DNA of 51,674 bases from NCBI GenBank assembly GCA_021201095.1, contig JAJQFO010000158.1, positions 1-51,674 of the forward strand, written 5' to 3'. The notes beneath the pieces were generated by a model. The model was not told the DNA's origin and searched no databases. It was given only the letters and a program-made list of their open reading frames with translations. Below are positions 1 to 51,674 of the stretch, piece after piece. This DNA is from Lachnospiraceae bacterium. Its GTDB lineage: Bacteria > Bacillota > Clostridia > Lachnospirales > Lachnospiraceae. The position numbers and the translations under genes are program-made. The stretch's first letter is position 1. Every line of letters starts with the position of its first letter.

Positions 1-1
1 A

Positions 2-478
2 CATAATATTGATGATAAAGTAATGTCGATTTCCCCACAAATCGAGAAAGACAATCGTGTTTTCATTGGTATTATTGTTATTTTAGGTGTTCACAAATAC
101 TGTATTCCACTTTCATCACCAAAAGAGAAACATAAGAAAATGAGAAATTCTATGGATTTTTCTAAAATAGAGACAAATGGAAAGCTTATTGGAGTATTAA
201 ATTTTAATTTGATGATTCCGATAGAAGAGGAGTTATTGCAGCTTGTCGATCTGTCTGATTATAAGCGGGATCGTGAAAATATTAAACATTACAAACAATT
301 GTGCAGACAGGAATTGGAATGGTGTATACTCCATCATGAGACAATATGCAATAAGGCAAATGTTTTATATAAGAAGTATATTTCTGGAGAAGTATTTGCA
401 GGACGTGATCGTTGCCTGAATTTTCAAAGGCTCGAAACAGAATGCCGAAAATATGTTTCCAAAAAGAAAAATAAATGA
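2..478 (+). CDS. Type III toxin-antitoxin endoribonuclease, ToxN/AbiQ family (5' end outside window)
   Basis: C-terminal part of an endoribonuclease toxin of the ToxN/AbiQ family, which cleaves RNA and is held inactive by a repeat-structured antitoxin RNA. The frame is open from base 2, so the gene starts upstream. The first in-frame ATG at 23 lies inside the conserved N-terminal part (residues DDKVM precede a variable stretch and then FIGIIV) and is not taken as the start. Family hallmarks seen are HKYCIPLSSPKEKHKKM, which carries the Ser and Lys residues of the active-site pocket in characterised ToxN proteins, and GKLIGVLNFNLMIPI. The C-terminus is Lys-rich and complete at a TGA. Base composition is clearly more AT-rich than the genes that follow, which fits acquisition by transfer (inference). 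The antitoxin repeats would normally lie just upstream, outside this window. Confidence 0.85.
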   Translation, partial: HNIDDKVMSISPQIEKDNRVFIGIIVILGVHKYCIPLSSPKEKHKKMRNSMDFSKIETNGKLIGVLNFNLMIPIEEELLQLVDLSDYKRDRENIKHYKQLCRQELEWCILHHETICNKANVLYKKYISGEVFAGRDRCLNFQRLETECRKYVSKKKNK

Positions 479-503
479 GGCAGCTGAGGCAGGCTTTTCT
501 TCC

Positions 504-532
504 TTGTAAATAAATTTCGGTTGTGCTATCAT
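504..532 (+). promoter_or_regulatory. Candidate sigma-A promoter for the thioesterase gene
   Basis: TTGTAA (504-509), a 17-base spacer, and TATCAT (527-532), placed 85 bases before the thioesterase start and just after the toxin gene. Matches to the consensus are moderate and this is based on sequence only. A GCGGC-NNNN-GCCGC palindrome lies in the leader at 587-600. Confidence 0.4.
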
Positions 533-616
533 GGCTTCAGTTTGGATGTAAGCACTGACGACATATTGACTGAGGAAACGGCAAGCGCGGCAGGGGCCGC
601 ACCAGGAGAGGAAATC

Positions 617-1429
617 ATGGCATATCAATTTGACGGAAGGATCCGATTCAGCGAGGTCGGGCCGGACCGGAGACTTACTTTAGTTTCTCTTGTAGATTAT
701 TTTCAGGACTGCTCGACCTTCCATTCGGAGGCCTGCGGGAACGGGATTGACTGTCTGGACGCGTATGGCTGTGTTTGGATGATCCTGTTCTGGCAGATCG
801 ATATTTTGCGGATGCCCCTGCTCGGAGAGCATGTGATCACACAGACCTGGCCTTATGGATTTCAGGCGTTTTACGGCTACCGTAATTTTGCCATGCTGGA
901 CGACGATGGAAACTATCTGGCGAAGGCAAACAGTGTCTGGGCGCTGATTGATGTAAAGAGCGGGCGGCCGATCAAGGTGCGAAAGGAAGTCATAAGCGGT
1001 TATGAGATGGAACCGCGGCTGGAGATGGAATACCTTCCGCGCAAAATTCAGCTCCCCGGCGAGGGCGAGCAGATGGAGCCGTTCTGGGTAGGACGGCAGC
1101 ATCTGGACACGAACCATCATGTGAATAATGGGCAGTATATTTATATGGCGGAGGAATTTCTGCCGGAGGGATTTGTGACCGGGCGGCTCTGCGTAGAGTA
1201 CCGGCAGCAGGCACGGCTGCACGATGTGATTGTGCCGCATGTGTACCGGGAAGGGAATGACGGGAAGAACGGTGACGCATCTAAGGAAGCGGCATGCGCG
1301 GCAGAAGCCGCACCTGCCAGGTCGCGCGGCACAACGGAGAATCGCTGCGCGATTGGTGACACATTGATTGTGAGCCTTTGCGATGAGGCGGGGGTGCCGT
1401 ATGCGATTGTGAAAAATGAGCGGGCATAA
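617..1429 (+). CDS. Acyl-ACP thioesterase (FatA/FatB-like, double hotdog)
   Basis: Predicted cytosolic acyl-[acyl-carrier-protein] thioesterase of 270 residues, releasing fatty acids from ACP. The N-terminal hotdog includes FSEVGPDRRLTLVSLVDYFQDCS and a WPYGFQAFYGYRNF segment. The second hotdog carries LDTNHHVNNGQYI, the N-x-H-V-N-N motif of plant-type and bacterial FatA/B enzymes that contains catalytic Asn/His residues. The ATG at 617 is chosen because it follows a GGAGAGG site by 5-6 bases and homology begins there. The open frame extends upstream to 521 but that part has no family resemblance. Residues around 215-250 (bases about 1258-1350) are an Ala/Gly/Ser-rich insert just before the last strand, and its DNA contains two small palindromes of the kind seen between genes. 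The core active site looks intact, so activity is likely retained. Confidence 0.88.
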   Translation: MAYQFDGRIRFSEVGPDRRLTLVSLVDYFQDCSTFHSEACGNGIDCLDAYGCVWMILFWQIDILRMPLLGEHVITQTWPYGFQAFYGYRNFAMLDDDGNYLAKANSVWALIDVKSGRPIKVRKEVISGYEMEPRLEMEYLPRKIQLPGEGEQMEPFWVGRQHLDTNHHVNNGQYIYMAEEFLPEGFVTGRLCVEYRQQARLHDVIVPHVYREGNDGKNGDASKEAACAAEAAPARSRGTTENRCAIGDTLIVSLCDEAGVPYAIVKNERA

Positions 1430-1450
1430 TAACAATGCATATAACCGGGA

Positions 1451-1581
1451 AAGGAAATTTGCGGCTAAAGCTGCATTCGGGTCTACGCTTCGCTACGGTC
1501 CGTCCTGAACGCGTGCCACTGGCACGCAGGATCATCCGGCTCGCGCAGTGGTTAGGGTGAGAGGACTACCACTATCCGATT
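1451..1581 (+). repeat. Dispersed intergenic palindromic repeat, copy A
   Basis: Begins with a degenerate GCGGC-TAAA-GCTGC hairpin (1461-1474, one G-U pair) and ends with TATCCGATT (1573-1581). The same opening and closing motifs occur at 21601-21690 and 22891-22963. A perfect stem GCGTGCC / GGCACGC with loop ACT lies at 1511-1527. The whole space between the thioesterase and CvfB genes consists of this element. Copies are diverged, so boundaries are approximate. Confidence 0.55.
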
Positions 1582-1603
1582 ATAGAAGAAAATGAGGGAA
1601 AAA

Positions 1604-2554
1604 ATGCTTCGAGTAGGCGAGAAACAGGAGTTGACAGTTGTAAAAAAGACCGATTTTGGCATTTATCTGGCGGAAAACCAGGAGGAAGAGTCTTTTTCTG
1701 GAAAAAAGGTTTCAGGTGAAGGGGAGGGAACACCTCGTTTGGGAAGGAGAGTTCCTGACGGGCATGGAAAAAACCAGCAGCCAAAAAGGCGCGATTCCGA
1801 TGCGTCAGAGAAGGTCCTTCTCCCCAAAAAGGAAGTCCCGGAGGGCACGCAGACCGGCGACCGCCTGACGGTATTTTTATACCGGGATTCGAGTGACCGG
1901 CTGATCGCGACGCGCAGGGAGCCAATGCTGACGGTCGGGAAATTTGCGGTTCTGAAGGTAAAGGAAGTGGCGAAGATCGGCGCTTTCCTGGACTGGGGCC
2001 TGGAGAAGGATCTGCTGCTGCCGTTTCACGAGCAGACGGTGAAGGTGAAAGAAGGAGAGGAATGCCTGGCGGCGCTCTATGTGGACAGGAGCGGAAGACT
2101 CTGCGCGACCATGCGTGTCTATCCGTATCTTTATCACAACTCTCCGTACAATCCGGGCGATGAAGTGAGCGGCCGGGTCTATGAGACCAGCGGCAATTTT
2201 GGCACCTTTGTGGCCGTGGACGATAAGTATTCCGGACTGATTCCGCGGCGCGAGGGAGAGACGGGGCTGAAGCCCGGCGACCGGATTCATGCGCGGGTGA
2301 CCGGTGTGAAGGAGGACGGCAAGCTGGATTTAAGTGTCCGGGAGAAGGCGTATCTGCAGATGGATGAGGACGCCGAGATGGTGATGGGCGTGATTGAGGA
2401 GTACGCGGGCGTGCTTCCTTTTGACGACCGGGTGGATCCGGAGATTATCCGGCGCGAGTTCGGCCTGAGTAAAAATGCGTTCAAGCGTGCCGTCGGCCGC
2501 CTGATGAAGCAGGGGCGCGTTGAGATCCGTGACCGCAGGATTTATAAATTATGA
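1604..2554 (+). CDS. cvfB: CvfB/YitL family S1-domain RNA-binding protein
   Basis: S1-domain protein of the CvfB (conserved virulence factor B)/YitL family, 316 residues, cytosolic and probably RNA-binding. It shows consecutive S1-like domains: the first contains VVKKTDFGIYLAE, the second VGKFAVLKVKEVAKIGAFLDWG with DLLLPFHEQ, the third PGDEVSGRVYETSGNFGTFVAV, then a C-terminal winged-helix-like part (EIIRREFGLSKNAFKRAVGRLMKQGRV). The ATG at 1604 is preferred over an in-frame ATG at 1592 because GAGGGA (1594-1599) gives it a good ribosome site and homologues begin at this point. Residues about 24-70 (SFSGKK through SDASEK) are a hydrophilic insert splitting the first S1 domain. The family normally runs directly from IYLAE into VLLPKKEVP, which resumes here after the insert. 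Confidence 0.85.
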   Translation: MLRVGEKQELTVVKKTDFGIYLAENQEEESFSGKKVSGEGEGTPRLGRRVPDGHGKNQQPKRRDSDASEKVLLPKKEVPEGTQTGDRLTVFLYRDSSDRLIATRREPMLTVGKFAVLKVKEVAKIGAFLDWGLEKDLLLPFHEQTVKVKEGEECLAALYVDRSGRLCATMRVYPYLYHNSPYNPGDEVSGRVYETSGNFGTFVAVDDKYSGLIPRREGETGLKPGDRIHARVTGVKEDGKLDLSVREKAYLQMDEDAEMVMGVIEEYAGVLPFDDRVDPEIIRREFGLSKNAFKRAVGRLMKQGRVEIRDRRIYKL

Positions 2555-2594
2555 GAAGAAAACCGCTCTTCGTTCCACTTCGGTCGGCGAATAC

Positions 2595-2688
2595 CCCGTC
2601 CAAAGGACGGGATGCCACCCGGCGAGGGCCTGTGTCCTCGATTTTCTGCGAAAATCGGGACATGAAACGGACATCCACCGGATGTCCG
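2595..2688 (+). repeat. Cluster of three perfect short hairpins between cvfB and ridA
   Basis: Three perfect stems with 3-base loops: CCCGTCC/GGACGGG (2595-2611), CGATTTTC/GAAAATCG with loop TGC (2639-2657), and CGGACATCC/GGATGTCCG with loop ACC (2668-2688). None is followed by a T-tract, so they are not simple terminators. A 16-base stretch of the middle stem (2647-2662) recurs exactly at 3161-3176 on the other side of ridA. Confidence 0.6.
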
Positions 2689-2729
2689 GCGCCCTTCCGA
2701 TAAGTTAAATTATAAGGAGGACATCAGAC

Positions 2730-3104
2730 ATGAAAAAAGCAATCAGTACAGACAAGGCTCCGGCAGCGATCGGGCCGTATTCACAGGCAATTGAGACAGA
2801 CGGATTTGTATTTACCTCCGGCGTGATTCCGGTGGTTCCGGCAACGGGCGAAATCCCGGCCGGCGTGGAGGCGCAGGCGGAGCAGGCGTTTTCGAACCTG
2901 GCAGCGCTGCTGGAGGCTTCCGGCACCAGCATGGAGCAGGTGATCAAGACGACCGTATTTATTAAGGAAATGGATGACTTTGGCAAGATCAACGAAATCT
3001 ATGCGAAGTATTTTACCGGTGTATTTCCGGCGCGCTCGTGCGTGGAAGTGGCGAGGCTGCCGAAGGATGTGCTTCTGGAGGTAGAAGCGATCGCGGTGAA
3101 GTAA
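2730..3104 (+). CDS. ridA: RidA family reactive enamine/imine deaminase
   Basis: RidA/YjgF/YER057c family protein of 124 residues, the usual length. The family hydrolyses reactive 2-aminoacrylate-type enamines and imines released by PLP enzymes, protecting the cell from damage. Seen in the sequence: IGPYSQAI near residue 15, FTSGVIPV, the QAEQAFSNLAALLEASG helix, and the C-terminal PARSCVEVARLPKDVLLEVEAIA with the conserved Arg and Glu that bind the substrate carboxylate in family members. A strong AAGGAGG site precedes the ATG. It stands alone between two hairpin-rich spacers, so no operon partner is evident. Confidence 0.95.
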   Translation: MKKAISTDKAPAAIGPYSQAIETDGFVFTSGVIPVVPATGEIPAGVEAQAEQAFSNLAALLEASGTSMEQVIKTTVFIKEMDDFGKINEIYAKYFTGVFPARSCVEVARLPKDVLLEVEAIAVK

Positions 3105-3293
3105 CAGGATGGCTTCAGGGGCGGAGGGACTGGAATGGAACGCCTGCGCCCTTGGCTTTTTGCGAAAATCGGGACAGGGAGACTGTGCCGCTGGCACGCG
3201 TTTGGCACCGGGCGGAGCGTAGATCCGGGAGTGCGAAGCGCAATGAAATCCGCAGTATCATAGTTATAGTTCATCTGACAGAAAGGAGCCCCT
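3105..3293. other. Hairpin-rich spacer between ridA and dnaE
   Basis: No gene is visible. It holds a second exact copy of a 16-base sequence (3161-3176; other copy 2647-2662) and a perfect GTGCC-GCT-GGCAC hairpin (3185-3197). The dnaE ribosome site GAAAGGAG lies at 3281-3288. Confidence 0.6.
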
Positions 3294-6200
3294 TTGAATT
3301 TCACTCATTTGCATGTCCACACGGAATACAGTCTGCTGGACGGTTCGAACAAGATAAAAGAATATGTGAAACGGGTGAAGGAGCTCGGGATGGACAGCGC
3401 GGCGATTACCGATCACGGTGCGATGTACGGCGTGATTGATTTTTACCGCGCGGCCAGGGCAGAGGGCATCCGGCCGATTTTGGGCTGCGAGGTCTATGTC
3501 GCGCCGGGGTCCCGGTTTGACCGGGGCGGCGGAAAAGAGTCTTCTTCCCGCGAGCAGTCGGAGGATCGCTATTATCATCTGGTTTTGCTGGCGGAAAATA
3601 ATACCGGCTATCAGAATCTGATGAAAATTGTCTCGAAGGGCTATGTCGAAGGCTTTTACTACAAGCCGCGCGTGGACATGGAGGTCCTGCGGACTTACCA
3701 TGAGGGAATTATCGCGCTCAGTGCCTGTCTGGCGGGCGCGGTGCCGCGTTATCTGCAGCGGGGGATGTATGAGGAAGCCAAGGCGGCGGCCCGGGAGCAC
3801 CTGGAAATTTTTGGAGAGGGCAATTATTTCCTGGAGCTGCAGGACCACGGGATTCCGGCGCAGAAGCTGGTGAACCAGCAGCTGGTGCGGATGAGCCAGG
3901 AGCTGGGGATTCCGCTGGTGGCGACCAACGACGGCCACTACACGTATGAGGAGGACGCAGCGGCGCATGACGTGCTGCTTTGTCTGCAGACAGGCAAAAA
4001 GCTGGCGGACGAGGATCGGATGCGCTACGAAGGCGGCCAGTATTTTGTCAAATCTCCCGAACAGATGGCAGAGCTGTTTCCCTATGCGCCGCAGGCGCTG
4101 GAAAACACGCATAAAATTGCCGAGCGCTGTCAGGTGGAGATTGAGTTTGGCGTGACGAAGCTGCCGAAATTTGACGTGCCATCTCCCTATACTTCATGGG
4201 AATATCTGAACAAGCTCTGCTCGGAAGGACTCGTAAAACGGTACGGAGACCGTGCGGAGGAGATACGTCCCCGACTGGACTATGAGCTTTCCGTCATCCA
4301 GAAGATGGGATATGTGGATTATTTCCTGATTGTCTGGGATTTTATTCATTATGCGAGAGAACATGACATCATGGTCGGCCCCGGCAGAGGCTCGGCGGCC
4401 GGGAGCGTGGTGTCCTATACGCTGGGGATTACGCAGCTGGACCCGATTCGGTACAGCCTGCTTTTTGAGCGTTTTTTAAACCCGGAGCGTGTGTCCATGC
4501 CCGATATCGACGTGGATTTCTGCTTCGAGCGGCGCCAGGAAGTCATAGACTATGTGGTGCGCAAATATGGCAAGGACCGCGTGGTACAGATCGTGACCTT
4601 CGGTACCCTGGCGGCGAGAGGCGTGATCCGCGATGTGGGGCGGGTGATGGATCTGCCCTATGCGCTCTGTGATTCGATTTCAAAAATGGTGCCGAAGGAG
4701 CTGGATATCACGCTTGACAAAGCCCTGGAGATGAGCCAGGAGCTGCGCAAATTATACGATAGTGACGAACAGGTTCACGCACTGATCGACATGTCAAAGC
4801 GCCTGGAAGGGCTGCCGCGCCACACCTCCATGCACGCAGCCGGCGTGGTGATCAGCCAGAAGAGCGTGGATGAGTACGTGCCGCTTTCAAGGGCTTCTGA
4901 CGGCACGATTACGACCCAGTTCACCATGACGACGCTGGAAGAGCTGGGACTTCTGAAAATGGATTTCCTGGGGCTGCGGACCCTGACCGTGATCCAGAAC
5001 GCGGTCAAGCTGGCTGAGGCCAGCAGCGGGCGTAAGATCAACATTGATGAGATCGACTTTGATGACAAGGCGGTCTATGATTCTCTGGCCACCGGAAAGA
5101 CGGATGGCGTGTTCCAGCTGGAAAGCACGGGCATGAAGAATTTCATGAAGGAGCTCAAACCAGGCAATCTGGAGGATGTCGTCGCCGGGATTTCTCTGTA
5201 TCGGCCGGGCCCGATGGACTTTATACCGAAATATATTTACGGCAAAAATCATCCGGAGGACATTACCTACGACTGTCCGCAGCTGGAGCCGATTCTGAAG
5301 CCGACCTACGGCTGTATCGTTTATCAGGAGCAGGTTATGCAGATCGTGCGCGAGCTGGGCGGCTACACGCTGGGGCGCAGCGACCTGGTCCGCCGTGCGA
5401 TGTCCAAGAAAAAAGCTTCCGTGATGGCGAAGGAGCGGCAGAATTTTGTTTACGGCAACGCAGAAGAAGGTGTACCGGGCTGCATCGTCAACGGGATTGA
5501 TGAAAAAACGGCAAATAAGATTTTCGACGAGATGACCGATTTCGCGCGCTATGCCTTCAATAAGTCGCACGGCGCCGCCTATGCGGTGGTTTCCTACGAG
5601 ACTGCCTGGCTGAAATATTATTACCCTGTCGAATACATGGCCGCGCTGATGACCTCCGTGATCGACAATCCGGGCAAGGTGGCTGAGTATACACTTACCT
5701 GCAAGCATATGGGGATAGAGATCCTGCCGCCGAATATTAATACCTGTGTGAGTACGTTTTCAGTGGAGATTGTGAATCAGGATTCTTCTGTGAAAACTTC
5801 CGCTGCCGGGCAGAACGATGCGAAAACTGGTGTGGGGAGCAGTGCGCAAAACATTGCGGAAAGCGATGCGAAGAGCGATGCGCAGAAAGCCGGGAAAAAC
5901 GCGGAACCCCGGAACCGGATTCGTTATGCTTTAAGCGCCATCAAGAGCATCGGCCGTCCGGTCATCGACGGTGTGGTGGCCGAGCGGGAGCGGGGCGGCC
6001 CGTTCCGCAGCCTGCAGAATTTTATCGAGCGTGTCAGCGGCAATAAAGACGTCACCAAACGTACGCTGGAGGCTTTGATCAAAGCCGGTGCGATGGACTG
6101 CTTCGGTGCTACGCGCAAGCAGATGCTGATGGGCTTTCCGACGATCATGGATCAGGTGGCTGCCCAGAAAAAGGACTCCGTCTCCGGGCAGATGTCTCTG

Positions 6201-7181
6201 TTTGACCTGCTGGGTGAGGAAGAAAAAGAGAAATTTGAAGGGAAGCTGCCGGATGTCGGCGAATTTGACAAGGAGCAGCTGCTGGCTTTTGAAAAAGAGG
6301 TGCTGGGCATCTATATCAGCGGCCATCCGCTGGAGCGCTATGAGGAAAAATGGCGCAGGACGATTTCGAATGTCACAACGGATTTTCAGCTGGATGAGGA
6401 GACCGGCCTGCCGCACGTCAGGGACGGCGCGAAAGCCGTGGTCGGCGGAATGATCACAAACCGGACGATTAAATACACAAAGAAAAACCAGACCATGGCG
6501 TTTCTGACTCTGGAGGATCTGGTCGGTACGGTCGAGGTGGTGGTATTTCCGCGGGATTATGAAAACTACAATCGTTATCTGACGGAGGATAATAAAATAT
6601 TCGTGCGCGGCCGCGCCGACTGTCAGGATGACAAGCCGGGCAAGCTGATCAGTGAGCGCATCTGGCCGTTTGAACAGAGCGGCCCGGGCGCCGGGGACGG
6701 CGCTGCGGATGAAAGATACAGGACTGACGGCGTTTCCTATGGAGGAGCAGCAGCAAATGCAGCCGCCGGTTATGGTTATGGATATGCAGCGGAAACGGCT
6801 CCGGCTTATGGTACTTCGAATGGATATTCGGAAAGCAGGCCGGGAAGAAACGCTGCATCGTCCGGCCGCCCGGGCGCTTCCGGCGGAAGCAGCAGACCCC
6901 GTAACAATTACACTCCGCCGCGCCCGCAGGGGAATGGCCGTGAGCTCTGGGTACAGTTTGCCGACAAGCAGGAATATGCGCAGAAGGAGTCGCAGCTATT
7001 TGATGTTCTGCGAAAGAGCGAGGGCGAGGATTATGTCGTGATCTATGTGCGCAGCGAGCGCGCGGTGCGGCACCTCGGCGAGAACTGGGCGGTGGACGCA
7101 AATGAAGAACTGGTCGCCTCCCTGCAGGAAATATTCGGGGCGGAGAATGTAAAATTTGTGCAGAAAAAGATAAAGGATTAG
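3294..7181 (+). CDS. dnaE: DNA polymerase III alpha subunit (DnaE)
   Basis: Replicative C-family DNA polymerase alpha subunit, 1295 residues. It starts at TTG (3294), with GAAAGGAG just upstream; the first residues MNFTHLHVHTEYSLLDG are the usual PHP-domain start. The PHP metal-binding motifs look intact (HLHVH, ITDHG, NDGHY), suggesting a possible built-in exonuclease. Catalytic aspartates are seen in MPDIDVDFCFERR (about residue 403) and KMDFLGLRTL (about 556). A helix-hairpin-helix/OB region follows, including GGMITNRTIKYTKKNQTMAF. Two oddities: residues about 827-875 (bases 5773-5915) are a Ser/Ala/Asp/Lys-rich insert between thumb/fingers-type sequence and RIRYALSAIKSIG, and a Gly/Tyr/Ser/Pro-rich linker (about 1140-1215) precedes the last 80 residues. 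Essential function is expected. Confidence 0.95.
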   Translation: MNFTHLHVHTEYSLLDGSNKIKEYVKRVKELGMDSAAITDHGAMYGVIDFYRAARAEGIRPILGCEVYVAPGSRFDRGGGKESSSREQSEDRYYHLVLLAENNTGYQNLMKIVSKGYVEGFYYKPRVDMEVLRTYHEGIIALSACLAGAVPRYLQRGMYEEAKAAAREHLEIFGEGNYFLELQDHGIPAQKLVNQQLVRMSQELGIPLVATNDGHYTYEEDAAAHDVLLCLQTGKKLADEDRMRYEGGQYFVKSPEQMAELFPYAPQALENTHKIAERCQVEIEFGVTKLPKFDVPSPYTSWEYLNKLCSEGLVKRYGDRAEEIRPRLDYELSVIQKMGYVDYFLIVWDFIHYAREHDIMVGPGRGSAAGSVVSYTLGITQLDPIRYSLLFERFLNPERVSMPDIDVDFCFERRQEVIDYVVRKYGKDRVVQIVTFGTLAARGVIRDVGRVMDLPYALCDSISKMVPKELDITLDKALEMSQELRKLYDSDEQVHALIDMSKRLEGLPRHTSMHAAGVVISQKSVDEYVPLSRASDGTITTQFTMTTLEELGLLKMDFLGLRTLTVIQNAVKLAEASSGRKINIDEIDFDDKAVYDSLATGKTDGVFQLESTGMKNFMKELKPGNLEDVVAGISLYRPGPMDFIPKYIYGKNHPEDITYDCPQLEPILKPTYGCIVYQEQVMQIVRELGGYTLGRSDLVRRAMSKKKASVMAKERQNFVYGNAEEGVPGCIVNGIDEKTANKIFDEMTDFARYAFNKSHGAAYAVVSYETAWLKYYYPVEYMAALMTSVIDNPGKVAEYTLTCKHMGIEILPPNINTCVSTFSVEIVNQDSSVKTSAAGQNDAKTGVGSSAQNIAESDAKSDAQKAGKNAEPRNRIRYALSAIKSIGRPVIDGVVAERERGGPFRSLQNFIERVSGNKDVTKRTLEALIKAGAMDCFGATRKQMLMGFPTIMDQVAAQKKDSVSGQMSLFDLLGEEEKEKFEGKLPDVGEFDKEQLLAFEKEVLGIYISGHPLERYEEKWRRTISNVTTDFQLDEETGLPHVRDGAKAVVGGMITNRTIKYTKKNQTMAFLTLEDLVGTVEVVVFPRDYENYNRYLTEDNKIFVRGRADCQDDKPGKLISERIWPFEQSGPGAGDGAADERYRTDGVSYGGAAANAAAGYGYGYAAETAPAYGTSNGYSESRPGRNAASSGRPGASGGSSRPRNNYTPPRPQGNGRELWVQFADKQEYAQKESQLFDVLRKSEGEDYVVIYVRSERAVRHLGENWAVDANEELVASLQEIFGAENVKFVQKKIKD

Positions 7182-7260
7182 CAGCTGACTGCCATTTTTA
7201 GCCGCGATGTGATCGGCTTTCAAAGAAATACTGCAAAATTATAAACGGCACCCTTTGTCC

Positions 7261-7289
7261 TTTACAAACAGAAAAAAATGGATTAGAAT
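7261..7289 (+). promoter_or_regulatory. Candidate sigma-A promoter for pfkA
   Basis: TTTACA (7261-7266), 17-base spacer, TAGAAT (7284-7289), about 150 bases before the pfkA start. Good spacing and near-consensus boxes. The long leader contains no motif I recognise. Confidence 0.55.
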
Positions 7290-7442
7290 GAATTTCGGCT
7301 GAGCCTTTTGCCGTAACAGTTTTGCAACTGTTCAGCGTCTTCCTGGCTGCACAGTTTCCGGCTGCGAAGACAGGCATTGGCTGCGAATGAACAGAATAAT
7401 AGACCGCAGATACGCACAGCAGACGTACAGGAGGAATTTGTT

Positions 7443-8417
7443 ATGGCGAAAAAGGTAGAGACGATCGGCGTACTGACAAGCGGCGGAGACGCGCCGGGCA
7501 TGAATCCGGCCATACGCGCCGTTGTGCGCAAGGCGTTGTCGCAGGGCGTGAAGGTAAAGGGGATTTATCAGGGCTACAAGGGCCTGCTGAATGAGGAAAT
7601 AGAAGATCTGAACGCGCGAAATGTTTCAGATACGATTTCCAAGGGGGGCACGATTCTCTACACAGCCCGTTGTATGGAATTCATGACAAAAGAAGGGCAG
7701 GACGAGGGTGCGGAAGTCTGCCGGAAGCATGGCATAGACGGACTGGTCGTGATCGGCGGAGACGGCTCCTTCCGGGGCGCGCAGCAGCTGGCGGCCAGAG
7801 GGATTAATACGATCGGCGTGCCCGGCACAATCGACCTGGACATCGCCTGTACAGACTATACGATTGGATTTGACACTGCGGTGAATACCGCGATGGACGC
7901 GATTGATAAGGTCAGGGATACTTCGACCTCCCATGAGCGCTGCAGCATCATCGAGGTGATGGGCCGCAACGCCGGCTATATCGCTTTGTGGTGCGGGATC
8001 GCAAACGGCGCGGAGGACATTCTTCTGCCCGAGCAGTATGACTACGACGAGCAGGTGCTGATCAACAATATCATCAACAACCGCAAGCGCGGGAAAAAGC
8101 ATCACATTATCATCAATGCGGAGGGCATCGGGCATTCCACGAGTATGGCAAGGCGCATTGAGGCCGCGACCGGCATGGAGACGAGAGCTACTATCCTCGG
8201 ACATCTGCAGCGCGGCGGCAGCCCGACCTGCCGGGACCGCGTGTACGGCTCCATGATGGGGGCGATGGCTGCCGATCTTCTGATAGAAGGAAAAACAAAC
8301 CGGGTAGTCGCCTACAAAAATGGCGCCTATGTTGATTATGATATCGACGAAGCGCTTGCGATGCAGAAAGAGCTCCCGGAGTACATGGTGCGCGTGGCAA
8401 AGGCCATGCAGATCTGA
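7443..8417 (+). CDS. pfkA: ATP-dependent 6-phosphofructokinase
   Basis: Glycolytic phosphofructokinase converting fructose 6-phosphate and ATP to fructose 1,6-bisphosphate. It has 324 residues, the usual size of bacterial PfkA. Start ATG 7443 follows AGGAGGAATT; the open frame extends further upstream but homology starts at MAKKVETIGVLTSGGDAPG. ATP-type markers are the Gly residues in VVIGGDGSF and in VPGTID, where pyrophosphate-dependent enzymes have Asp and Lys. The catalytic segment reads GTIDLDIACTDYTIGFDTA: both aspartates are kept but the usual Asn between them is Leu. EVMGRNAGYIAL and HLQRGGSPTCRDR (substrate and effector binding) are present. It is monocistronic or at the head of a unit with the downstream methyltransferase 50 bases away. 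Confidence 0.95.
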   Translation: MAKKVETIGVLTSGGDAPGMNPAIRAVVRKALSQGVKVKGIYQGYKGLLNEEIEDLNARNVSDTISKGGTILYTARCMEFMTKEGQDEGAEVCRKHGIDGLVVIGGDGSFRGAQQLAARGINTIGVPGTIDLDIACTDYTIGFDTAVNTAMDAIDKVRDTSTSHERCSIIEVMGRNAGYIALWCGIANGAEDILLPEQYDYDEQVLINNIINNRKRGKKHHIIINAEGIGHSTSMARRIEAATGMETRATILGHLQRGGSPTCRDRVYGSMMGAMAADLLIEGKTNRVVAYKNGAYVDYDIDEALAMQKELPEYMVRVAKAMQI

Positions 8418-8467
8418 GAGAAGAAACGTGCGGATGGAATGTGAATCCAGACTGCAGGTGGACGGAT

Positions 8468-9406
8468 ATGGAAATAATTACAAGTACAGCAAATGCCCGG
8501 GTGAAGCAGCTGATTCAGCTGCAGAAAAAGGCGAAGATGCGAAACGAGCAGGATGTGTTTGTGGTGGAAGGCATCAAAATGTTCCGGGAAATCCCCCCGG
8601 GACGCCTCATACAGACATTTGCATCGGAAAGCTTTTATCAAAAAAACGAATCGATGTTAAAGAACAGCAGTCCGCTGACGCTGCTGTCGGATCATGTGTT
8701 TGAAAGTGTGTCGGATACAAGGACTCCGCAGGGGGTCCTTGCTCTCGTACGGCAGTACCATTATGGGTTGGAGGATTTACTGGGCAGGAGTGCCCCGGGG
8801 TCTGGTTCTTCTCGTGCATCAGCGCAGTGCGAAGCTTATTTTGGAGCGCCCTTCGGATCCGCACAGTCTGGATGGACTGCTGCGGAAAAAACAGGAATGA
8901 AATCCATGGCGGAAAATCCGCTTGTACTGGCACTGGAAAACCTGCAGGATCCTGGCAATCTCGGCACCATCCTGCGCACGGCGGAGGGGGCCGGCGCGAC
9001 AGGCATTTTGCTCGGCCCTGGATGCGCAGATATTTACAATTCAAAAGTAATTCGCTCCACCATGGGGTCCGTTTATCGGATGCCTTTTTATTATACGGAC
9101 GATTTGCGGCGGGATATTCTTGTGCTGCGGGAAAAGGGCGTGTGCTGGCACGCGGCGCATCTGGAGGGCAGCGTCCCCTACGATGAGGCGGATTATTGCG
9201 GCCCGTCCGGCATATTAATAGGAAACGAAAGCAAGGGCCTCACCGCAGAGACAGCGGCACTCGCCGACCGGCGCGTCTGCATCCCCATGTGCGGCCAGGT
9301 GGAATCGTTAAATGCCGCCGTGGCGGCATCGATTCTTGTCTACGAGGCAAACCGGCAGCGGCGGAATACGGCGGGAAAGCGGGCTGAAAAGAGTCTGTGG
9401 AAGTGA
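8468..9406 (+). CDS. SpoU/TrmH-family RNA 2'-O-ribose methyltransferase
   Basis: S-adenosylmethionine-dependent RNA ribose methyltransferase of the SpoU (SPOUT) family, 312 residues. The N-terminal substrate-binding part (ITSTANARVKQLIQLQKKAK, then VVEGIKMFREI) is typical of the TsnR/RlmB-like group that methylates rRNA. The SPOUT knot motifs are NLQDPGNLGTILRTA, IRSTMGSVYRMPF, ILIGNESKGL and CIPMCGQVESLNAAVAASI. The exact RNA target cannot be told. ATG 8468 is taken as start because homologues begin at MEIITS; an upstream in-frame ATG at 8441 is possible. Between the two parts lies a Ser/Gly/Ala-rich insert (bases about 8785-8910) before ENPLVLALENL, one of several such inserts in this window. 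Confidence 0.88.
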   Translation: MEIITSTANARVKQLIQLQKKAKMRNEQDVFVVEGIKMFREIPPGRLIQTFASESFYQKNESMLKNSSPLTLLSDHVFESVSDTRTPQGVLALVRQYHYGLEDLLGRSAPGSGSSRASAQCEAYFGAPFGSAQSGWTAAEKTGMKSMAENPLVLALENLQDPGNLGTILRTAEGAGATGILLGPGCADIYNSKVIRSTMGSVYRMPFYYTDDLRRDILVLREKGVCWHAAHLEGSVPYDEADYCGPSGILIGNESKGLTAETAALADRRVCIPMCGQVESLNAAVAASILVYEANRQRRNTAGKRAEKSLWK

Positions 9407-9460
9407 TATTGAAAAGGATTCGCTGAGGGGAAAGCTGAGCCAGAAAAATAAAAAATGACG

Positions 9461-9489
9461 TTGACAGAACGTATGTTCGATAGTATAAT
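9461..9489 (+). promoter_or_regulatory. Consensus promoter with LexA (SOS) operator in the spacer, upstream of greA-uvrC
   Basis: Perfect -35 TTGACA (9461-9466) and -10 TATAAT (9484-9489) with a 17-base spacer. The spacer holds GAACGTATGTTC (9467-9478), which fits the Gram-positive LexA box CGAACRNRYGTTCG at every core position; only the first C differs. A repressor bound there would block RNA polymerase. The next genes on this strand are greA and uvrC, about 240 bases downstream of the expected transcript start. SOS control of UvrC is biologically sensible. The site is seen in sequence; regulation is inferred. Confidence 0.8.
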
Positions 9490-9547
9490 TGGCTTTATAG
9501 AATACGCATAAACGAAAAACGAAGAAACAACAGAAGACAATAACGAG

Positions 9548-9617
9548 TGAAAAGCTATGGATGAAAAGCTACGATTAAAAAGCTGTGGATGAAAAACTAC
9601 GGATGAAAAGCTACAGA
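9548..9617 (+). repeat. Five tandem 14-base repeats in the greA-uvrC leader
   Basis: Five contiguous units of about TGAAAAGCTAYGGA at 9548, 9562, 9576, 9590 and 9604, each differing by one to three bases. The period of 14 is not a codon multiple, so this is not a conserved peptide repeat. It lies inside the transcript expected from the LexA-controlled promoter. No spacers are present, so it is not a CRISPR array. The rest of the 9407-9736 gene-free stretch is AT-rich and holds the promoter and the inverted repeat at 9668-9707. Confidence 0.75.
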
Positions 9618-9667
9618 AATGCGTAATAAAAACGAAATCAGGAAACATAAAAATGCGAAATGGATAA

Positions 9668-9707
9668 TTTTAAGATAAAAAGACAGGAAACATGTAAAAT
9701 CTTAAAA
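9668..9707 (+). promoter_or_regulatory. Nine-base inverted repeat just before the greA ribosome site
   Basis: TTTTAAGAT (9668-9676) and ATCTTAAAA (9699-9707) form a perfect AT-rich stem with a 22-base loop, ending 12 bases before the greA ribosome site region AGAAAGAAGG (about 9719-9728). It could affect translation start or be a protein-binding site; no T-tract follows. Confidence 0.45.
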
Positions 9708-9736
9708 AGAAATAAGTAGAAAGAAGGCAATTTTCA

Positions 9737-10240
9737 ATGGGAGAGCAACTGACGGAATCGGATGTAAAGAAAATTCAGGAAGAGATCGAATACCGCAAGC
9801 TGGTAGTGCGCAAGCAGGAGATCGAGGCAGTCAAGGAAGCCCGCGCACACGGCGACCTGAGTGAGAATTTTGAGTATCATGAGGCAAAAAAGGATAAAAA
9901 CAGCAACGAGAGCCGTATCCGCTATCTGGAGCGGATGCTGAAGACAGCGCATGTGATTTCGGATAAGTCCAAAGACGACGAGGTCGGGATACACAATAAG
10001 GTGGAGGTCTATGTCGAGGAGGATGACGAGACCGAAGTCTATCGGATCGTGACTTCTATCCGCGGAAATTCTCTGGACGGCAGGATCAGCATTGAGTCCC
10101 CGATGGGAAAAGCATTACTGGGGCACAAGGTCGGCGACCGGGTGTATATTCAGGTCAATGAGAACTATGGGTATTATGTGGTGATCCGCAGCATTGACAA
10201 GACGGCGGATGAGGATGACGAGGAGATGCGGAAATATTGA
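9737..10240 (+). CDS. greA: Transcription elongation factor GreA
   Basis: Transcript cleavage factor of 167 residues that rescues backtracked RNA polymerase by acting through its secondary channel. The N-terminal coiled coil carries [22 protein letters not shown], with the acidic tip residues (Asp and Glu of GDLSEN) that position metal in the polymerase active site. The C-terminal FKBP-like domain includes [21 protein letters not shown], the usual GreA ending. It is slightly longer than typical (158) through an acidic tail [10 protein letters not shown]. The stop overlaps the uvrC start by four bases, so the two genes are translationally coupled. Both lie downstream of the LexA-type promoter at 9461. 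Confidence 0.93.
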
Positions 10241-12153
10241 GTGAGAATGGCGGCTCGACCTTTAACATTGAAGAGGAGCTTAAGAAGCTCCCGGGGCGGC
10301 CCGGCGTGTATATCATGCATGACGCGCGGGATACGATTATCTATGTGGGCAAGGCAATCAGCCTGAAGAACCGGGTGCGTCAGTATTTTCAGACCAGCCG
10401 CAATAAGGGACCGAAGATCGAGCAGATGGTGAGCCGGATCAGCCGGTTTGAATATATCGTGACGGATTCGGAGCTGGAGGCGCTTGTCCTGGAGTGCAAC
10501 CTGATTAAGGAACACCGTCCGAAGTACAACACGATGCTGAAGGATGATAAAAGCTATCCCTTTATCAAGGTAACGGTCGGGGAAGCGTTTCCCCGCGTCG
10601 TGTTTTCACGTGATATGAAAAAGGATAAATCCAGATATTTCGGCCCGTATACAAGCGCCGGCGCAGTCAAGGACACGATTGAACTGATCAACCGGCTGTA
10701 TAAAATAAGAAACTGTACACTTTCTTTACCGCGTGACATAGGAAAAGACCGCGCGTGCCTGTATTATCATATCGGGCAGTGCCCGGCGCCCTGTCAGGGA
10801 CTGATCAGCCAGGAGGAATACCGGAAATCGGTCGACGCGGCGCTGGAGTTTTTAAATGGGAATTACGCGCCGGTGCTGGATGACCTGCAGCGGCAGATGG
10901 AGGAGGCTTCAGAGGCACTGGATTTTGAAAAGGCGATCCAGTACCGGGATCTGATCAGCAGCGTGCGCCAGGTCGCGCAGCGACAGAAGATCACACATGA
11001 AGACGGCGAGGACAAGGACGTGCTGGCGATGGCAGTGGACGGCAGCGACGCGGTAGTGCAGGTGTTTTTTATCCGCGGCGGCAAGATGATCGGCAGAGAT
11101 CATTTTTATCTGCGGGTCGCCCCGCATGATACGAAGGGCACGATCCTGAGCAGCTTTATCAAGCAATACTATGCCGGGACGCCGTTTGTGCCGCGTGAGT
11201 TGATGCTGGAGACGGAGATTGAAGACCACGAGGTGGTTGAACAGTGGCTGACGCAGAAGCGCGGGCAGAGAGCTTACCTGCGCGTCCCAAAGAAGGGCAC
11301 GAAGGAAAAGCTTGTGGAGATGGCTGCAGAGAATGCGGCGATCGTCCTCCGTCAGGACCGTGAGCGGATCAAGCGCGAGGAAGGCCGCACCATCGGCGCC
11401 GTGCATGAAATTGAACAGCTGCTCGGCATTGACCGGGCGATGCGGATGGAGGCTTACGATATTTCCAATATCAGCGGCTTTGAGTCCGTAGGCTCGATGA
11501 TCGTCTACGAAAAAGGCAAGCCGAAGCGCGGCGATTACCGCAAATTTAAAATAAAGACGGTGCAGGGACCGGACGACTATGCGAGTATGGAAGAGGTGCT
11601 CACCCGCCGCTTTGAGCATGGCCTGAGGGAACGCCGTGAGCTGGATGAAAAGGGCATGGGCTATGAGATGGGCAGCTTCAGCCGGTTCCCGGACCTGCTG
11701 CTGATGGATGGCGGGCGCGGTCAGGTAAACGTCGCACTTCGGGTGCTGGAAAACCTGGGCATTTCTGTTCCGGTCTGCGGCATGGTGAAGGATGACTATC
11801 ACCGCACACGCGGCATTTATTTTGAAAATGTAGAGCTGCCGATCGACACGCATTCGGAGGCTTTTCACCTGATTACACGTATACAGGACGAAGCACACCG
11901 CTTCGCGATTGAATATCACCGCAGCCTGCGCAGCAAAAGTCAGGTGCATTCTCTTCTGGACGAGATTGATGGGATCGGTCCGGCCCGCCGCAAGGCGCTG
12001 ATGCGGACCTTCAAGTCCCTGGAAGCCATCCGGGATGCATCATTGGAAGAGCTTTCTGCCGCGCCGTCCATGAATCAGCGGAGTGCGCAGAAGGTATACG
12101 ATTATTTTCACGGAGAAGCGCAGAGCGGAGCGCAGATTGAGGAAGAGAGCTGA
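10237..12153 (+). CDS. uvrC: Excinuclease ABC subunit C (UvrC)
   Basis: UvrC makes the two incisions of nucleotide excision repair together with UvrA and UvrB. It has 638 residues, near the family norm. The N-terminal GIY-YIG nuclease reads [20 protein letters not shown] with the RVRQYF arginine. Conserved cysteines follow in [13 protein letters not shown], then the UVR domain that contacts UvrB ([13 protein letters not shown]), an RNase H-like second nuclease ([27 protein letters not shown]), and a helix-hairpin-helix end ([16 protein letters not shown]). It begins with TTG at 10237, whose last bases form the greA stop; AGGAG lies about 12 bases upstream. Placement behind a LexA-box promoter implies DNA-damage induction. 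Confidence 0.95.
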
Positions 12154-12178
12154 GAAACTCCGCAGCTTTCCCTTTTTT
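12148..12178 (+). terminator. Possible weak terminator after uvrC
   Basis: AGCTG (12148-12152) pairs with CAGCT (12163-12167), followed by TTCCCTTTTTT. The stem is only five pairs, so termination would be weak. Confidence 0.35.
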
Positions 12179-12181
12179 GTC

Positions 12182-12210
12182 TGGACAAAGCAGGGATAAT
12201 CGAGTACAAT
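12182..12210 (+). promoter_or_regulatory. Candidate promoter for hprK-glcK
   Basis: TGGACA (12182-12187), 17-base spacer, TACAAT (12205-12210), about 145 bases ahead of hprK. An inverted pair ACTGT/ACAGT lies just downstream (about 12233-12250) and might be an operator; no regulator is identified. Confidence 0.5.
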
Positions 12211-12354
12211 TTAGGTTATTCTACTGTGAAAACTGTGATTTTTTAACAGTGGCCGTGTTTTCATGTACCGTTATGTATGAACAGCAGCCGCGCTTTCGCA
12301 TTCCATTAAAGTATTGAGCGTGAATTGAAATGAATATATGAAAGGAAGGGACAT

Positions 12355-13302
12355 ATGCCGACAGCCAGTGTACCTCTGCAGAAAATTGCAGATAAAATGA
12401 ATCTGACCAACCTGACTCCGGAGATTGATATTTCCAACAAAAAGGTTGTCACTTCGGAGATTAACCGCCCGGCCCTGCAGCTGACCGGGTACTTTGACCA
12501 CTTTTATTCTGAGCGTGTGCAGATTATCGGGTATGTGGAATATACTTATCTGGAACACCTTTCCAGAGAGACGAAGGTTCCTGTGTATGAAAAGTTTTTA
12601 TCCTACAATGTACCCTGCATCATTTATACGACCATGACAGAGCCGGACGAGGACATGCTCCGTCTGGCGAAGCAGCATGAGGTGCCTGTTTTTATCACAG
12701 AGCAGACGACATCAGGCTTTATGGCGGAGATCATCCGCTGGCTGAATGTGGAGCTGGCGCCGTGCATCTCCATTCACGGGGTGCTGGTTGACGTGTATGG
12801 CGAGGGCATCCTGATCATGGGCGAGAGCGGGATCGGAAAAAGTGAGGCTGCGCTGGAGCTGATTAAGCGTGGACACCGCCTGGTGACGGACGATGTAGTG
12901 GAAATCCGCAAGGTCAGCGATGCGACGCTGATCGGTGCTTCTCCGGATATTACGCGGCATTTCATTGAGCTGAGGGGCATCGGCATTATTGATGTGAAGA
13001 CCCTGTTCGGTGTGGAGAGTGTGAAAAACACGCAGCAGATCGATTTGGTGATCAAGCTGGAGGAGTGGAGCCGTGACAAGGAATACGACCGCCTTGGCCT
13101 GGAGGAGGAGTACACGGAGTTTTTGGGAAATAAGGTGGTGTGCCACTCTCTGCCGATCCGCCCGGGACGGAATCTTGCCGTGATCGTGGAAGCGGCGGCG
13201 GTCAACCACAGACAGAAAAAGATGGGCTACAATGCGGCGCAGGAGTTGTACAACCGTGTACAGAACAGCCTGATGAAAAATTCACAGAAGAAGGAGCAGT
13301 GA
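12355..13302 (+). CDS. hprK: HPr kinase/phosphorylase
   Basis: Bifunctional enzyme that phosphorylates the PTS carrier HPr on a serine and removes that phosphate, setting carbon catabolite repression in Gram-positives. It has 315 residues, the standard size. The N-terminal domain (through YNVPCIIYTT) is followed by the catalytic domain with SIHGVLVDVYGEGILI, Walker A GESGIGKS (about residue 155), DDVVEIR, and the family signature ELRGIGIIDVKTLFG. It starts at ATG 12355 after GAAAGGAAGGG. The ROK glucokinase starts three bases after its stop, so both sit in one sugar-control operon. Confidence 0.96.
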   Translation: MPTASVPLQKIADKMNLTNLTPEIDISNKKVVTSEINRPALQLTGYFDHFYSERVQIIGYVEYTYLEHLSRETKVPVYEKFLSYNVPCIIYTTMTEPDEDMLRLAKQHEVPVFITEQTTSGFMAEIIRWLNVELAPCISIHGVLVDVYGEGILIMGESGIGKSEAALELIKRGHRLVTDDVVEIRKVSDATLIGASPDITRHFIELRGIGIIDVKTLFGVESVKNTQQIDLVIKLEEWSRDKEYDRLGLEEEYTEFLGNKVVCHSLPIRPGRNLAVIVEAAAVNHRQKKMGYNAAQELYNRVQNSLMKNSQKKEQ

Positions 13303-13305
13303 GAG

Positions 13306-14241
13306 ATGGAAAAATATTGTTTTGGCATAGACGTTGGCGGCACAACCATTAAATGCGGGCTTTTTGATACGGAGGGGACGGTACTTGATAAGTGGGAGAT
13401 TCCGACCCGGATGGAGGAAAACGGCAGTCACATTCTGCCGGATGTAGCGGAGACGGTTCTGGCAAAGATCGCAGAAAAAGGTATTGCGAAGGAAGAAGTG
13501 GCCGGAGTCGGCATTGGGATCCCGGGGCCGGTCAATGAAGCTGGCGAGGTGCCGGTGGCGGTCAACCTTCACTGGGGCTATGTACATATCGTGAAGGAGC
13601 TCGGAGCGCTGACGGGCCTGAAGGTAAAAGCCGGTAATGACGCGAACGTGGCGGCTCTCGGCGAGCTCTGGAAGGGCGGCGGCGCCGGCTGCCAGGATAT
13701 GATCATGGTAACACTCGGCACCGGCGTAGGCGGAGGCATTATCCTGGGCGGAAAGATTCTGGCCGGTGCGCATGGTGCTGCGGGCGAGATTGGCCACGCG
13801 CATGTGAAAGACAATATGGAGGAAGCCTGCAACTGCGGCAACCACGGCTGCCTGGAGCAGCTGGCATCCGCCACAGGCATTGCGAATCTGGCTAAAAAAG
13901 CGCTGAGCGCCAGTGAGAAACCTTCTCTGATGCGCAAAGCGAAAAATGTTTCTGCAAAAACCGTTTTCGATGCGGTAAAAGAAGGCGATGAGCTGGCAAT
14001 TCAGGTTGCCGCAGAGTTTGGAAATTACCTTGGAAAAGCACTGGCTGTTTTTTCTGCGGTGGTAGATCCCGAGATCATTGTCATCGGAGGCGGTGTGTCA
14101 AAGGCCGGACCGGTTTTGCTGGACTATGTGACCGGACCTTTCCGGGAGCACTGCTTCCCGCCGTGCCGCGATACCAGATTTGCGCTGGCAACACTGGGGA
14201 ATGATGCAGGTATTTATGGAGCTGCGAAAATGCTGCTGTAA
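13306..14241 (+). CDS. glcK: ROK-family glucokinase
   Basis: Glucokinase of the ROK family, 311 residues, making glucose 6-phosphate in the cytosol. The ATP site reads GIDVGGTTIKCGL at the N-terminus; the sugar-binding catalytic region has GNDANVAALGELW and TLGTGVGGGIILGG. The zinc-binding ROK motif is GEIGHAHV followed by CNCGNHGCLEQLAS. The C-terminal PEIIVIGGGVSKAG and LGNDAGIYGAA complete the fold. It begins immediately after hprK, the gene order seen in many Lachnospiraceae, so sugar phosphorylation and catabolite control are expressed together. Confidence 0.94.
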   Translation: MEKYCFGIDVGGTTIKCGLFDTEGTVLDKWEIPTRMEENGSHILPDVAETVLAKIAEKGIAKEEVAGVGIGIPGPVNEAGEVPVAVNLHWGYVHIVKELGALTGLKVKAGNDANVAALGELWKGGGAGCQDMIMVTLGTGVGGGIILGGKILAGAHGAAGEIGHAHVKDNMEEACNCGNHGCLEQLASATGIANLAKKALSASEKPSLMRKAKNVSAKTVFDAVKEGDELAIQVAAEFGNYLGKALAVFSAVVDPEIIVIGGGVSKAGPVLLDYVTGPFREHCFPPCRDTRFALATLGNDAGIYGAAKMLL

Positions 14242-14291
14242 GGGTGGAATTGGACGGACGAAGGCACGAAGCGGATTGCGAGGTGAGGAAT

Positions 14292-14405
14292 ATGATGAAA
14301 TTTAACAATTCCAAAAAGAATCAGCGTATTGCGGCAATCATTATTGTTGTGATCATTGTGGCGATGGTGCTTGGGACCGTGGTGTCGGCATTATATATGT
14401 ATTAA
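14292..14405 (+). CDS. Small single-pass membrane protein (37 residues)
   Basis: Short open frame starting at a tandem ATG (14292/14295) after AGGTGAGGA. The product begins with a basic MMKFNNSKKNQR and continues as one hydrophobic helix, AAIIIVVIIVAMVLGTVVSA, ending LYMY. The good ribosome site, the positive-inside charge pattern and the position 50 bases after glcK support a real gene. It resembles the general form of small Firmicute membrane peptides, but I cannot assign a family. Function unknown. Confidence 0.65.
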   Translation: MMKFNNSKKNQRIAAIIIVVIIVAMVLGTVVSALYMY

Positions 14406-14559
14406 GCGTGCGAGTGTTAAAGGGGTACGATTCTGCGGATTGTTCTGTACTTCTCACGTTTGCATTCCGGATATCGTGTCTTTTGTATCATTCATTGCTG
14501 CGCGGGGAGCGCAGGAAAATTTTCAGATTTGTTTTTGTGAAATGTAAGAAGGGGATTGT

Positions 14560-16218
14560 ATGTTAAAAAAATTATTTAAGGGCTGCCTGTTACTGTGCAC
14601 GCTGCTTTTTTGCCCGCTCCTGGGATCCGCTGAGGGGACAGCAGTGATCAGCGACGGCGTATTTATCGGAGATCAGGATGTCAGCGGCATGACGGCGGAT
14701 GAGGCGCAGGCTTATGTGGAAAGCGAAGTGGAAACACTTGCGGCTACCACGATTACAATTCAGATGGGAGACGATTCGGTCACTGCGACCTGGGCTGATC
14801 TGGGACTGACCTGGACGAATACCGATCTGGTGCAGGAGATCAGTGAGCTGGGTACGACCGGAAACATCATCAAACGATATAAAGAGCAGAAGGATCTGGA
14901 AAACCAGAGTACCAATTATGAGATTGAATATGAGCTGGATGAGGACTCTGTAGAGGCATTTGTGGAATCACTGTCCGCATACAATTCGGAGCCGGTCGAG
15001 GGTTCGATTTATATGGATTCGAATGGATCACTCTGTGTAGAAGGCGGGACAGACGGTATGACGCTGGATGTGGACGCCACGCTTGTGAGTCTGAAAGAAT
15101 ACTTGTCGACCTGGGAATCCGGGGATGCCCTGATACAGGCGACGGCGGATACTGTGTCGCCGACGCTGACAGCAGAGCTGCTCAGTCAGATGACAGATGT
15201 GCTGGGGACTGCGACGACGAGCTATGCTTCTTCTACATCGAACCGGGCGCAGAACGTGCAGAATGGCACATCGAAGATTAACGGCACTCTGCTGATGCCG
15301 GGGGAGTCTTTTTCCGTGACGGAGGCGGTGGCCCCATTTACAGAGGAAAATGGCTACGCACTGGCTGCTTCTTATGAGGCCGGACAGGTAGTGGAGTCCT
15401 ATGGCGGCGGAATCTGCCAGGTGTCCACCACGCTGTACAATGCTGTCCTGAAGGCAGAATTGCAGGTGGATCAGAGACATAATCATACCATGCTGGTTTC
15501 CTATGTGGATCCGTCAAAGGACGCAGCGATTGCGGAAGGCCTCATGGATTTTGTTTTTACCAATAGTCTGGATTATCCGGTTTATATTGCGGGGAGTGCA
15601 TACTCGGGCACCCTGACATTTACGATCTACGGAGTGGAGACCAGAGCTTCCAATCGGACGATAGAACTCGTCAGTGAGACAATCAGCCAGACAGATCCGG
15701 CGTCCAACATCACACTCAGCGCAAATACGAGTCAGAATGTCGGCTACCTGGTCCAGGTGCAGAGCGCGCATCAGGGACTGAGCGCTGTACTCTGGAAGAA
15801 TATCTACATTGACGGCGTGCTGACGGATACTGTGCAGGTGAACAGCAGTACCTATACCGCTTCACCGGCTATTTACGAGGTCGGCGTGGCGACGAGCAAT
15901 ACTGCGCTGTCCTCCGCACTCTATACGGCGATTGCCGCAAATGACCTTTCTCAGGTGCAATACCTGATCACTTATGGGGTGGCTTCTGAGACTGAGAGCG
16001 AGGTAGAACAGACAGAAACGACGCAGAGCGAGACGACGCAGACAGAGACGGCTGTCCAGAGCGAGACAACGCAGACAGAGACAAGTGCACAGACGGAGAC
16101 AACCGCGCAGACTGAAACTGCTGCACAGACGGAGGCGGCTACCCAGACGGAAGCATCTGCAGATACGACAGCGGAAGCTACGGCGGAGACATCAGGAGAG
16201 ACTGTGGTAGTAGAGTAA
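14560..16218 (+). CDS. Secreted VanW-family protein with peptidoglycan-binding-like domain and Thr/Glu/Gln tail
   Basis: Exported protein of 552 residues. A signal peptide is clear (MLKKLFKGCLLLCTLLFC, cleavage near LGSAEG). Next comes a PG_binding_4-like region typical of YoaR/VanW proteins (IGDQDVSGMTADEAQAYVE; WADLGLTWTNTDLV). The VanW domain spans about residues 237-350, with GTLLMPGESFSV, ESYGGGICQVSTTLYNAVL and QRHNHTMLVSYVDPSKDAAI. The last 75 residues are a Thr/Glu/Gln/Ala repeat (QTETTQSETTQ) with no sortase motif or membrane anchor, likely an extended wall-associated tail. VanW proteins occur next to cell-wall functions, but their reaction is not established. The Thr/Glu composition matches linkers of the signalling proteins at 45-51 kb. 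Confidence 0.85.
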   Translation: MLKKLFKGCLLLCTLLFCPLLGSAEGTAVISDGVFIGDQDVSGMTADEAQAYVESEVETLAATTITIQMGDDSVTATWADLGLTWTNTDLVQEISELGTTGNIIKRYKEQKDLENQSTNYEIEYELDEDSVEAFVESLSAYNSEPVEGSIYMDSNGSLCVEGGTDGMTLDVDATLVSLKEYLSTWESGDALIQATADTVSPTLTAELLSQMTDVLGTATTSYASSTSNRAQNVQNGTSKINGTLLMPGESFSVTEAVAPFTEENGYALAASYEAGQVVESYGGGICQVSTTLYNAVLKAELQVDQRHNHTMLVSYVDPSKDAAIAEGLMDFVFTNSLDYPVYIAGSAYSGTLTFTIYGVETRASNRTIELVSETISQTDPASNITLSANTSQNVGYLVQVQSAHQGLSAVLWKNIYIDGVLTDTVQVNSSTYTASPAIYEVGVATSNTALSSALYTAIAANDLSQVQYLITYGVASETESEVEQTETTQSETTQTETAVQSETTQTETSAQTETTAQTETAAQTEAATQTEASADTTAEATAETSGETVVVE

Positions 16219-16236
16219 ACAGGAAAAGGCAGGCAT

Positions 16237-17499
16237 ATGCAGATGCAGACGGGAGAACTGACAGAATCAATTAAAAAGCGATCTGTTTTTAGACCTCTTC
16301 ACATGGAGGTAGTGAAAGCTTCCGGTTTGTGCAAGGAGGCTCTTCCAGGCCGGTCGGGGCTGGTCTGTTCCACTGTGGGACCACTGCCCGGCTATCGAAA
16401 AAGTCCCTGGCGGCAGGTGACAGCCGCTGCCAATGCGGTTGCCGCCCGCGGCGGAGTCCCTCTGGCAGTCAGTCTGCAGGGATTGCTTCCGACAACATAC
16501 GAGGAATCCCGCCTGCGTGAAGATATGAAAAAATTTGCTGCCGAAATACGAGAAAATGGATTACATGACGACAGGCTGCAGACAGATAGCTTGCAGGCCA
16601 ATGAGCTGCAGAGAGCCAATATCGGCAAAAATGGGGATCCGCCGGCAGGCGGACTGGAGGCCCGGGATGTACCGCTGGTTGCTGGACTGGAGATGCGGGA
16701 AGAGCAGCCGGCTGCTGAAATGGGAATGCAGAAGGATCCGCCGGCAGGCGGACTGGAGATTTTGGATGCCCAGATACAGGTGTCAGATCAGGTGTCTTTC
16801 CCGCAGTATTTTGTGACCTGCCTGGGAAGCACTCGTATCAATAATGGCAGTTTTCAGGTATGGGGAAAAGATATTGGGGAATGTCCCGAAAAACCACATA
16901 AGGCGGAAAAGCTGGCGGCATTAGAATCAATTTTTTTGCAGCCGGGGCAGGAGCTGATCCTTACCAGACAGATCGCCCTGGCAGGTACGGCGGCGATTGC
17001 GAGAGCCCGTGAGGAGGAATTGCTGCGGAAATTCCCGGCATGGCTGGTCGAGCGTGCAAAAGGCTTTGACCAGTGGATGTCTGTGAGGGATGCCGCAGAG
17101 ACTGTCAGAAGATTTGGAGTAAGGCAGGGAATTGCGGCCTGCCCGATGCACTGCCTGTCAGAGGGCGGGATCTTCAATGCTCTCTGGAAAATGGCAGAGA
17201 CCTCTCATGTCGGTCTGGAGATAAACCTGCGTGAGATTCCCATCAGGCAGGAAACCGTGGAAATCTGTGAGACTTTTGACATCAATCCCTATTACCTGTA
17301 TTCGGAGGGAGCGTTGCTGATCGGTACAGGCCAGGCGGCTCAATTACTCGGTGCTCTGCAGGACGCAGGGATCCCGGCGGCTGTGATCGGGCGGGCGACA
17401 GACAAAAATGACCGCCTCATTCATAACGGGGAAAATTGCAGATATCTGGATCGTCCGAAGCAGGACGAGCTGTGGAGATTTGGCAGCTATTTGGGATAG
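16237..17499 (+). CDS. PurM/HypE-like (AIR synthase-related) protein with large insert
   Basis: Protein of 420 residues resembling the AIR synthase/HypE superfamily, which binds ATP and activates substrates by phosphorylation. Seen: PGYRKSPWRQVTAAANAVAARGGVPLAVSLQGLLP (split here as a PurM-type N-terminal strand-helix), CLGSTRINNGSF, PGQELILTRQIALAGTAAIA, and C-terminal MHCLSEGGIFNALWKMAETSHVG plus INPYYLYSEGALLIG. Catalytic detail is unclear and the substrate is unknown; HypE-type hydrogenase maturation is possible but no other hyp gene is nearby. Residues about 110-185 are an insert containing two identical 25-base repeats (16635-16659 and 16734-16758, 99 bases apart), each with a CCGCC/GGCGG hairpin. 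Confidence 0.6.
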   Translation: MQMQTGELTESIKKRSVFRPLHMEVVKASGLCKEALPGRSGLVCSTVGPLPGYRKSPWRQVTAAANAVAARGGVPLAVSLQGLLPTTYEESRLREDMKKFAAEIRENGLHDDRLQTDSLQANELQRANIGKNGDPPAGGLEARDVPLVAGLEMREEQPAAEMGMQKDPPAGGLEILDAQIQVSDQVSFPQYFVTCLGSTRINNGSFQVWGKDIGECPEKPHKAEKLAALESIFLQPGQELILTRQIALAGTAAIARAREEELLRKFPAWLVERAKGFDQWMSVRDAAETVRRFGVRQGIAACPMHCLSEGGIFNALWKMAETSHVGLEINLREIPIRQETVEICETFDINPYYLYSEGALLIGTGQAAQLLGALQDAGIPAAVIGRATDKNDRLIHNGENCRYLDRPKQDELWRFGSYLG

Positions 17500-17553
17500 T
17501 AAGTTAGCGGCAGACCTTTGCCGCTGAAACATAATAGGAGGAGATATAGACTC

Positions 17554-18036
17554 ATGAGAGAACAGATTTTAACGTTTCTGGAGAAAAACAGTAAGATAGA
17601 CCTTGGTGAGCTGGCCGTCCTGCTTGGTTCCAGTGAGGAGGTCATTTTGCAGGAAGTGCAGGCGATGGAGCAGGAGCATGTTATCTGCGGCTACCATACG
17701 CTGATCGACTGGGAAAAGACGAATTCAGAAAAGGTGACTGCCCTGATTGAGGTGCGTGTGACCCCGCAGAGAGGGCAGGGGTTTGATTCCATCGCGGAGC
17801 GTATTTACAATTATCCCGAAGTGCAGTCTGTATACCTGATTTCCGGCGCCTATGATCTGCTGGTGATCCTTCAGGGCAAGACACTCCGGGAGGTTTCCGG
17901 TTTTGTTACAGACAAGTTGTCTACACTGGATTCTGTGCTGAGCACCGCTACCCATTTTATTCTGAAAAAATATAAGGATTATGGGACAATTCTGGATAAA
18001 AAAGAAAAAGACGAAAGGATGTTGGTGACGCCGTGA
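17554..18036 (+). CDS. Lrp/AsnC-family transcriptional regulator
   Basis: Leucine-responsive-regulator-type DNA-binding protein of 160 residues. The N-terminal helix-turn-helix region is MREQILTFLEKNSKIDLGEL through EEVILQEVQAME, and the C-terminal RAM ligand-binding domain contains VTALIEVRVTPQRG, YPEVQSVYLISGAYDLLVIL and HFILKKYKDYGTIL. ATG 17554 follows TAGGAGGAG. The stop TGA overlaps the GTG start of the aminotransferase by four bases, so the regulator probably senses an amino acid handled by that enzyme and controls this pair (inference). Confidence 0.88.
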   Translation: MREQILTFLEKNSKIDLGELAVLLGSSEEVILQEVQAMEQEHVICGYHTLIDWEKTNSEKVTALIEVRVTPQRGQGFDSIAERIYNYPEVQSVYLISGAYDLLVILQGKTLREVSGFVTDKLSTLDSVLSTATHFILKKYKDYGTILDKKEKDERMLVTP

Positions 18037-19196
18037 GAGACCCGCTATCACAGAAAGTAACGACAATTGAGCCGTCAGGCATCCGCCGCTTTTTTGACAT
18101 CGCCAATGAGATGGAGGATGTCATTTCCCTTGGTGTGGGCGAGCCGGATTTTGATACGCCGTGGCACATCCGCGATGAAGGTATTTATTCGCTGGAAAAA
18201 GGACGTACCTTTTATACATCAAACTCCGGGCTGCTGGAGCTTCGAAAGGAAATCTGCCGCTATCTGAAAAGGCGCTGCCATCTGGACTATGACCCGGTGC
18301 ATGAGACACTGGTGACGGTCGGCGGCAGCGAAGCCATCGACATCGCTCTGAGAGCGATGCTGGATCCCGGTGACGAGGTGCTGATCCCTCAGCCCTGCTA
18401 TGTCTCCTATCTGCCCTGCGTACAGCTTGCCGGAGGTGTTCCGGTCATTATTGAGCTGCAGGAAAAGGACGAGTTCCGCCTGACGAAAGAGGAGCTGCTG
18501 GAGAAAATTACCGACAAGACCAAGATCCTGGTCCTGCCGTTCCCCAACAATCCTACCGGTGCGGTGATGCGCCGTGAAGACCTTGAAGCAGTCGCGGAGG
18601 TCGTGATCGAGAAAGATCTTTTCGTCCTTTCGGATGAGATTTATTCGGAACTGACCTTCCAGGGAGATCATGTATCCATCGCGAGTCTGCCCGATATGTG
18701 GGAGCGGACTCTGACGATCAACGGCTTTTCCAAATCCTACGCGATGACGGGATGGAGACTCGGCTATGTCTGCGGACCGCGCCAGATCATCGATCAGATG
18801 ATGAAAATCCATCAGTTCGCGATTATGTGCGCACCCACGACCAGCCAGTACGCCGCAGTTGAAGCCCTGCGCAATGGCGACGAGGATGTCGCCCGGATGC
18901 GGGAATCCTACAACCAGCGCAGACGTTTTCTGATGCACGAGTTCCAGCGCATGCAGCTGCCCTGCTTTGAACCATTCGGTGCCTTTTATGTCTTTCCCTG
19001 CATTAAGGAATTCGGCATGACCTCCGATGATTTTGCGATGCGCCTGCTGGAGGAGGAACACGTGGCAGTTGTGCCAGGCACAGCGTTCGGAGCCTGCGGT
19101 GAAGGCTTTCTGCGTATTTCCTACGCTTATTCTATCGATGCCCTGAAAATCGCCCTTGCCAGACTGGAAAAATTTATCATCCGGCTTAGAAATTAA
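18033..19196 (+). CDS. PLP-dependent class I/II aminotransferase
   Basis: Fold-type I aminotransferase of 387 residues, cytosolic. Seen: LGVGEPDFDTPWHI, FYTSNSGLLELRKEI, GGSEAIDIALRAML (phosphate-binding loop), PFPNNPTGAV (Asn/Pro-Thr-Gly motif), LSDEIYSEL (Asp to PLP nitrogen), and NGFSKSYAMTGWRLGY with the PLP lysine. The C-terminal FLRISYAYS has the carboxylate-binding Arg. It is closest in feel to AspC/PatA-type enzymes; the amino acid substrate is not determinable. GTG start within the regulator stop, with GAAAGGAT upstream, indicates translational coupling. Confidence 0.92.
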   Translation: MRDPLSQKVTTIEPSGIRRFFDIANEMEDVISLGVGEPDFDTPWHIRDEGIYSLEKGRTFYTSNSGLLELRKEICRYLKRRCHLDYDPVHETLVTVGGSEAIDIALRAMLDPGDEVLIPQPCYVSYLPCVQLAGGVPVIIELQEKDEFRLTKEELLEKITDKTKILVLPFPNNPTGAVMRREDLEAVAEVVIEKDLFVLSDEIYSELTFQGDHVSIASLPDMWERTLTINGFSKSYAMTGWRLGYVCGPRQIIDQMMKIHQFAIMCAPTTSQYAAVEALRNGDEDVARMRESYNQRRRFLMHEFQRMQLPCFEPFGAFYVFPCIKEFGMTSDDFAMRLLEEEHVAVVPGTAFGACGEGFLRISYAYSIDALKIALARLEKFIIRLRN

Positions 19197-19245
19197 AAAT
19201 GCGGTTTAGAAGTAAAGTTTATAGAAGCTTAAATGGAGCAGGAAA

Positions 19246-19737
19246 ATGAACATCGTCTTATATGAGCCGGAGATCCCCGCAAATACCGGAAACATTGGCC
19301 GCACCTGTGTGGCGACAGGATCCCGGCTCCACCTGATAGAGCCGTTGGGATTCCGCCTGACGGAGAAAGCACTCCGGCGCGCCGGTATGGACTACTGGCC
19401 GCAGCTGGACGTGACACGTTACATCAATTATGAAGATTTCCTGGAAAAAAATCCCGGAGCGAAGATTTACTTCGCGTCAACCAAGGGCCGGAAAATGTAC
19501 ACGGAGGTATCGTATGAGCCGGACTGCTATCTGATGTTTGGCAAGGAAAGCGCGGGGATTCCGGAAGAAATCCTTTATGCCCATCCGGATACGACCATCC
19601 GCATTCCCATGATCGGAGAGACCCGCTCTCTGAACCTGGGCAATTCGGTAGCAATTGTCCTCTACGAGGCATTGCGCCAGAATCAGTTTGCGCAGATGAA
19701 AATAAAGGGAGAGCTGACCCGGTATACATGGGTATAA
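19246..19737 (+). CDS. trmL: tRNA (cytidine/uridine-34-2'-O)-methyltransferase TrmL
   Basis: SPOUT methyltransferase of 163 residues that methylates the wobble ribose of certain leucine tRNAs. The whole protein matches the TrmL pattern: MNIVLYEPEIPANTGNIGRT, LHLIEPLGF, KALRRAGMDYW, LMFGKESAGIPEEIL and the SAM knot IRIPMIGETRSLNLGNSVAI. Length is typical. The ATG at 19246 follows AGCAGGAAA. It lies 50 bases after the aminotransferase and 42 bases before the next methylase gene, so the three may share a transcript. Confidence 0.95.
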   Translation: MNIVLYEPEIPANTGNIGRTCVATGSRLHLIEPLGFRLTEKALRRAGMDYWPQLDVTRYINYEDFLEKNPGAKIYFASTKGRKMYTEVSYEPDCYLMFGKESAGIPEEILYAHPDTTIRIPMIGETRSLNLGNSVAIVLYEALRQNQFAQMKIKGELTRYTWV

Positions 19738-19779
19738 TTAAAAATACAAGAGACGACACAGACAGGGAAGGAAAGGATC

Positions 19780-21552
19780 ATGAATCTGACGACGGAGCTT
19801 CTTCCAAAAGAATTTCAGAGCCGGATGGAAAAACTGTTAGGAGAAGAATATCCTTCTTTTCTAAATTCCTACGAAGAAACCCGCCGCTACGGACTCCGCG
19901 TGAATACGCTGAAAATCAGCGTGGAAGAGTTTTGCAGGATTGTCCCCTTCCACCTGACATCCATTCCCTGGATCCGCAGCGGCTTTTTTTATGAAAAAGA
20001 AGACCTGCCCTCCAGACATCCCTTTTACTATGCGGGTCTGTATTACCTGCAGGAGCCAAGCGCCATGACACCGGCACAGGTGCTTCCGGTCACGCCCGGA
20101 GACCGTGTCCTGGATTTGTGCGCGGCTCCCGGAGGGAAGGCAACTGCCCTTGCGGAAAAACTGCAGGGGAAGGGATTGCTTGTCGCAAACGATATTAGCG
20201 CGTCCCGCGCAAAGGCACTTCTGAAAAACCTTGAGATGTTCGGAGTGACCAATTCCCTTGTGACCAGTACGACACCCTTCCGGCTTTCGGAACAGCTCCC
20301 TGAGTTTTTCGATAAAATTCTCGTAGACGCGCCCTGCTCCGGCGAGGGCATGTTCCGAAAAGATCCTGCCAGCGCCAAAGACTGGAGCCTTTCCAAGGTG
20401 TACACCTGCGCAAAAAGACAGAAGGAAATCGTGCGCCACGCAGTGTCCATGCTGCGCCCCGGCGGCATGATGCTGTACTCTACCTGCACCTTTTCCCCGG
20501 AGGAGGATGAACAGGTAATCGCCTATATTCTGGAAAACTATCCGGAAATGGAGCTTCTGCCAATTCCCATGGCAGAGGGCTTTGAAAACGGCCGGCCGGA
20601 GCTGGCAAAAGAAGACTGGGAGGAAACCGCTCAAAACGATCGGCCTGGTCAGACACCGGTTTTGGAAGTATCTGACCGGGCAGAAGACCTGAAAAAATGT
20701 GTACGAATTTTTCCGCATAAAGTTTGCGGGGAGGGACATTTCCTCGCCTTACTGAAAAAAAGAGAAACTTTGGAAAATACCCAAAAGGAAAATACCGGGA
20801 TGGGAAACACTATAATGGAAAGGACCGGAACGGAAAGCGCTGCAATGCGAAGCGTCGAAATGGAAAACTTTTCATTGCGAAATGTTGGAAGCGAGAGTGC
20901 CGGAAAGGGAACTATCGGAAAGCAGAAGCAGAAACAGAAAAAGAACCGAAAACAGCAGGCGTCTTCAGGTTCTCAAAAAGCTGCATCTGCGGAAATATCT
21001 TTCGTTACATCTTTCCTGAAAGATTCCTGGGGAGCGCATTCAAATGGGAATGATATGGCTGACCAAATAGAACTCCACGGCAGCCGCGCATATTATGTTC
21101 CGGGAGGACTGAATCTTCTGAATGCATTATGGGATCAGCGGGACATCCAGATCCTGCGCAGCGGCCTTTATCTGGGGGAGATCCAGAAGGACCGTTTCGA
21201 GCCGTCGCAGGCACTGGCAATGGCATTCCGGCGAGAAGACAGTGTTTACACTGACAAGCCGAAAGAGAACGCTTGCGGTTCGTACAAGTCAAATGAGAAC
21301 GCTTCTGAGCCGGATTATCTGAAAGAGAAAGTTCCTGATTCGGGAATACTGAATTTTGACCAGGCGGATGAACGAGTTTCCCGTTATCTCCGCGGAGAAA
21401 CGATAGAGATAACAGAAACTAACAGACCTGACGGACCAAACAGCAGGAATGGCTGGAAACTGATCTGCGTTAACGGCTATCCGCTTGGCTGGGGCAAGCT
21501 GGTCAGCGGAACTCTCAAAAACAAATATTTGCCGGGATGGCGTATGCGCTGA
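19780..21552 (+). CDS. RsmF/RsmB-family rRNA cytosine-C5 methyltransferase with low-complexity inserts
   Basis: NOP2/RsmB/RsmF-family m5C RNA methyltransferase, 590 residues. The N-terminal part FLNSYEETRRYGLRVNTLKI precedes the SAM motif VLDLCAAPGGKATALAEKL. Catalytic cysteines are in DAPCSGEGMFRKD and YSTCTFSPEEDEQ. A C-terminal RsmF-type domain (GLNLLNALWDQRDIQILRSG; CVNGYPLGWGKLVSG) is present. Two hydrophilic inserts break it: bases about 20763-20995 (Lys/Glu/Asn/Met-rich, ending KQKQKQKKNRKQQ) and about 21255-21345. These make the protein over 100 residues longer than usual. Catalytic residues are intact, so activity is expected. Confidence 0.88.
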   Translation: MNLTTELLPKEFQSRMEKLLGEEYPSFLNSYEETRRYGLRVNTLKISVEEFCRIVPFHLTSIPWIRSGFFYEKEDLPSRHPFYYAGLYYLQEPSAMTPAQVLPVTPGDRVLDLCAAPGGKATALAEKLQGKGLLVANDISASRAKALLKNLEMFGVTNSLVTSTTPFRLSEQLPEFFDKILVDAPCSGEGMFRKDPASAKDWSLSKVYTCAKRQKEIVRHAVSMLRPGGMMLYSTCTFSPEEDEQVIAYILENYPEMELLPIPMAEGFENGRPELAKEDWEETAQNDRPGQTPVLEVSDRAEDLKKCVRIFPHKVCGEGHFLALLKKRETLENTQKENTGMGNTIMERTGTESAAMRSVEMENFSLRNVGSESAGKGTIGKQKQKQKKNRKQQASSGSQKAASAEISFVTSFLKDSWGAHSNGNDMADQIELHGSRAYYVPGGLNLLNALWDQRDIQILRSGLYLGEIQKDRFEPSQALAMAFRREDSVYTDKPKENACGSYKSNENASEPDYLKEKVPDSGILNFDQADERVSRYLRGETIEITETNRPDGPNSRNGWKLICVNGYPLGWGKLVSGTLKNKYLPGWRMR

Positions 21553-21600
21553 TTGACGTAAAAATACCGACAGCTTGATATAAATAGTATATTGGCAGCC

Positions 21601-21690
21601 AGATTTGCAGTTAAAACCCGTCCGGGCTACGGTACTCTTCGGTCAGCATTAAATGAAGAGAGGGGAGAAGTACTCCCTTATCCGATTATT
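21601..21690 (+). repeat. Dispersed intergenic palindromic repeat, copy B
   Basis: Diverged copy of the element at 1451-1581. It shares the TTTGC start, a CGGG-CTACGG block, the purine-rich GAGA stretch and the closing TATCCGATT (21679-21687). A GGGAG/CTCCC hairpin lies just before the closing motif. The rest of the spacer holds the ribosome site of the next gene. Confidence 0.45.
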
Positions 21691-21711
21691 ACAAAAGGAG
21701 GACATACGAAT

Positions 21712-22749
21712 ATGAAAAGAAACTGGATATGTATGATGGCGGCATTTTCTCTTCTGGTTACTGCGACGGTAGATAATTTTTCAACCGTCTCAAAAGCGGC
21801 ATCCTCTGACGACGCAGCGATTGTTCTGGAAACCGCTATTTCCGGGACGGAGGGTGCCAATTCGGGCGAAGGCTATGAAAATATTTTTGACAACAATGCG
21901 GCAACCAAGTGGTGCGTGACCAATTTTTCCGATGCATACGTGATCTGGGAAGTGGAAGAAGCGATCAGCGCAACCGGCTATACAATCGTAACTGCGAATG
22001 ATAACAGCAAATATACAGGCAGAAATCCGGCTTCGTGGATCCTCTACGGCAGTAATTCTTCAGACGAACCCGACAGGAACGACAGCAGCTGGAAGAAAAT
22101 CGATGCCGTAAGCGGCGACAGTACGCTGCAGGATGAAGATTACACAGACTATTATTTCTCTATTTCGAAAAAGACGGCTGAATACAAATACTATAAGCTG
22201 GAAATATCCCAGACGCAGGGAGCGTCTGTCATGCAGCTCTCCGAATTTGCCCTGGCCTGTGAAGGCAGCGACTATGTTTATGCAGTAGATACGGAAAGCG
22301 CTGATGCGGCATCCGGAGGATATTCGGGATCTGTCTATGTGCATGACGGATCAGAATTTGAAATGAGCGTTGGCTACAGTATGACCTTCTACAATCCCAA
22401 ACAGGCAGGGAGCACCTATTATGCCTACGGCTGGGATGTCGTAGAAGGAGACGAAGATCTGGTCGAGCTGGACAAGGACGGTCCGACCTGTAAAGTGACC
22501 GCCAAGGGAGAAGGCACCGTAAAAATTCTCGCATTTCTGGACTATTCCATAGGAAGTCTGGGCAACTGGACACAGTATTCCTATGACATCTATTTTACCA
22601 TAAATATTACAGATGATGGGGATGCCACATATTATGGAAGCGTAGCTGACGGCGTGTGTCCCCGCTGTAAGGGCAGAAAAATCATAGAGACCTCGGATGG
22701 CTGGACCGTCTGCGACTGGTGCCTGGGATCCGGGAAGTGGACGAACTGA
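21712..22749 (+). CDS. Secreted discoidin (F5/8 type C)-like protein with DnaJ-type cysteine motifs
   Basis: Exported protein of 345 residues. ATG 21712 follows AAAGGAGG; the signal peptide is MKRNWICMMAAFSLLVTATV with likely cleavage near SKAASS. Residues about 45-180 resemble a discoidin/F5-8 type C carbohydrate-binding domain (EGYENIFDNNAATKWCV, IWEVEEAISATGYTIVTAND, PASWILYGSN, YKYYKLEISQTQG, QLSEFAL). A beta-rich region follows (about 200-315), ending with VTAKGEGTVKILAF, an Ig-like pattern. The last 30 residues carry CPRCKGRK and CDWCLGSG, the CxxCxGxG zinc motif of DnaJ central domains, which is unexpected in an exported protein. Ligand unknown. The gene has its own terminator. Confidence 0.75.
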   Translation: MKRNWICMMAAFSLLVTATVDNFSTVSKAASSDDAAIVLETAISGTEGANSGEGYENIFDNNAATKWCVTNFSDAYVIWEVEEAISATGYTIVTANDNSKYTGRNPASWILYGSNSSDEPDRNDSSWKKIDAVSGDSTLQDEDYTDYYFSISKKTAEYKYYKLEISQTQGASVMQLSEFALACEGSDYVYAVDTESADAASGGYSGSVYVHDGSEFEMSVGYSMTFYNPKQAGSTYYAYGWDVVEGDEDLVELDKDGPTCKVTAKGEGTVKILAFLDYSIGSLGNWTQYSYDIYFTINITDDGDATYYGSVADGVCPRCKGRKIIETSDGWTVCDWCLGSGKWTN

Positions 22750-22836
22750 TAACAACGTCAGGACGGTGCACCAGCGCAGAGTGGAAGCATCAGACAGTAA
22801 CGAAAAACACAGCAGTGGAATTAACTATAAAAATGA

Positions 22837-22874
22837 GGCTATCCGGACATTTCGACTCTCGGATGGCCTTTTTT
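22837..22874 (+). terminator. Rho-independent terminator after the discoidin-like gene
   Basis: GGCTATCCG (22837-22845) pairs with CGGATGGCC (22860-22868) with one mismatch, followed by TTTTTT. Strong and well placed 90 bases after the stop codon. This opens a gene-free stretch of about 520 bases (22750-23270); besides the repeat and gene remnant listed next, I see nothing in it. Confidence 0.85.
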
Positions 22875-22877
22875 ATG

Positions 22878-23000
22878 CACAGGGCCGGGCAGGGAATTTT
22901 GCGGCTGAAGCCGCACCCGGCCCGCGCGGGCGGATAGGGGAGAGGGCGTTCCTCTATCCGATTGCACAGGGCCAGGCAGTGAGTTTTGCGGCTGAAGCCC
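22878..23000 (+). repeat. Dispersed palindromic repeat, copy C, with partial tandem duplication
   Basis: Contains GCGGC-TGAA-GCCGC (22901-22914) nested in an outer stem GGGCCGGG/CCCGGCCC (22882-22889 with 22916-22923), then the palindrome CCCGCGCGGG (22921-22930) and a stem CGGATAG/CTATCCG (22931-22937, 22954-22960), ending TATCCGATT. The first 35 bases recur from 22965 (period 87) and end in GCGGCTGAAGCC. It is the best preserved copy of the element at 1451 and 21601. Confidence 0.65.
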
Positions 23001-23004
23001 ATGT

Positions 23005-23112
23005 TATAAGCTCCGTAAGCGCAAAACCATCCGCCGTCAGGTAAAATTCATTCGCCTTTTGGCGATCCGGTGTGCTCATTGCTCTTATAAAATTTTCATA
23101 AAATGATTGCAT
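23005..23112 (-). pseudogene. Possible 5' gene remnant, truncated by the palindromic repeat
   Basis: Read on the - strand, an ATG at 23112 preceded by CGGGAGAAC starts MQSFYENFIRAMS and continues through DRQKANEFYLTADGFALTEL with protein-like composition. It then runs directly into repeat copy C. I cannot name the family. It may be the beginning of a lost gene interrupted by the element. Confidence 0.3.
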
Positions 23113-23270
23113 GTTCTCCCGGATGTCATTAAAATGAAAAAGAGAAAGAAAAGAGAAATGACAGCACGACAGAGAATGGTGCCTGGTGCTGCAAAATAAG
23201 CCGGGCGCAATTCCACTGGCGTTTGACGATGGGGAGTTTACGATAGAACAGCAGAAAGGACGCACACTGC

Positions 23271-23975
23271 ATGGATGCATATGTAAAACTGGAGCAGGTG
23301 ACGAAGATCTACCGCATGGGTGAGGTGGAGATCCACGCGGTGGACGGCATTGATTTTGAAATTCAAAAGGGAGAGTTTGTCGTCATCGTTGGGCCGAGCG
23401 GTGCGGGAAAGACAACAGTGCTGAATATCCTGGGCGGGATGGATTCGGCGACGACCGGGCGTGTGCTGGTGGATGGCCAGGATATTGCGAAATACAGTCA
23501 GAAGAAGCTGACGGCCTACCGGCGGGATGACATCGGCTTTGTTTTTCAGTTTTACAATCTGGTGCAGAACCTGACCGCGCTGGAGAATGTGGAGCTGGCT
23601 CTGCAGATCTGTAAAAATCCACTGGACGCAGAGAGTGTGCTGAGGGAAGTAGGACTGGAAAAGCGTATGAAGAATTTCCCGGCGCAGCTCTCCGGCGGCG
23701 AGCAGCAGAGGGTGTCGATTGCCCGTGCGCTGGCGAAAAATCCGAAGCTGCTGCTCTGCGATGAGCCGACCGGCGCGCTGGATTACCTGACGGGCAAGGC
23801 GATTCTGAAGCTTCTGCAGGATATGTGCCGGGAGCGGGGGATGACGGTGATCGTGATTACGCACAATTCGGCGATCGCGCCGATGGCGGACCGGGTGATC
23901 CGTATTAAAAATGGGCGGGTATCCGAGATGCATCTGAATGAAGCGCCGATGTCGGTGGCGGATATTGAATGGTAG
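23271..23975 (+). CDS. ABC transporter ATP-binding protein (LolD/MacB type)
   Basis: ATPase subunit of 234 residues of the MacB/LolD/FtsE-like class that powers FtsX-type permeases. Seen: Walker [10 protein letters not shown] (about residue 43), Q-loop [18 protein letters not shown], signature [15 protein letters not shown], Walker [13 protein letters not shown], and switch His in VIVITHN. The next gene encodes an FtsX-type permease, so the two form an exporter or a mechanotransmission complex. The C-terminal extension [16 protein letters not shown] is typical of Clostridia pairs of this kind. Confidence 0.94.
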
Positions 23976-24206
23976 TATTACACTTTTCTCTTTCAGAACT
24001 GTAATATGGAACAGCGATATGTCGATATGGAGCGGTAATATTTAGCAGCAACATTGCCTGGGAAATCGTTTCCAGGCGAATAATGATTTTGATGCCAGTA
24101 AAGACTGGCTGACAGAAAAACTCGAACAGCAGAAGACGGTGGAGGATTTCTGCCGGGATCAGGCGTAAGGCCAGTCAATGTTAATGAAAATAAAAGTGGG
24201 TCAGAT
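23976..24206. other. Spacer inside the ABC pair with a possible gene fragment
   Basis: No full gene. A frame open from 24046 to a TAA at 24168 reads NNDFDASKDWLTEKLEQQK then TVEDFCRDQA, which looks protein-like but has no start codon, so it may be the tail of a decayed gene. GCCTGG and CCAGGC (about 24057-24080) form a hairpin. A 231-base gap is unusual inside an ATPase-permease pair. Confidence 0.3.
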
Positions 24207-27200
24207 ATGAGAAAACGCGCGTTAAACAAAGATTTCCGGATGGAAATTAAAAAGAGCATGAACCGGTTTCTGTCAATTTTTTTGATAGTAGCGCTGGGCG
24301 TGTCTTTTTTTTCTGGTCTGCAGTCGGCGGCGCCGGATATGCGCGTGACGGAGGATACCTATTTTGACGATTCGAACCTGATGGACATTCGCGTAATCAG
24401 CACGATGGGGCTGACGGACGATGACCTGGAGGCAATCGCGGCGGTGGACGGCGTGTCGCTGGTGGAAGGTACCTATATGGAGGATGTTTACTGCGGCGAT
24501 GAGGAATCACTGTCCGTTCTTCATGTGGAGGCGTTCCCGGAGACGATGAATCAGGTCGCGCTGATGTCCGGGACGCTTCCGGATGAGGCGGGCGAGTGCT
24601 TTCTGGATCAGGCTTATGCAGACTCGATGGGGTATGAAATTGGGGATTCGCTGGAAATTACGGTGGAGGACGAGGAGGAAAGCTATCTGGTGCACCGCTC
24701 TCTGACGATCACCGGCATTGGCTACAGCCCCTGCTATGTCGCGAATAGCCGCGGCACGACGACGCTCGGCACAGGGTCGCTTTCCGGGTTTGTCTATGTG
24801 ACGGCGGAGGAATTTGATTCGGATATATATACGGTCGTCTATGTGCAGGTGGAGGGCGCGAAGGAGGAACTGGCCTATACGGATGCTTATGACGACCTGG
24901 TGGCCGAGGTGCTTGCGCGGATCGAGGCGATCGCGGATGTGCGCTGTGAGGCGCGCTATACAGAGATTACAGGGGAGGCAGAGTCGGAAATCGAGGAGGC
25001 CGAGCAGGAGGTTGCGGACGGAAAAGCGGAGCTGGAGGATGCAAAGGCGGAGCTCACGGATTCGAAGGCGGAGGCGGAGTCGGAGCTTGCCGAGGCGGAA
25101 TCGGAGCTGCTGGATGCAGAGGATCAGCTGGAGGACGGCAAGACGCAGCTCACGGATTCAAAGACTGAGGTGGCGGATGCGGAATCTGAGGTCGCGGATG
25201 GCGAGACGACGTTAAGCGAAAATGAGGAGACGGTCGCGGACGCACAGCGTGAGATTGCTGATGCGCTTGGTACTCTGCAGTCCAATGAAGCAAAGTATCA
25301 GAGCTCCCTTTCCGAGTATCAGAGCCAGTCGGAGTCCGCGGCGGCTCAGCTGGAATCGGCGCAGGAGGAGATTGATTCCGGCTCGGCGCAGATCGCGGAT
25401 GGCTGGGCGGAGTATGAAGCGGGCCTGGCGGAGGTCGCGGATGGCGAGACGCAGATCGAAGCGGCGGAAGTACAGCTGGAATCGGCGAAAGAGGAATATG
25501 AACAGGGTGCGGCGACGCTGGAAGAAAATCAGAGCGAATACGATGCGTCGGCTGCGGAGGCAGAGGCAGGCCGTGAGACTCTGGAAGCAGCGAAAACAGA
25601 GCTTGCCGGCCAGCAGAGCAGCTATGAGACCGGACGCGCGGCGCTGGATGAGGCCTGGGAGTCTTATGAATCGGGCGCGGCAGAGCTTGCCGCCGGACAG
25701 GAGGCGTATGATGAGGCTGTTGCGCAGGTGGAGGAGCTGCGGACGGCGTATGATACGGCGGCAGAGTCTTTGAGCAGTGCACAGGCAGCTTATGATGAGA
25801 CAGTTACGGCAGCGGCGGAAGCGCAGAGCGCGTATGCTTCGGCTGCCGCATTGGAGCAGTCTGCACAGACGGCTTATGACACAGCGGCGTCTGCGGCGGC
25901 AAGTGCGCAGAGCGAATATGATACGGCCTCGGCTGCGGTGAAAAGTGCACAGAGCGCGTACGATACGGCCTCGGCGGCGGTGACGAGTGCACAAAGTGAT
26001 TATGATACGGCCTCGGCGGCGGTGACGAGTGCACAAAGCGCGTACGATACGGCTTCTGCGGCAATGACGAGTGCACAGAGCAAATATGATACCGCGGCGA
26101 CGGCAGTGGCAAGTGCGCAGAGCGCGTATGACACCGCTGCGGCGGCGGTGACGAGCGCACAGAGCGCTTATGATACGGCCTCGGTGTCGGTGACGAGTGC
26201 GCAGAATGGGTATGACACAGCTGCGGCGGTAGTGAAAAGTGCACAGTCAGCTTATGATGAAGCGGCGGCAGATGGTGCGGAAGCATCTGAACTTGAAGAC
26301 CTTGCTCAGCAGCTGAAATCGGCGCAGAGCACGTTAGCAGCAAAAGAATCGGCGCTTGCGTCAGCGAAAGAAACGCTTTCTTCAAAGCAGTCGGCGCTTG
26401 CGTCAGCGAAGAGTGCACTTTCCGAAAAAGAATCAGCACTTTCATCTGCGAAAGAAACGCTCAGCGCCAGGAAATCCGCGCTCGCGTCTGCGCAGGAAAC
26501 GCTTTCCGCAAAAGAATCGGCGCTTGCAACTGCGAAAACAGCTCTCTCAGAGGCAGAGTCGGCACTGACGGCTGCGAAGAATGCTGTCCCGGAGGCGGAA
26601 TCGGATCTTTCTACGGCGAAGGCTGCCCTTTCCGAAAAAGAGACAGCTCTTGCGTCTGCTAATGCCGCCCTTTCTCCAAAAGCAACGGCGCTTGCATCGG
26701 CAAAGGAGGTCCTTTCAGAGGCATCGGCGGCGTTGACCGCAGCGAATGCGCAGACGGCAGCGGTGGAGGAGACGATTGCCACGCTGAAGACCACGGTTTC
26801 TACGCTGCAGGCACAGCTCTCGGCGGGAGATACCGCGCTTGCGGAGCAGAAGACGGCGCTGGAGACGGCATCCGCGACACTCACCGCGACAAAAGCACAG
26901 CTGGATGAGCAGGAGGCCACACTTCAGGCGGCGAAGGCTTCGTTGGATGCTGGGTCAGAGCAGATCGAGGAACAGGAGGAAGTGCTCTCGGCCGGGGAAG
27001 CACAGCTGGCCGCGGCTGCGGCGCAGCTGGAGGAAGGCTGGGCGCAGCTTGAGGCCTCGGCGGCACAGATCGAGGCGGCGGAAAAGGAACTCGCGGCACA
27101 GAAGGCTGCACTTGCCACGGCGCGGCAAACCCTTTCCGCGACGAAAGCGCAGCTGGAGGCTTCTGAATCAGAGCTGGCTGCCGCACAGGAAGAGGTTGAC

Positions 27201-29324
27201 GAGGGGTATGCCGAGCTTGCAGACGCAAAGGCGCAGCTCGGCAGCGCACGGTCGCAGCTGGATTCCGGGTGGGCACAGTATTATTCTTCCCTGACGGAAT
27301 ATAATTCCGGCCTTTCTCAGCTTCGGGAAGGACGCCAGGAACTGGAGGATGCCAGAGCGAAGATCGCGGATGCGCTGGAGCAGATTGCGGAGGCGGAGTC
27401 TGAGATTGAAGAAAACGAACAGAAAATTGCGGACGGCTGGGACGATTATGAAGAAGGCAAGGCGGAGGCAGAGCAAAAAATAGCGGACGCGGAGCAGGAA
27501 ATTGCGGATGCGGAGGAAGAAATCGCGGATGCCGAGCAGAAAATTGCGGACGCCAGAGCAGAGCTCCTGGGTGTCAGCTATCCGGAATGGTATGTCTATG
27601 ACCGCAGTACTTTGCCCGAAAATACAGGATACGGAGAAAACGCAGACCGTATGACGAACATTGCGCAGGTGTTCCCGGTGATCTTTTTCCTGGTGGCGGC
27701 TCTGATCAGCCTGACGACAATGACGCGGATGGTCGAGGAGGAGCGCACGCAGATCGGTACCCTCAAGGCATTGGGCTACGGTAAATGGGATGTGGCGAAG
27801 AAATACCTGAAATACGCGTTCTGGGCGACCCTGTGCGGCAGTATCTTCGGTATCCTTTTCGGTGAAAAGGTCTTCCCGTGGGTAATTATCAAGGCTTACC
27901 AGATTCTGTATGTTTATCAGCCCGCGATCCTAGTGCCTTATCATTGGTCCTACGGCCTGATGGCGGCCGGCATTGCTGTGGTCTGCACAGTAGGCGCGGC
28001 TCTTTCCGCCTGCTACCGGGCACTGGGGACGGTGCCTGCCGAGCTGATGCGCCCGCCCGCGCCGAAGCAGGGCAAGCGCGTGTTCCTCGAACGGGTGCCC
28101 TTCCTATGGAAACATCTGAATTTCAACTGGAAATCGACCGTCCGCAATCTGATGCGCTACAAGAGGCGCCAGATGATGACGATCTTCGGCATCGGCGGCT
28201 GCATGGGTCTGCTGCTGGTGGGCTACGGCCTGCGCGACTCCATCGGCGATGTCGGAGTGCTGCAGTTCAATGAGCTTCAGACTTATGACGCGATGCTGGT
28301 ATACGATGCGGATGCCGATGCGTCAGATCTGGAAGAACTGGAGACAGCGGTCGCCTCGGAGAGCCGGATCCAGACCTGGAAACGGTTCTATATGCAAAGC
28401 ATGGACATTGCAGACCGTGACGCAAGCGGCACCGGCAAGCAATGGTCGATCTATGTCTATGTGCCGGAAAATCTGGACGACATCGACGAATTCCTGACCT
28501 TCCGCGGCCGCACGACCGGCGAAGTATACGAGCTGACCGACGAGGGGGCGATCATTACCGAAAAAATTGCGAAGGAGTTTGACCTTTCTGTCGGGGATAC
28601 GATTTCCATCAGTCTGGACGATGGGGGTACGGCCGTAGTTCCGATCGCGGCTATCTGCGAGAATTATCTTTACAATTATATTTACCTGACGCCGACCCTC
28701 TATGAGGAGCTGTTCGGCGAAGCACCAGAATACAACAGTATTTTCTTCTGTATGGCGGAAAATGCCCAGAAAGATGTGCAGACGGATGCTCAGGCTGACA
28801 TCCAGAACGATGCGGAGGCAGTGCTCGAGGAGGTCGGCACGGAGCTGCTCTCTCTGGACGCATCGCTGAATATTACCTACATATCCTCTCTGCAGGAGAC
28901 GATTGAAAACATGCTTGGCGCGCTGGATCTGGTCATCATCGTGCTGATCGTGTCGGCGGGACTGCTGGCCTTTGTCGTGCAGTACAACCTGAATAACATC
29001 AACATCAACGAGCGCCGGCGGGAGCTGGCGACGCTGAAGGTCCTCGGGTTCTACGATGGGGAGGTGTCTGCCTATATTTTCCGTGAAAATGTGGTCACGA
29101 CCATCATCGGCGCTGCAGCCGGCTGCCTGATCGGGAAGGGACTGCATGCGTTTGTCATCACGACCGTCGAGGTCGACACCTGCATGTTCGGGCGGGCAAT
29201 TTACCTGCAAAGCTATGTATATAGTACGTTGTTTACGATTGCGTTTTCTCTGATCGTAAATATCGCGATGCATTTCAAACTGAAGAAGATCGATATGGTC
29301 GAGTCGCTGAAGAGCATTGAGTGA
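24207..29324 (+). CDS. FtsX-family ABC permease with giant coiled-coil insert (1705 residues)
   Basis: Permease partner of the upstream ATPase. An N-terminal basic stretch and helix (IKKSMNRFLSIFLIVALGVSF, split here) precede a MacB-like periplasmic-type domain up to about residue 245. Residues about 260-1120 are almost wholly helical Ala/Glu/Ser/Lys heptads: an EAEQEVADGKAELEDAKAEL type first, then about nine 14-residue YDTASAAVTSAQSA units, then SALASAKETLS-type units, then AQLEEGWAQLEAS-type. Two FtsX domains follow, with helices at AQVFPVIFFLVAALISL, LMAAGIAVVCTVGAALSACY, MLGALDLVIIVLIVSAGLLA and the conserved TLKALGYG and TLKVLGFY motifs. The insert could form a rod or hairpin outside the membrane of tens of nanometres (inference). 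Substrate or partner unknown. Confidence 0.88.
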   Translation: MRKRALNKDFRMEIKKSMNRFLSIFLIVALGVSFFSGLQSAAPDMRVTEDTYFDDSNLMDIRVISTMGLTDDDLEAIAAVDGVSLVEGTYMEDVYCGDEESLSVLHVEAFPETMNQVALMSGTLPDEAGECFLDQAYADSMGYEIGDSLEITVEDEEESYLVHRSLTITGIGYSPCYVANSRGTTTLGTGSLSGFVYVTAEEFDSDIYTVVYVQVEGAKEELAYTDAYDDLVAEVLARIEAIADVRCEARYTEITGEAESEIEEAEQEVADGKAELEDAKAELTDSKAEAESELAEAESELLDAEDQLEDGKTQLTDSKTEVADAESEVADGETTLSENEETVADAQREIADALGTLQSNEAKYQSSLSEYQSQSESAAAQLESAQEEIDSGSAQIADGWAEYEAGLAEVADGETQIEAAEVQLESAKEEYEQGAATLEENQSEYDASAAEAEAGRETLEAAKTELAGQQSSYETGRAALDEAWESYESGAAELAAGQEAYDEAVAQVEELRTAYDTAAESLSSAQAAYDETVTAAAEAQSAYASAAALEQSAQTAYDTAASAAASAQSEYDTASAAVKSAQSAYDTASAAVTSAQSDYDTASAAVTSAQSAYDTASAAMTSAQSKYDTAATAVASAQSAYDTAAAAVTSAQSAYDTASVSVTSAQNGYDTAAAVVKSAQSAYDEAAADGAEASELEDLAQQLKSAQSTLAAKESALASAKETLSSKQSALASAKSALSEKESALSSAKETLSARKSALASAQETLSAKESALATAKTALSEAESALTAAKNAVPEAESDLSTAKAALSEKETALASANAALSPKATALASAKEVLSEASAALTAANAQTAAVEETIATLKTTVSTLQAQLSAGDTALAEQKTALETASATLTATKAQLDEQEATLQAAKASLDAGSEQIEEQEEVLSAGEAQLAAAAAQLEEGWAQLEASAAQIEAAEKELAAQKAALATARQTLSATKAQLEASESELAAAQEEVDEGYAELADAKAQLGSARSQLDSGWAQYYSSLTEYNSGLSQLREGRQELEDARAKIADALEQIAEAESEIEENEQKIADGWDDYEEGKAEAEQKIADAEQEIADAEEEIADAEQKIADARAELLGVSYPEWYVYDRSTLPENTGYGENADRMTNIAQVFPVIFFLVAALISLTTMTRMVEEERTQIGTLKALGYGKWDVAKKYLKYAFWATLCGSIFGILFGEKVFPWVIIKAYQILYVYQPAILVPYHWSYGLMAAGIAVVCTVGAALSACYRALGTVPAELMRPPAPKQGKRVFLERVPFLWKHLNFNWKSTVRNLMRYKRRQMMTIFGIGGCMGLLLVGYGLRDSIGDVGVLQFNELQTYDAMLVYDADADASDLEELETAVASESRIQTWKRFYMQSMDIADRDASGTGKQWSIYVYVPENLDDIDEFLTFRGRTTGEVYELTDEGAIITEKIAKEFDLSVGDTISISLDDGGTAVVPIAAICENYLYNYIYLTPTLYEELFGEAPEYNSIFFCMAENAQKDVQTDAQADIQNDAEAVLEEVGTELLSLDASLNITYISSLQETIENMLGALDLVIIVLIVSAGLLAFVVQYNLNNININERRRELATLKVLGFYDGEVSAYIFRENVVTTIIGAAAGCLIGKGLHAFVITTVEVDTCMFGRAIYLQSYVYSTLFTIAFSLIVNIAMHFKLKKIDMVESLKSIE
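25859..26265 (+). repeat. 42-base tandem repeats inside the permease gene
   Basis: About nine and a half near-identical 42-base units encoding 14 residues each (two heptads), of the form YDTASAAVTSAQSA. Similar DNA between units makes the array prone to length change by recombination. A second, more diverged 14-residue series (SALASAKETLS type) follows at about 26330-26750. Confidence 0.85.
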
Positions 29325-29440
29325 TGTTGAGAAGAACACACCAATTCATTTGAAATGTGTCAACAGCGGGTTTATAAATTATGCGCGTTTTTAGCAAAAA
29401 TTTACTAGACGGATGAGAGAATTCTGTGTATGATAAAATG

Positions 29441-29646
29441 AAAGCCGCGCAATTGAAGTTGCGCTTCGCGCAAGGCGCGGCCTTCGTCCATACTTGCTGC
29501 GCAAGTACGGACATGTGATACAGGGAAAGCCGCGCAATTGAAGTTGCACTTCGTGCAAGGCGCGGCCTTCGTCCATACTTGCTGTGCAAGTACGGACATG
29601 TGATACAAGGAAAGCCGCGCAATTGAAAATCGCTGCGCGATAGGCG
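29441..29646 (+). repeat. 85-base tandem hairpin repeat (2.4 copies)
   Basis: Units start at 29441, 29526 and 29611 (the last is partial). Each full unit folds into two hairpins: an outer stem GCCGCGC/GCGCGGC around TTGCGC-TTC-GCGCAA, and a 12-pair arm GTCCATACTTGC with GCAAGTACGGAC (one A-C mismatch). In the second unit the inner stem reads TTGCAC-TTC-GTGCAA, a paired G-C to A-T change (29463/29469 versus 29548/29554). The partial third unit ends in ATCGC-TGC-GCGAT (29629-29641). This fills the gene-free stretch 29325-29675; no terminator T-tract was seen there. Confidence 0.85.
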
Positions 29647-29675
29647 AATAATGGAGAAGGGGGCGTATTTGTTTT

Positions 29676-30371
29676 ATGCTTGAAGAGCTGAAGAGGCAGG
29701 TCTATGAGGCGAATATGGAGCTGCCGAAGCGGGGGCTTGTCACGTATACCTGGGGGAATGTGAGCGGCCTCGACCGGGAGACGGGGTATTTCGTGATTAA
29801 GCCGAGCGGTGTGGATTATGATGATCTGAAGCCGGAGGATATGGTGGTGATGGATCTGGAGTGCAACCGGATCGAAGGGCGCTATAAGCCGTCTTCGGAT
29901 ACGGCGACGCATGCGGAGCTTTACAAGGCATTTCCGGAGCTGGGCGGCGTAGTGCATACGCATTCCCCATGGGCGACTTCGTGGGCGCAGGCGGGGCGCG
30001 ACATTCCTTGCTACGGCACGACGCATGCGGACTATATGTATGGTCCGATTCCCTGTGCGAGAAATCTGACTCCGGAGGAGATCAACGGAGAATATGAGAA
30101 AAATACCGGACTGGTGATTATTGAGACATTCCGGTCGCGTGGGATCAATCCGGTCTATGTGCCGGCGGTTCTCTGTGCGAACCATGGTCCCTTTACCTGG
30201 GGAAAGGACGCAGCGGAGGCGGTACACAATGCGGTGGTTCTGGAGGAGGTCGCGAAGATGGCCTGCCGCACAGAGCTGATCAACCCGCAGGTGGCTCCGG
30301 CGCCGGACTGCATCAAGGAAAAGCATTTTATGCGGAAGCATGGGCCGAACGCATATTATGGACAGGCGTGA
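29676..30371 (+). CDS. araD: L-ribulose-5-phosphate 4-epimerase
   Basis: Class II aldolase-fold epimerase of 231 residues converting L-ribulose 5-phosphate to D-xylulose 5-phosphate. The phosphate-binding TWGNVSG and [10 protein letters not shown] are present, with the zinc-binding [12 protein letters not shown] and ANHGPFTWG histidines, and [12 protein letters not shown] containing the conserved Asp/Thr-His region. The length and the C-terminal [15 protein letters not shown] match the AraD/UlaF/SgbE group. Its product feeds the transketolase pair downstream, so the three genes form a pentose-use segment. No ara kinase or isomerase lies in the window, so the source sugar (arabinose or ascorbate-type) is not certain. 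Confidence 0.93.
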
Positions 30372-30468
30372 TGTCAGATTACGATGGATCTCATCGATAA
30401 CGCAGATTTGCAGAGGCAGGTGCTTTTGCTGCTTCTCGATAAATTATTTATAAGGAAGGAACCGACCA

Positions 30469-31308
30469 ATGACAATTCTTGAATTGCAAAAAATGGCGAA
30501 CGAGGTTCGCAAGGGCATTGTGACGGGCGTGCACAGTGCGAAGGCGGGGCATCCGGGCGGATCGCTCTCTGCGGCGGATGTTTTTACGTATCTGTATTTT
30601 CAGGAGATGAATATTGATCCGAAGAATCCGAAGGATCCGGATCGTGACCGTTTTGTCCTCTCTAAGGGGCACAATGCACCGGGATACTATTCGGCGATGG
30701 CGCACAGGGGCTATTTCCCGGTGGAGGATCTGGTGACGCTGCGGCACACCGGATCTCATCTGCAGGGGCATCCGTGTATGCAGCACATCCCGGGGATTGA
30801 TATGTCTTCGGGCTCTCTCGGACAGGGTATCTCAGCGGCAGTGGGTATGGCGCTTGCGGGCAAGATGGATCAGAAGTCTTACCGCGTGTATACGCTGCTT
30901 GGCGACGGCGAGATCGAGGAAGGCCAGGTCTGGGAGGCGGCGATGTTTGCCGGCCACCGCAAGCTGGACAACCTCTGTGTGATCGTGGACAACAATGGCC
31001 TGCAGATTGATGGTAAGATTGAGGATGTCTGCTCCCCGTATCCGATCGACAGGAAATTCGAGGCGTTTAATTTCCATGTAATCAACGTGGCGGACGGCAA
31101 TGACATGCAGCAGCTGGCGGATGCGTTCGCGGAAGCGCGCACAGTGAAGGGCATGCCGACGGCGATTATTATGAAGACCCTCAAGGGCAAGGGTGTTTCC
31201 TTTATGGAAGGCCAGGTGGGCTGGCACGGCAAGGCGCCGAACGATGAAGAATACGCGATCGCGATGGCAGATCTGGAGAAAGTGGGGGAAGCATTATGTC
31301 AGAAGTAA
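30469..31308 (+). CDS. Transketolase, N-terminal (TPP-binding) subunit
   Basis: First half of a split transketolase, 279 residues. It binds thiamine diphosphate: AGHPGGSLSAADV, LSKGHNAPGYY, TLLGDGEIEEGQVWEA and VIVDNNGLQIDG are all intact. It starts at ATG 30469 after AAGGAAGGAAC, and its last codons overlap the second subunit by 13 bases. Together the two make the enzyme of the non-oxidative pentose phosphate pathway. Split transketolases are common in Clostridia and archaea. Confidence 0.95.
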   Translation: MTILELQKMANEVRKGIVTGVHSAKAGHPGGSLSAADVFTYLYFQEMNIDPKNPKDPDRDRFVLSKGHNAPGYYSAMAHRGYFPVEDLVTLRHTGSHLQGHPCMQHIPGIDMSSGSLGQGISAAVGMALAGKMDQKSYRVYTLLGDGEIEEGQVWEAAMFAGHRKLDNLCVIVDNNGLQIDGKIEDVCSPYPIDRKFEAFNFHVINVADGNDMQQLADAFAEARTVKGMPTAIIMKTLKGKGVSFMEGQVGWHGKAPNDEEYAIAMADLEKVGEALCQK

Positions 31309-32234
31309 AGAAAATCGCTACAAGACAGAGCTATGGAAATGCTCTGGTAGAGCTTGGGAAAGAGCATGACAATCTTCTGGTACTGGACGCGGACCTTGCA
31401 AACGCGACCAAGACCGATACATTTAAAAAGGTATTCCCGGAGCGCCACATTGACTGCGGAATCGCGGAGTGCAATATGATGGGCATCGCCGCGGGACTTT
31501 CGACGACCGGCAAGGTGCCGTTTGTCAGCACATTCGCTATGTTTGCATCCGGACGTGCCTATGAGCAGGTGAGAAACTCGATCGGCTACCCGCATCTGAA
31601 TGTTAAGATCGGCGCGACCCACGCAGGGATTTCTGTGGGCGAGGACGGCGCGTCCCATCAGGCAAATGAGGATATGGCACTGATGCGTGCGATCCCGGGC
31701 ATGGTGGTCATCAACCCGTCGGACGACGTGGAGGCCAGAGCGGCGGTAAAGGCTGCATACGAGTATGAAGGACCGGTTTACCTGCGCTTCGGGCGCCTGG
31801 CGGTGCCGGTGATCAATGACAGACCGGATTATAAATTTGAAATCGGAAAGGGCGTTGTCTTAAAGGAAGGCACCGATGTGACGATCATCGCGACCGGTCT
31901 TTGCGTAAACAGCGCACTGGAAGCAGCCGAATTGCTGGCGGCGGAAGGCATTTCCGCGCAGATCGTGAATATCCACACGATCAAGCCGCTGGATGAGGAG
32001 CTGGTAGTCGCCTGTGCGAAAAAGACCGGTAAGATTGTGACGGTAGAGGAGCATTCCGTGATCGGCGGTCTCGGCAGCGCGGTGTGCGATGCGCTCTGCG
32101 CGAACTATCCGGCACCGGTGCTGAAGATCGGTGTGCAGGATGTCTTCGGCGAATCCGGCCCGGCACTGGAGCTTTTGAAGAAATATCAGCTGGACGGCCA
32201 GGGGGTATATGAGCAGGTGAAAGCCTGGGTGTAA
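31296..32234 (+). CDS. Transketolase, C-terminal subunit
   Basis: Second half of the split transketolase, 312 residues: pyrimidine-binding domain plus C-terminal domain. Seen: DCGIAECNMMGIAAGLS with the catalytic Glu, EDGASHQANEDMALMR, NPSDDVEARAAVKAAY, YLRFGRLAVPV, and the C-terminal IVTVEEHSVIGGLGSAV. It could also be compared with 1-deoxyxylulose-5-phosphate synthase halves, but the pairing with the upstream gene and sequence pattern favour transketolase. A GAGAAAGTGGGGGA site precedes the overlapping ATG. Confidence 0.94.
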   Translation: MSEVKKIATRQSYGNALVELGKEHDNLLVLDADLANATKTDTFKKVFPERHIDCGIAECNMMGIAAGLSTTGKVPFVSTFAMFASGRAYEQVRNSIGYPHLNVKIGATHAGISVGEDGASHQANEDMALMRAIPGMVVINPSDDVEARAAVKAAYEYEGPVYLRFGRLAVPVINDRPDYKFEIGKGVVLKEGTDVTIIATGLCVNSALEAAELLAAEGISAQIVNIHTIKPLDEELVVACAKKTGKIVTVEEHSVIGGLGSAVCDALCANYPAPVLKIGVQDVFGESGPALELLKKYQLDGQGVYEQVKAWV

Positions 32235-32286
32235 GGTGAAATATCAGGAACGGTCCTGGATAGGTTAATTAAAATGTACAATAGAC

Positions 32287-32314
32287 ACGGCTCCGCACGA
32301 AAGTGCGGAGCCGT
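32287..32314 (+). terminator. Strong GAAA-loop hairpin after the transketolase genes
   Basis: Perfect 12-pair stem ACGGCTCCGCAC/GTGCGGAGCCGT with a GAAA tetraloop (32287-32314), 52 bases after the transketolase stop and between converging genes. The T-tract is poor on both strands (GTTGCTGT on +), so efficiency is uncertain. Confidence 0.65.
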
Positions 32315-32438
32315 TGCTGTCGTCAGTGTCTACGCGCTGGTGCCTGGGCAACGGACAGTCTTAAAGTGCGTGTTTCGGAAAACATTCTTCTCAAATCAGC
32401 TGAAGCTGTGCGGCCGAAAGAAGATTCATGCTGTGGTT

Positions 32439-33767
32439 TTATTCTGGTACTCCGTCAACATCTTCACAGTCAATAGCACAGGTCATTTTTTCCATCTGCG
32501 CGGCGCTTTCTTCATCTGCGGTGATGGATGTCCGGCTAAAACGGATATCGCGCGCATTGCGCATGTAGAGGCCCCGCAGGGAATCCTTGAGAATGGTATT
32601 GTCAGCATCCGGACGCAGGTCGTGAAGATCCTTTGGCCAGTCTGTGATCCGGCGGATGTGCAGGCGGATCCCGTCAAAGTCGATATCGGAAATATTTTTC
32701 GACTCATCGCCATAGATCAGGATGCCGTTTTCCCCATCGCAGGTGATGTTCTGAAAACGGATATTCTGAATCTGACCGATGGGGCTGTCTGCTTTGCGCC
32801 TGACGGCGGTGATGGCAATCGGCTCTGCTGCGCCCCACCAGTGCGCCTTTGAGAACATCCGGGTCTGGATGCTTATGTTTGAAAACTGGGCGTTTTCGAT
32901 ACTGCCCTTGTCGCGGAGCATCAGGGATATGCCGCGGTTGGTCTGATAGATAATGCAATTATCCACCAGAATATTGCGGAATACATCCTCGGACTCCGTG
33001 CCGATCTTGATGGCGGCGCTGGTGGATTTCAAAGTGCAGTTTGTGATAACAATGTTTTCACAGGAGCCGTAGTGCATGGAGTGAAGCGTGTTTTTCAGGA
33101 CAATGCAGTCGTCGGCCGTCTCAATGTGGCAGTTGCTGATGTGGACATTCTGGCAGTGGTCCGGATCTATGCCGTCACAGTTAGCCAGGCGCAGGTTGTT
33201 CAGAATGCGGATGCCGTCGATCACGACCCTGCTGCAGCCGACCATGTGTGTGGTCCAGAACGCGCTTTTGGTCAGTGTGACGTCGCGTAAGGTGAGATTC
33301 TCAATATGCTCCAGAAACAGCAGCGGCATCCGCGGATAGAAGGAGCCGTCGATGTGCCACTTCGTGATGGTTCCGTAGAAGATCTCCTCATTTCCGTCGA
33401 TGGTCCCGGATCCGGTGATGGAGATATCCTGCGCATCCTTGGCATAGATGAAGTATAAAAAAGGTGCACCGGCATACTCGCAGTTCTCATAAGTGGGGAC
33501 GTCCAGACCCTTCTCAATGACCACATTTTTATGGAAAAGGTCAAAATCCTGCAGGTTGTCGCCTGCCTTCAGCGTGGCGCCGGCTTCCAGATGGAGCTCC
33601 ACAAAAGATTTCAGTACAAGCGAGCCGCTGCGGAATGTATTGCCGCCCGGCAGCAGCACCTGTCCGCCGCCGTTGGCGGAGCAGAGATCGATGGCCTTTT
33701 GAATGGCCGCAGTATCTAATGTCACACCGTCTCCGACGGCGCCGTAATCAAGTATGTCGTAAATCAT
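32439..33767 (-). CDS. Glycoside hydrolase family 28 (polygalacturonase-like)
   Basis: Right-handed beta-helix glycosidase of 442 residues that acts on galacturonan-type polysaccharides or oligomers. It starts with MIYDILDYGAVGDGVTLDTA, typical of GH28, at ATG 33767 after AGGAGGA; there is no signal peptide, so it is probably cytosolic and acts on imported oligosaccharides. The active-site series is visible: NCDGIDPDHCQNV and ETADDCIVLKN carry the catalytic aspartates, then HYGSCENIVI. Repeated beta-helix turns follow (IVITNCTLKSTSAAIKIG). The family's usual Gly-His-Gly is replaced by a Tyr-Gly-Ser arrangement. The adjacent AraC regulator and decayed sugar permease suggest a small pectin/uronide locus. 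Confidence 0.88.
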   Translation of the reverse strand: MIYDILDYGAVGDGVTLDTAAIQKAIDLCSANGGGQVLLPGGNTFRSGSLVLKSFVELHLEAGATLKAGDNLQDFDLFHKNVVIEKGLDVPTYENCEYAGAPFLYFIYAKDAQDISITGSGTIDGNEEIFYGTITKWHIDGSFYPRMPLLFLEHIENLTLRDVTLTKSAFWTTHMVGCSRVVIDGIRILNNLRLANCDGIDPDHCQNVHISNCHIETADDCIVLKNTLHSMHYGSCENIVITNCTLKSTSAAIKIGTESEDVFRNILVDNCIIYQTNRGISLMLRDKGSIENAQFSNISIQTRMFSKAHWWGAAEPIAITAVRRKADSPIGQIQNIRFQNITCDGENGILIYGDESKNISDIDFDGIRLHIRRITDWPKDLHDLRPDADNTILKDSLRGLYMRNARDIRFSRTSITADEESAAQMEKMTCAIDCEDVDGVPE

Positions 33768-33835
33768 AAATCCTCCTGAATGTAAAATGTCTGTTAAACC
33801 CGCGAAGCAACGAGCCGGGTGGCCGAAGTCATAAG

Positions 33836-33848
33836 GGCACTGAGTGCC
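33836..33848. repeat. Short perfect hairpin upstream of the GH28 gene
   Basis: GGCAC-TGA-GTGCC, a triloop hairpin in the leader of the GH28 gene, similar in form to those at 1511-1527, 3185-3197 and 29629-29641. A weaker ACCCG/CGGGT arm lies at about 33798-33820. Confidence 0.5.
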
Positions 33849-33877
33849 GGTGTATTTCTTATGTATAGTGCCTTTTG

Positions 33878-33906
33878 ACAATACCATAAGTTTACCAGTG
33901 GGTCAA
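33878..33906 (-). promoter_or_regulatory. Candidate promoter for the GH28 gene
   Basis: On the - strand: TTGACC (33906-33901), 17-base spacer, TATTGT (33883-33878). Well spaced, about 110 bases ahead of the GH28 start. The neighbouring AraC protein is the likely regulator. Confidence 0.5.
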
Positions 33907-33955
33907 TCCGTATATTTCGCGTGCCCTGGAAAGAACATCAGCAGAAAACAGCAGG

Positions 33956-34804
33956 TTATTCTGAAGCCTCTGCAGCTTTTTTGCGGTAATCGCGCGGAGA
34001 AATCCCGGTCATCTTCCGGAAGACATCTTTAAAATAGTTGCTGCTGCCGAACCCGCAGCTGATCGCGATCTTGGTGACAGAGTCGTCGGTGGAGAGCAGC
34101 ATCTGCTTCGCGTTCAGGACGCGGATTTCGTTTACGTATTTTTTATAGGTGCTGCCGGTCTCCTGGTGAAACTTTTTGGAAAAATAAGTAGGGCTTAAGC
34201 CCGCTTTCTGAGCGGCCTCCTCAAGCGTCAGCGGGAGAGAATAGTTTTGCCGGATGTACTCGATTGCGTCCAGAATGTGCCTGCTGCAGGCCTCTTTTTC
34301 TTTTACCTCTACTGTGAAATGTCCGTCTCGTTTCAGGGAGATCAGCAGGCAGAGTGTCAGATAACGGATGGACTCGGGCGCATAGGCATCCATCTGAATG
34401 CTTTCCTGCAAAATACGCTGAACCAGTTTTTCAGCGTCCAGCTGTTTTTTGGGAGTCAGAGTGATCTTGCTGGTCTGATCCAGAATGTCCGTTACTTCCG
34501 GATGCTTTTCGCGGAATTCCTGCGGCAGGGAAGATTTCTGGCAGTAAAAGGTAATCCGCTCGCACTGGGTTGGCCCTTCGTAGCGGGTGGAGTGCGGCTT
34601 GCCGGGGGCAATGACCAGAAAATCACCTGCGTCCAGCTGGTATTCGAGCCCATTTACGATGTAGACACACCGCCCTGTCTTCAGATAAAAAAGCTCACTG
34701 AAATCGTGGCAGTGCTCACAGGACATCTGATAAGAAGGCGACCGCGTCTTTTTTTCTATAAATAAAAAATAGTCCACCTTTGCCGTGTTGGTTATTTTAT
34801 CCAT
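33956..34804 (-). CDS. AraC-family transcriptional regulator
   Basis: DNA-binding regulator of 282 residues. An N-terminal cupin sensing domain (CEHCHDFSELFYLKTGRCVYI, LDAGDFLVIAPGKPH, split here) is followed by two helix-turn-helix motifs: LTLEEAAQKAGLSPTYFSKKF and DSVTKIAISCGFGSSNYFKD with MTGISPRDYRK. The ATG at 34804 sits six bases after CAGGAGA; a second in-frame ATG at 34822 lacks such a site. It is transcribed in the same direction as the GH28 gene and probably responds to a uronide or oligosaccharide (inference). Confidence 0.92.
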   Translation of the reverse strand: MDKITNTAKVDYFLFIEKKTRSPSYQMSCEHCHDFSELFYLKTGRCVYIVNGLEYQLDAGDFLVIAPGKPHSTRYEGPTQCERITFYCQKSSLPQEFREKHPEVTDILDQTSKITLTPKKQLDAEKLVQRILQESIQMDAYAPESIRYLTLCLLISLKRDGHFTVEVKEKEACSRHILDAIEYIRQNYSLPLTLEEAAQKAGLSPTYFSKKFHQETGSTYKKYVNEIRVLNAKQMLLSTDDSVTKIAISCGFGSSNYFKDVFRKMTGISPRDYRKKAAEASE

Positions 34805-34836
34805 ATTTTTCTCCTGAAACACATAAATTTTATCTG

Positions 34837-34845
34837 ATTATAGCA
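34837..34845 (-). promoter_or_regulatory. Extended -10 promoter for the AraC-family gene
   Basis: On the - strand, TGC-TATAAT (34845-34837), a perfect extended -10 element 33 bases before the AraC start codon. No good -35 is seen. Confidence 0.5.
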
Positions 34846-34875
34846 CAAAAACTTTTTGGAAGAAAGAATAACTAA

Positions 34876-35094
34876 CACGACGCAGACTTCCTCAGCGCAT
34901 TGCTCTATGTCAGCAATACAGTGAGATATCCGGTCAGCCTGGCTCTGAAGCTGTTCTGTGATTCGAGTTCGTCTTCAGACTATGGCGCGATGCTCGCCAT
35001 GGCTACGCTGTCGATTGTTCCCACAGTACTGATTTTCCTGTGTTTCCAGCAATATCTGGTGGAAGGCGTCAGTACATCCGGCCTGAAAGGGTGA
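34876..35094 (+). pseudogene. C-terminal fragment of a sugar ABC transporter permease (CUT1, AraQ/LacG type)
   Basis: A 72-residue frame after an in-frame TAA reads DADFLSALLYVSNTVRYPVS and continues through LALKLFCDSSSSSDYGAML, MATLSIVPTVLIFLCFQQYL and VEGVSTSGLKG. The last two blocks are the final membrane helix and C-terminus of carbohydrate ABC permeases of the MalG/AraQ class. The first about 200 residues, including the EAA loop that contacts the ATPase, are missing, so it cannot work. It lies beside the AraC-GH28 genes and is likely a relic of their transporter. Confidence 0.75.
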
Positions 35095-35170
35095 GCAGGC
35101 GGCTCTTCATGATCTGCGAGGGATGCTTAAAATAAGGTAATAAGGTAATCTAAAAATATACAGAACGGAT

Positions 35171-35214
35171 ACGCCCCGGGGCTGCAAAACAGTGGATTTG
35201 CAGCCCCGGGGCGT
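35171..35214. other. 18-pair GC-rich hairpin
   Basis: A perfect 18-base inverted repeat (35171-35188 with 35197-35214) with an 8-base loop. It has no T-tract on either side and lies directly after the - strand terminator of the Xre gene, or at the end of the + strand permease relic. It may be a second terminator arm or RNA-processing element. Confidence 0.55.
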
Positions 35215-35244
35215 AAAAAAGCAGCGGGAATTTCCTCCCGCTGC
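35214..35244 (-). terminator. Terminator of the Xre-family gene
   Basis: On the - strand GCAGCGGGA/TCCCGCTGC (35244-35221) is followed directly by TTTTTT (35220-35215), a classic Rho-independent terminator 39 bases after the Xre stop. Confidence 0.85.
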
Positions 35245-35282
35245 CTGGTGGAAAGTCCGCCAGGAATGATCTGGCCGGATCC

Positions 35283-35624
35283 TTACGCCCGCAATGCTTT
35301 GAGATAGCTGGTAATGATGGTTTCCAGATGCTCACGCTTGTTTTCCGGGCAGGATTCGATCAGGGCCTCAAAGGTTTCCATATCGGTATCTTCGGACATA
35401 TTGGCGGATTCCTGTTTCGGGCCAAAGAGAATATAGTCCGTGCTGACGTTCAGAGTCTGGGAAAAGGCGCAGAGGGTTTCCAGAGACATCCCCTTTTTCC
35501 CAAGCTCGATATCATAGCAGAATCTGGGGGAAATATTCAGGAATTCTGCCATCTGCTCACGGCTGTATCCGTGTGCTTCCCTCAGACGGCGGATTCTCTG
35601 GCCTATTTCAAGTTTGCTTTGCAT
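35283..35624 (-). CDS. Xre-family helix-turn-helix regulator
   Basis: DNA-binding protein of 113 residues. The N-terminal Xre/Cro HTH is clear: IGQRIRRLREAHGYSREQMA then EFLNISPRFCYDIELGKKGM and LETLCAFSQTLNVSTDYILFG. The C-terminal half (ETFEALIESCPENKREHLET) is helical and probably mediates dimerisation. ATG 35624 follows GAGGAGG by 7 bases. It diverges from the giant surface-protein gene with 283 bases between the starts, so it may regulate both itself and that gene (inference). Confidence 0.88.
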   Translation of the reverse strand: MQSKLEIGQRIRRLREAHGYSREQMAEFLNISPRFCYDIELGKKGMSLETLCAFSQTLNVSTDYILFGPKQESANMSEDTDMETFEALIESCPENKREHLETIITSYLKALRA

Positions 35625-35690
35625 TGATACACCTCCTCTTTTGTGTTATATGGAAGGTAACAGCGCAGAGATGAAATCGAAATGAACCAG

Positions 35691-35759
35691 CAGGCAAAAT
35701 AAAATGAATTTACAGGCAAAAATAAATTGCCAAAAAGTTCCTGCTGTGTTATATTGGAA
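35691..35759 (+). promoter_or_regulatory. Promoter region of the giant surface-protein gene with paired repeats
   Basis: TTGCCA (35727-35732), 17-base spacer, TATATT (35750-35755). Two direct CAGGCAAAA repeats lie upstream at 35691 and 35713, 22 bases apart. The -10 is embedded in TGTGTTATATTGGAA (35745-35759), of which a near copy lies at 35642-35655 beside the Xre ribosome site. The spacing and duplication suggest operators for a shared regulator, plausibly the Xre protein. Confidence 0.5.
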
Positions 35760-35907
35760 CAAATTGGGGGTTTCTGCCCAAAAGAAGGTCTGCACCGCAG
35801 GCGCAGGACTGATTGACAGAAAGAGCATTTGGACATAGCTGGCGAATCGGCGAATCCAGGACCCCCGCGCAGCGATAGACCCTATAATATAAGGAGGAAA
35901 TGAGTCT

Positions 35908-38900
35908 ATGAAAGTCAAGCAGCTTAGAAGAATTCTGAGCGTCACTCTGGCGTCGGCGATGCTGATTACAAGCATCCCGGTCTCGAGCGTTGCAAGTGAG
36001 GAGCCTGCAGCCGCTGAGGAGACGACAGAAGCAGCCCAGGCAGATCCTGCAGAGGAAGCAGATGCCGGAGAAACAGCCGGGGCGGAAGAAACGGCCGATG
36101 CAGAAGAAAAGGCTGATGCTGAGGCAGACGCAGACGCGGATGTAACAGCGGATGCGGCAGTTTCAGCAGATGCAGAAGACGCAGCCACCGCAAAAGCTTC
36201 AGCGGATGCGGAAGTAGAAGCCGCCGCGGAAGAAACAGCAGAGGCAGACGCGGAAGAAACGGCGGATGCAGAAAAAACAGCCGCCGCAGAGGGTGCGGAC
36301 AGTACGAGTGATGCAGAAGATACAGAGGACGCGGAGAATGCATCTGTCCGGACAGAAACGTCGGAAACGGCAGTTGATGCAGCCCAGGAGGGTGTAAAGC
36401 CGGAAGAGACAGACTCAGCAGAAGAGACTGTGGAAACAACAGCGGCTGCGAAATCCGCAGTGAAATCTGTCAGGTCGAGTTTGCTGGCTTCTACGCCAAG
36501 CTTGACGGCGGAGCAGGCATCGACGCCAACACTTTCCTGGTCAATAGACGACGGATATACAAAGGAATACGACGAAGAGCCGATTGTTCCTACTGTAATC
36601 GTGACTTTGGACAATACAGAGGTTACAGGGGACTATACAATCACTTATGAATATACCTGGTGCGAGGAAGGTTCTTCGGTGTCCAGTTCGATTGAACTTA
36701 AGGATGCATACAAACCGGGTACCTATACCGCGGTTGCGAAAGTAATCTCTACGGCTGACGAAACAGTCATTTCTGAGGATTTTACGGTATCGTACTCTAT
36801 TACCAAAAAAGTCATTTCGGTTGAATGGTCTGGTGACTCTTCAGCGGTATATACGGGCAGCGCTATAGAAGCTTTGCTGGAACCGTCAGTTGACGATGCT
36901 TATACGAGCATGCTGACAACACCTGATGAGATTGCAGTTGTTGTTTATGATGCAAACGAAAGGGAGATCGTCAGTCCCCAGGATGCGGGTACATACACTT
37001 TACAGGCAAAAGCAGCCCTGGCAGACGACTATTCTTCTTATTACGAAATTGATGAAGATAGTTTGAAAACGACATTTTCGGTTACGCCTATGTCATTGAC
37101 CTTAAAGCTGAAGGAGTCCTCTGCGGAATATAGCGGCTCCGTTATTAGCCCGACGATATATGTGACGCTTGCTGATGGAACCAGTACATTAGAGGCAGAA
37201 ACGTATAGCATTACTATGGACGGTGCAGCTGTTGCAGCGATACAGGATGCCGGAAGCTATGTCCTGTCGGTAGACACGACTGATATAGAAAGTACTCTTA
37301 ATGAAAAGTATCCGGGAAACTACACCATAGACGAAAGCAGTAAATCTCTGACTTTCAAGGTTGATCAAAAGGCAGTTAGCTTCTCGCTCCCGGTGATGGA
37401 AGCGGAATATACCGGCTCTGCGATCCCTTTGCCGGAAGTGACATTCCCACTGGTTGCAGGAGGAGACGCAGCAGCCGACGTCGCGATTTCAGGCTCTTCC
37501 GATTCAATGATTGAGGTTGGAGAGTATCAGCTGGTATTTTCGATTCCGGCTGATTACGCAGATAATTATGTAATCGGCAGCAGTGCAGCGTCGACGGCCA
37601 CATTCACAGTGAAAAAAGTTACGGTTTCTGGCGCGATTACCTGGAGTACGGATGAACTGTATTATGATGGCACATATCAGTATCCGACAGTGGTAGAAAT
37701 TAAGGGTTACTCGAATTCTGAGATGGAGGATCTGGGCCTTACCTATACGGTAAAGGATGCCGACGGCGTAGTGACGGGTGCGACCGTTCCTGATACAGAC
37801 TATACAGTGGAAGTGACCAGCGATCATTACAATTTTACAGACGAAAGCGCATCTTGCTCCTTTACTGTGCAGAAAGTCCAGATAAATTCTTTTACCTGGA
37901 AATATAATGACAGCACGACATTGGAGGCGACTTATTCAGGAGAAGCGATTGACACAAGTAAAATTGTGGCGGAATACACGGGCTATGATGGGACTACAAC
38001 CCTGCAGGCATATGTATATATTGACCCTGCTCTGAATTCCGCTTTGGACGCGGACGGAAATATTGTCGTAGCCGGGGATTATATTCTGGAAGCAAAGATT
38101 TCTGCAAATGGCAACGAAGAAAATGATAAATATTACGAGATTGCGGCGGATGCGGCTGATGTGACAGCAACCTTTACGGTAAACCAGAAGGAGATTTTGC
38201 TCACCTGGAGTGATACATGCTCTTTCACCTATGATCAGGCCGCTCATCAACGCACAGCGACTGCGGAGGGCTATACATTTACATATACCTTTGCTGTTGG
38301 AACTGAGAATGCAGCAGCAGAGGATGGTTTCGACTGGACAGCCATTGACGGTGTCCCGACAGAGCCGGGGACCTATAAAGTCACTGTGGAGGTAGCAACA
38401 GGCCCGTCAGATGCTGACAGTAAGAAGCTGGCAAATCCGTCAGAAACATTTACGATTGTGACCTATCCGGTGGATGGGTTTACCTGGTATAAGTCCGGAG
38501 AGGCTTTGTCCGGCAATACGACATCGGATGTTTATAAGAATGCGGCTTTCGACATGCTGGCTGCGAAGTTTGATCTTACAGATGACATTACAGTAGAAGC
38601 AGATGTGAAGATTACAGGATATACGGATCCTGACGGAAATGTGGCTGTGAGTCTTCCGACAGAAATCAAGGATGCCGGAACATACACACTGGAAGCTTCT
38701 ATTAAAAGTGAGGATATCGAGAAGTATGAGATTTCTTCAGAATGCGCTTATACAACTGCGACCTACACGGTTGAACAGCTGCCCATCACGCTGACAGCGG
38801 ATAACCAGAGTATTTATTATCAGGAAGATAAACCGGCCTGGACAGAAAGCGAGGCGGAGGATTATAGCATCAGTGGCCTCGAGGACACGGGTGTGGCAGA

Positions 38901-41900
38901 AAGTGATGTCAGAGCTGCTCTGAATGTCACACTCTTGATTAAGGATACGGATGCAGCTGCCAGTGTGGATGCCGGAACCTACAGCATTATTCAGATTTCG
39001 GCAGAGCAGACTGCAGTTTCTGCAACCGGGAAAAGCGGTAATTATAGCATTACTACGAAGGTTGGCAGTCTGACAATTAAACAGCTTCCGGTCACTCTTA
39101 CGATTGATGCGGATCAGTCCAAGGTATATGGGGAGGCAGATCCGGAATTGCTGACCTATACGCCGTCAATTATCGCTGAAGATTATAGCGGCAGCGCAGA
39201 TGCGGACAGCATTGTTGCTGAGCTGAACGGTATTGGTACCGTGCTGACGCGTGAAGAGAATGAAAATGTCGGCTCCTGGCTGATTTCCTTTAATCAGGAT
39301 GTGCTGGATGCGGCGGCTAATTATGAAATTACGACAAGTACGGATGATGTATATTTCACTATTGCGAAGCTGGCAATTGCACTTAAGGTGACCGATCAGA
39401 CCAAAGTCTATGGAGAAGCGGATCCGGATTATTTGCCTTATACAGTAGAGATTAAGACGGAGGACTACGCCGGAGAAGAGAATGACTTTGATGCGGAAGC
39501 TATCATTGCTGAACTCGATGAGATCGGGACTGTCCTGGAGCGCAAGGACAGTGATGAAAATGTCACGACGGATACCAATATCCATGTAATTGGATTTGTT
39601 GACGAGACAATTCAGGCAGTAACGAACTATTCGATTGAAGATGCAGACCTGACAGAGGGGACACTCACAATCGAGAAACTGGATGTTTCACTCGCAGTTG
39701 TGAATAAGGAAAAGACCTACAGCTATGGGGATCCGTCGCTGGATTATACGGTGACTATAAACACGGAAAATTATAATGGCGAGGCGAACGGATTTACGGT
39801 AGATTCCGTGAAGACAGAGCTGAATGCCATTGGGACTGTGGTTGAGCGTACAGATGCGGGGACGGACGAAGGGGAGAATGCAGGTTCTCATGCCGTCACG
39901 TTTATTGAGGACACAATTGCAGCGGCGAATGCCGGGAATTATACGATTGAGTCTTCAAATCTGACCGAAGGAACGCTTACAATCAACAAGCTTGAAATTT
40001 CTATCGAGGTTGATGCCAAGTCGAAGTATTACGGGGATGTTGATCCGACATTGTCGTATACAGTTACCAGTATTCCGGACGGCGCCGGAAAAACGGCTGA
40101 GGATATTATTGCTGAAATTAATGAAGAATATGGCGATATTCCGCTTTCGAGAGCTGCCGGTACGGATGTGGGCAGCTACACGATCCGCTTTTTAGCGGTT
40201 CCGGGTAACTATAAGGTAAACGATACTTCCTCGGAACTGACGATTATGCTGCTGCCGGTTGTTGTAACAGCACAGGCGGATCAGTGGAAGTATTACAGCG
40301 AATCAGAGCCGGAGCATTTTGCGTATGATGTAGCGATAGGAACAGATGAATCCGGAAATACGGCGGCAACGCAGCTGTCAACAGAAGCGATTAAGCTGGA
40401 GCTTGATGAGAAGAACAACTGCGATATTCTCCAGAGGGAATCCGGTGAAGAGGCATGGGTTTATGCATACGAACTGATTAATAAGGACAGAATCTACGGC
40501 AACTTTATTCTGACCTTTGACGAGTCGGTTGATGAGGACTTTGAGATTGTAAAGCTGCCTGTAACGATCACGGCAGATGCCGGACAAAGTAAGTATTATG
40601 GAGCGAACGATCCGGAAGTCTATACCTACACAGTGACCAATACCTCCGATGTGGAGAGTACACTTGAGCCGGAGGAGATTATCGGCGAACTTGAGAAAGA
40701 GTTTGACCTGGAAGTCGTTTCTGATACAACGGTATTCCTGAAGCGTGAATCGGGTGAGGATGCAGACACCTATGCACTGTTTCTTGTCTTTGACGAGACG
40801 ACATCTGATAATTTCGCGATCACCTACGAGGCAGATGTGTTCACGGTGAAGAAGCTTCCGGTTACCATCATCCCGGATGCGAACCAGCAGAAGATTTTCG
40901 GTGCAAAGGAGCAGGAATTCTATACGTACACGATAGACTTCAGGTCTTCCCGCACAACTCTGACCTCGGATGAGATTATGGATGAACTGGGCAACTATGT
41001 ACTGGCGCGCGAGTCGGGCGAGGCTGTCGGCATCTATGACTACTATATTGCTGAGGATCCGGACAACTTTACGCTGACTCTGACGGATGACCCGTTGATT
41101 TACTACGAAATTACTACCATCACGATTACATCTGTTGACTCCATTACCAGCCGTCAGACCAGCTTCGGTGTGACGACAGATCTGGTGGGAGAGAGACAGG
41201 CTGGCGTGACGACGAAGATTGCGGTTGATGTGGTATCGTATCCGAAGTCGGCGGACGGTATTCTGTTCAGTGACAATATTGACGATTACATTACGGATGC
41301 GACAGCTGGTATTGCATTCACAGGTGAGTCCCAGACGATCAATGTGAATGAAGTGACTTACCAGAAGCTGAGAAAAGACACAGAGAATAAGACGTATCTG
41401 AGCTGGGCCGGATATCTGCCGGCAGGCACGGTGCTGCGTGTTTCCATCGTGGATGGCGAAGGGAATGTTGTCAGCGAGAAGGCAGTGGAAGTGACTGTCA
41501 GTGCGGTGGCGGTATCCTTTAACTGGGATCCGGCTTCCTACTCCACCAGTTCTTCTACAGGCAATTATGTCGTTTCTAATAATGGTACGACAGGAGCGCT
41601 CGCGCTCGTAGTTGCAAATGGCTCCGCCGGAGCCGGCGAGATGGTAGAGCTCGCATACAGCAAGGAGAGCGGCAGCACAGCATATCACTATGGTGCGCTC
41701 AACCTGAACTTCATTCCGGAGGTCAACAATTCCGGCCTGGTACATGTGGGACAGAGCATTACGGCGGGCATTGTCGATACACTGAACCTGACATGCGAGT
41801 CCAAGACTCTGAACTTCTACGTAGATGACACGGCCTTCGATATTCCGGCGGCTTCGATTTCATTTGCGAACCGCAGCAATGAAGTGTCGATTACACTTCC

Positions 41901-43272
41901 GGAGGTTGGTACGGTGACCAGCGTGACGATTGCCGGAGCGACCGTGGCGGTGTCCGGTGAGATGGGCACGACCTTTACCTTCCCGGTAGAGTGGTCCGGA
42001 GAAAATCTGGTTACTTCCGGCTCTGCCATCAGCGTGGCATATACGGATCAGGCAGGACATCAGGGGACCGGCACCGGAACGGTGACAAAGTCTTCTGTGG
42101 CGACGCCGATTACCTTCACAATGCGTCCGGCGCTGAACTCTGCCGGTTACCTGAACGGTGCGAGCAGCACTCTGATCATCAGCGGTACGGCGTGCGCATG
42201 CGAGCCGATTATTGTGACAGTTGCGGGTACGGCACAGACCACCTACGCGACACAGCAGGAGGCCTGGAGTGATGAAAACGGCTCCTGGGAGATTATCGTT
42301 TCCATGTCCTCTCTGCCGGAGGGCGAGAGCTTTACAATCAGCGCAGAATATGCGGACGTAGTTGGAACCAGCTATTCGATCACGGCAAACTACAATGAGT
42401 ATGTCGCTGAGGCGACACTGCTTTCACCGGTCTATGAGGCGATGACACATCTGTCAGGCCTGGTGGAGCCGGGTACCTCGGTTGCTCTGGTAATCAACGG
42501 TGACACACAGAACTATTATGAACTGAGCGTGGATCAGTACGGACATTTCTCAACAGACAATATGCCGATGCTGTTCGCGGATGAGGACTCATTTGATATT
42601 TATGTAACAGATATTGCGGGCAATGTTTCGATTCTGCACTATGAGGTGACGGATTATGTAGAGACAACCAGCGTATTATCTCCGATGGGCAAATTCCTGT
42701 ACTCGGAAGAAGCAGATAATGCTTCCGGCTACGTGGTTCTTCCGGTCGCTGCTTCTGACTTTAAGGCGGAAGAAGAAGGCGGAGAGGATCTGGAGAGCAT
42801 TGAGCTGCCTCTGCTGATGGGCGCGTCCTACATTGTCGGTACCTTTACCGTGGATCGCACGGAGAATGGCATAACTGTAACCTCTGCGGTTGAGCTGGAC
42901 GAGGAGTTGATTGATCCGGAGGATTACAGTGTGGAAGATATCATTCTGCTGGTATTTACCTCAGAGCCGACTGCACTGGAGCTGAAGGCTATCCAGAATG
43001 CTATGGAGTCCGGGAATGAGGAAGCTCTTCAGAATGTATACGAAGCTTATGGAAATGTCTATGAAGCCGCTTACGGTGAGGAAATCGAGCTGCCGGAGAA
43101 TGGCAACATCTGGATTGCAAGTGTACAGGAGATGACGATCCTGACCGACGCGATCGAAGAGTTGGAACTGTATCAGTACATCTACGACGTGGTTGATGAG
43201 GAAGAGGAGAATCCTTACGACCTTGACAAGGATCATTACGATGATCTCTATAAATCTTATCAGGAAAGATAA
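35908..43272 (+). CDS. Giant secreted MBG-repeat surface protein (2454 residues)
   Basis: Exported protein with a signal peptide (MKVKQLRRILSVTLASAMLI; cleavage near SVASEE). Residues about 31-190 are Ala/Glu/Asp-rich low complexity. Residues about 200-950 hold repeated beta domains of the form VxWSxxxxxYxG followed by DAGTYxLxA. Residues about 955-1730 hold at least seven MBG-type units beginning LPVTLTIDADQSKVYGEADP or similar (variants YYGANDPE, YGDPSLD). Residues about 1740-2290 contain Ig-like/Big-type segments, and the end is acidic without LPXTG, helix or wall-binding repeats. The ribosome site AAGGAGG precedes ATG 35908 by 10 bases. MBG domains occur in adhesins. Absence of an anchor means retention would need a partner, perhaps the envelope complex encoded next. 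Confidence 0.85.
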   Translation: MKVKQLRRILSVTLASAMLITSIPVSSVASEEPAAAEETTEAAQADPAEEADAGETAGAEETADAEEKADAEADADADVTADAAVSADAEDAATAKASADAEVEAAAEETAEADAEETADAEKTAAAEGADSTSDAEDTEDAENASVRTETSETAVDAAQEGVKPEETDSAEETVETTAAAKSAVKSVRSSLLASTPSLTAEQASTPTLSWSIDDGYTKEYDEEPIVPTVIVTLDNTEVTGDYTITYEYTWCEEGSSVSSSIELKDAYKPGTYTAVAKVISTADETVISEDFTVSYSITKKVISVEWSGDSSAVYTGSAIEALLEPSVDDAYTSMLTTPDEIAVVVYDANEREIVSPQDAGTYTLQAKAALADDYSSYYEIDEDSLKTTFSVTPMSLTLKLKESSAEYSGSVISPTIYVTLADGTSTLEAETYSITMDGAAVAAIQDAGSYVLSVDTTDIESTLNEKYPGNYTIDESSKSLTFKVDQKAVSFSLPVMEAEYTGSAIPLPEVTFPLVAGGDAAADVAISGSSDSMIEVGEYQLVFSIPADYADNYVIGSSAASTATFTVKKVTVSGAITWSTDELYYDGTYQYPTVVEIKGYSNSEMEDLGLTYTVKDADGVVTGATVPDTDYTVEVTSDHYNFTDESASCSFTVQKVQINSFTWKYNDSTTLEATYSGEAIDTSKIVAEYTGYDGTTTLQAYVYIDPALNSALDADGNIVVAGDYILEAKISANGNEENDKYYEIAADAADVTATFTVNQKEILLTWSDTCSFTYDQAAHQRTATAEGYTFTYTFAVGTENAAAEDGFDWTAIDGVPTEPGTYKVTVEVATGPSDADSKKLANPSETFTIVTYPVDGFTWYKSGEALSGNTTSDVYKNAAFDMLAAKFDLTDDITVEADVKITGYTDPDGNVAVSLPTEIKDAGTYTLEASIKSEDIEKYEISSECAYTTATYTVEQLPITLTADNQSIYYQEDKPAWTESEAEDYSISGLEDTGVAESDVRAALNVTLLIKDTDAAASVDAGTYSIIQISAEQTAVSATGKSGNYSITTKVGSLTIKQLPVTLTIDADQSKVYGEADPELLTYTPSIIAEDYSGSADADSIVAELNGIGTVLTREENENVGSWLISFNQDVLDAAANYEITTSTDDVYFTIAKLAIALKVTDQTKVYGEADPDYLPYTVEIKTEDYAGEENDFDAEAIIAELDEIGTVLERKDSDENVTTDTNIHVIGFVDETIQAVTNYSIEDADLTEGTLTIEKLDVSLAVVNKEKTYSYGDPSLDYTVTINTENYNGEANGFTVDSVKTELNAIGTVVERTDAGTDEGENAGSHAVTFIEDTIAAANAGNYTIESSNLTEGTLTINKLEISIEVDAKSKYYGDVDPTLSYTVTSIPDGAGKTAEDIIAEINEEYGDIPLSRAAGTDVGSYTIRFLAVPGNYKVNDTSSELTIMLLPVVVTAQADQWKYYSESEPEHFAYDVAIGTDESGNTAATQLSTEAIKLELDEKNNCDILQRESGEEAWVYAYELINKDRIYGNFILTFDESVDEDFEIVKLPVTITADAGQSKYYGANDPEVYTYTVTNTSDVESTLEPEEIIGELEKEFDLEVVSDTTVFLKRESGEDADTYALFLVFDETTSDNFAITYEADVFTVKKLPVTIIPDANQQKIFGAKEQEFYTYTIDFRSSRTTLTSDEIMDELGNYVLARESGEAVGIYDYYIAEDPDNFTLTLTDDPLIYYEITTITITSVDSITSRQTSFGVTTDLVGERQAGVTTKIAVDVVSYPKSADGILFSDNIDDYITDATAGIAFTGESQTINVNEVTYQKLRKDTENKTYLSWAGYLPAGTVLRVSIVDGEGNVVSEKAVEVTVSAVAVSFNWDPASYSTSSSTGNYVVSNNGTTGALALVVANGSAGAGEMVELAYSKESGSTAYHYGALNLNFIPEVNNSGLVHVGQSITAGIVDTLNLTCESKTLNFYVDDTAFDIPAASISFANRSNEVSITLPEVGTVTSVTIAGATVAVSGEMGTTFTFPVEWSGENLVTSGSAISVAYTDQAGHQGTGTGTVTKSSVATPITFTMRPALNSAGYLNGASSTLIISGTACACEPIIVTVAGTAQTTYATQQEAWSDENGSWEIIVSMSSLPEGESFTISAEYADVVGTSYSITANYNEYVAEATLLSPVYEAMTHLSGLVEPGTSVALVINGDTQNYYELSVDQYGHFSTDNMPMLFADEDSFDIYVTDIAGNVSILHYEVTDYVETTSVLSPMGKFLYSEEADNASGYVVLPVAASDFKAEEEGGEDLESIELPLLMGASYIVGTFTVDRTENGITVTSAVELDEELIDPEDYSVEDIILLVFTSEPTALELKAIQNAMESGNEEALQNVYEAYGNVYEAAYGEEIELPENGNIWIASVQEMTILTDAIEELELYQYIYDVVDEEEENPYDLDKDHYDDLYKSYQER

Positions 43273-43325
43273 TATTCCTGGCAACTATTTTGGAACAGGT
43301 AAAATTGTAATTGCCTGACGCATTT

Positions 43326-43353
43326 CCTGCCGCGCATTTTCTGGCGCGGCAGG
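43326..43353 (+). other. Hairpin between the giant gene and the motor operon
   Basis: CCTGCCGCGC/GCGCGGCAGG (43326-43335, 43344-43353), ten perfect pairs followed by AGAAAAAAG rather than Ts. It is not a standard terminator on the + strand; it may partly end transcription or stabilise the upstream mRNA, allowing read-through into the next genes. Confidence 0.6.
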
Positions 43354-43388
43354 AGAAAAAAGACAAAACATCTGACAGGGAGAAGAGT

Positions 43389-44075
43389 ATGAAAATGATA
43401 CTGAAATTGGTGACAAGGGTGGATTTCTGGATTTATGCGGTCATGGCGCTGATCTTTCTGTCCGGGATTCTGCTCTGCCTTTTCCCTGTGCGGAAGGTGC
43501 AGAAGGCTCTTCGGCGCGCTATGGGAAATCTGGGATCCCGCAGGTCGGACGGCAGCTATCTTTACATGTCGCCGGACTTTTTAAATTGCAGGGCACTGGA
43601 TGACTGCTGGAGAAGATTTTTAAGCAATCTGGATCTGATGAAGAAAAATAACGCAGCCTGCGAGGTCTATGATTTTATCAATCCGCAGACAGCGATACAT
43701 GAACCCGGACATTCTGCGTATGGAGCAATGATACCGGGTGCTTTGACAACTCTTGGAATTCTTGGATCGTTTTACGGAATCGTAAGCGGTCTGTCTACAC
43801 TTGATTTAAGTACAACGGAGACTATGAGCCAGTCCATTTCCGTGCTGATATCCGGCATGAGGACGGCATTTAATACATCGATTGTCGGCGCGGTTCTCGC
43901 GCTGATTTTCCAGTTGCTTCGGCGAGTCGTTATTGGAAGCGCCGAGCATACTCTGAAATTATTTATCAATAGCTGTCAGACGGAGATCATGGCAATGCTC
44001 ACGCCGGACGCGACTCTGATGCAGACGCTGCATGCCATTCTTGCGGAGCTGCGCACACTGAATGCGAAGCAGTAG
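43389..44075 (+). CDS. MotA/TolQ/ExbB-family proton channel subunit (ZorA-like)
   Basis: Inner-membrane channel subunit of 228 residues. Helices are predicted at about 12-33 (VDFWIYAVMALIFLSGILLC), 113-134 and 162-180. The core PGALTTLGILGSFYGIVSGL, followed by SQSISVLISGMRTAFNTSIV and GAVLALIFQLLRR, is the conserved two-helix channel signature of MotA/ExbB/TolQ and, most closely in pattern, of ZorA. Such subunits form a pentamer around two MotB/ExbD-type partners and use the proton or sodium gradient to turn. ATG 43389 follows AGGGAGA. The long MotA cytoplasmic loop and the long ZorA tail are both missing. The OmpA-type partner is 246 bases downstream. Confidence 0.85.
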   Translation: MKMILKLVTRVDFWIYAVMALIFLSGILLCLFPVRKVQKALRRAMGNLGSRRSDGSYLYMSPDFLNCRALDDCWRRFLSNLDLMKKNNAACEVYDFINPQTAIHEPGHSAYGAMIPGALTTLGILGSFYGIVSGLSTLDLSTTETMSQSISVLISGMRTAFNTSIVGAVLALIFQLLRRVVIGSAEHTLKLFINSCQTEIMAMLTPDATLMQTLHAILAELRTLNAKQ

Positions 44076-44154
44076 AGCGATGTTTACAGAAGGAGGCAGA
44101 GCAAAGATATGTGCTTTAGGGTGGTGACAGTGGTAAGACAGTTCATCCAGATAA

Positions 44155-44271
44155 TGACATGGTAAAGGCATGTGTCTTCTGGCGTGACAGTGTATAGGCA
44201 TGTGTCTTCTGGCGTGACAGTGCATAGGCATGTGTCTTCTGGCAGCGACAGTGTATAGACATGTGTCGCCG
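44155..44271 (+). repeat. 30-base tandem repeats between the motor subunit genes
   Basis: Contiguous units with period 30: 44184-44213 and 44214-44243 are almost identical (one difference), flanked by diverged copies at about 44155-44183 and 44244-44271. The core is TAGGCATGTGTCTTCTGGC. No start codon or ribosome site makes it a gene. The purpose between two genes of one operon is unknown. Confidence 0.75.
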
Positions 44272-44321
44272 AGGAGTAACAACAGCATGTAGAATCAGGG
44301 CCTGAGAGGAGGCAGGAGCGG

Positions 44322-45521
44322 ATGCGCAGAAAATACGATGTGGAATACGGGGAAGAAAATGCGTACAGCCCCTGGGAAACCTATTCTGATCTCTATTGCG
44401 GGCTGCTGCTGGTGTTTGTATTGCTGTTCTTTTTCGCAATTTACCAGTATATAGATGCGAGGGAAACCAACGATGCGGACACGGCTGCTTTGCAGGAGTC
44501 GATGCTGGAGGAACAGGCGAGTGTGCTGGCGATTTACAAGGCCGACCTGGAGGAACAGGAGGCTGCGTATCAGGAGAAAAACGATGAGCTGGCAAGCCAG
44601 CAGTCTGTGCTGGCGATTTTGCAGGCGGATCTGGAAGAGCAGGAGTCGCTGATTGCCAGCCAGCAGGCCGAGCTGGAGGAAAAAGAGAGCGAGATGGATG
44701 CTCAGGCGAGTCTGCTGGCGGTGCAGCAGTCGGCTCTGGAGGAACAGGAGGCAGCTTTAAGCGTTCAGCAGGCGACCTTGAGCGAGCAGGAGACACAGCT
44801 GTCGGCACAGCAGGCAACGCTGGAGGAGCAGGAGACGCAGCTTTTGACGCAGCAGGCAACGCTGAAGGAGCAGGAGGCGGCACTGGCAGAGCAGCAGACG
44901 ACGCTGGCAGTGCAGGAGGAGGAGCTGGCCGCGCAGCAGACTACGGTCGAGTCCCTGCAGGCACAGCTGGATGAGCAGGCAGCGCAGATTGAGCAGATTA
45001 TCGGTGTCCGCAGCCAGCTGATTGAGCTTTTGAATGAGGAACTGACCGCGCACGGCATCGCGGTGCAGGCGGATCTGTCGACTGGTGCCATCGTTTTTGA
45101 AAGCAGCATTTTATTTGACAAAAACAGCATGGAGCTCAGCGAAGAAGGGAAGGAATTCTTCCGGGAGTTTCTGCCGGTATATCTGGAAGTCCTTCTGCAG
45201 CCGGAGTTTCTGGACTACATTGCTGAGATTTTGATCGAGGGGCACACAGATGACAGCGGAACCTACCTGTACAATCTGCAGTTATCTCAGCAGCGCGCGT
45301 ACAGTGTCTCGGAATATTTCCTGGGAGATGACTGTGATTTCCTCGATGCGGAGACAATTGAGGTGCTGAAGACGCTGGTAACAGTGAACGGATGTGCGGA
45401 CAAGGATCCTATCTGCCTGGAGGACGGGACAATTGATGAGGAAGCCTCGCGGCGCGTGGAGATCAAATTCCGGCTCAAGGATCAGGAAATGATCGAAGAA
45501 CTGGATGAAATATTAAATTGA
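44322..45521 (+). CDS. MotB/ZorB-like OmpA-family stator protein with long coiled coil
   Basis: Membrane protein of 399 residues, partner of the channel subunit. The N-terminus SPWETYSDLYCGLLLVFVLL has Asp23 at the start of the single helix (about 24-44), where MotB/ExbD-type proteins carry their ion-binding aspartate. Residues about 55-235 form an unbroken heptad coiled coil rich in Gln/Glu (LSEQETQLSAQQATLEEQE). The C-terminal OmpA/MotB peptidoglycan-binding domain has ILFDKNSMELSEEGKEFF, EILIEGHTDDSGTY, LSQQRAYSVSEYF and RRVEIKF. A coiled coil of about 180 residues would span roughly 25 nm, of the order of a Gram-positive wall. AGGAGG precedes ATG 44322. The stop nearly abuts the next gene. 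Confidence 0.88.
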   Translation: MRRKYDVEYGEENAYSPWETYSDLYCGLLLVFVLLFFFAIYQYIDARETNDADTAALQESMLEEQASVLAIYKADLEEQEAAYQEKNDELASQQSVLAILQADLEEQESLIASQQAELEEKESEMDAQASLLAVQQSALEEQEAALSVQQATLSEQETQLSAQQATLEEQETQLLTQQATLKEQEAALAEQQTTLAVQEEELAAQQTTVESLQAQLDEQAAQIEQIIGVRSQLIELLNEELTAHGIAVQADLSTGAIVFESSILFDKNSMELSEEGKEFFREFLPVYLEVLLQPEFLDYIAEILIEGHTDDSGTYLYNLQLSQQRAYSVSEYFLGDDCDFLDAETIEVLKTLVTVNGCADKDPICLEDGTIDEEASRRVEIKFRLKDQEMIEELDEILN

Positions 45522-45535
45522 ATGGGGAACGTATC

Positions 45536-47245
45536 ATGAAGAAGCATCGGATTTGGACAACCTTACTGATTTTATTAATGGCGCTGCTGGTTTTCCCGGC
45601 TGCCGCTTCTGCGGATGCGAGCAAGCTGCGGATCAGCCAGATTGTACAGAATGGTAATGACGTAGACCTGTACGTGAGCCTGCTGGACGACTCGGATCAG
45701 CCCGTGACGGAATCTGTATCTGCAGATCAGTTTACTGTGACGATCGGGGAGGACGGATCGATTCCCGCCACCTCTGCGCTACAATTTTCCTCGACCGGGG
45801 AAGGGGTTTCCTATGTGTTTGTGATCGATATTTCCAAATCGATGACAGAGGATGAGATGCAGCAGGTGCGCGATGCCCTTACCTCGTTTGTGGGGGAGAT
45901 GACTTCGAATGATTATATGCAGATCATTACGGCAGGGACACAGGTTACCTCGCTGTGTGAGCCGACGCAGGATCAGAGCGTGCTGACAGGTGCCATACAG
46001 CAGATCGCGCGGACGGACAACTATACATATTTGTACAAGGCGATCTCCACTGCACTGGAAACGCAGCGAAAGAACATCGAAGCACTGCCGGACAGGGTAG
46101 TTCTGGTCGTAGTGACAGATGGGATGGATGATTCGGATGGGGCAACCGATGAGAATCAGGTCCTGACGGATATCGCGGAGACAAGGGTTCCGCTCTACGT
46201 GGTCGGTGTAAAAGGCAGCGATTCCACGGCCAGTCTTTCAAGTGTGGGTACGATCGCGCGTCAGTCCGGCGGTCTGATTTTTTCCTACAATGACATGTCC
46301 GTCAGTGAAGCGATGAGCAACATCAGAAATATTCAGAACGCGGTCTGCAAACTGACGGTCCAGCCGAAGGAAAGCAGCTTCGGCTCACAGAACCTTTCCT
46401 GGTCTGTCACATACAATCCGGGAAGCTATACCCTCTCGAGCTCCAGCTATATATATTCGCTAAGTCTGGAAGGCGTGTTGTTTGAGACCGAGACAGAGAC
46501 CGAAGAGCCGACGGAGGAGCCGACCGAAGAACCAACCGAAGAGCCGACGGAGGAACCAACGGAGGAACCAACCGAAGAGCCAACGGAGGAGCCGACCGAA
46601 GAACCAACGGAAGTGCAGACAGAGCCTGCGGTAAAGGAAGGGACAGCTCTGTTGGGCAAAATTACCGGATTTTTACAGAAAAACTGGATGATCTGTATTG
46701 CGGCGGCACTGATTCTGATTGCACTGCTGATCATCATCATCAGCGTTGTATTGATGAGAAAAAATAAGGACTTTGAAACAGAATCCTATGACGATTCTTC
46801 CTATGAGGAGACTTTGGCGGATATTCCCGGAGAAAGATCTGGGAGCGTAATGGACAGCGAAGAAACGGTCGATGAAATCGACGAGTATGATGATGAGCGG
46901 ACAATTGACGAGGCGACAGGCGGCGGGATCCGTCTGCGGCTTGAAATCACCTTTGACGGACGCACAGAGGTGGTGGAACGGACACTGGAAGGCCAGCTGG
47001 TGCTCGGACGCGGGACGGAATGCGATGTGGATGTCGTCCTTGGCTCTACCATCCCGGAGCGAAAAATGATTTCCAGACACCATGCATTTATTGTGGACTG
47101 TCCGGATGGACTGTATGTGAAGGATAACGAAAAAAACAAGACCTATCTGAACGGTACGGAAGTATCGGGCGAAGCTGTCCTGCGGGATGAGGATGTCCTG
47201 CAGATGGGCAAGGCAACGGTTAAGATCAAGATATTGAACTATTGA
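45536..47245 (+). CDS. Transmembrane VWA-FHA protein (extracellular VWA, cytoplasmic FHA)
   Basis: Exported then anchored protein of 569 residues. Signal peptide: MKKHRIWTTLLILLMALLVF, cleavage near ASADAS. A von Willebrand A domain spans about residues 92-270 with the metal site DISKS (in YVFVIDISKSM) and VTDGMDDSD. A Glu/Pro/Thr linker of about ten EPTE units (about 318-362) leads to one helix (WMICIAAALILIALLIIIIS, about 381-409). The cytoplasmic tail ends in an FHA domain (about 468-569) with LVLGRGTECDVDV, ISRHHAFIV and NKTYLNGTEV, the phospho-threonine-binding residues Arg/Ser-Arg-His/Asn-Gly being present. ATG 45536 with GGGGAA is preferred to the TTG at 45518. It links an outside metal-dependent adhesion or protein-binding domain to inside kinase signalling. 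Confidence 0.9.
   Translation: MKKHRIWTTLLILLMALLVFPAAASADASKLRISQIVQNGNDVDLYVSLLDDSDQPVTESVSADQFTVTIGEDGSIPATSALQFSSTGEGVSYVFVIDISKSMTEDEMQQVRDALTSFVGEMTSNDYMQIITAGTQVTSLCEPTQDQSVLTGAIQQIARTDNYTYLYKAISTALETQRKNIEALPDRVVLVVVTDGMDDSDGATDENQVLTDIAETRVPLYVVGVKGSDSTASLSSVGTIARQSGGLIFSYNDMSVSEAMSNIRNIQNAVCKLTVQPKESSFGSQNLSWSVTYNPGSYTLSSSSYIYSLSLEGVLFETETETEEPTEEPTEEPTEEPTEEPTEEPTEEPTEEPTEEPTEVQTEPAVKEGTALLGKITGFLQKNWMICIAAALILIALLIIIISVVLMRKNKDFETESYDDSSYEETLADIPGERSGSVMDSEETVDEIDEYDDERTIDEATGGGIRLRLEITFDGRTEVVERTLEGQLVLGRGTECDVDVVLGSTIPERKMISRHHAFIVDCPDGLYVKDNEKNKTYLNGTEVSGEAVLRDEDVLQMGKATVKIKILNY
46487..46620 (+). repeat. 12-base repeats encoding an EPTE linker
   Basis: About ten units of GAGCCGACGGAG-type 12-base repeats giving EPTE/EPTEE steps in the VWA-FHA protein. 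Such arrays change length readily; the encoded stretch is an extended extracellular spacer. Confidence 0.85.
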
Positions 47246-47283
47246 TCAAAGATATTTGAGGGGGCTGCCGGGAGGGAGAAGCT

Positions 47284-49767
47284 GTGAAAAAAACAGTATG
47301 CAAAATATTGGTGTGGGTACTTTGCCTGCTGATGATGGGGACGGCGGCTGCCGGCGCCAGAGAGCAGGTGATCTTCGGTATTCAGAACGAAGAGGTAAAG
47401 TTTGGACTGAGGGATGAATTTGAAGTGACCGGGGATACTTATGCATTAGTTATTTTTGCAGAAGCAGTCTGCGGAGATGACGAAGTATGGGTTTCCGTTT
47501 ACGAGAAAACGTACAGCGCGGAAGAACTGACGGAAACATTTCAGGAAGCTGCTGCTGTGATTGAGGAAGTACCCCGGGCGGAGCAGTTGGCCGTAAAACT
47601 GTTTGAAAAAAATGATGGCGAGTGGAGTGTGTGCCAGGAACTGGTGCAGAGCAGCCGCACTTTTTCGGAACCCTCGTATTTTCTGACGATTATTGGTGCG
47701 GACTCTGGGATTAATGAATCAGCAGACGAGGCGGAAACAGAGACTGAGACGGAGACCGCAGCAGCTGCAGGTACCAGGATGATTATGGGTTCCGATACAA
47801 TTGCCGGAGCTGGGGCGGCTGCAGGCACCGAGGCAGATGCAGAAACGGAGCCGGGACTTCATTTTGATTCAGAATGGCTCGAGCTTCGGATTGAGAGTGA
47901 AGGATATCGGGATCAGGAGCTGTATATTCTGGCTGATGAGCAGGATTCTACGATTCTGAGCCTGACACTGGCTTCTGAGTTGTATGGATATGATATACAG
48001 ATAGAAGATTCTGTCGTGCGAATTCACGACGCGGATGGCGTACTTTCGGAAAATCCGGTTCTGTTTTTTGGCAGACAGAGCAGCGAAAATGACCTGATAT
48101 TGCAGGATTGCCAGGTGGAGGTTACGACCGGGCAGGCATGGCCGGGCTTCGAGCTCGAGACGGAGATCGAGACGGAAAGTGAGACTGAGACCGAAACGGA
48201 TGCCGGAATTGTCAGCGAAACTGAAACAGAAAGCGAAACCGAGACAGAAAGCGAAACCGAGACAGAAAGCGAAAGCGAGACCGAGACGGAAAGAGAAACT
48301 GAGAGCGAAACCGAAACAGAGACCGATACAGAGACAGAAAGCGAAACCGACACCGACAGCGAAACCGAGACAGAAAGCGAAACTGAGACGGAAAGCGATT
48401 CTGCGATCGTGGTCGAGACAGGAACCGAGCCTGAAACAGAAATTAAGACAGAAGCAGAAACAAAGTCGGAAATCGAGATCGAAACTGAGCGTGAAAGCGA
48501 AACTGGGGCAGAAAGCGAAACTGGGGCAGAAAGCGAAACTGGCACAGAAAGCGAAAACGGTATTGAAACCGAAACCGAGACGGAAAGCGAGATAGAAACC
48601 GAGAGCGAGACAGAAACCGAGGCTGGGACCGAGAGCGAGACGGAAACAGAGACCGAGACAGAAAGCGAAACCGAGACAGAATCGGAAACTGCGGCTGCTG
48701 TGCAATCCGGCGGCTCTGCGGGCGGATCCGCGCCGTCTGGTTCGCAGCAAAAAAGCATCTGGCTGATCGTGCTGGCAGTATTGATTTTGATAGCAGCGTT
48801 AGTTGTTGCCTGGATGTGCGTAATCCGTTCGCCTCAGAAGAACAGGCGAACGGGATCGTATGGTACTCCGATGGGGGACGACGAGGATACACTCGTTCCA
48901 GAGGATGAGAAAGCTTCAGCAGTAATGACAGCTGCGGCAGCAAGGGGAGCAGCGGATTCCGTATCCGGAGCATCCCGTGCCGGGCTGGTACTACGCGGTG
49001 TGGTCGTGAATAATAAGGGCCGTGTCCGCGGAAACAATGAAGACAATTTCTGCTTTAACGGAGAATATATGAAGCGCAGCCGCATGGATCAGGGAGCGTT
49101 TCTGAGAGCAGAATGCCGCGAAGATGCACAGCTGTATGCAGTCTGCGACGGTATGGGCGGAGCGGATTCCGGCGAGGAAGCTTCCCACAGGGCGGCAAAG
49201 GTACTTGCACAGAAAAAAGACCAGTACTCTCAGCTGGCTGACACAGGCGAACTGACAAAGATTCTGCGGGAAATTTCGGAACGAATTTATGAGGAAGCAC
49301 AGCAGAGAGGGCAAAAGTCGGGGACGACGATCGCCATGATGGTGCTGATCGGACGCAGAGGGATTTTCGCGAATGTCGGGGACAGCCGCGTCTATCGGTT
49401 CCGCGATAAAAAACTTTCGCAGATAACGGTAGACCACTCGAAAGTGCAGAGGATGATTTCCATGGGGCTTTTGACACCGGAGCAGGCTAAGACCGATCCG
49501 AGCCGCCATGTGATCACGCAATATCTGGGAATGCCGCCGGAGGTAAAGGTGTCGCCCTATTTTGTGACGGATCAGGCACTACGTGAACGCGATATTTATC
49601 TGCTGTGCAGCGATGGCCTGACTGACATGGTGGATGATTCCCGGATTGAATCGATATTAAAGGAAAAAGCAAATCTGGACGAGGCAGCGCAGGAGCTTTT
49701 GAAGGCCGCTTTGAACAATGGTGGAAAGGACAACGTGACCATTATGCTTGTCTGCGTTCAAGCGTAG
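47284..49767 (+). CDS. Receptor-like PP2C-family protein phosphatase
   Basis: Transmembrane phosphatase of 827 residues, starting at GTG 47284 after GGGAGGGAG. Signal peptide (TVCKILVWVLCLLMMGTAAA), then an extracellular beta-rich region (about 25-290) of no recognised family, then a Glu/Thr/Ser repeat linker (about 292-474), then one helix (IWLIVLAVLILIAALVVAWM, about 490-512). The cytoplasmic PP2C domain (about 573-827) is complete: VRGNNEDNF, AVCDGMGGADSG, GTTIAMMVL, ANVGDSRVYR, LLCSDGLTDM and GGKDNVT carry the metal-binding aspartates. It should remove phosphates placed by the kinase encoded next. The receptor layout is unusual, since bacterial PP2C partners of Ser/Thr kinases are usually soluble. 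Confidence 0.9.
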   Translation: MKKTVCKILVWVLCLLMMGTAAAGAREQVIFGIQNEEVKFGLRDEFEVTGDTYALVIFAEAVCGDDEVWVSVYEKTYSAEELTETFQEAAAVIEEVPRAEQLAVKLFEKNDGEWSVCQELVQSSRTFSEPSYFLTIIGADSGINESADEAETETETETAAAAGTRMIMGSDTIAGAGAAAGTEADAETEPGLHFDSEWLELRIESEGYRDQELYILADEQDSTILSLTLASELYGYDIQIEDSVVRIHDADGVLSENPVLFFGRQSSENDLILQDCQVEVTTGQAWPGFELETEIETESETETETDAGIVSETETESETETESETETESESETETERETESETETETDTETESETDTDSETETESETETESDSAIVVETGTEPETEIKTEAETKSEIEIETERESETGAESETGAESETGTESENGIETETETESEIETESETETEAGTESETETETETESETETESETAAAVQSGGSAGGSAPSGSQQKSIWLIVLAVLILIAALVVAWMCVIRSPQKNRRTGSYGTPMGDDEDTLVPEDEKASAVMTAAAARGAADSVSGASRAGLVLRGVVVNNKGRVRGNNEDNFCFNGEYMKRSRMDQGAFLRAECREDAQLYAVCDGMGGADSGEEASHRAAKVLAQKKDQYSQLADTGELTKILREISERIYEEAQQRGQKSGTTIAMMVLIGRRGIFANVGDSRVYRFRDKKLSQITVDHSKVQRMISMGLLTPEQAKTDPSRHVITQYLGMPPEVKVSPYFVTDQALRERDIYLLCSDGLTDMVDDSRIESILKEKANLDEAAQELLKAALNNGGKDNVTIMLVCVQA
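48158..48705 (+). repeat. Glu/Thr/Ser-coding repeat tract in the phosphatase gene
   Basis: About 180 codons built from 6-, 12- and 18-base units of the GAAACCGAGACAGAAAGC type, encoding ETESETE-like sequence. It forms the extracellular linker between sensor region and membrane. Confidence 0.85.
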
Positions 49768-49970
49768 CGAATATGCGGGAATGGTGTCAGACCGTGTTAT
49801 AAGGCGGTGATGTGTGGGCTGTGCTTCAGACAGCAACATAAGGCAAAGAATGTGTGGGCATCCACAGGATGACAAGAAAGAGCGTACATTTATCTCATAG
49901 TGCAGCGGAAGCAGTGAGCAGGCAGATCTGCCTGCATTGGGATATTGATTTGGGGACGGTGAGATAAGAA

Positions 49971-51674
49971 ATGCCATCAGATGATTTCAGAAAATATGAA
50001 CCCTTTTTCGGGAAATGGAGACTCGCCAGAGAGGAGCCTTTGGGAAGAGGAGCTTTCGGCGATGTATATGAGATCTGCTGGGACGATGATCTGGGGGACA
50101 GAGCGGTATCGGCCCTGAAGGTGATGCATATCCCGCGCGAGGACGCGCTGCGCTCTCAGATGGAAGTGCAGCCAAATAAAGATGCTGTCCGCAGCTATTT
50201 TTCCCGGCAGGTAGACCGGATCAAGGGCGAGATCCGCATCATGCGCAGATGCAAGGGCCACAGCAATATCGTCAGCTATGAAGATCATCTGATCATTGAA
50301 AACGGCGGGGAATACGGCATCGGCTGGGATATCCTGATCCGGATGGAGCTGCTTCAGCCAATTACTGTCGATTATCTTCGTGAAAAGAATGCCACGCAGT
50401 ACGATATTATCTGCATGTGGCGCGATATTGCCAATGCGCTGATTTTCTGCGATAACGCCAATATTATCCACAGAGATATCAAGCCGGCGAATATACTGGT
50501 CTCGGAGAGCGGAAGCTATAAGCTGACTGACTTCGGCGTTGCCCGGGAAGTGATGGAAAGCGATGCGCTGGCTTCTACGCGTGTCGGCACGGAAGTCTAT
50601 ATGGCGCCCGAAGTCTATGACAAGAGGAACCACCAGTATGACAAGAGAGCGGACTATTATTCACTTGGACGTGTGATTTATTACTATCTGAATAATTTCC
50701 GGCATGCGTTTTTGCCTCCGAATCCGCAGGAAGTGACGATGGAGGATATGGACCGCGCGGAGGAACTGCGTCTGAAAGGTGAGAAGCTTCCGAAGATCAA
50801 CGGCGTCTCGAAGGAAATTAATCAGCTTCTGGAAAAATCATTGTCCTTCCGCCCTGCCGGGAGACCGAAAAATGCGCAGGAGCTTTATGACGCGATTCAG
50901 AAGATTCTGGACAAGCAGGGTGCGGAGCTGAGGAAAAGGCCGATAGGCGGTGTTGAGGGAAACTCTCACGGCACAGCTTCAGTTTCTGGGAAGGGAAGTT
51001 CTATTAAAAATAAGAAACCCTCAGACGAAAAACCGATATCCAGAGATCCTGTATCTTATGGAAAGGGAAGCATATCCAGAGATGTCAAGCCTGTAACTTC
51101 CTTGAACAGCGCGAAGAAAAAAACGATGAATCTGGCTGTACCGATCGCCGTGGCGTCTGTGATGCTGGTCGCGGGAATCGGCGGCGTTACATATGGCATT
51201 TATAGCAGGAATAACCAGATGCAGATGGCGCATGGAAACGCATCAGGCAGTGCGCAGGGCATTCTTTTCGGGACGGAGACGGAGTCAGAGACTCCTCTTC
51301 TGACAGGGAATGAGACAGAGAATGCGGCTGGTTCCGTGTCCCAGACAGGACTTTCTACAGAAACACCGGCGGAGACGGCTGCTGTGACTGAGCCGATTAC
51401 CGAGCAGGAGACAGAAATTGTGACCGAGCCGGTCACTGAGCCGATTACAGAAAATGTGACGGAGCCCGGGACGGAAACGGATATCGAGACGGAGACTGTG
51501 ACGGAATCTGAGAAAGAGACTGACATCGAGACAGAGAGCGACATTGAAACGGAGTACATGACAGAGACGGGAACTGAAACGGAAGCAGTAGCAATGCCAA
51601 TAACAGAGATCGAGACGGAAACAGAGATCGAGACGGAAACAGAGATCGAGACGGAAACAGAGATCGAGACGGAA
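49971..51674 (+). CDS. Transmembrane Ser/Thr protein kinase (3' end outside window)
   Basis: Hanks-type kinase, 568 codons present and still open at the window end. The kinase domain (about 15-320) has the glycine loop LGRGAFGDVYE, lysine in ALKVM, catalytic loop HRDIKPANILV (about 167-177), DFGVA, activation segment end VGTEVYMAPEV, and ADYYSLGRVIYYYL. All catalytic residues are intact. A basic linker follows, then one helix (NLAVPIAVASVMLVAGIGGV, about 387-410). The extracellular part is a Thr/Glu-rich tract (ETDIETETVTESEKE) ending in 18-base repeats at the edge; a sensor domain may follow. ATG 49971 follows GGTGAGATAAGA, a weak site. It pairs with the upstream PP2C phosphatase and FHA protein as a kinase-phosphatase-reader set. 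Confidence 0.92.
   Translation, partial: MPSDDFRKYEPFFGKWRLAREEPLGRGAFGDVYEICWDDDLGDRAVSALKVMHIPREDALRSQMEVQPNKDAVRSYFSRQVDRIKGEIRIMRRCKGHSNIVSYEDHLIIENGGEYGIGWDILIRMELLQPITVDYLREKNATQYDIICMWRDIANALIFCDNANIIHRDIKPANILVSESGSYKLTDFGVAREVMESDALASTRVGTEVYMAPEVYDKRNHQYDKRADYYSLGRVIYYYLNNFRHAFLPPNPQEVTMEDMDRAEELRLKGEKLPKINGVSKEINQLLEKSLSFRPAGRPKNAQELYDAIQKILDKQGAELRKRPIGGVEGNSHGTASVSGKGSSIKNKKPSDEKPISRDPVSYGKGSISRDVKPVTSLNSAKKKTMNLAVPIAVASVMLVAGIGGVTYGIYSRNNQMQMAHGNASGSAQGILFGTETESETPLLTGNETENAAGSVSQTGLSTETPAETAAVTEPITEQETEIVTEPVTEPITENVTEPGTETDIETETVTESEKETDIETESDIETEYMTETGTETEAVAMPITEIETETEIETETEIETETEIETE
51603..51674 (+). repeat. Four 18-base repeats at the window end
   Basis: Four identical ACAGAGATCGAGACGGAA units (51603, 51621, 51639, 51657), encoding TEIETE, within the kinase extracellular tail. 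The array reaches the last base, so its full length is unknown and this is also a likely place for assembly breakage. Confidence 0.9.

Follow-up and report, generated by a model that had tools for sequence, protein, structure and literature searches.

Switching of a secretion system by a kinase and an FHA protein is known from the threonine-phosphorylation switch of type VI secretion; the locus described here may have a similar switch, whereas no type VI structural genes were recognised at it. This switch is also discussed in the available part of the paper on the type VII secretion system (T7SS) variants T7SSc to T7SSj (Garrett, Higginson and Palmer 2024, PMC11217815), according to which kinase, PPM phosphatase and FHA components are already described for T7SS variants. 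In that text these variants resemble our locus in having an EssC/TsxC ATPase, WXG100 and YukD-like proteins, a membrane kinase with an outer part, a PPM phosphatase and FHA proteins. In T7SSd, e and j there is a very large envelope protein exported by Sec, Ig-like in the case of T7SSd and comparable to the MBG-repeat protein found here; T7SSc has a VWA protein, as does our locus, and T7SSi a LytR-like regulator, comparable to our LytTR protein. TscF and TscE are described there as cytoplasmic, whereas the phosphatase and the VWA protein of our locus are predicted to cross the membrane and to carry outer domains; a trypsin-FHA protein, and the motor pair present in three genomes, are further differences. 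The strings 'ompa' and 'proton' had no occurrence in the available text, and 'mot' belonged to other words in the 12 places listed out of 13. No motor of a T7SS was found described in the literature searched. Judged by this part of PMC11217815, the unusual part of the locus is the motor pair, the kinase/phosphatase/FHA set being already known for T7SS variants.

The locus has in common with T7SSb (EssA, EssB, EssC, EsaA, EsaB) an EssC with N-terminal FHA, EsaB/YukD and WXG100 proteins. According to the same partial source, EssB resembles the locus kinase in combining a cytoplasmic kinase-type part, a TM helix and an outer part (PMC11217815); in contrast to T7SSb, EssB was not found in 47 genomes of the genus, and the motifs of the locus kinase are intact. 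By sequence and predicted fold, the motor pair is nearest to the ZorA/ZorB motors of Zorya. Function of Zorya depends on the ZorA tail, peptidoglycan binding and ion flow, and ZorE is the type II effector (PMC11890865, part of the text). Another ion-driven motor tied to protein secretion is GldLM of the type IX system (T9SS), which serves both secretion and adhesin movement; it belongs, however, to a different secretion system, and according to the available part of the source a peptidoglycan-binding domain is not detectable in GldL and GldM (PMC9127263).

The DNA analysed here (the window, 51,674 nucleotides) is the complete contig C306 of a Lachnospiraceae genome. Its features at and beside the locus are as follows:

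35283..35624, minus strand: helix-turn-helix (XRE-type) regulator adjoining the locus, of uncertain membership (HTH_3, E 1.2e-11)
35908..43272, plus strand: giant secreted MBG-repeat protein, 2454 aa (ORF; MBG_2, E 2.1e-17; N-terminal signal-like helix)
43389..44075, plus strand: ZorA/MotA-like ion-channel subunit, short form, 228 aa, about 3 TM helices (MotA_ExbB, PF01618)
44155..44267, no strand: 30-bp tandem repeat between the motor genes, 3.7 copies (repeat scan)
44322..45521, plus strand: ZorB/MotB-like partner (OmpA, PF00691, E 6.4e-9)
45536..47245, plus strand: VWA-TM-FHA protein (VWA, E 2.4e-17; FHA, E 7.7e-12; TM helix between)
47284..49767, plus strand: receptor PP2C (PP2C, E 2.8e-17; TM helix)
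49971..51674, plus strand: receptor Ser/Thr kinase, 3' end open (kinase, E 3.4e-39; one TM helix)
51602..51674, plus strand: perfect 18-bp repeat array at the contig end (100% matches, 4.1 copies)

Chance ORFs were rejected as an explanation, the domain scores being above the curated cut-offs. In the predicted layout of the VWA-FHA protein, a surface VWA domain is followed by an E/P/T-rich linker, the TM helix and a cytoplasmic FHA domain; DxSxS is kept, and the GR, S-R-H and N residues of FHA are present. The receptor PP2C has a signal-like N-terminus, an ectodomain, an E/T-rich linker of about 200 residues (residues ~275-482), the TM helix and a cytoplasmic phosphatase domain. HRD/DFG/APE of the kinase and DGMGG/SDG/DNVT of the PP2C are also kept; we take these motifs, and that of the VWA domain, to be markers of activity. 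The MBG-repeat protein is probably the surface fibre of the locus. TsxI, the giant Sec protein of T7SSd/e/j, has a C-terminal TM helix; in a crude hydropathy scan of the MBG-repeat protein none was seen over the final 340 residues, and only a marginal stretch at 2089-2107.

The gene order of the locus is giant MBG protein, ZorA/MotA-like, ZorB/OmpA-like, VWA-TM-FHA, receptor PP2C and receptor kinase, continued by FHA, TM-FHA, EssC, LytTR, YukD, WXG100 genes and trypsin-FHA. In a relative (L034/L069) all parts, motor included, lie in order on a single contig, and in two further loci (L073 and L076) the front half, without the motor, is joined to the EssC half on one contig. In two of the three motor-bearing genomes, the window's and G773, the halves are on different contigs. 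G773 has the motor genes on contig L035 and TM-FHA, EssC, LytTR, p283, YukD, WXG100 and trypsin-FHA on a second contig, with one EssC match at 1e-30. The 3' end of the window lies inside the kinase gene, within the 18-bp repeat, and contig C106 of the same genome starts with an E/T-rich repeat and a kinase outer domain, after which the genes from FHA to trypsin-FHA follow. Because of the repeat, the homologues and the single EssC match of the genome, we infer that C306 and C106, which do not overlap, are adjacent. The kinase ectodomain would then correspond to L067 3-1208, the gene being interrupted, within the E/T repeat, where the contig stops. A whole kinase homologue of 870 aa (L073 10048-12660, found before its use as query) matches both halves. 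The 50 matches listed for a structure model of the ectodomain (pLDDT 70.9, pTM 0.50) were all immunoglobulin-like and had query TM-scores of 0.16-0.23.

The T7SS assignment is based on the genes of C106. EssC scored 1077.8 bits with TIGR03928 (cut-off 778.4; FtsK_SpoIIIE, E 9.5e-49), one WXG100 protein 46.8 bits with TIGR03930 (cut-off 44.85), with three more above the PF06013 cut-off, and the YukD/EsaB ubiquitin-like protein 43.7 bits with PF08817 (cut-off 27, E 4.7e-11). EssB/YukC (PF10140) was found in none of the 47 genomes of the genus at E 0.001, the B. subtilis control being positive, and in those proteins of C106 that Pfam or NCBIfam scans covered there was neither EsaA nor EssA. DUF6382, the TsxJ mark of T7SSe/f/j, is absent from the FHA proteins of the locus, which show FHA; as a control, PF19909 was detected in a C84 protein away from the locus (L068 8452-10227, E 1.8e-45). 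A 283-aa protein had no Pfam match and no solved relative at E 0.01, so that an EspG-like role would be speculative. As judged from their sequences, the five window genes from 43389 to 51674 are the front half of a T7SS locus of the kinase/phosphatase/FHA sort.

The first-pass annotation of the window had described, on one strand, five genes from the channel subunit to the kinase: a ZorAB-type motor, including a MotB/ZorB-like OmpA protein with the ion-binding Asp, joined to a kinase/phosphatase/VWA-FHA set whose members each cross the membrane. ORFs and Pfam domains confirmed the genes and their order, one TM helix was predicted in each of the three signalling proteins, the Asp (of 'YSD') is kept in 4/4 aligned rows, and two other genomes share the order. 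The set is, however, larger than five genes: it includes the MBG gene upstream, and it does not stop at 51674, where only the contig ends, within the repeat array. The continuation that had been sought downstream of this point consists of T7SS genes, on C106 (by the adjacency proposed above) and on the L034/L069 contig. Because of the contig end the T7SS setting had been overlooked, and a new envelope system was suggested; the motor and the signalling set stand, whereas a free-standing envelope system is rejected, since the remainder of the locus (EssC, YukD, WXG100) lies on C106 and L034/L069. Flagellar, Tol/Ton and type VI genes, reported as absent, were indeed not recognised in the window proteins that had a Pfam scan (6 + 18; four more ORFs between 30469 and 34822 had the PADLOC scan only). 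Other ORFs of the window are housekeeping or transport genes by Pfam. A comparison with a ter/TerY-P set was dropped, as no ter gene was recognised by Pfam in the scanned proteins of the window.

The channel subunit matched PF01618 with 25.1 bits (cut-off 22.9, E 1.6e-5), modest Pfam support if taken alone; in its predicted fold it is nearest to ZorA, then to ExbB and TolQ. With the score over the cut-off and this modelled fold it qualifies as a member of the MotA/TolQ/ExbB channel superfamily. The ZorB-like partner has one N-terminal TM helix containing the Asp, a long Q/E-rich stretch, probably a coiled stalk, and a C-terminal OmpA-type peptidoglycan-binding domain; TM Asp and OmpA domain are features of ZorB. 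It scored 219 bits with the PADLOC ZorB1 model, and with alignment A2, which takes in one row of the long-form pair, it matched the solved ZorAB chains 8vvi_A (E 4.2e-18) and 8qyd_F (E 1.6e-17). Unlike in Zorya, the channel subunit has no long cytoplasmic tail, ending ~45 residues past its last TM stretch, the partner has the long Q/E-rich stalk, and ZorC, ZorD and ZorE were found neither among the PADLOC matches listed for nine locus proteins (for the kinase the best 25 of 34) nor by PADLOC in ten other window proteins. Membership of Zorya is not supported, the long tail and the effector genes being missing.

The short-form pair occupies the same position of the locus in all three intact finds, each from a different genome assembly. 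No further intact short form was found in overlapping sets of 47 genomes, 397 + 392 (E 1e-25) and 13 + 8 (1e-15), a search that a strongly diverged short form could escape, and what matched in plasmid records was distant and partial (11 records, each with less than 80% of the query covered). A different, longer ZorA-like/OmpA-like pair is present in most genomes of the genus. As no EssC, YukD or WXG100 match was found in the 17/17 long-form loci examined (9.9-19.9 kb each), linkage to a T7SS is specific to the short form. The channel subunits of the other motor genomes are 69-73% identical to that of the window, and the MotA-like protein is the best conserved part in each of the three genome pairs (64-73%, vs 55-67% for EssC). 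By these comparisons and its absence from two otherwise syntenic loci, the motor pair is optional but well conserved.

We consider it likely that the locus is a T7SS of the kinase/phosphatase/FHA sort and that a few genomes have acquired, or have retained, an ion-driven motor of the ZorAB-like type dedicated to it. The outer parts of the VWA protein, the PP2C and the kinase, held on E/T-rich linkers, would sense contact or envelope state, the receptor kinase would phosphorylate T7SS components, and the FHA domains (VWA-FHA, small FHA, EssC) would dock on these and turn secretion on; the PP2C would reset the switch. Less certain is how the motor would work: ions might enter through five ZorA-like subunits arranged about a pair of ZorB-like ones, OmpA domains on the long stalk might grip peptidoglycan, and motor work or anchoring might ease the passage of the T7SS conduit, or of the MBG fibre, through the wall. 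Ion flow, rotation, the 5:2 complex and contact between motor and T7SS are all proposed at this lower level of confidence. More specifically, a rotary ion motor may drive or anchor the T7SS: a ZorAB-type stator of the short form, attached to the wall by its long stalk, would work with the ATPase EssC and be gated by the receptor kinase/phosphatase. To this tentative proposal we give somewhat less than an even chance; if it is true, ion-driven rotation would serve secretion through a thick wall, as in type IX.

The first-pass annotation had the kinase/phosphatase pair setting the activity of the motor, and held that separation of motor and kinase set in relatives would speak against their linkage. 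The motor was present in three loci and missing from two otherwise syntenic ones (L073, L076), in which the kinase/phosphatase/FHA set is present, so that such a separation is seen in part. Because this set exists without the motor, kinase control of the motor is not required by the data, and in the two motorless relatives the motor is dispensable. The same two loci bear on an unlikely alternative, in which the giant MBG protein is the target of the motor, as a fibre that moves or retracts (cf. gliding adhesins), and the T7SS is co-located for regulation only. The motor genes lie directly 3' of the MBG gene in all three loci (window, L034, L035), and the double role of the T9SS motor cited above fits such an arrangement; in L073 and L076, however, the MBG gene is kept immediately 5' of the VWA-FHA gene where the motor is missing.

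Accidental insertion of the motor pair into an ancestral T7SS locus, in which it was then carried along, would agree with the few genomes concerned and the two motorless relatives. It would also agree with an EssC tree of 13 plus three motor-bearing rows (14 of 16 fetched EssC loci given; G009, longest piece <1200 aa, left out; three rows with long branches, two with odd make-up), on which the motor label needs 3 changes and 500/500 shuffles are as low, so that it is no more clustered than shuffled and the motor-bearing EssC proteins are not one group. We nevertheless regard chance as quite improbable: in both motor genes synonymous sites are near saturation (pS 0.72-0.82, pN/pS 0.21-0.38), yet the proteins are 58-73% identical and in place, the MotA-like protein is better conserved than EssC, and the searched sets yielded no other intact short form. 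EssC of motorless G037 is 74% identical to that of the window (contamination estimates of both genomes exceed 5%), vs 67% and 57% for motor-bearing G773 and G047, and the window's nearest relative is L034 for the motor genes and G773 for EssC; these split affinities suggest exchange between the halves or uneven rates. A Zorya-like defence motor lodged in the T7SS locus, which would detect damage to the envelope and set off the T7SS or a toxin, is very improbable, for although among solved structures ZorA and ZorB are closest to the two subunits and the PADLOC ZorA and ZorB models match them, the tail that matters in Zorya along with peptidoglycan binding and ion flow is missing from the 228-aa subunit, and so are ZorC, ZorD and the type II effector ZorE from the PADLOC matches given above.

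For a T7SS of the kinase/phosphatase/FHA sort with a dedicated motor, the peptidoglycan-binding arm would provide a handle on how EssB-less T7SS move substrates through a thick wall, and nature has set up the comparison in otherwise syntenic relatives with and without the motor. A role of the motor in secretion, if it has one, would link the ion-driven motors of this superfamily to a further secretion system in addition to type IX. Whether or not the motor is counted, the receptor PP2C and the VWA-FHA protein beside the receptor kinase widen the picture of phospho-threonine control of T7SS.

Promoter-like and terminator-like patterns showed no excess over shuffled sequence (4 vs 4.7 and 7 vs 5.3, respectively). 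In a fourth genome (G011), remnants of MotA with internal deletions lie close to genes for YukD and WXG100 proteins. An ORF beside them was considered as a transposase and had no such Pfam match. A protein like the XRE-type regulator adjoins this decayed locus (L043 8567-8911; translations compared by eye).

The first-pass annotation had described five genes in a row on the plus strand at the end of the window, and their order, strand and domains (Pfam) were all confirmed. The channel subunit matched MotA_ExbB with 25.1 bits (cut-off 22.9), its partner matched OmpA with 36.5 bits, and the remaining three products matched VWA and FHA, PP2C and protein kinase, respectively. The two motor genes are:

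43389..44075, plus strand, short ZorA/MotA-like channel subunit (228 aa)
44322..45521, plus strand, ZorB/OmpA-like partner

A hydropathy scan, in which N-terminal signal-like stretches were counted separately, found a single transmembrane (TM) helix in each of the OmpA, VWA-FHA, PP2C and kinase proteins. Judged by their residues, the kinase and the PP2C carry the motifs of active enzymes and the VWA domain a metal site. The five-gene arrangement is real and exceeds chance. Elsewhere in the window (24207-29324) lies a 1705-aa FtsX-type permease (FtsX E 1.4e-30); it contains a very long insert of helical, coiled-coil-like character and gave weak matches to JetC-type coiled coils.

The set is not complete at position 51674, where the window, which is the whole of contig C306, breaks off within the kinase gene, in an array of perfect 18-bp repeats (51602-51674); the further members expected downstream were found on another contig, C106, of the same assembly, which comprises 362 contigs and 4,828,027 bases and has a completeness of 99.37 and a contamination of 5.35. 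At the start of C106 lies an E/T repeat, and the domain behind it matches the C-terminal half of the whole kinase of L073, a syntenic locus of genome G037. The L073 kinase is a single 870-aa ORF, matched by the kinase part in the window with E 5e-143 and by the C106 ectodomain with E 6e-72. No overlap joins the two contigs; their adjacency in the genome is therefore an inference. After the ectodomain C106 encodes, in this order:

small FHA protein
TM-FHA protein
EssC
LytTR protein
283-aa protein (p283)
YukD
139-aa protein
four WXG100 proteins
trypsin-FHA protein
376-aa protein
farther along, additional small genes, together with a protein that matches Lipase_3 (24.3 bits; cut-off 22)

The EssC protein scored 1077.8 bits against an NCBIfam equivalog cut-off of 778.4 and was the only EssC match in the genome at E <=1e-60. 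The locus is almost certainly a type VII secretion system (T7SS). The GR, S..H and N positions, which bind phospho-threonine, are kept in the FHA domains of the VWA-FHA, small FHA and trypsin-FHA proteins; in the EssC FHA domain S, H and N are kept and GE replaces GR, and the FHA domain of the TM-FHA protein is degenerate. Tandem repeats of 30 to 42 bp lie between genes of the locus (window 44155-44267; on C106, L067 1741-1836 and 10262-10379).

Two relatives of the channel subunit were found among genome contigs, L034 (73% identity; a Lachnospiraceae MAG) and L035 (69%; a Eubacteriales MAG). The L034 contig, continued as L069, carries an MBG protein (three ORFs), the MotA-like, OmpA-like and VWA-FHA genes, a PP2C ectodomain-TM protein, a PP2C encoded apart from it whose C-terminus is hydrophobic, kinase, ectodomain, a second VWA-TM-FHA protein (FHA E 1.5e-20; VWA 23.5 bits, slightly below the cut-off of 23.8), TM-FHA, EssC, LytTR, a piece of p283, YukD, WXG100 genes and trypsin-FHA. 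Its kinase and ectodomain change frame inside the E/T repeat (L034 15966-18588), which may reflect either assembly error or repeat-driven phase variation. L035 stops within the PP2C gene; the single EssC match of its genome, G773, at 1e-30 (67% identical to that of the window's genome) is on another contig, C52, together with TM-FHA, LytTR, p283, YukD, three WXG100 and trypsin-FHA genes. The conserved gene order that the first-pass annotation had proposed to look for includes the motor in L034/L069; the motor is missing from the syntenic loci L073 and L076 (the latter in genome G013).

At E <=1e-60, EssC was detected in 15 of the 47 genomes of the genus. No MotA- or OmpA-like match was found at the 16 EssC loci compared (14 genomes, the window's own excluded; 5.7 to 19.9 kb, several cut by contig ends). 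In L073 and L076 the MBG, VWA-FHA, PP2C, kinase, FHA and EssC genes are ordered as at the window's locus, with no gene between MBG and VWA-FHA. Kinase-like matches occurred at 10 of the 16 loci, PP2C at 8 and VWA at 7. T7SS loci of this genus therefore commonly have phospho-signalling genes, to which the motor is an addition. A phage-type integrase gene (L073 386-1591) immediately 5' of the MBG gene in G037 suggests that the locus is an island there.

The short motor form is rare. In whole-genome searches with the subunit, whose genome sets overlap one another, 41 of 47 genomes of the genus matched at E 0.001, 12 of 13 in the L034 genus at 1e-15 and 7 of 8 in the L035 genus, and the whole short form was confined to one genome in each; 1 of 397 genomes of the family (E 1e-25) and 1 of 392 of the order matched. 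The other matches in the window's genus were 25-39% identical, mostly ORFs of 370-601 aa, with a single 170-aa frame located at the end of a contig. The exception was genome G011 with two partial copies (71-72% identity), tandem, internally deleted MotA-like remnants (residues 1-54, then 100-111; contig C47, L043 8922-9114 and 12226-12420) with YukD and WXG100 genes within a few kb; EssC gave no match in this genome at 1e-60.

The longer ZorA-like/OmpA-like pair, by the same counts near-universal in the three genera, is a core motor: the OmpA partner adjoins the ZorA-like gene at 17/17 loci, T7SS genes were found at none of the 17, and at the one locus scanned for neighbours (L048) these were a class II tRNA synthetase and an aconitase-type gene. 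The window's genome has this pair at L039 9397-12267 (C176) and L040 5688-8496 (C322); further loci are L044-L058.

Among the three intact copies of the short pair pS was 0.74-0.82 for MotA and 0.72-0.82 for OmpA, with pN/pS of 0.21-0.32 and 0.24-0.38, respectively. Identities in these genomes were 64-73% for MotA, 60-68% for the OmpA domain, 55-67% for EssC and 36-51% for VWA; MotA is thus the best kept of the compared parts, unlike what would be expected of a mere hitch-hiker. On the EssC tree the motor takes three changes and its bearers do not cluster, a pattern that an early presence with two subsequent losses could produce, as could transfer. Taken as a whole, the motor is probably a functional part of the T7SS.

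T7SSc-j already include giant envelope proteins besides kinases, phosphatases and FHA proteins, and the authors who described them propose control by phosphorylation (PMC11217815). EssB was found in 0/47 genomes of the genus. Searches of the open-licence literature found no paper linking T7SS and EssC to MotA and proton motive force, and no title on a T7SS motor, rotary or stator types in Bacillota included. In staphylococci assembly of EsaA across the wall is enabled by a dedicated hydrolase (PMC13059805). The scanned proteins of the locus included none named as a wall hydrolase, so a wall-bound motor may, by analogy, supply a similar need. A role specifically in wall passage or conduit anchoring is a tentative proposal, which we hold somewhat doubtful.

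A DUF6382-FHA protein (TsxJ) is absent from the locus; the genome carries one away from it (L068 8452-10227, contig C84, E 1.8e-45), which resembles the TsxJ part of T7SSe/f/j. A further contig (C57, L041/L042) holds a cluster of four kinase-like ORFs and one PP2C-like ORF, with J-domain-like and zinc-ribbon-like proteins assigned by eye.
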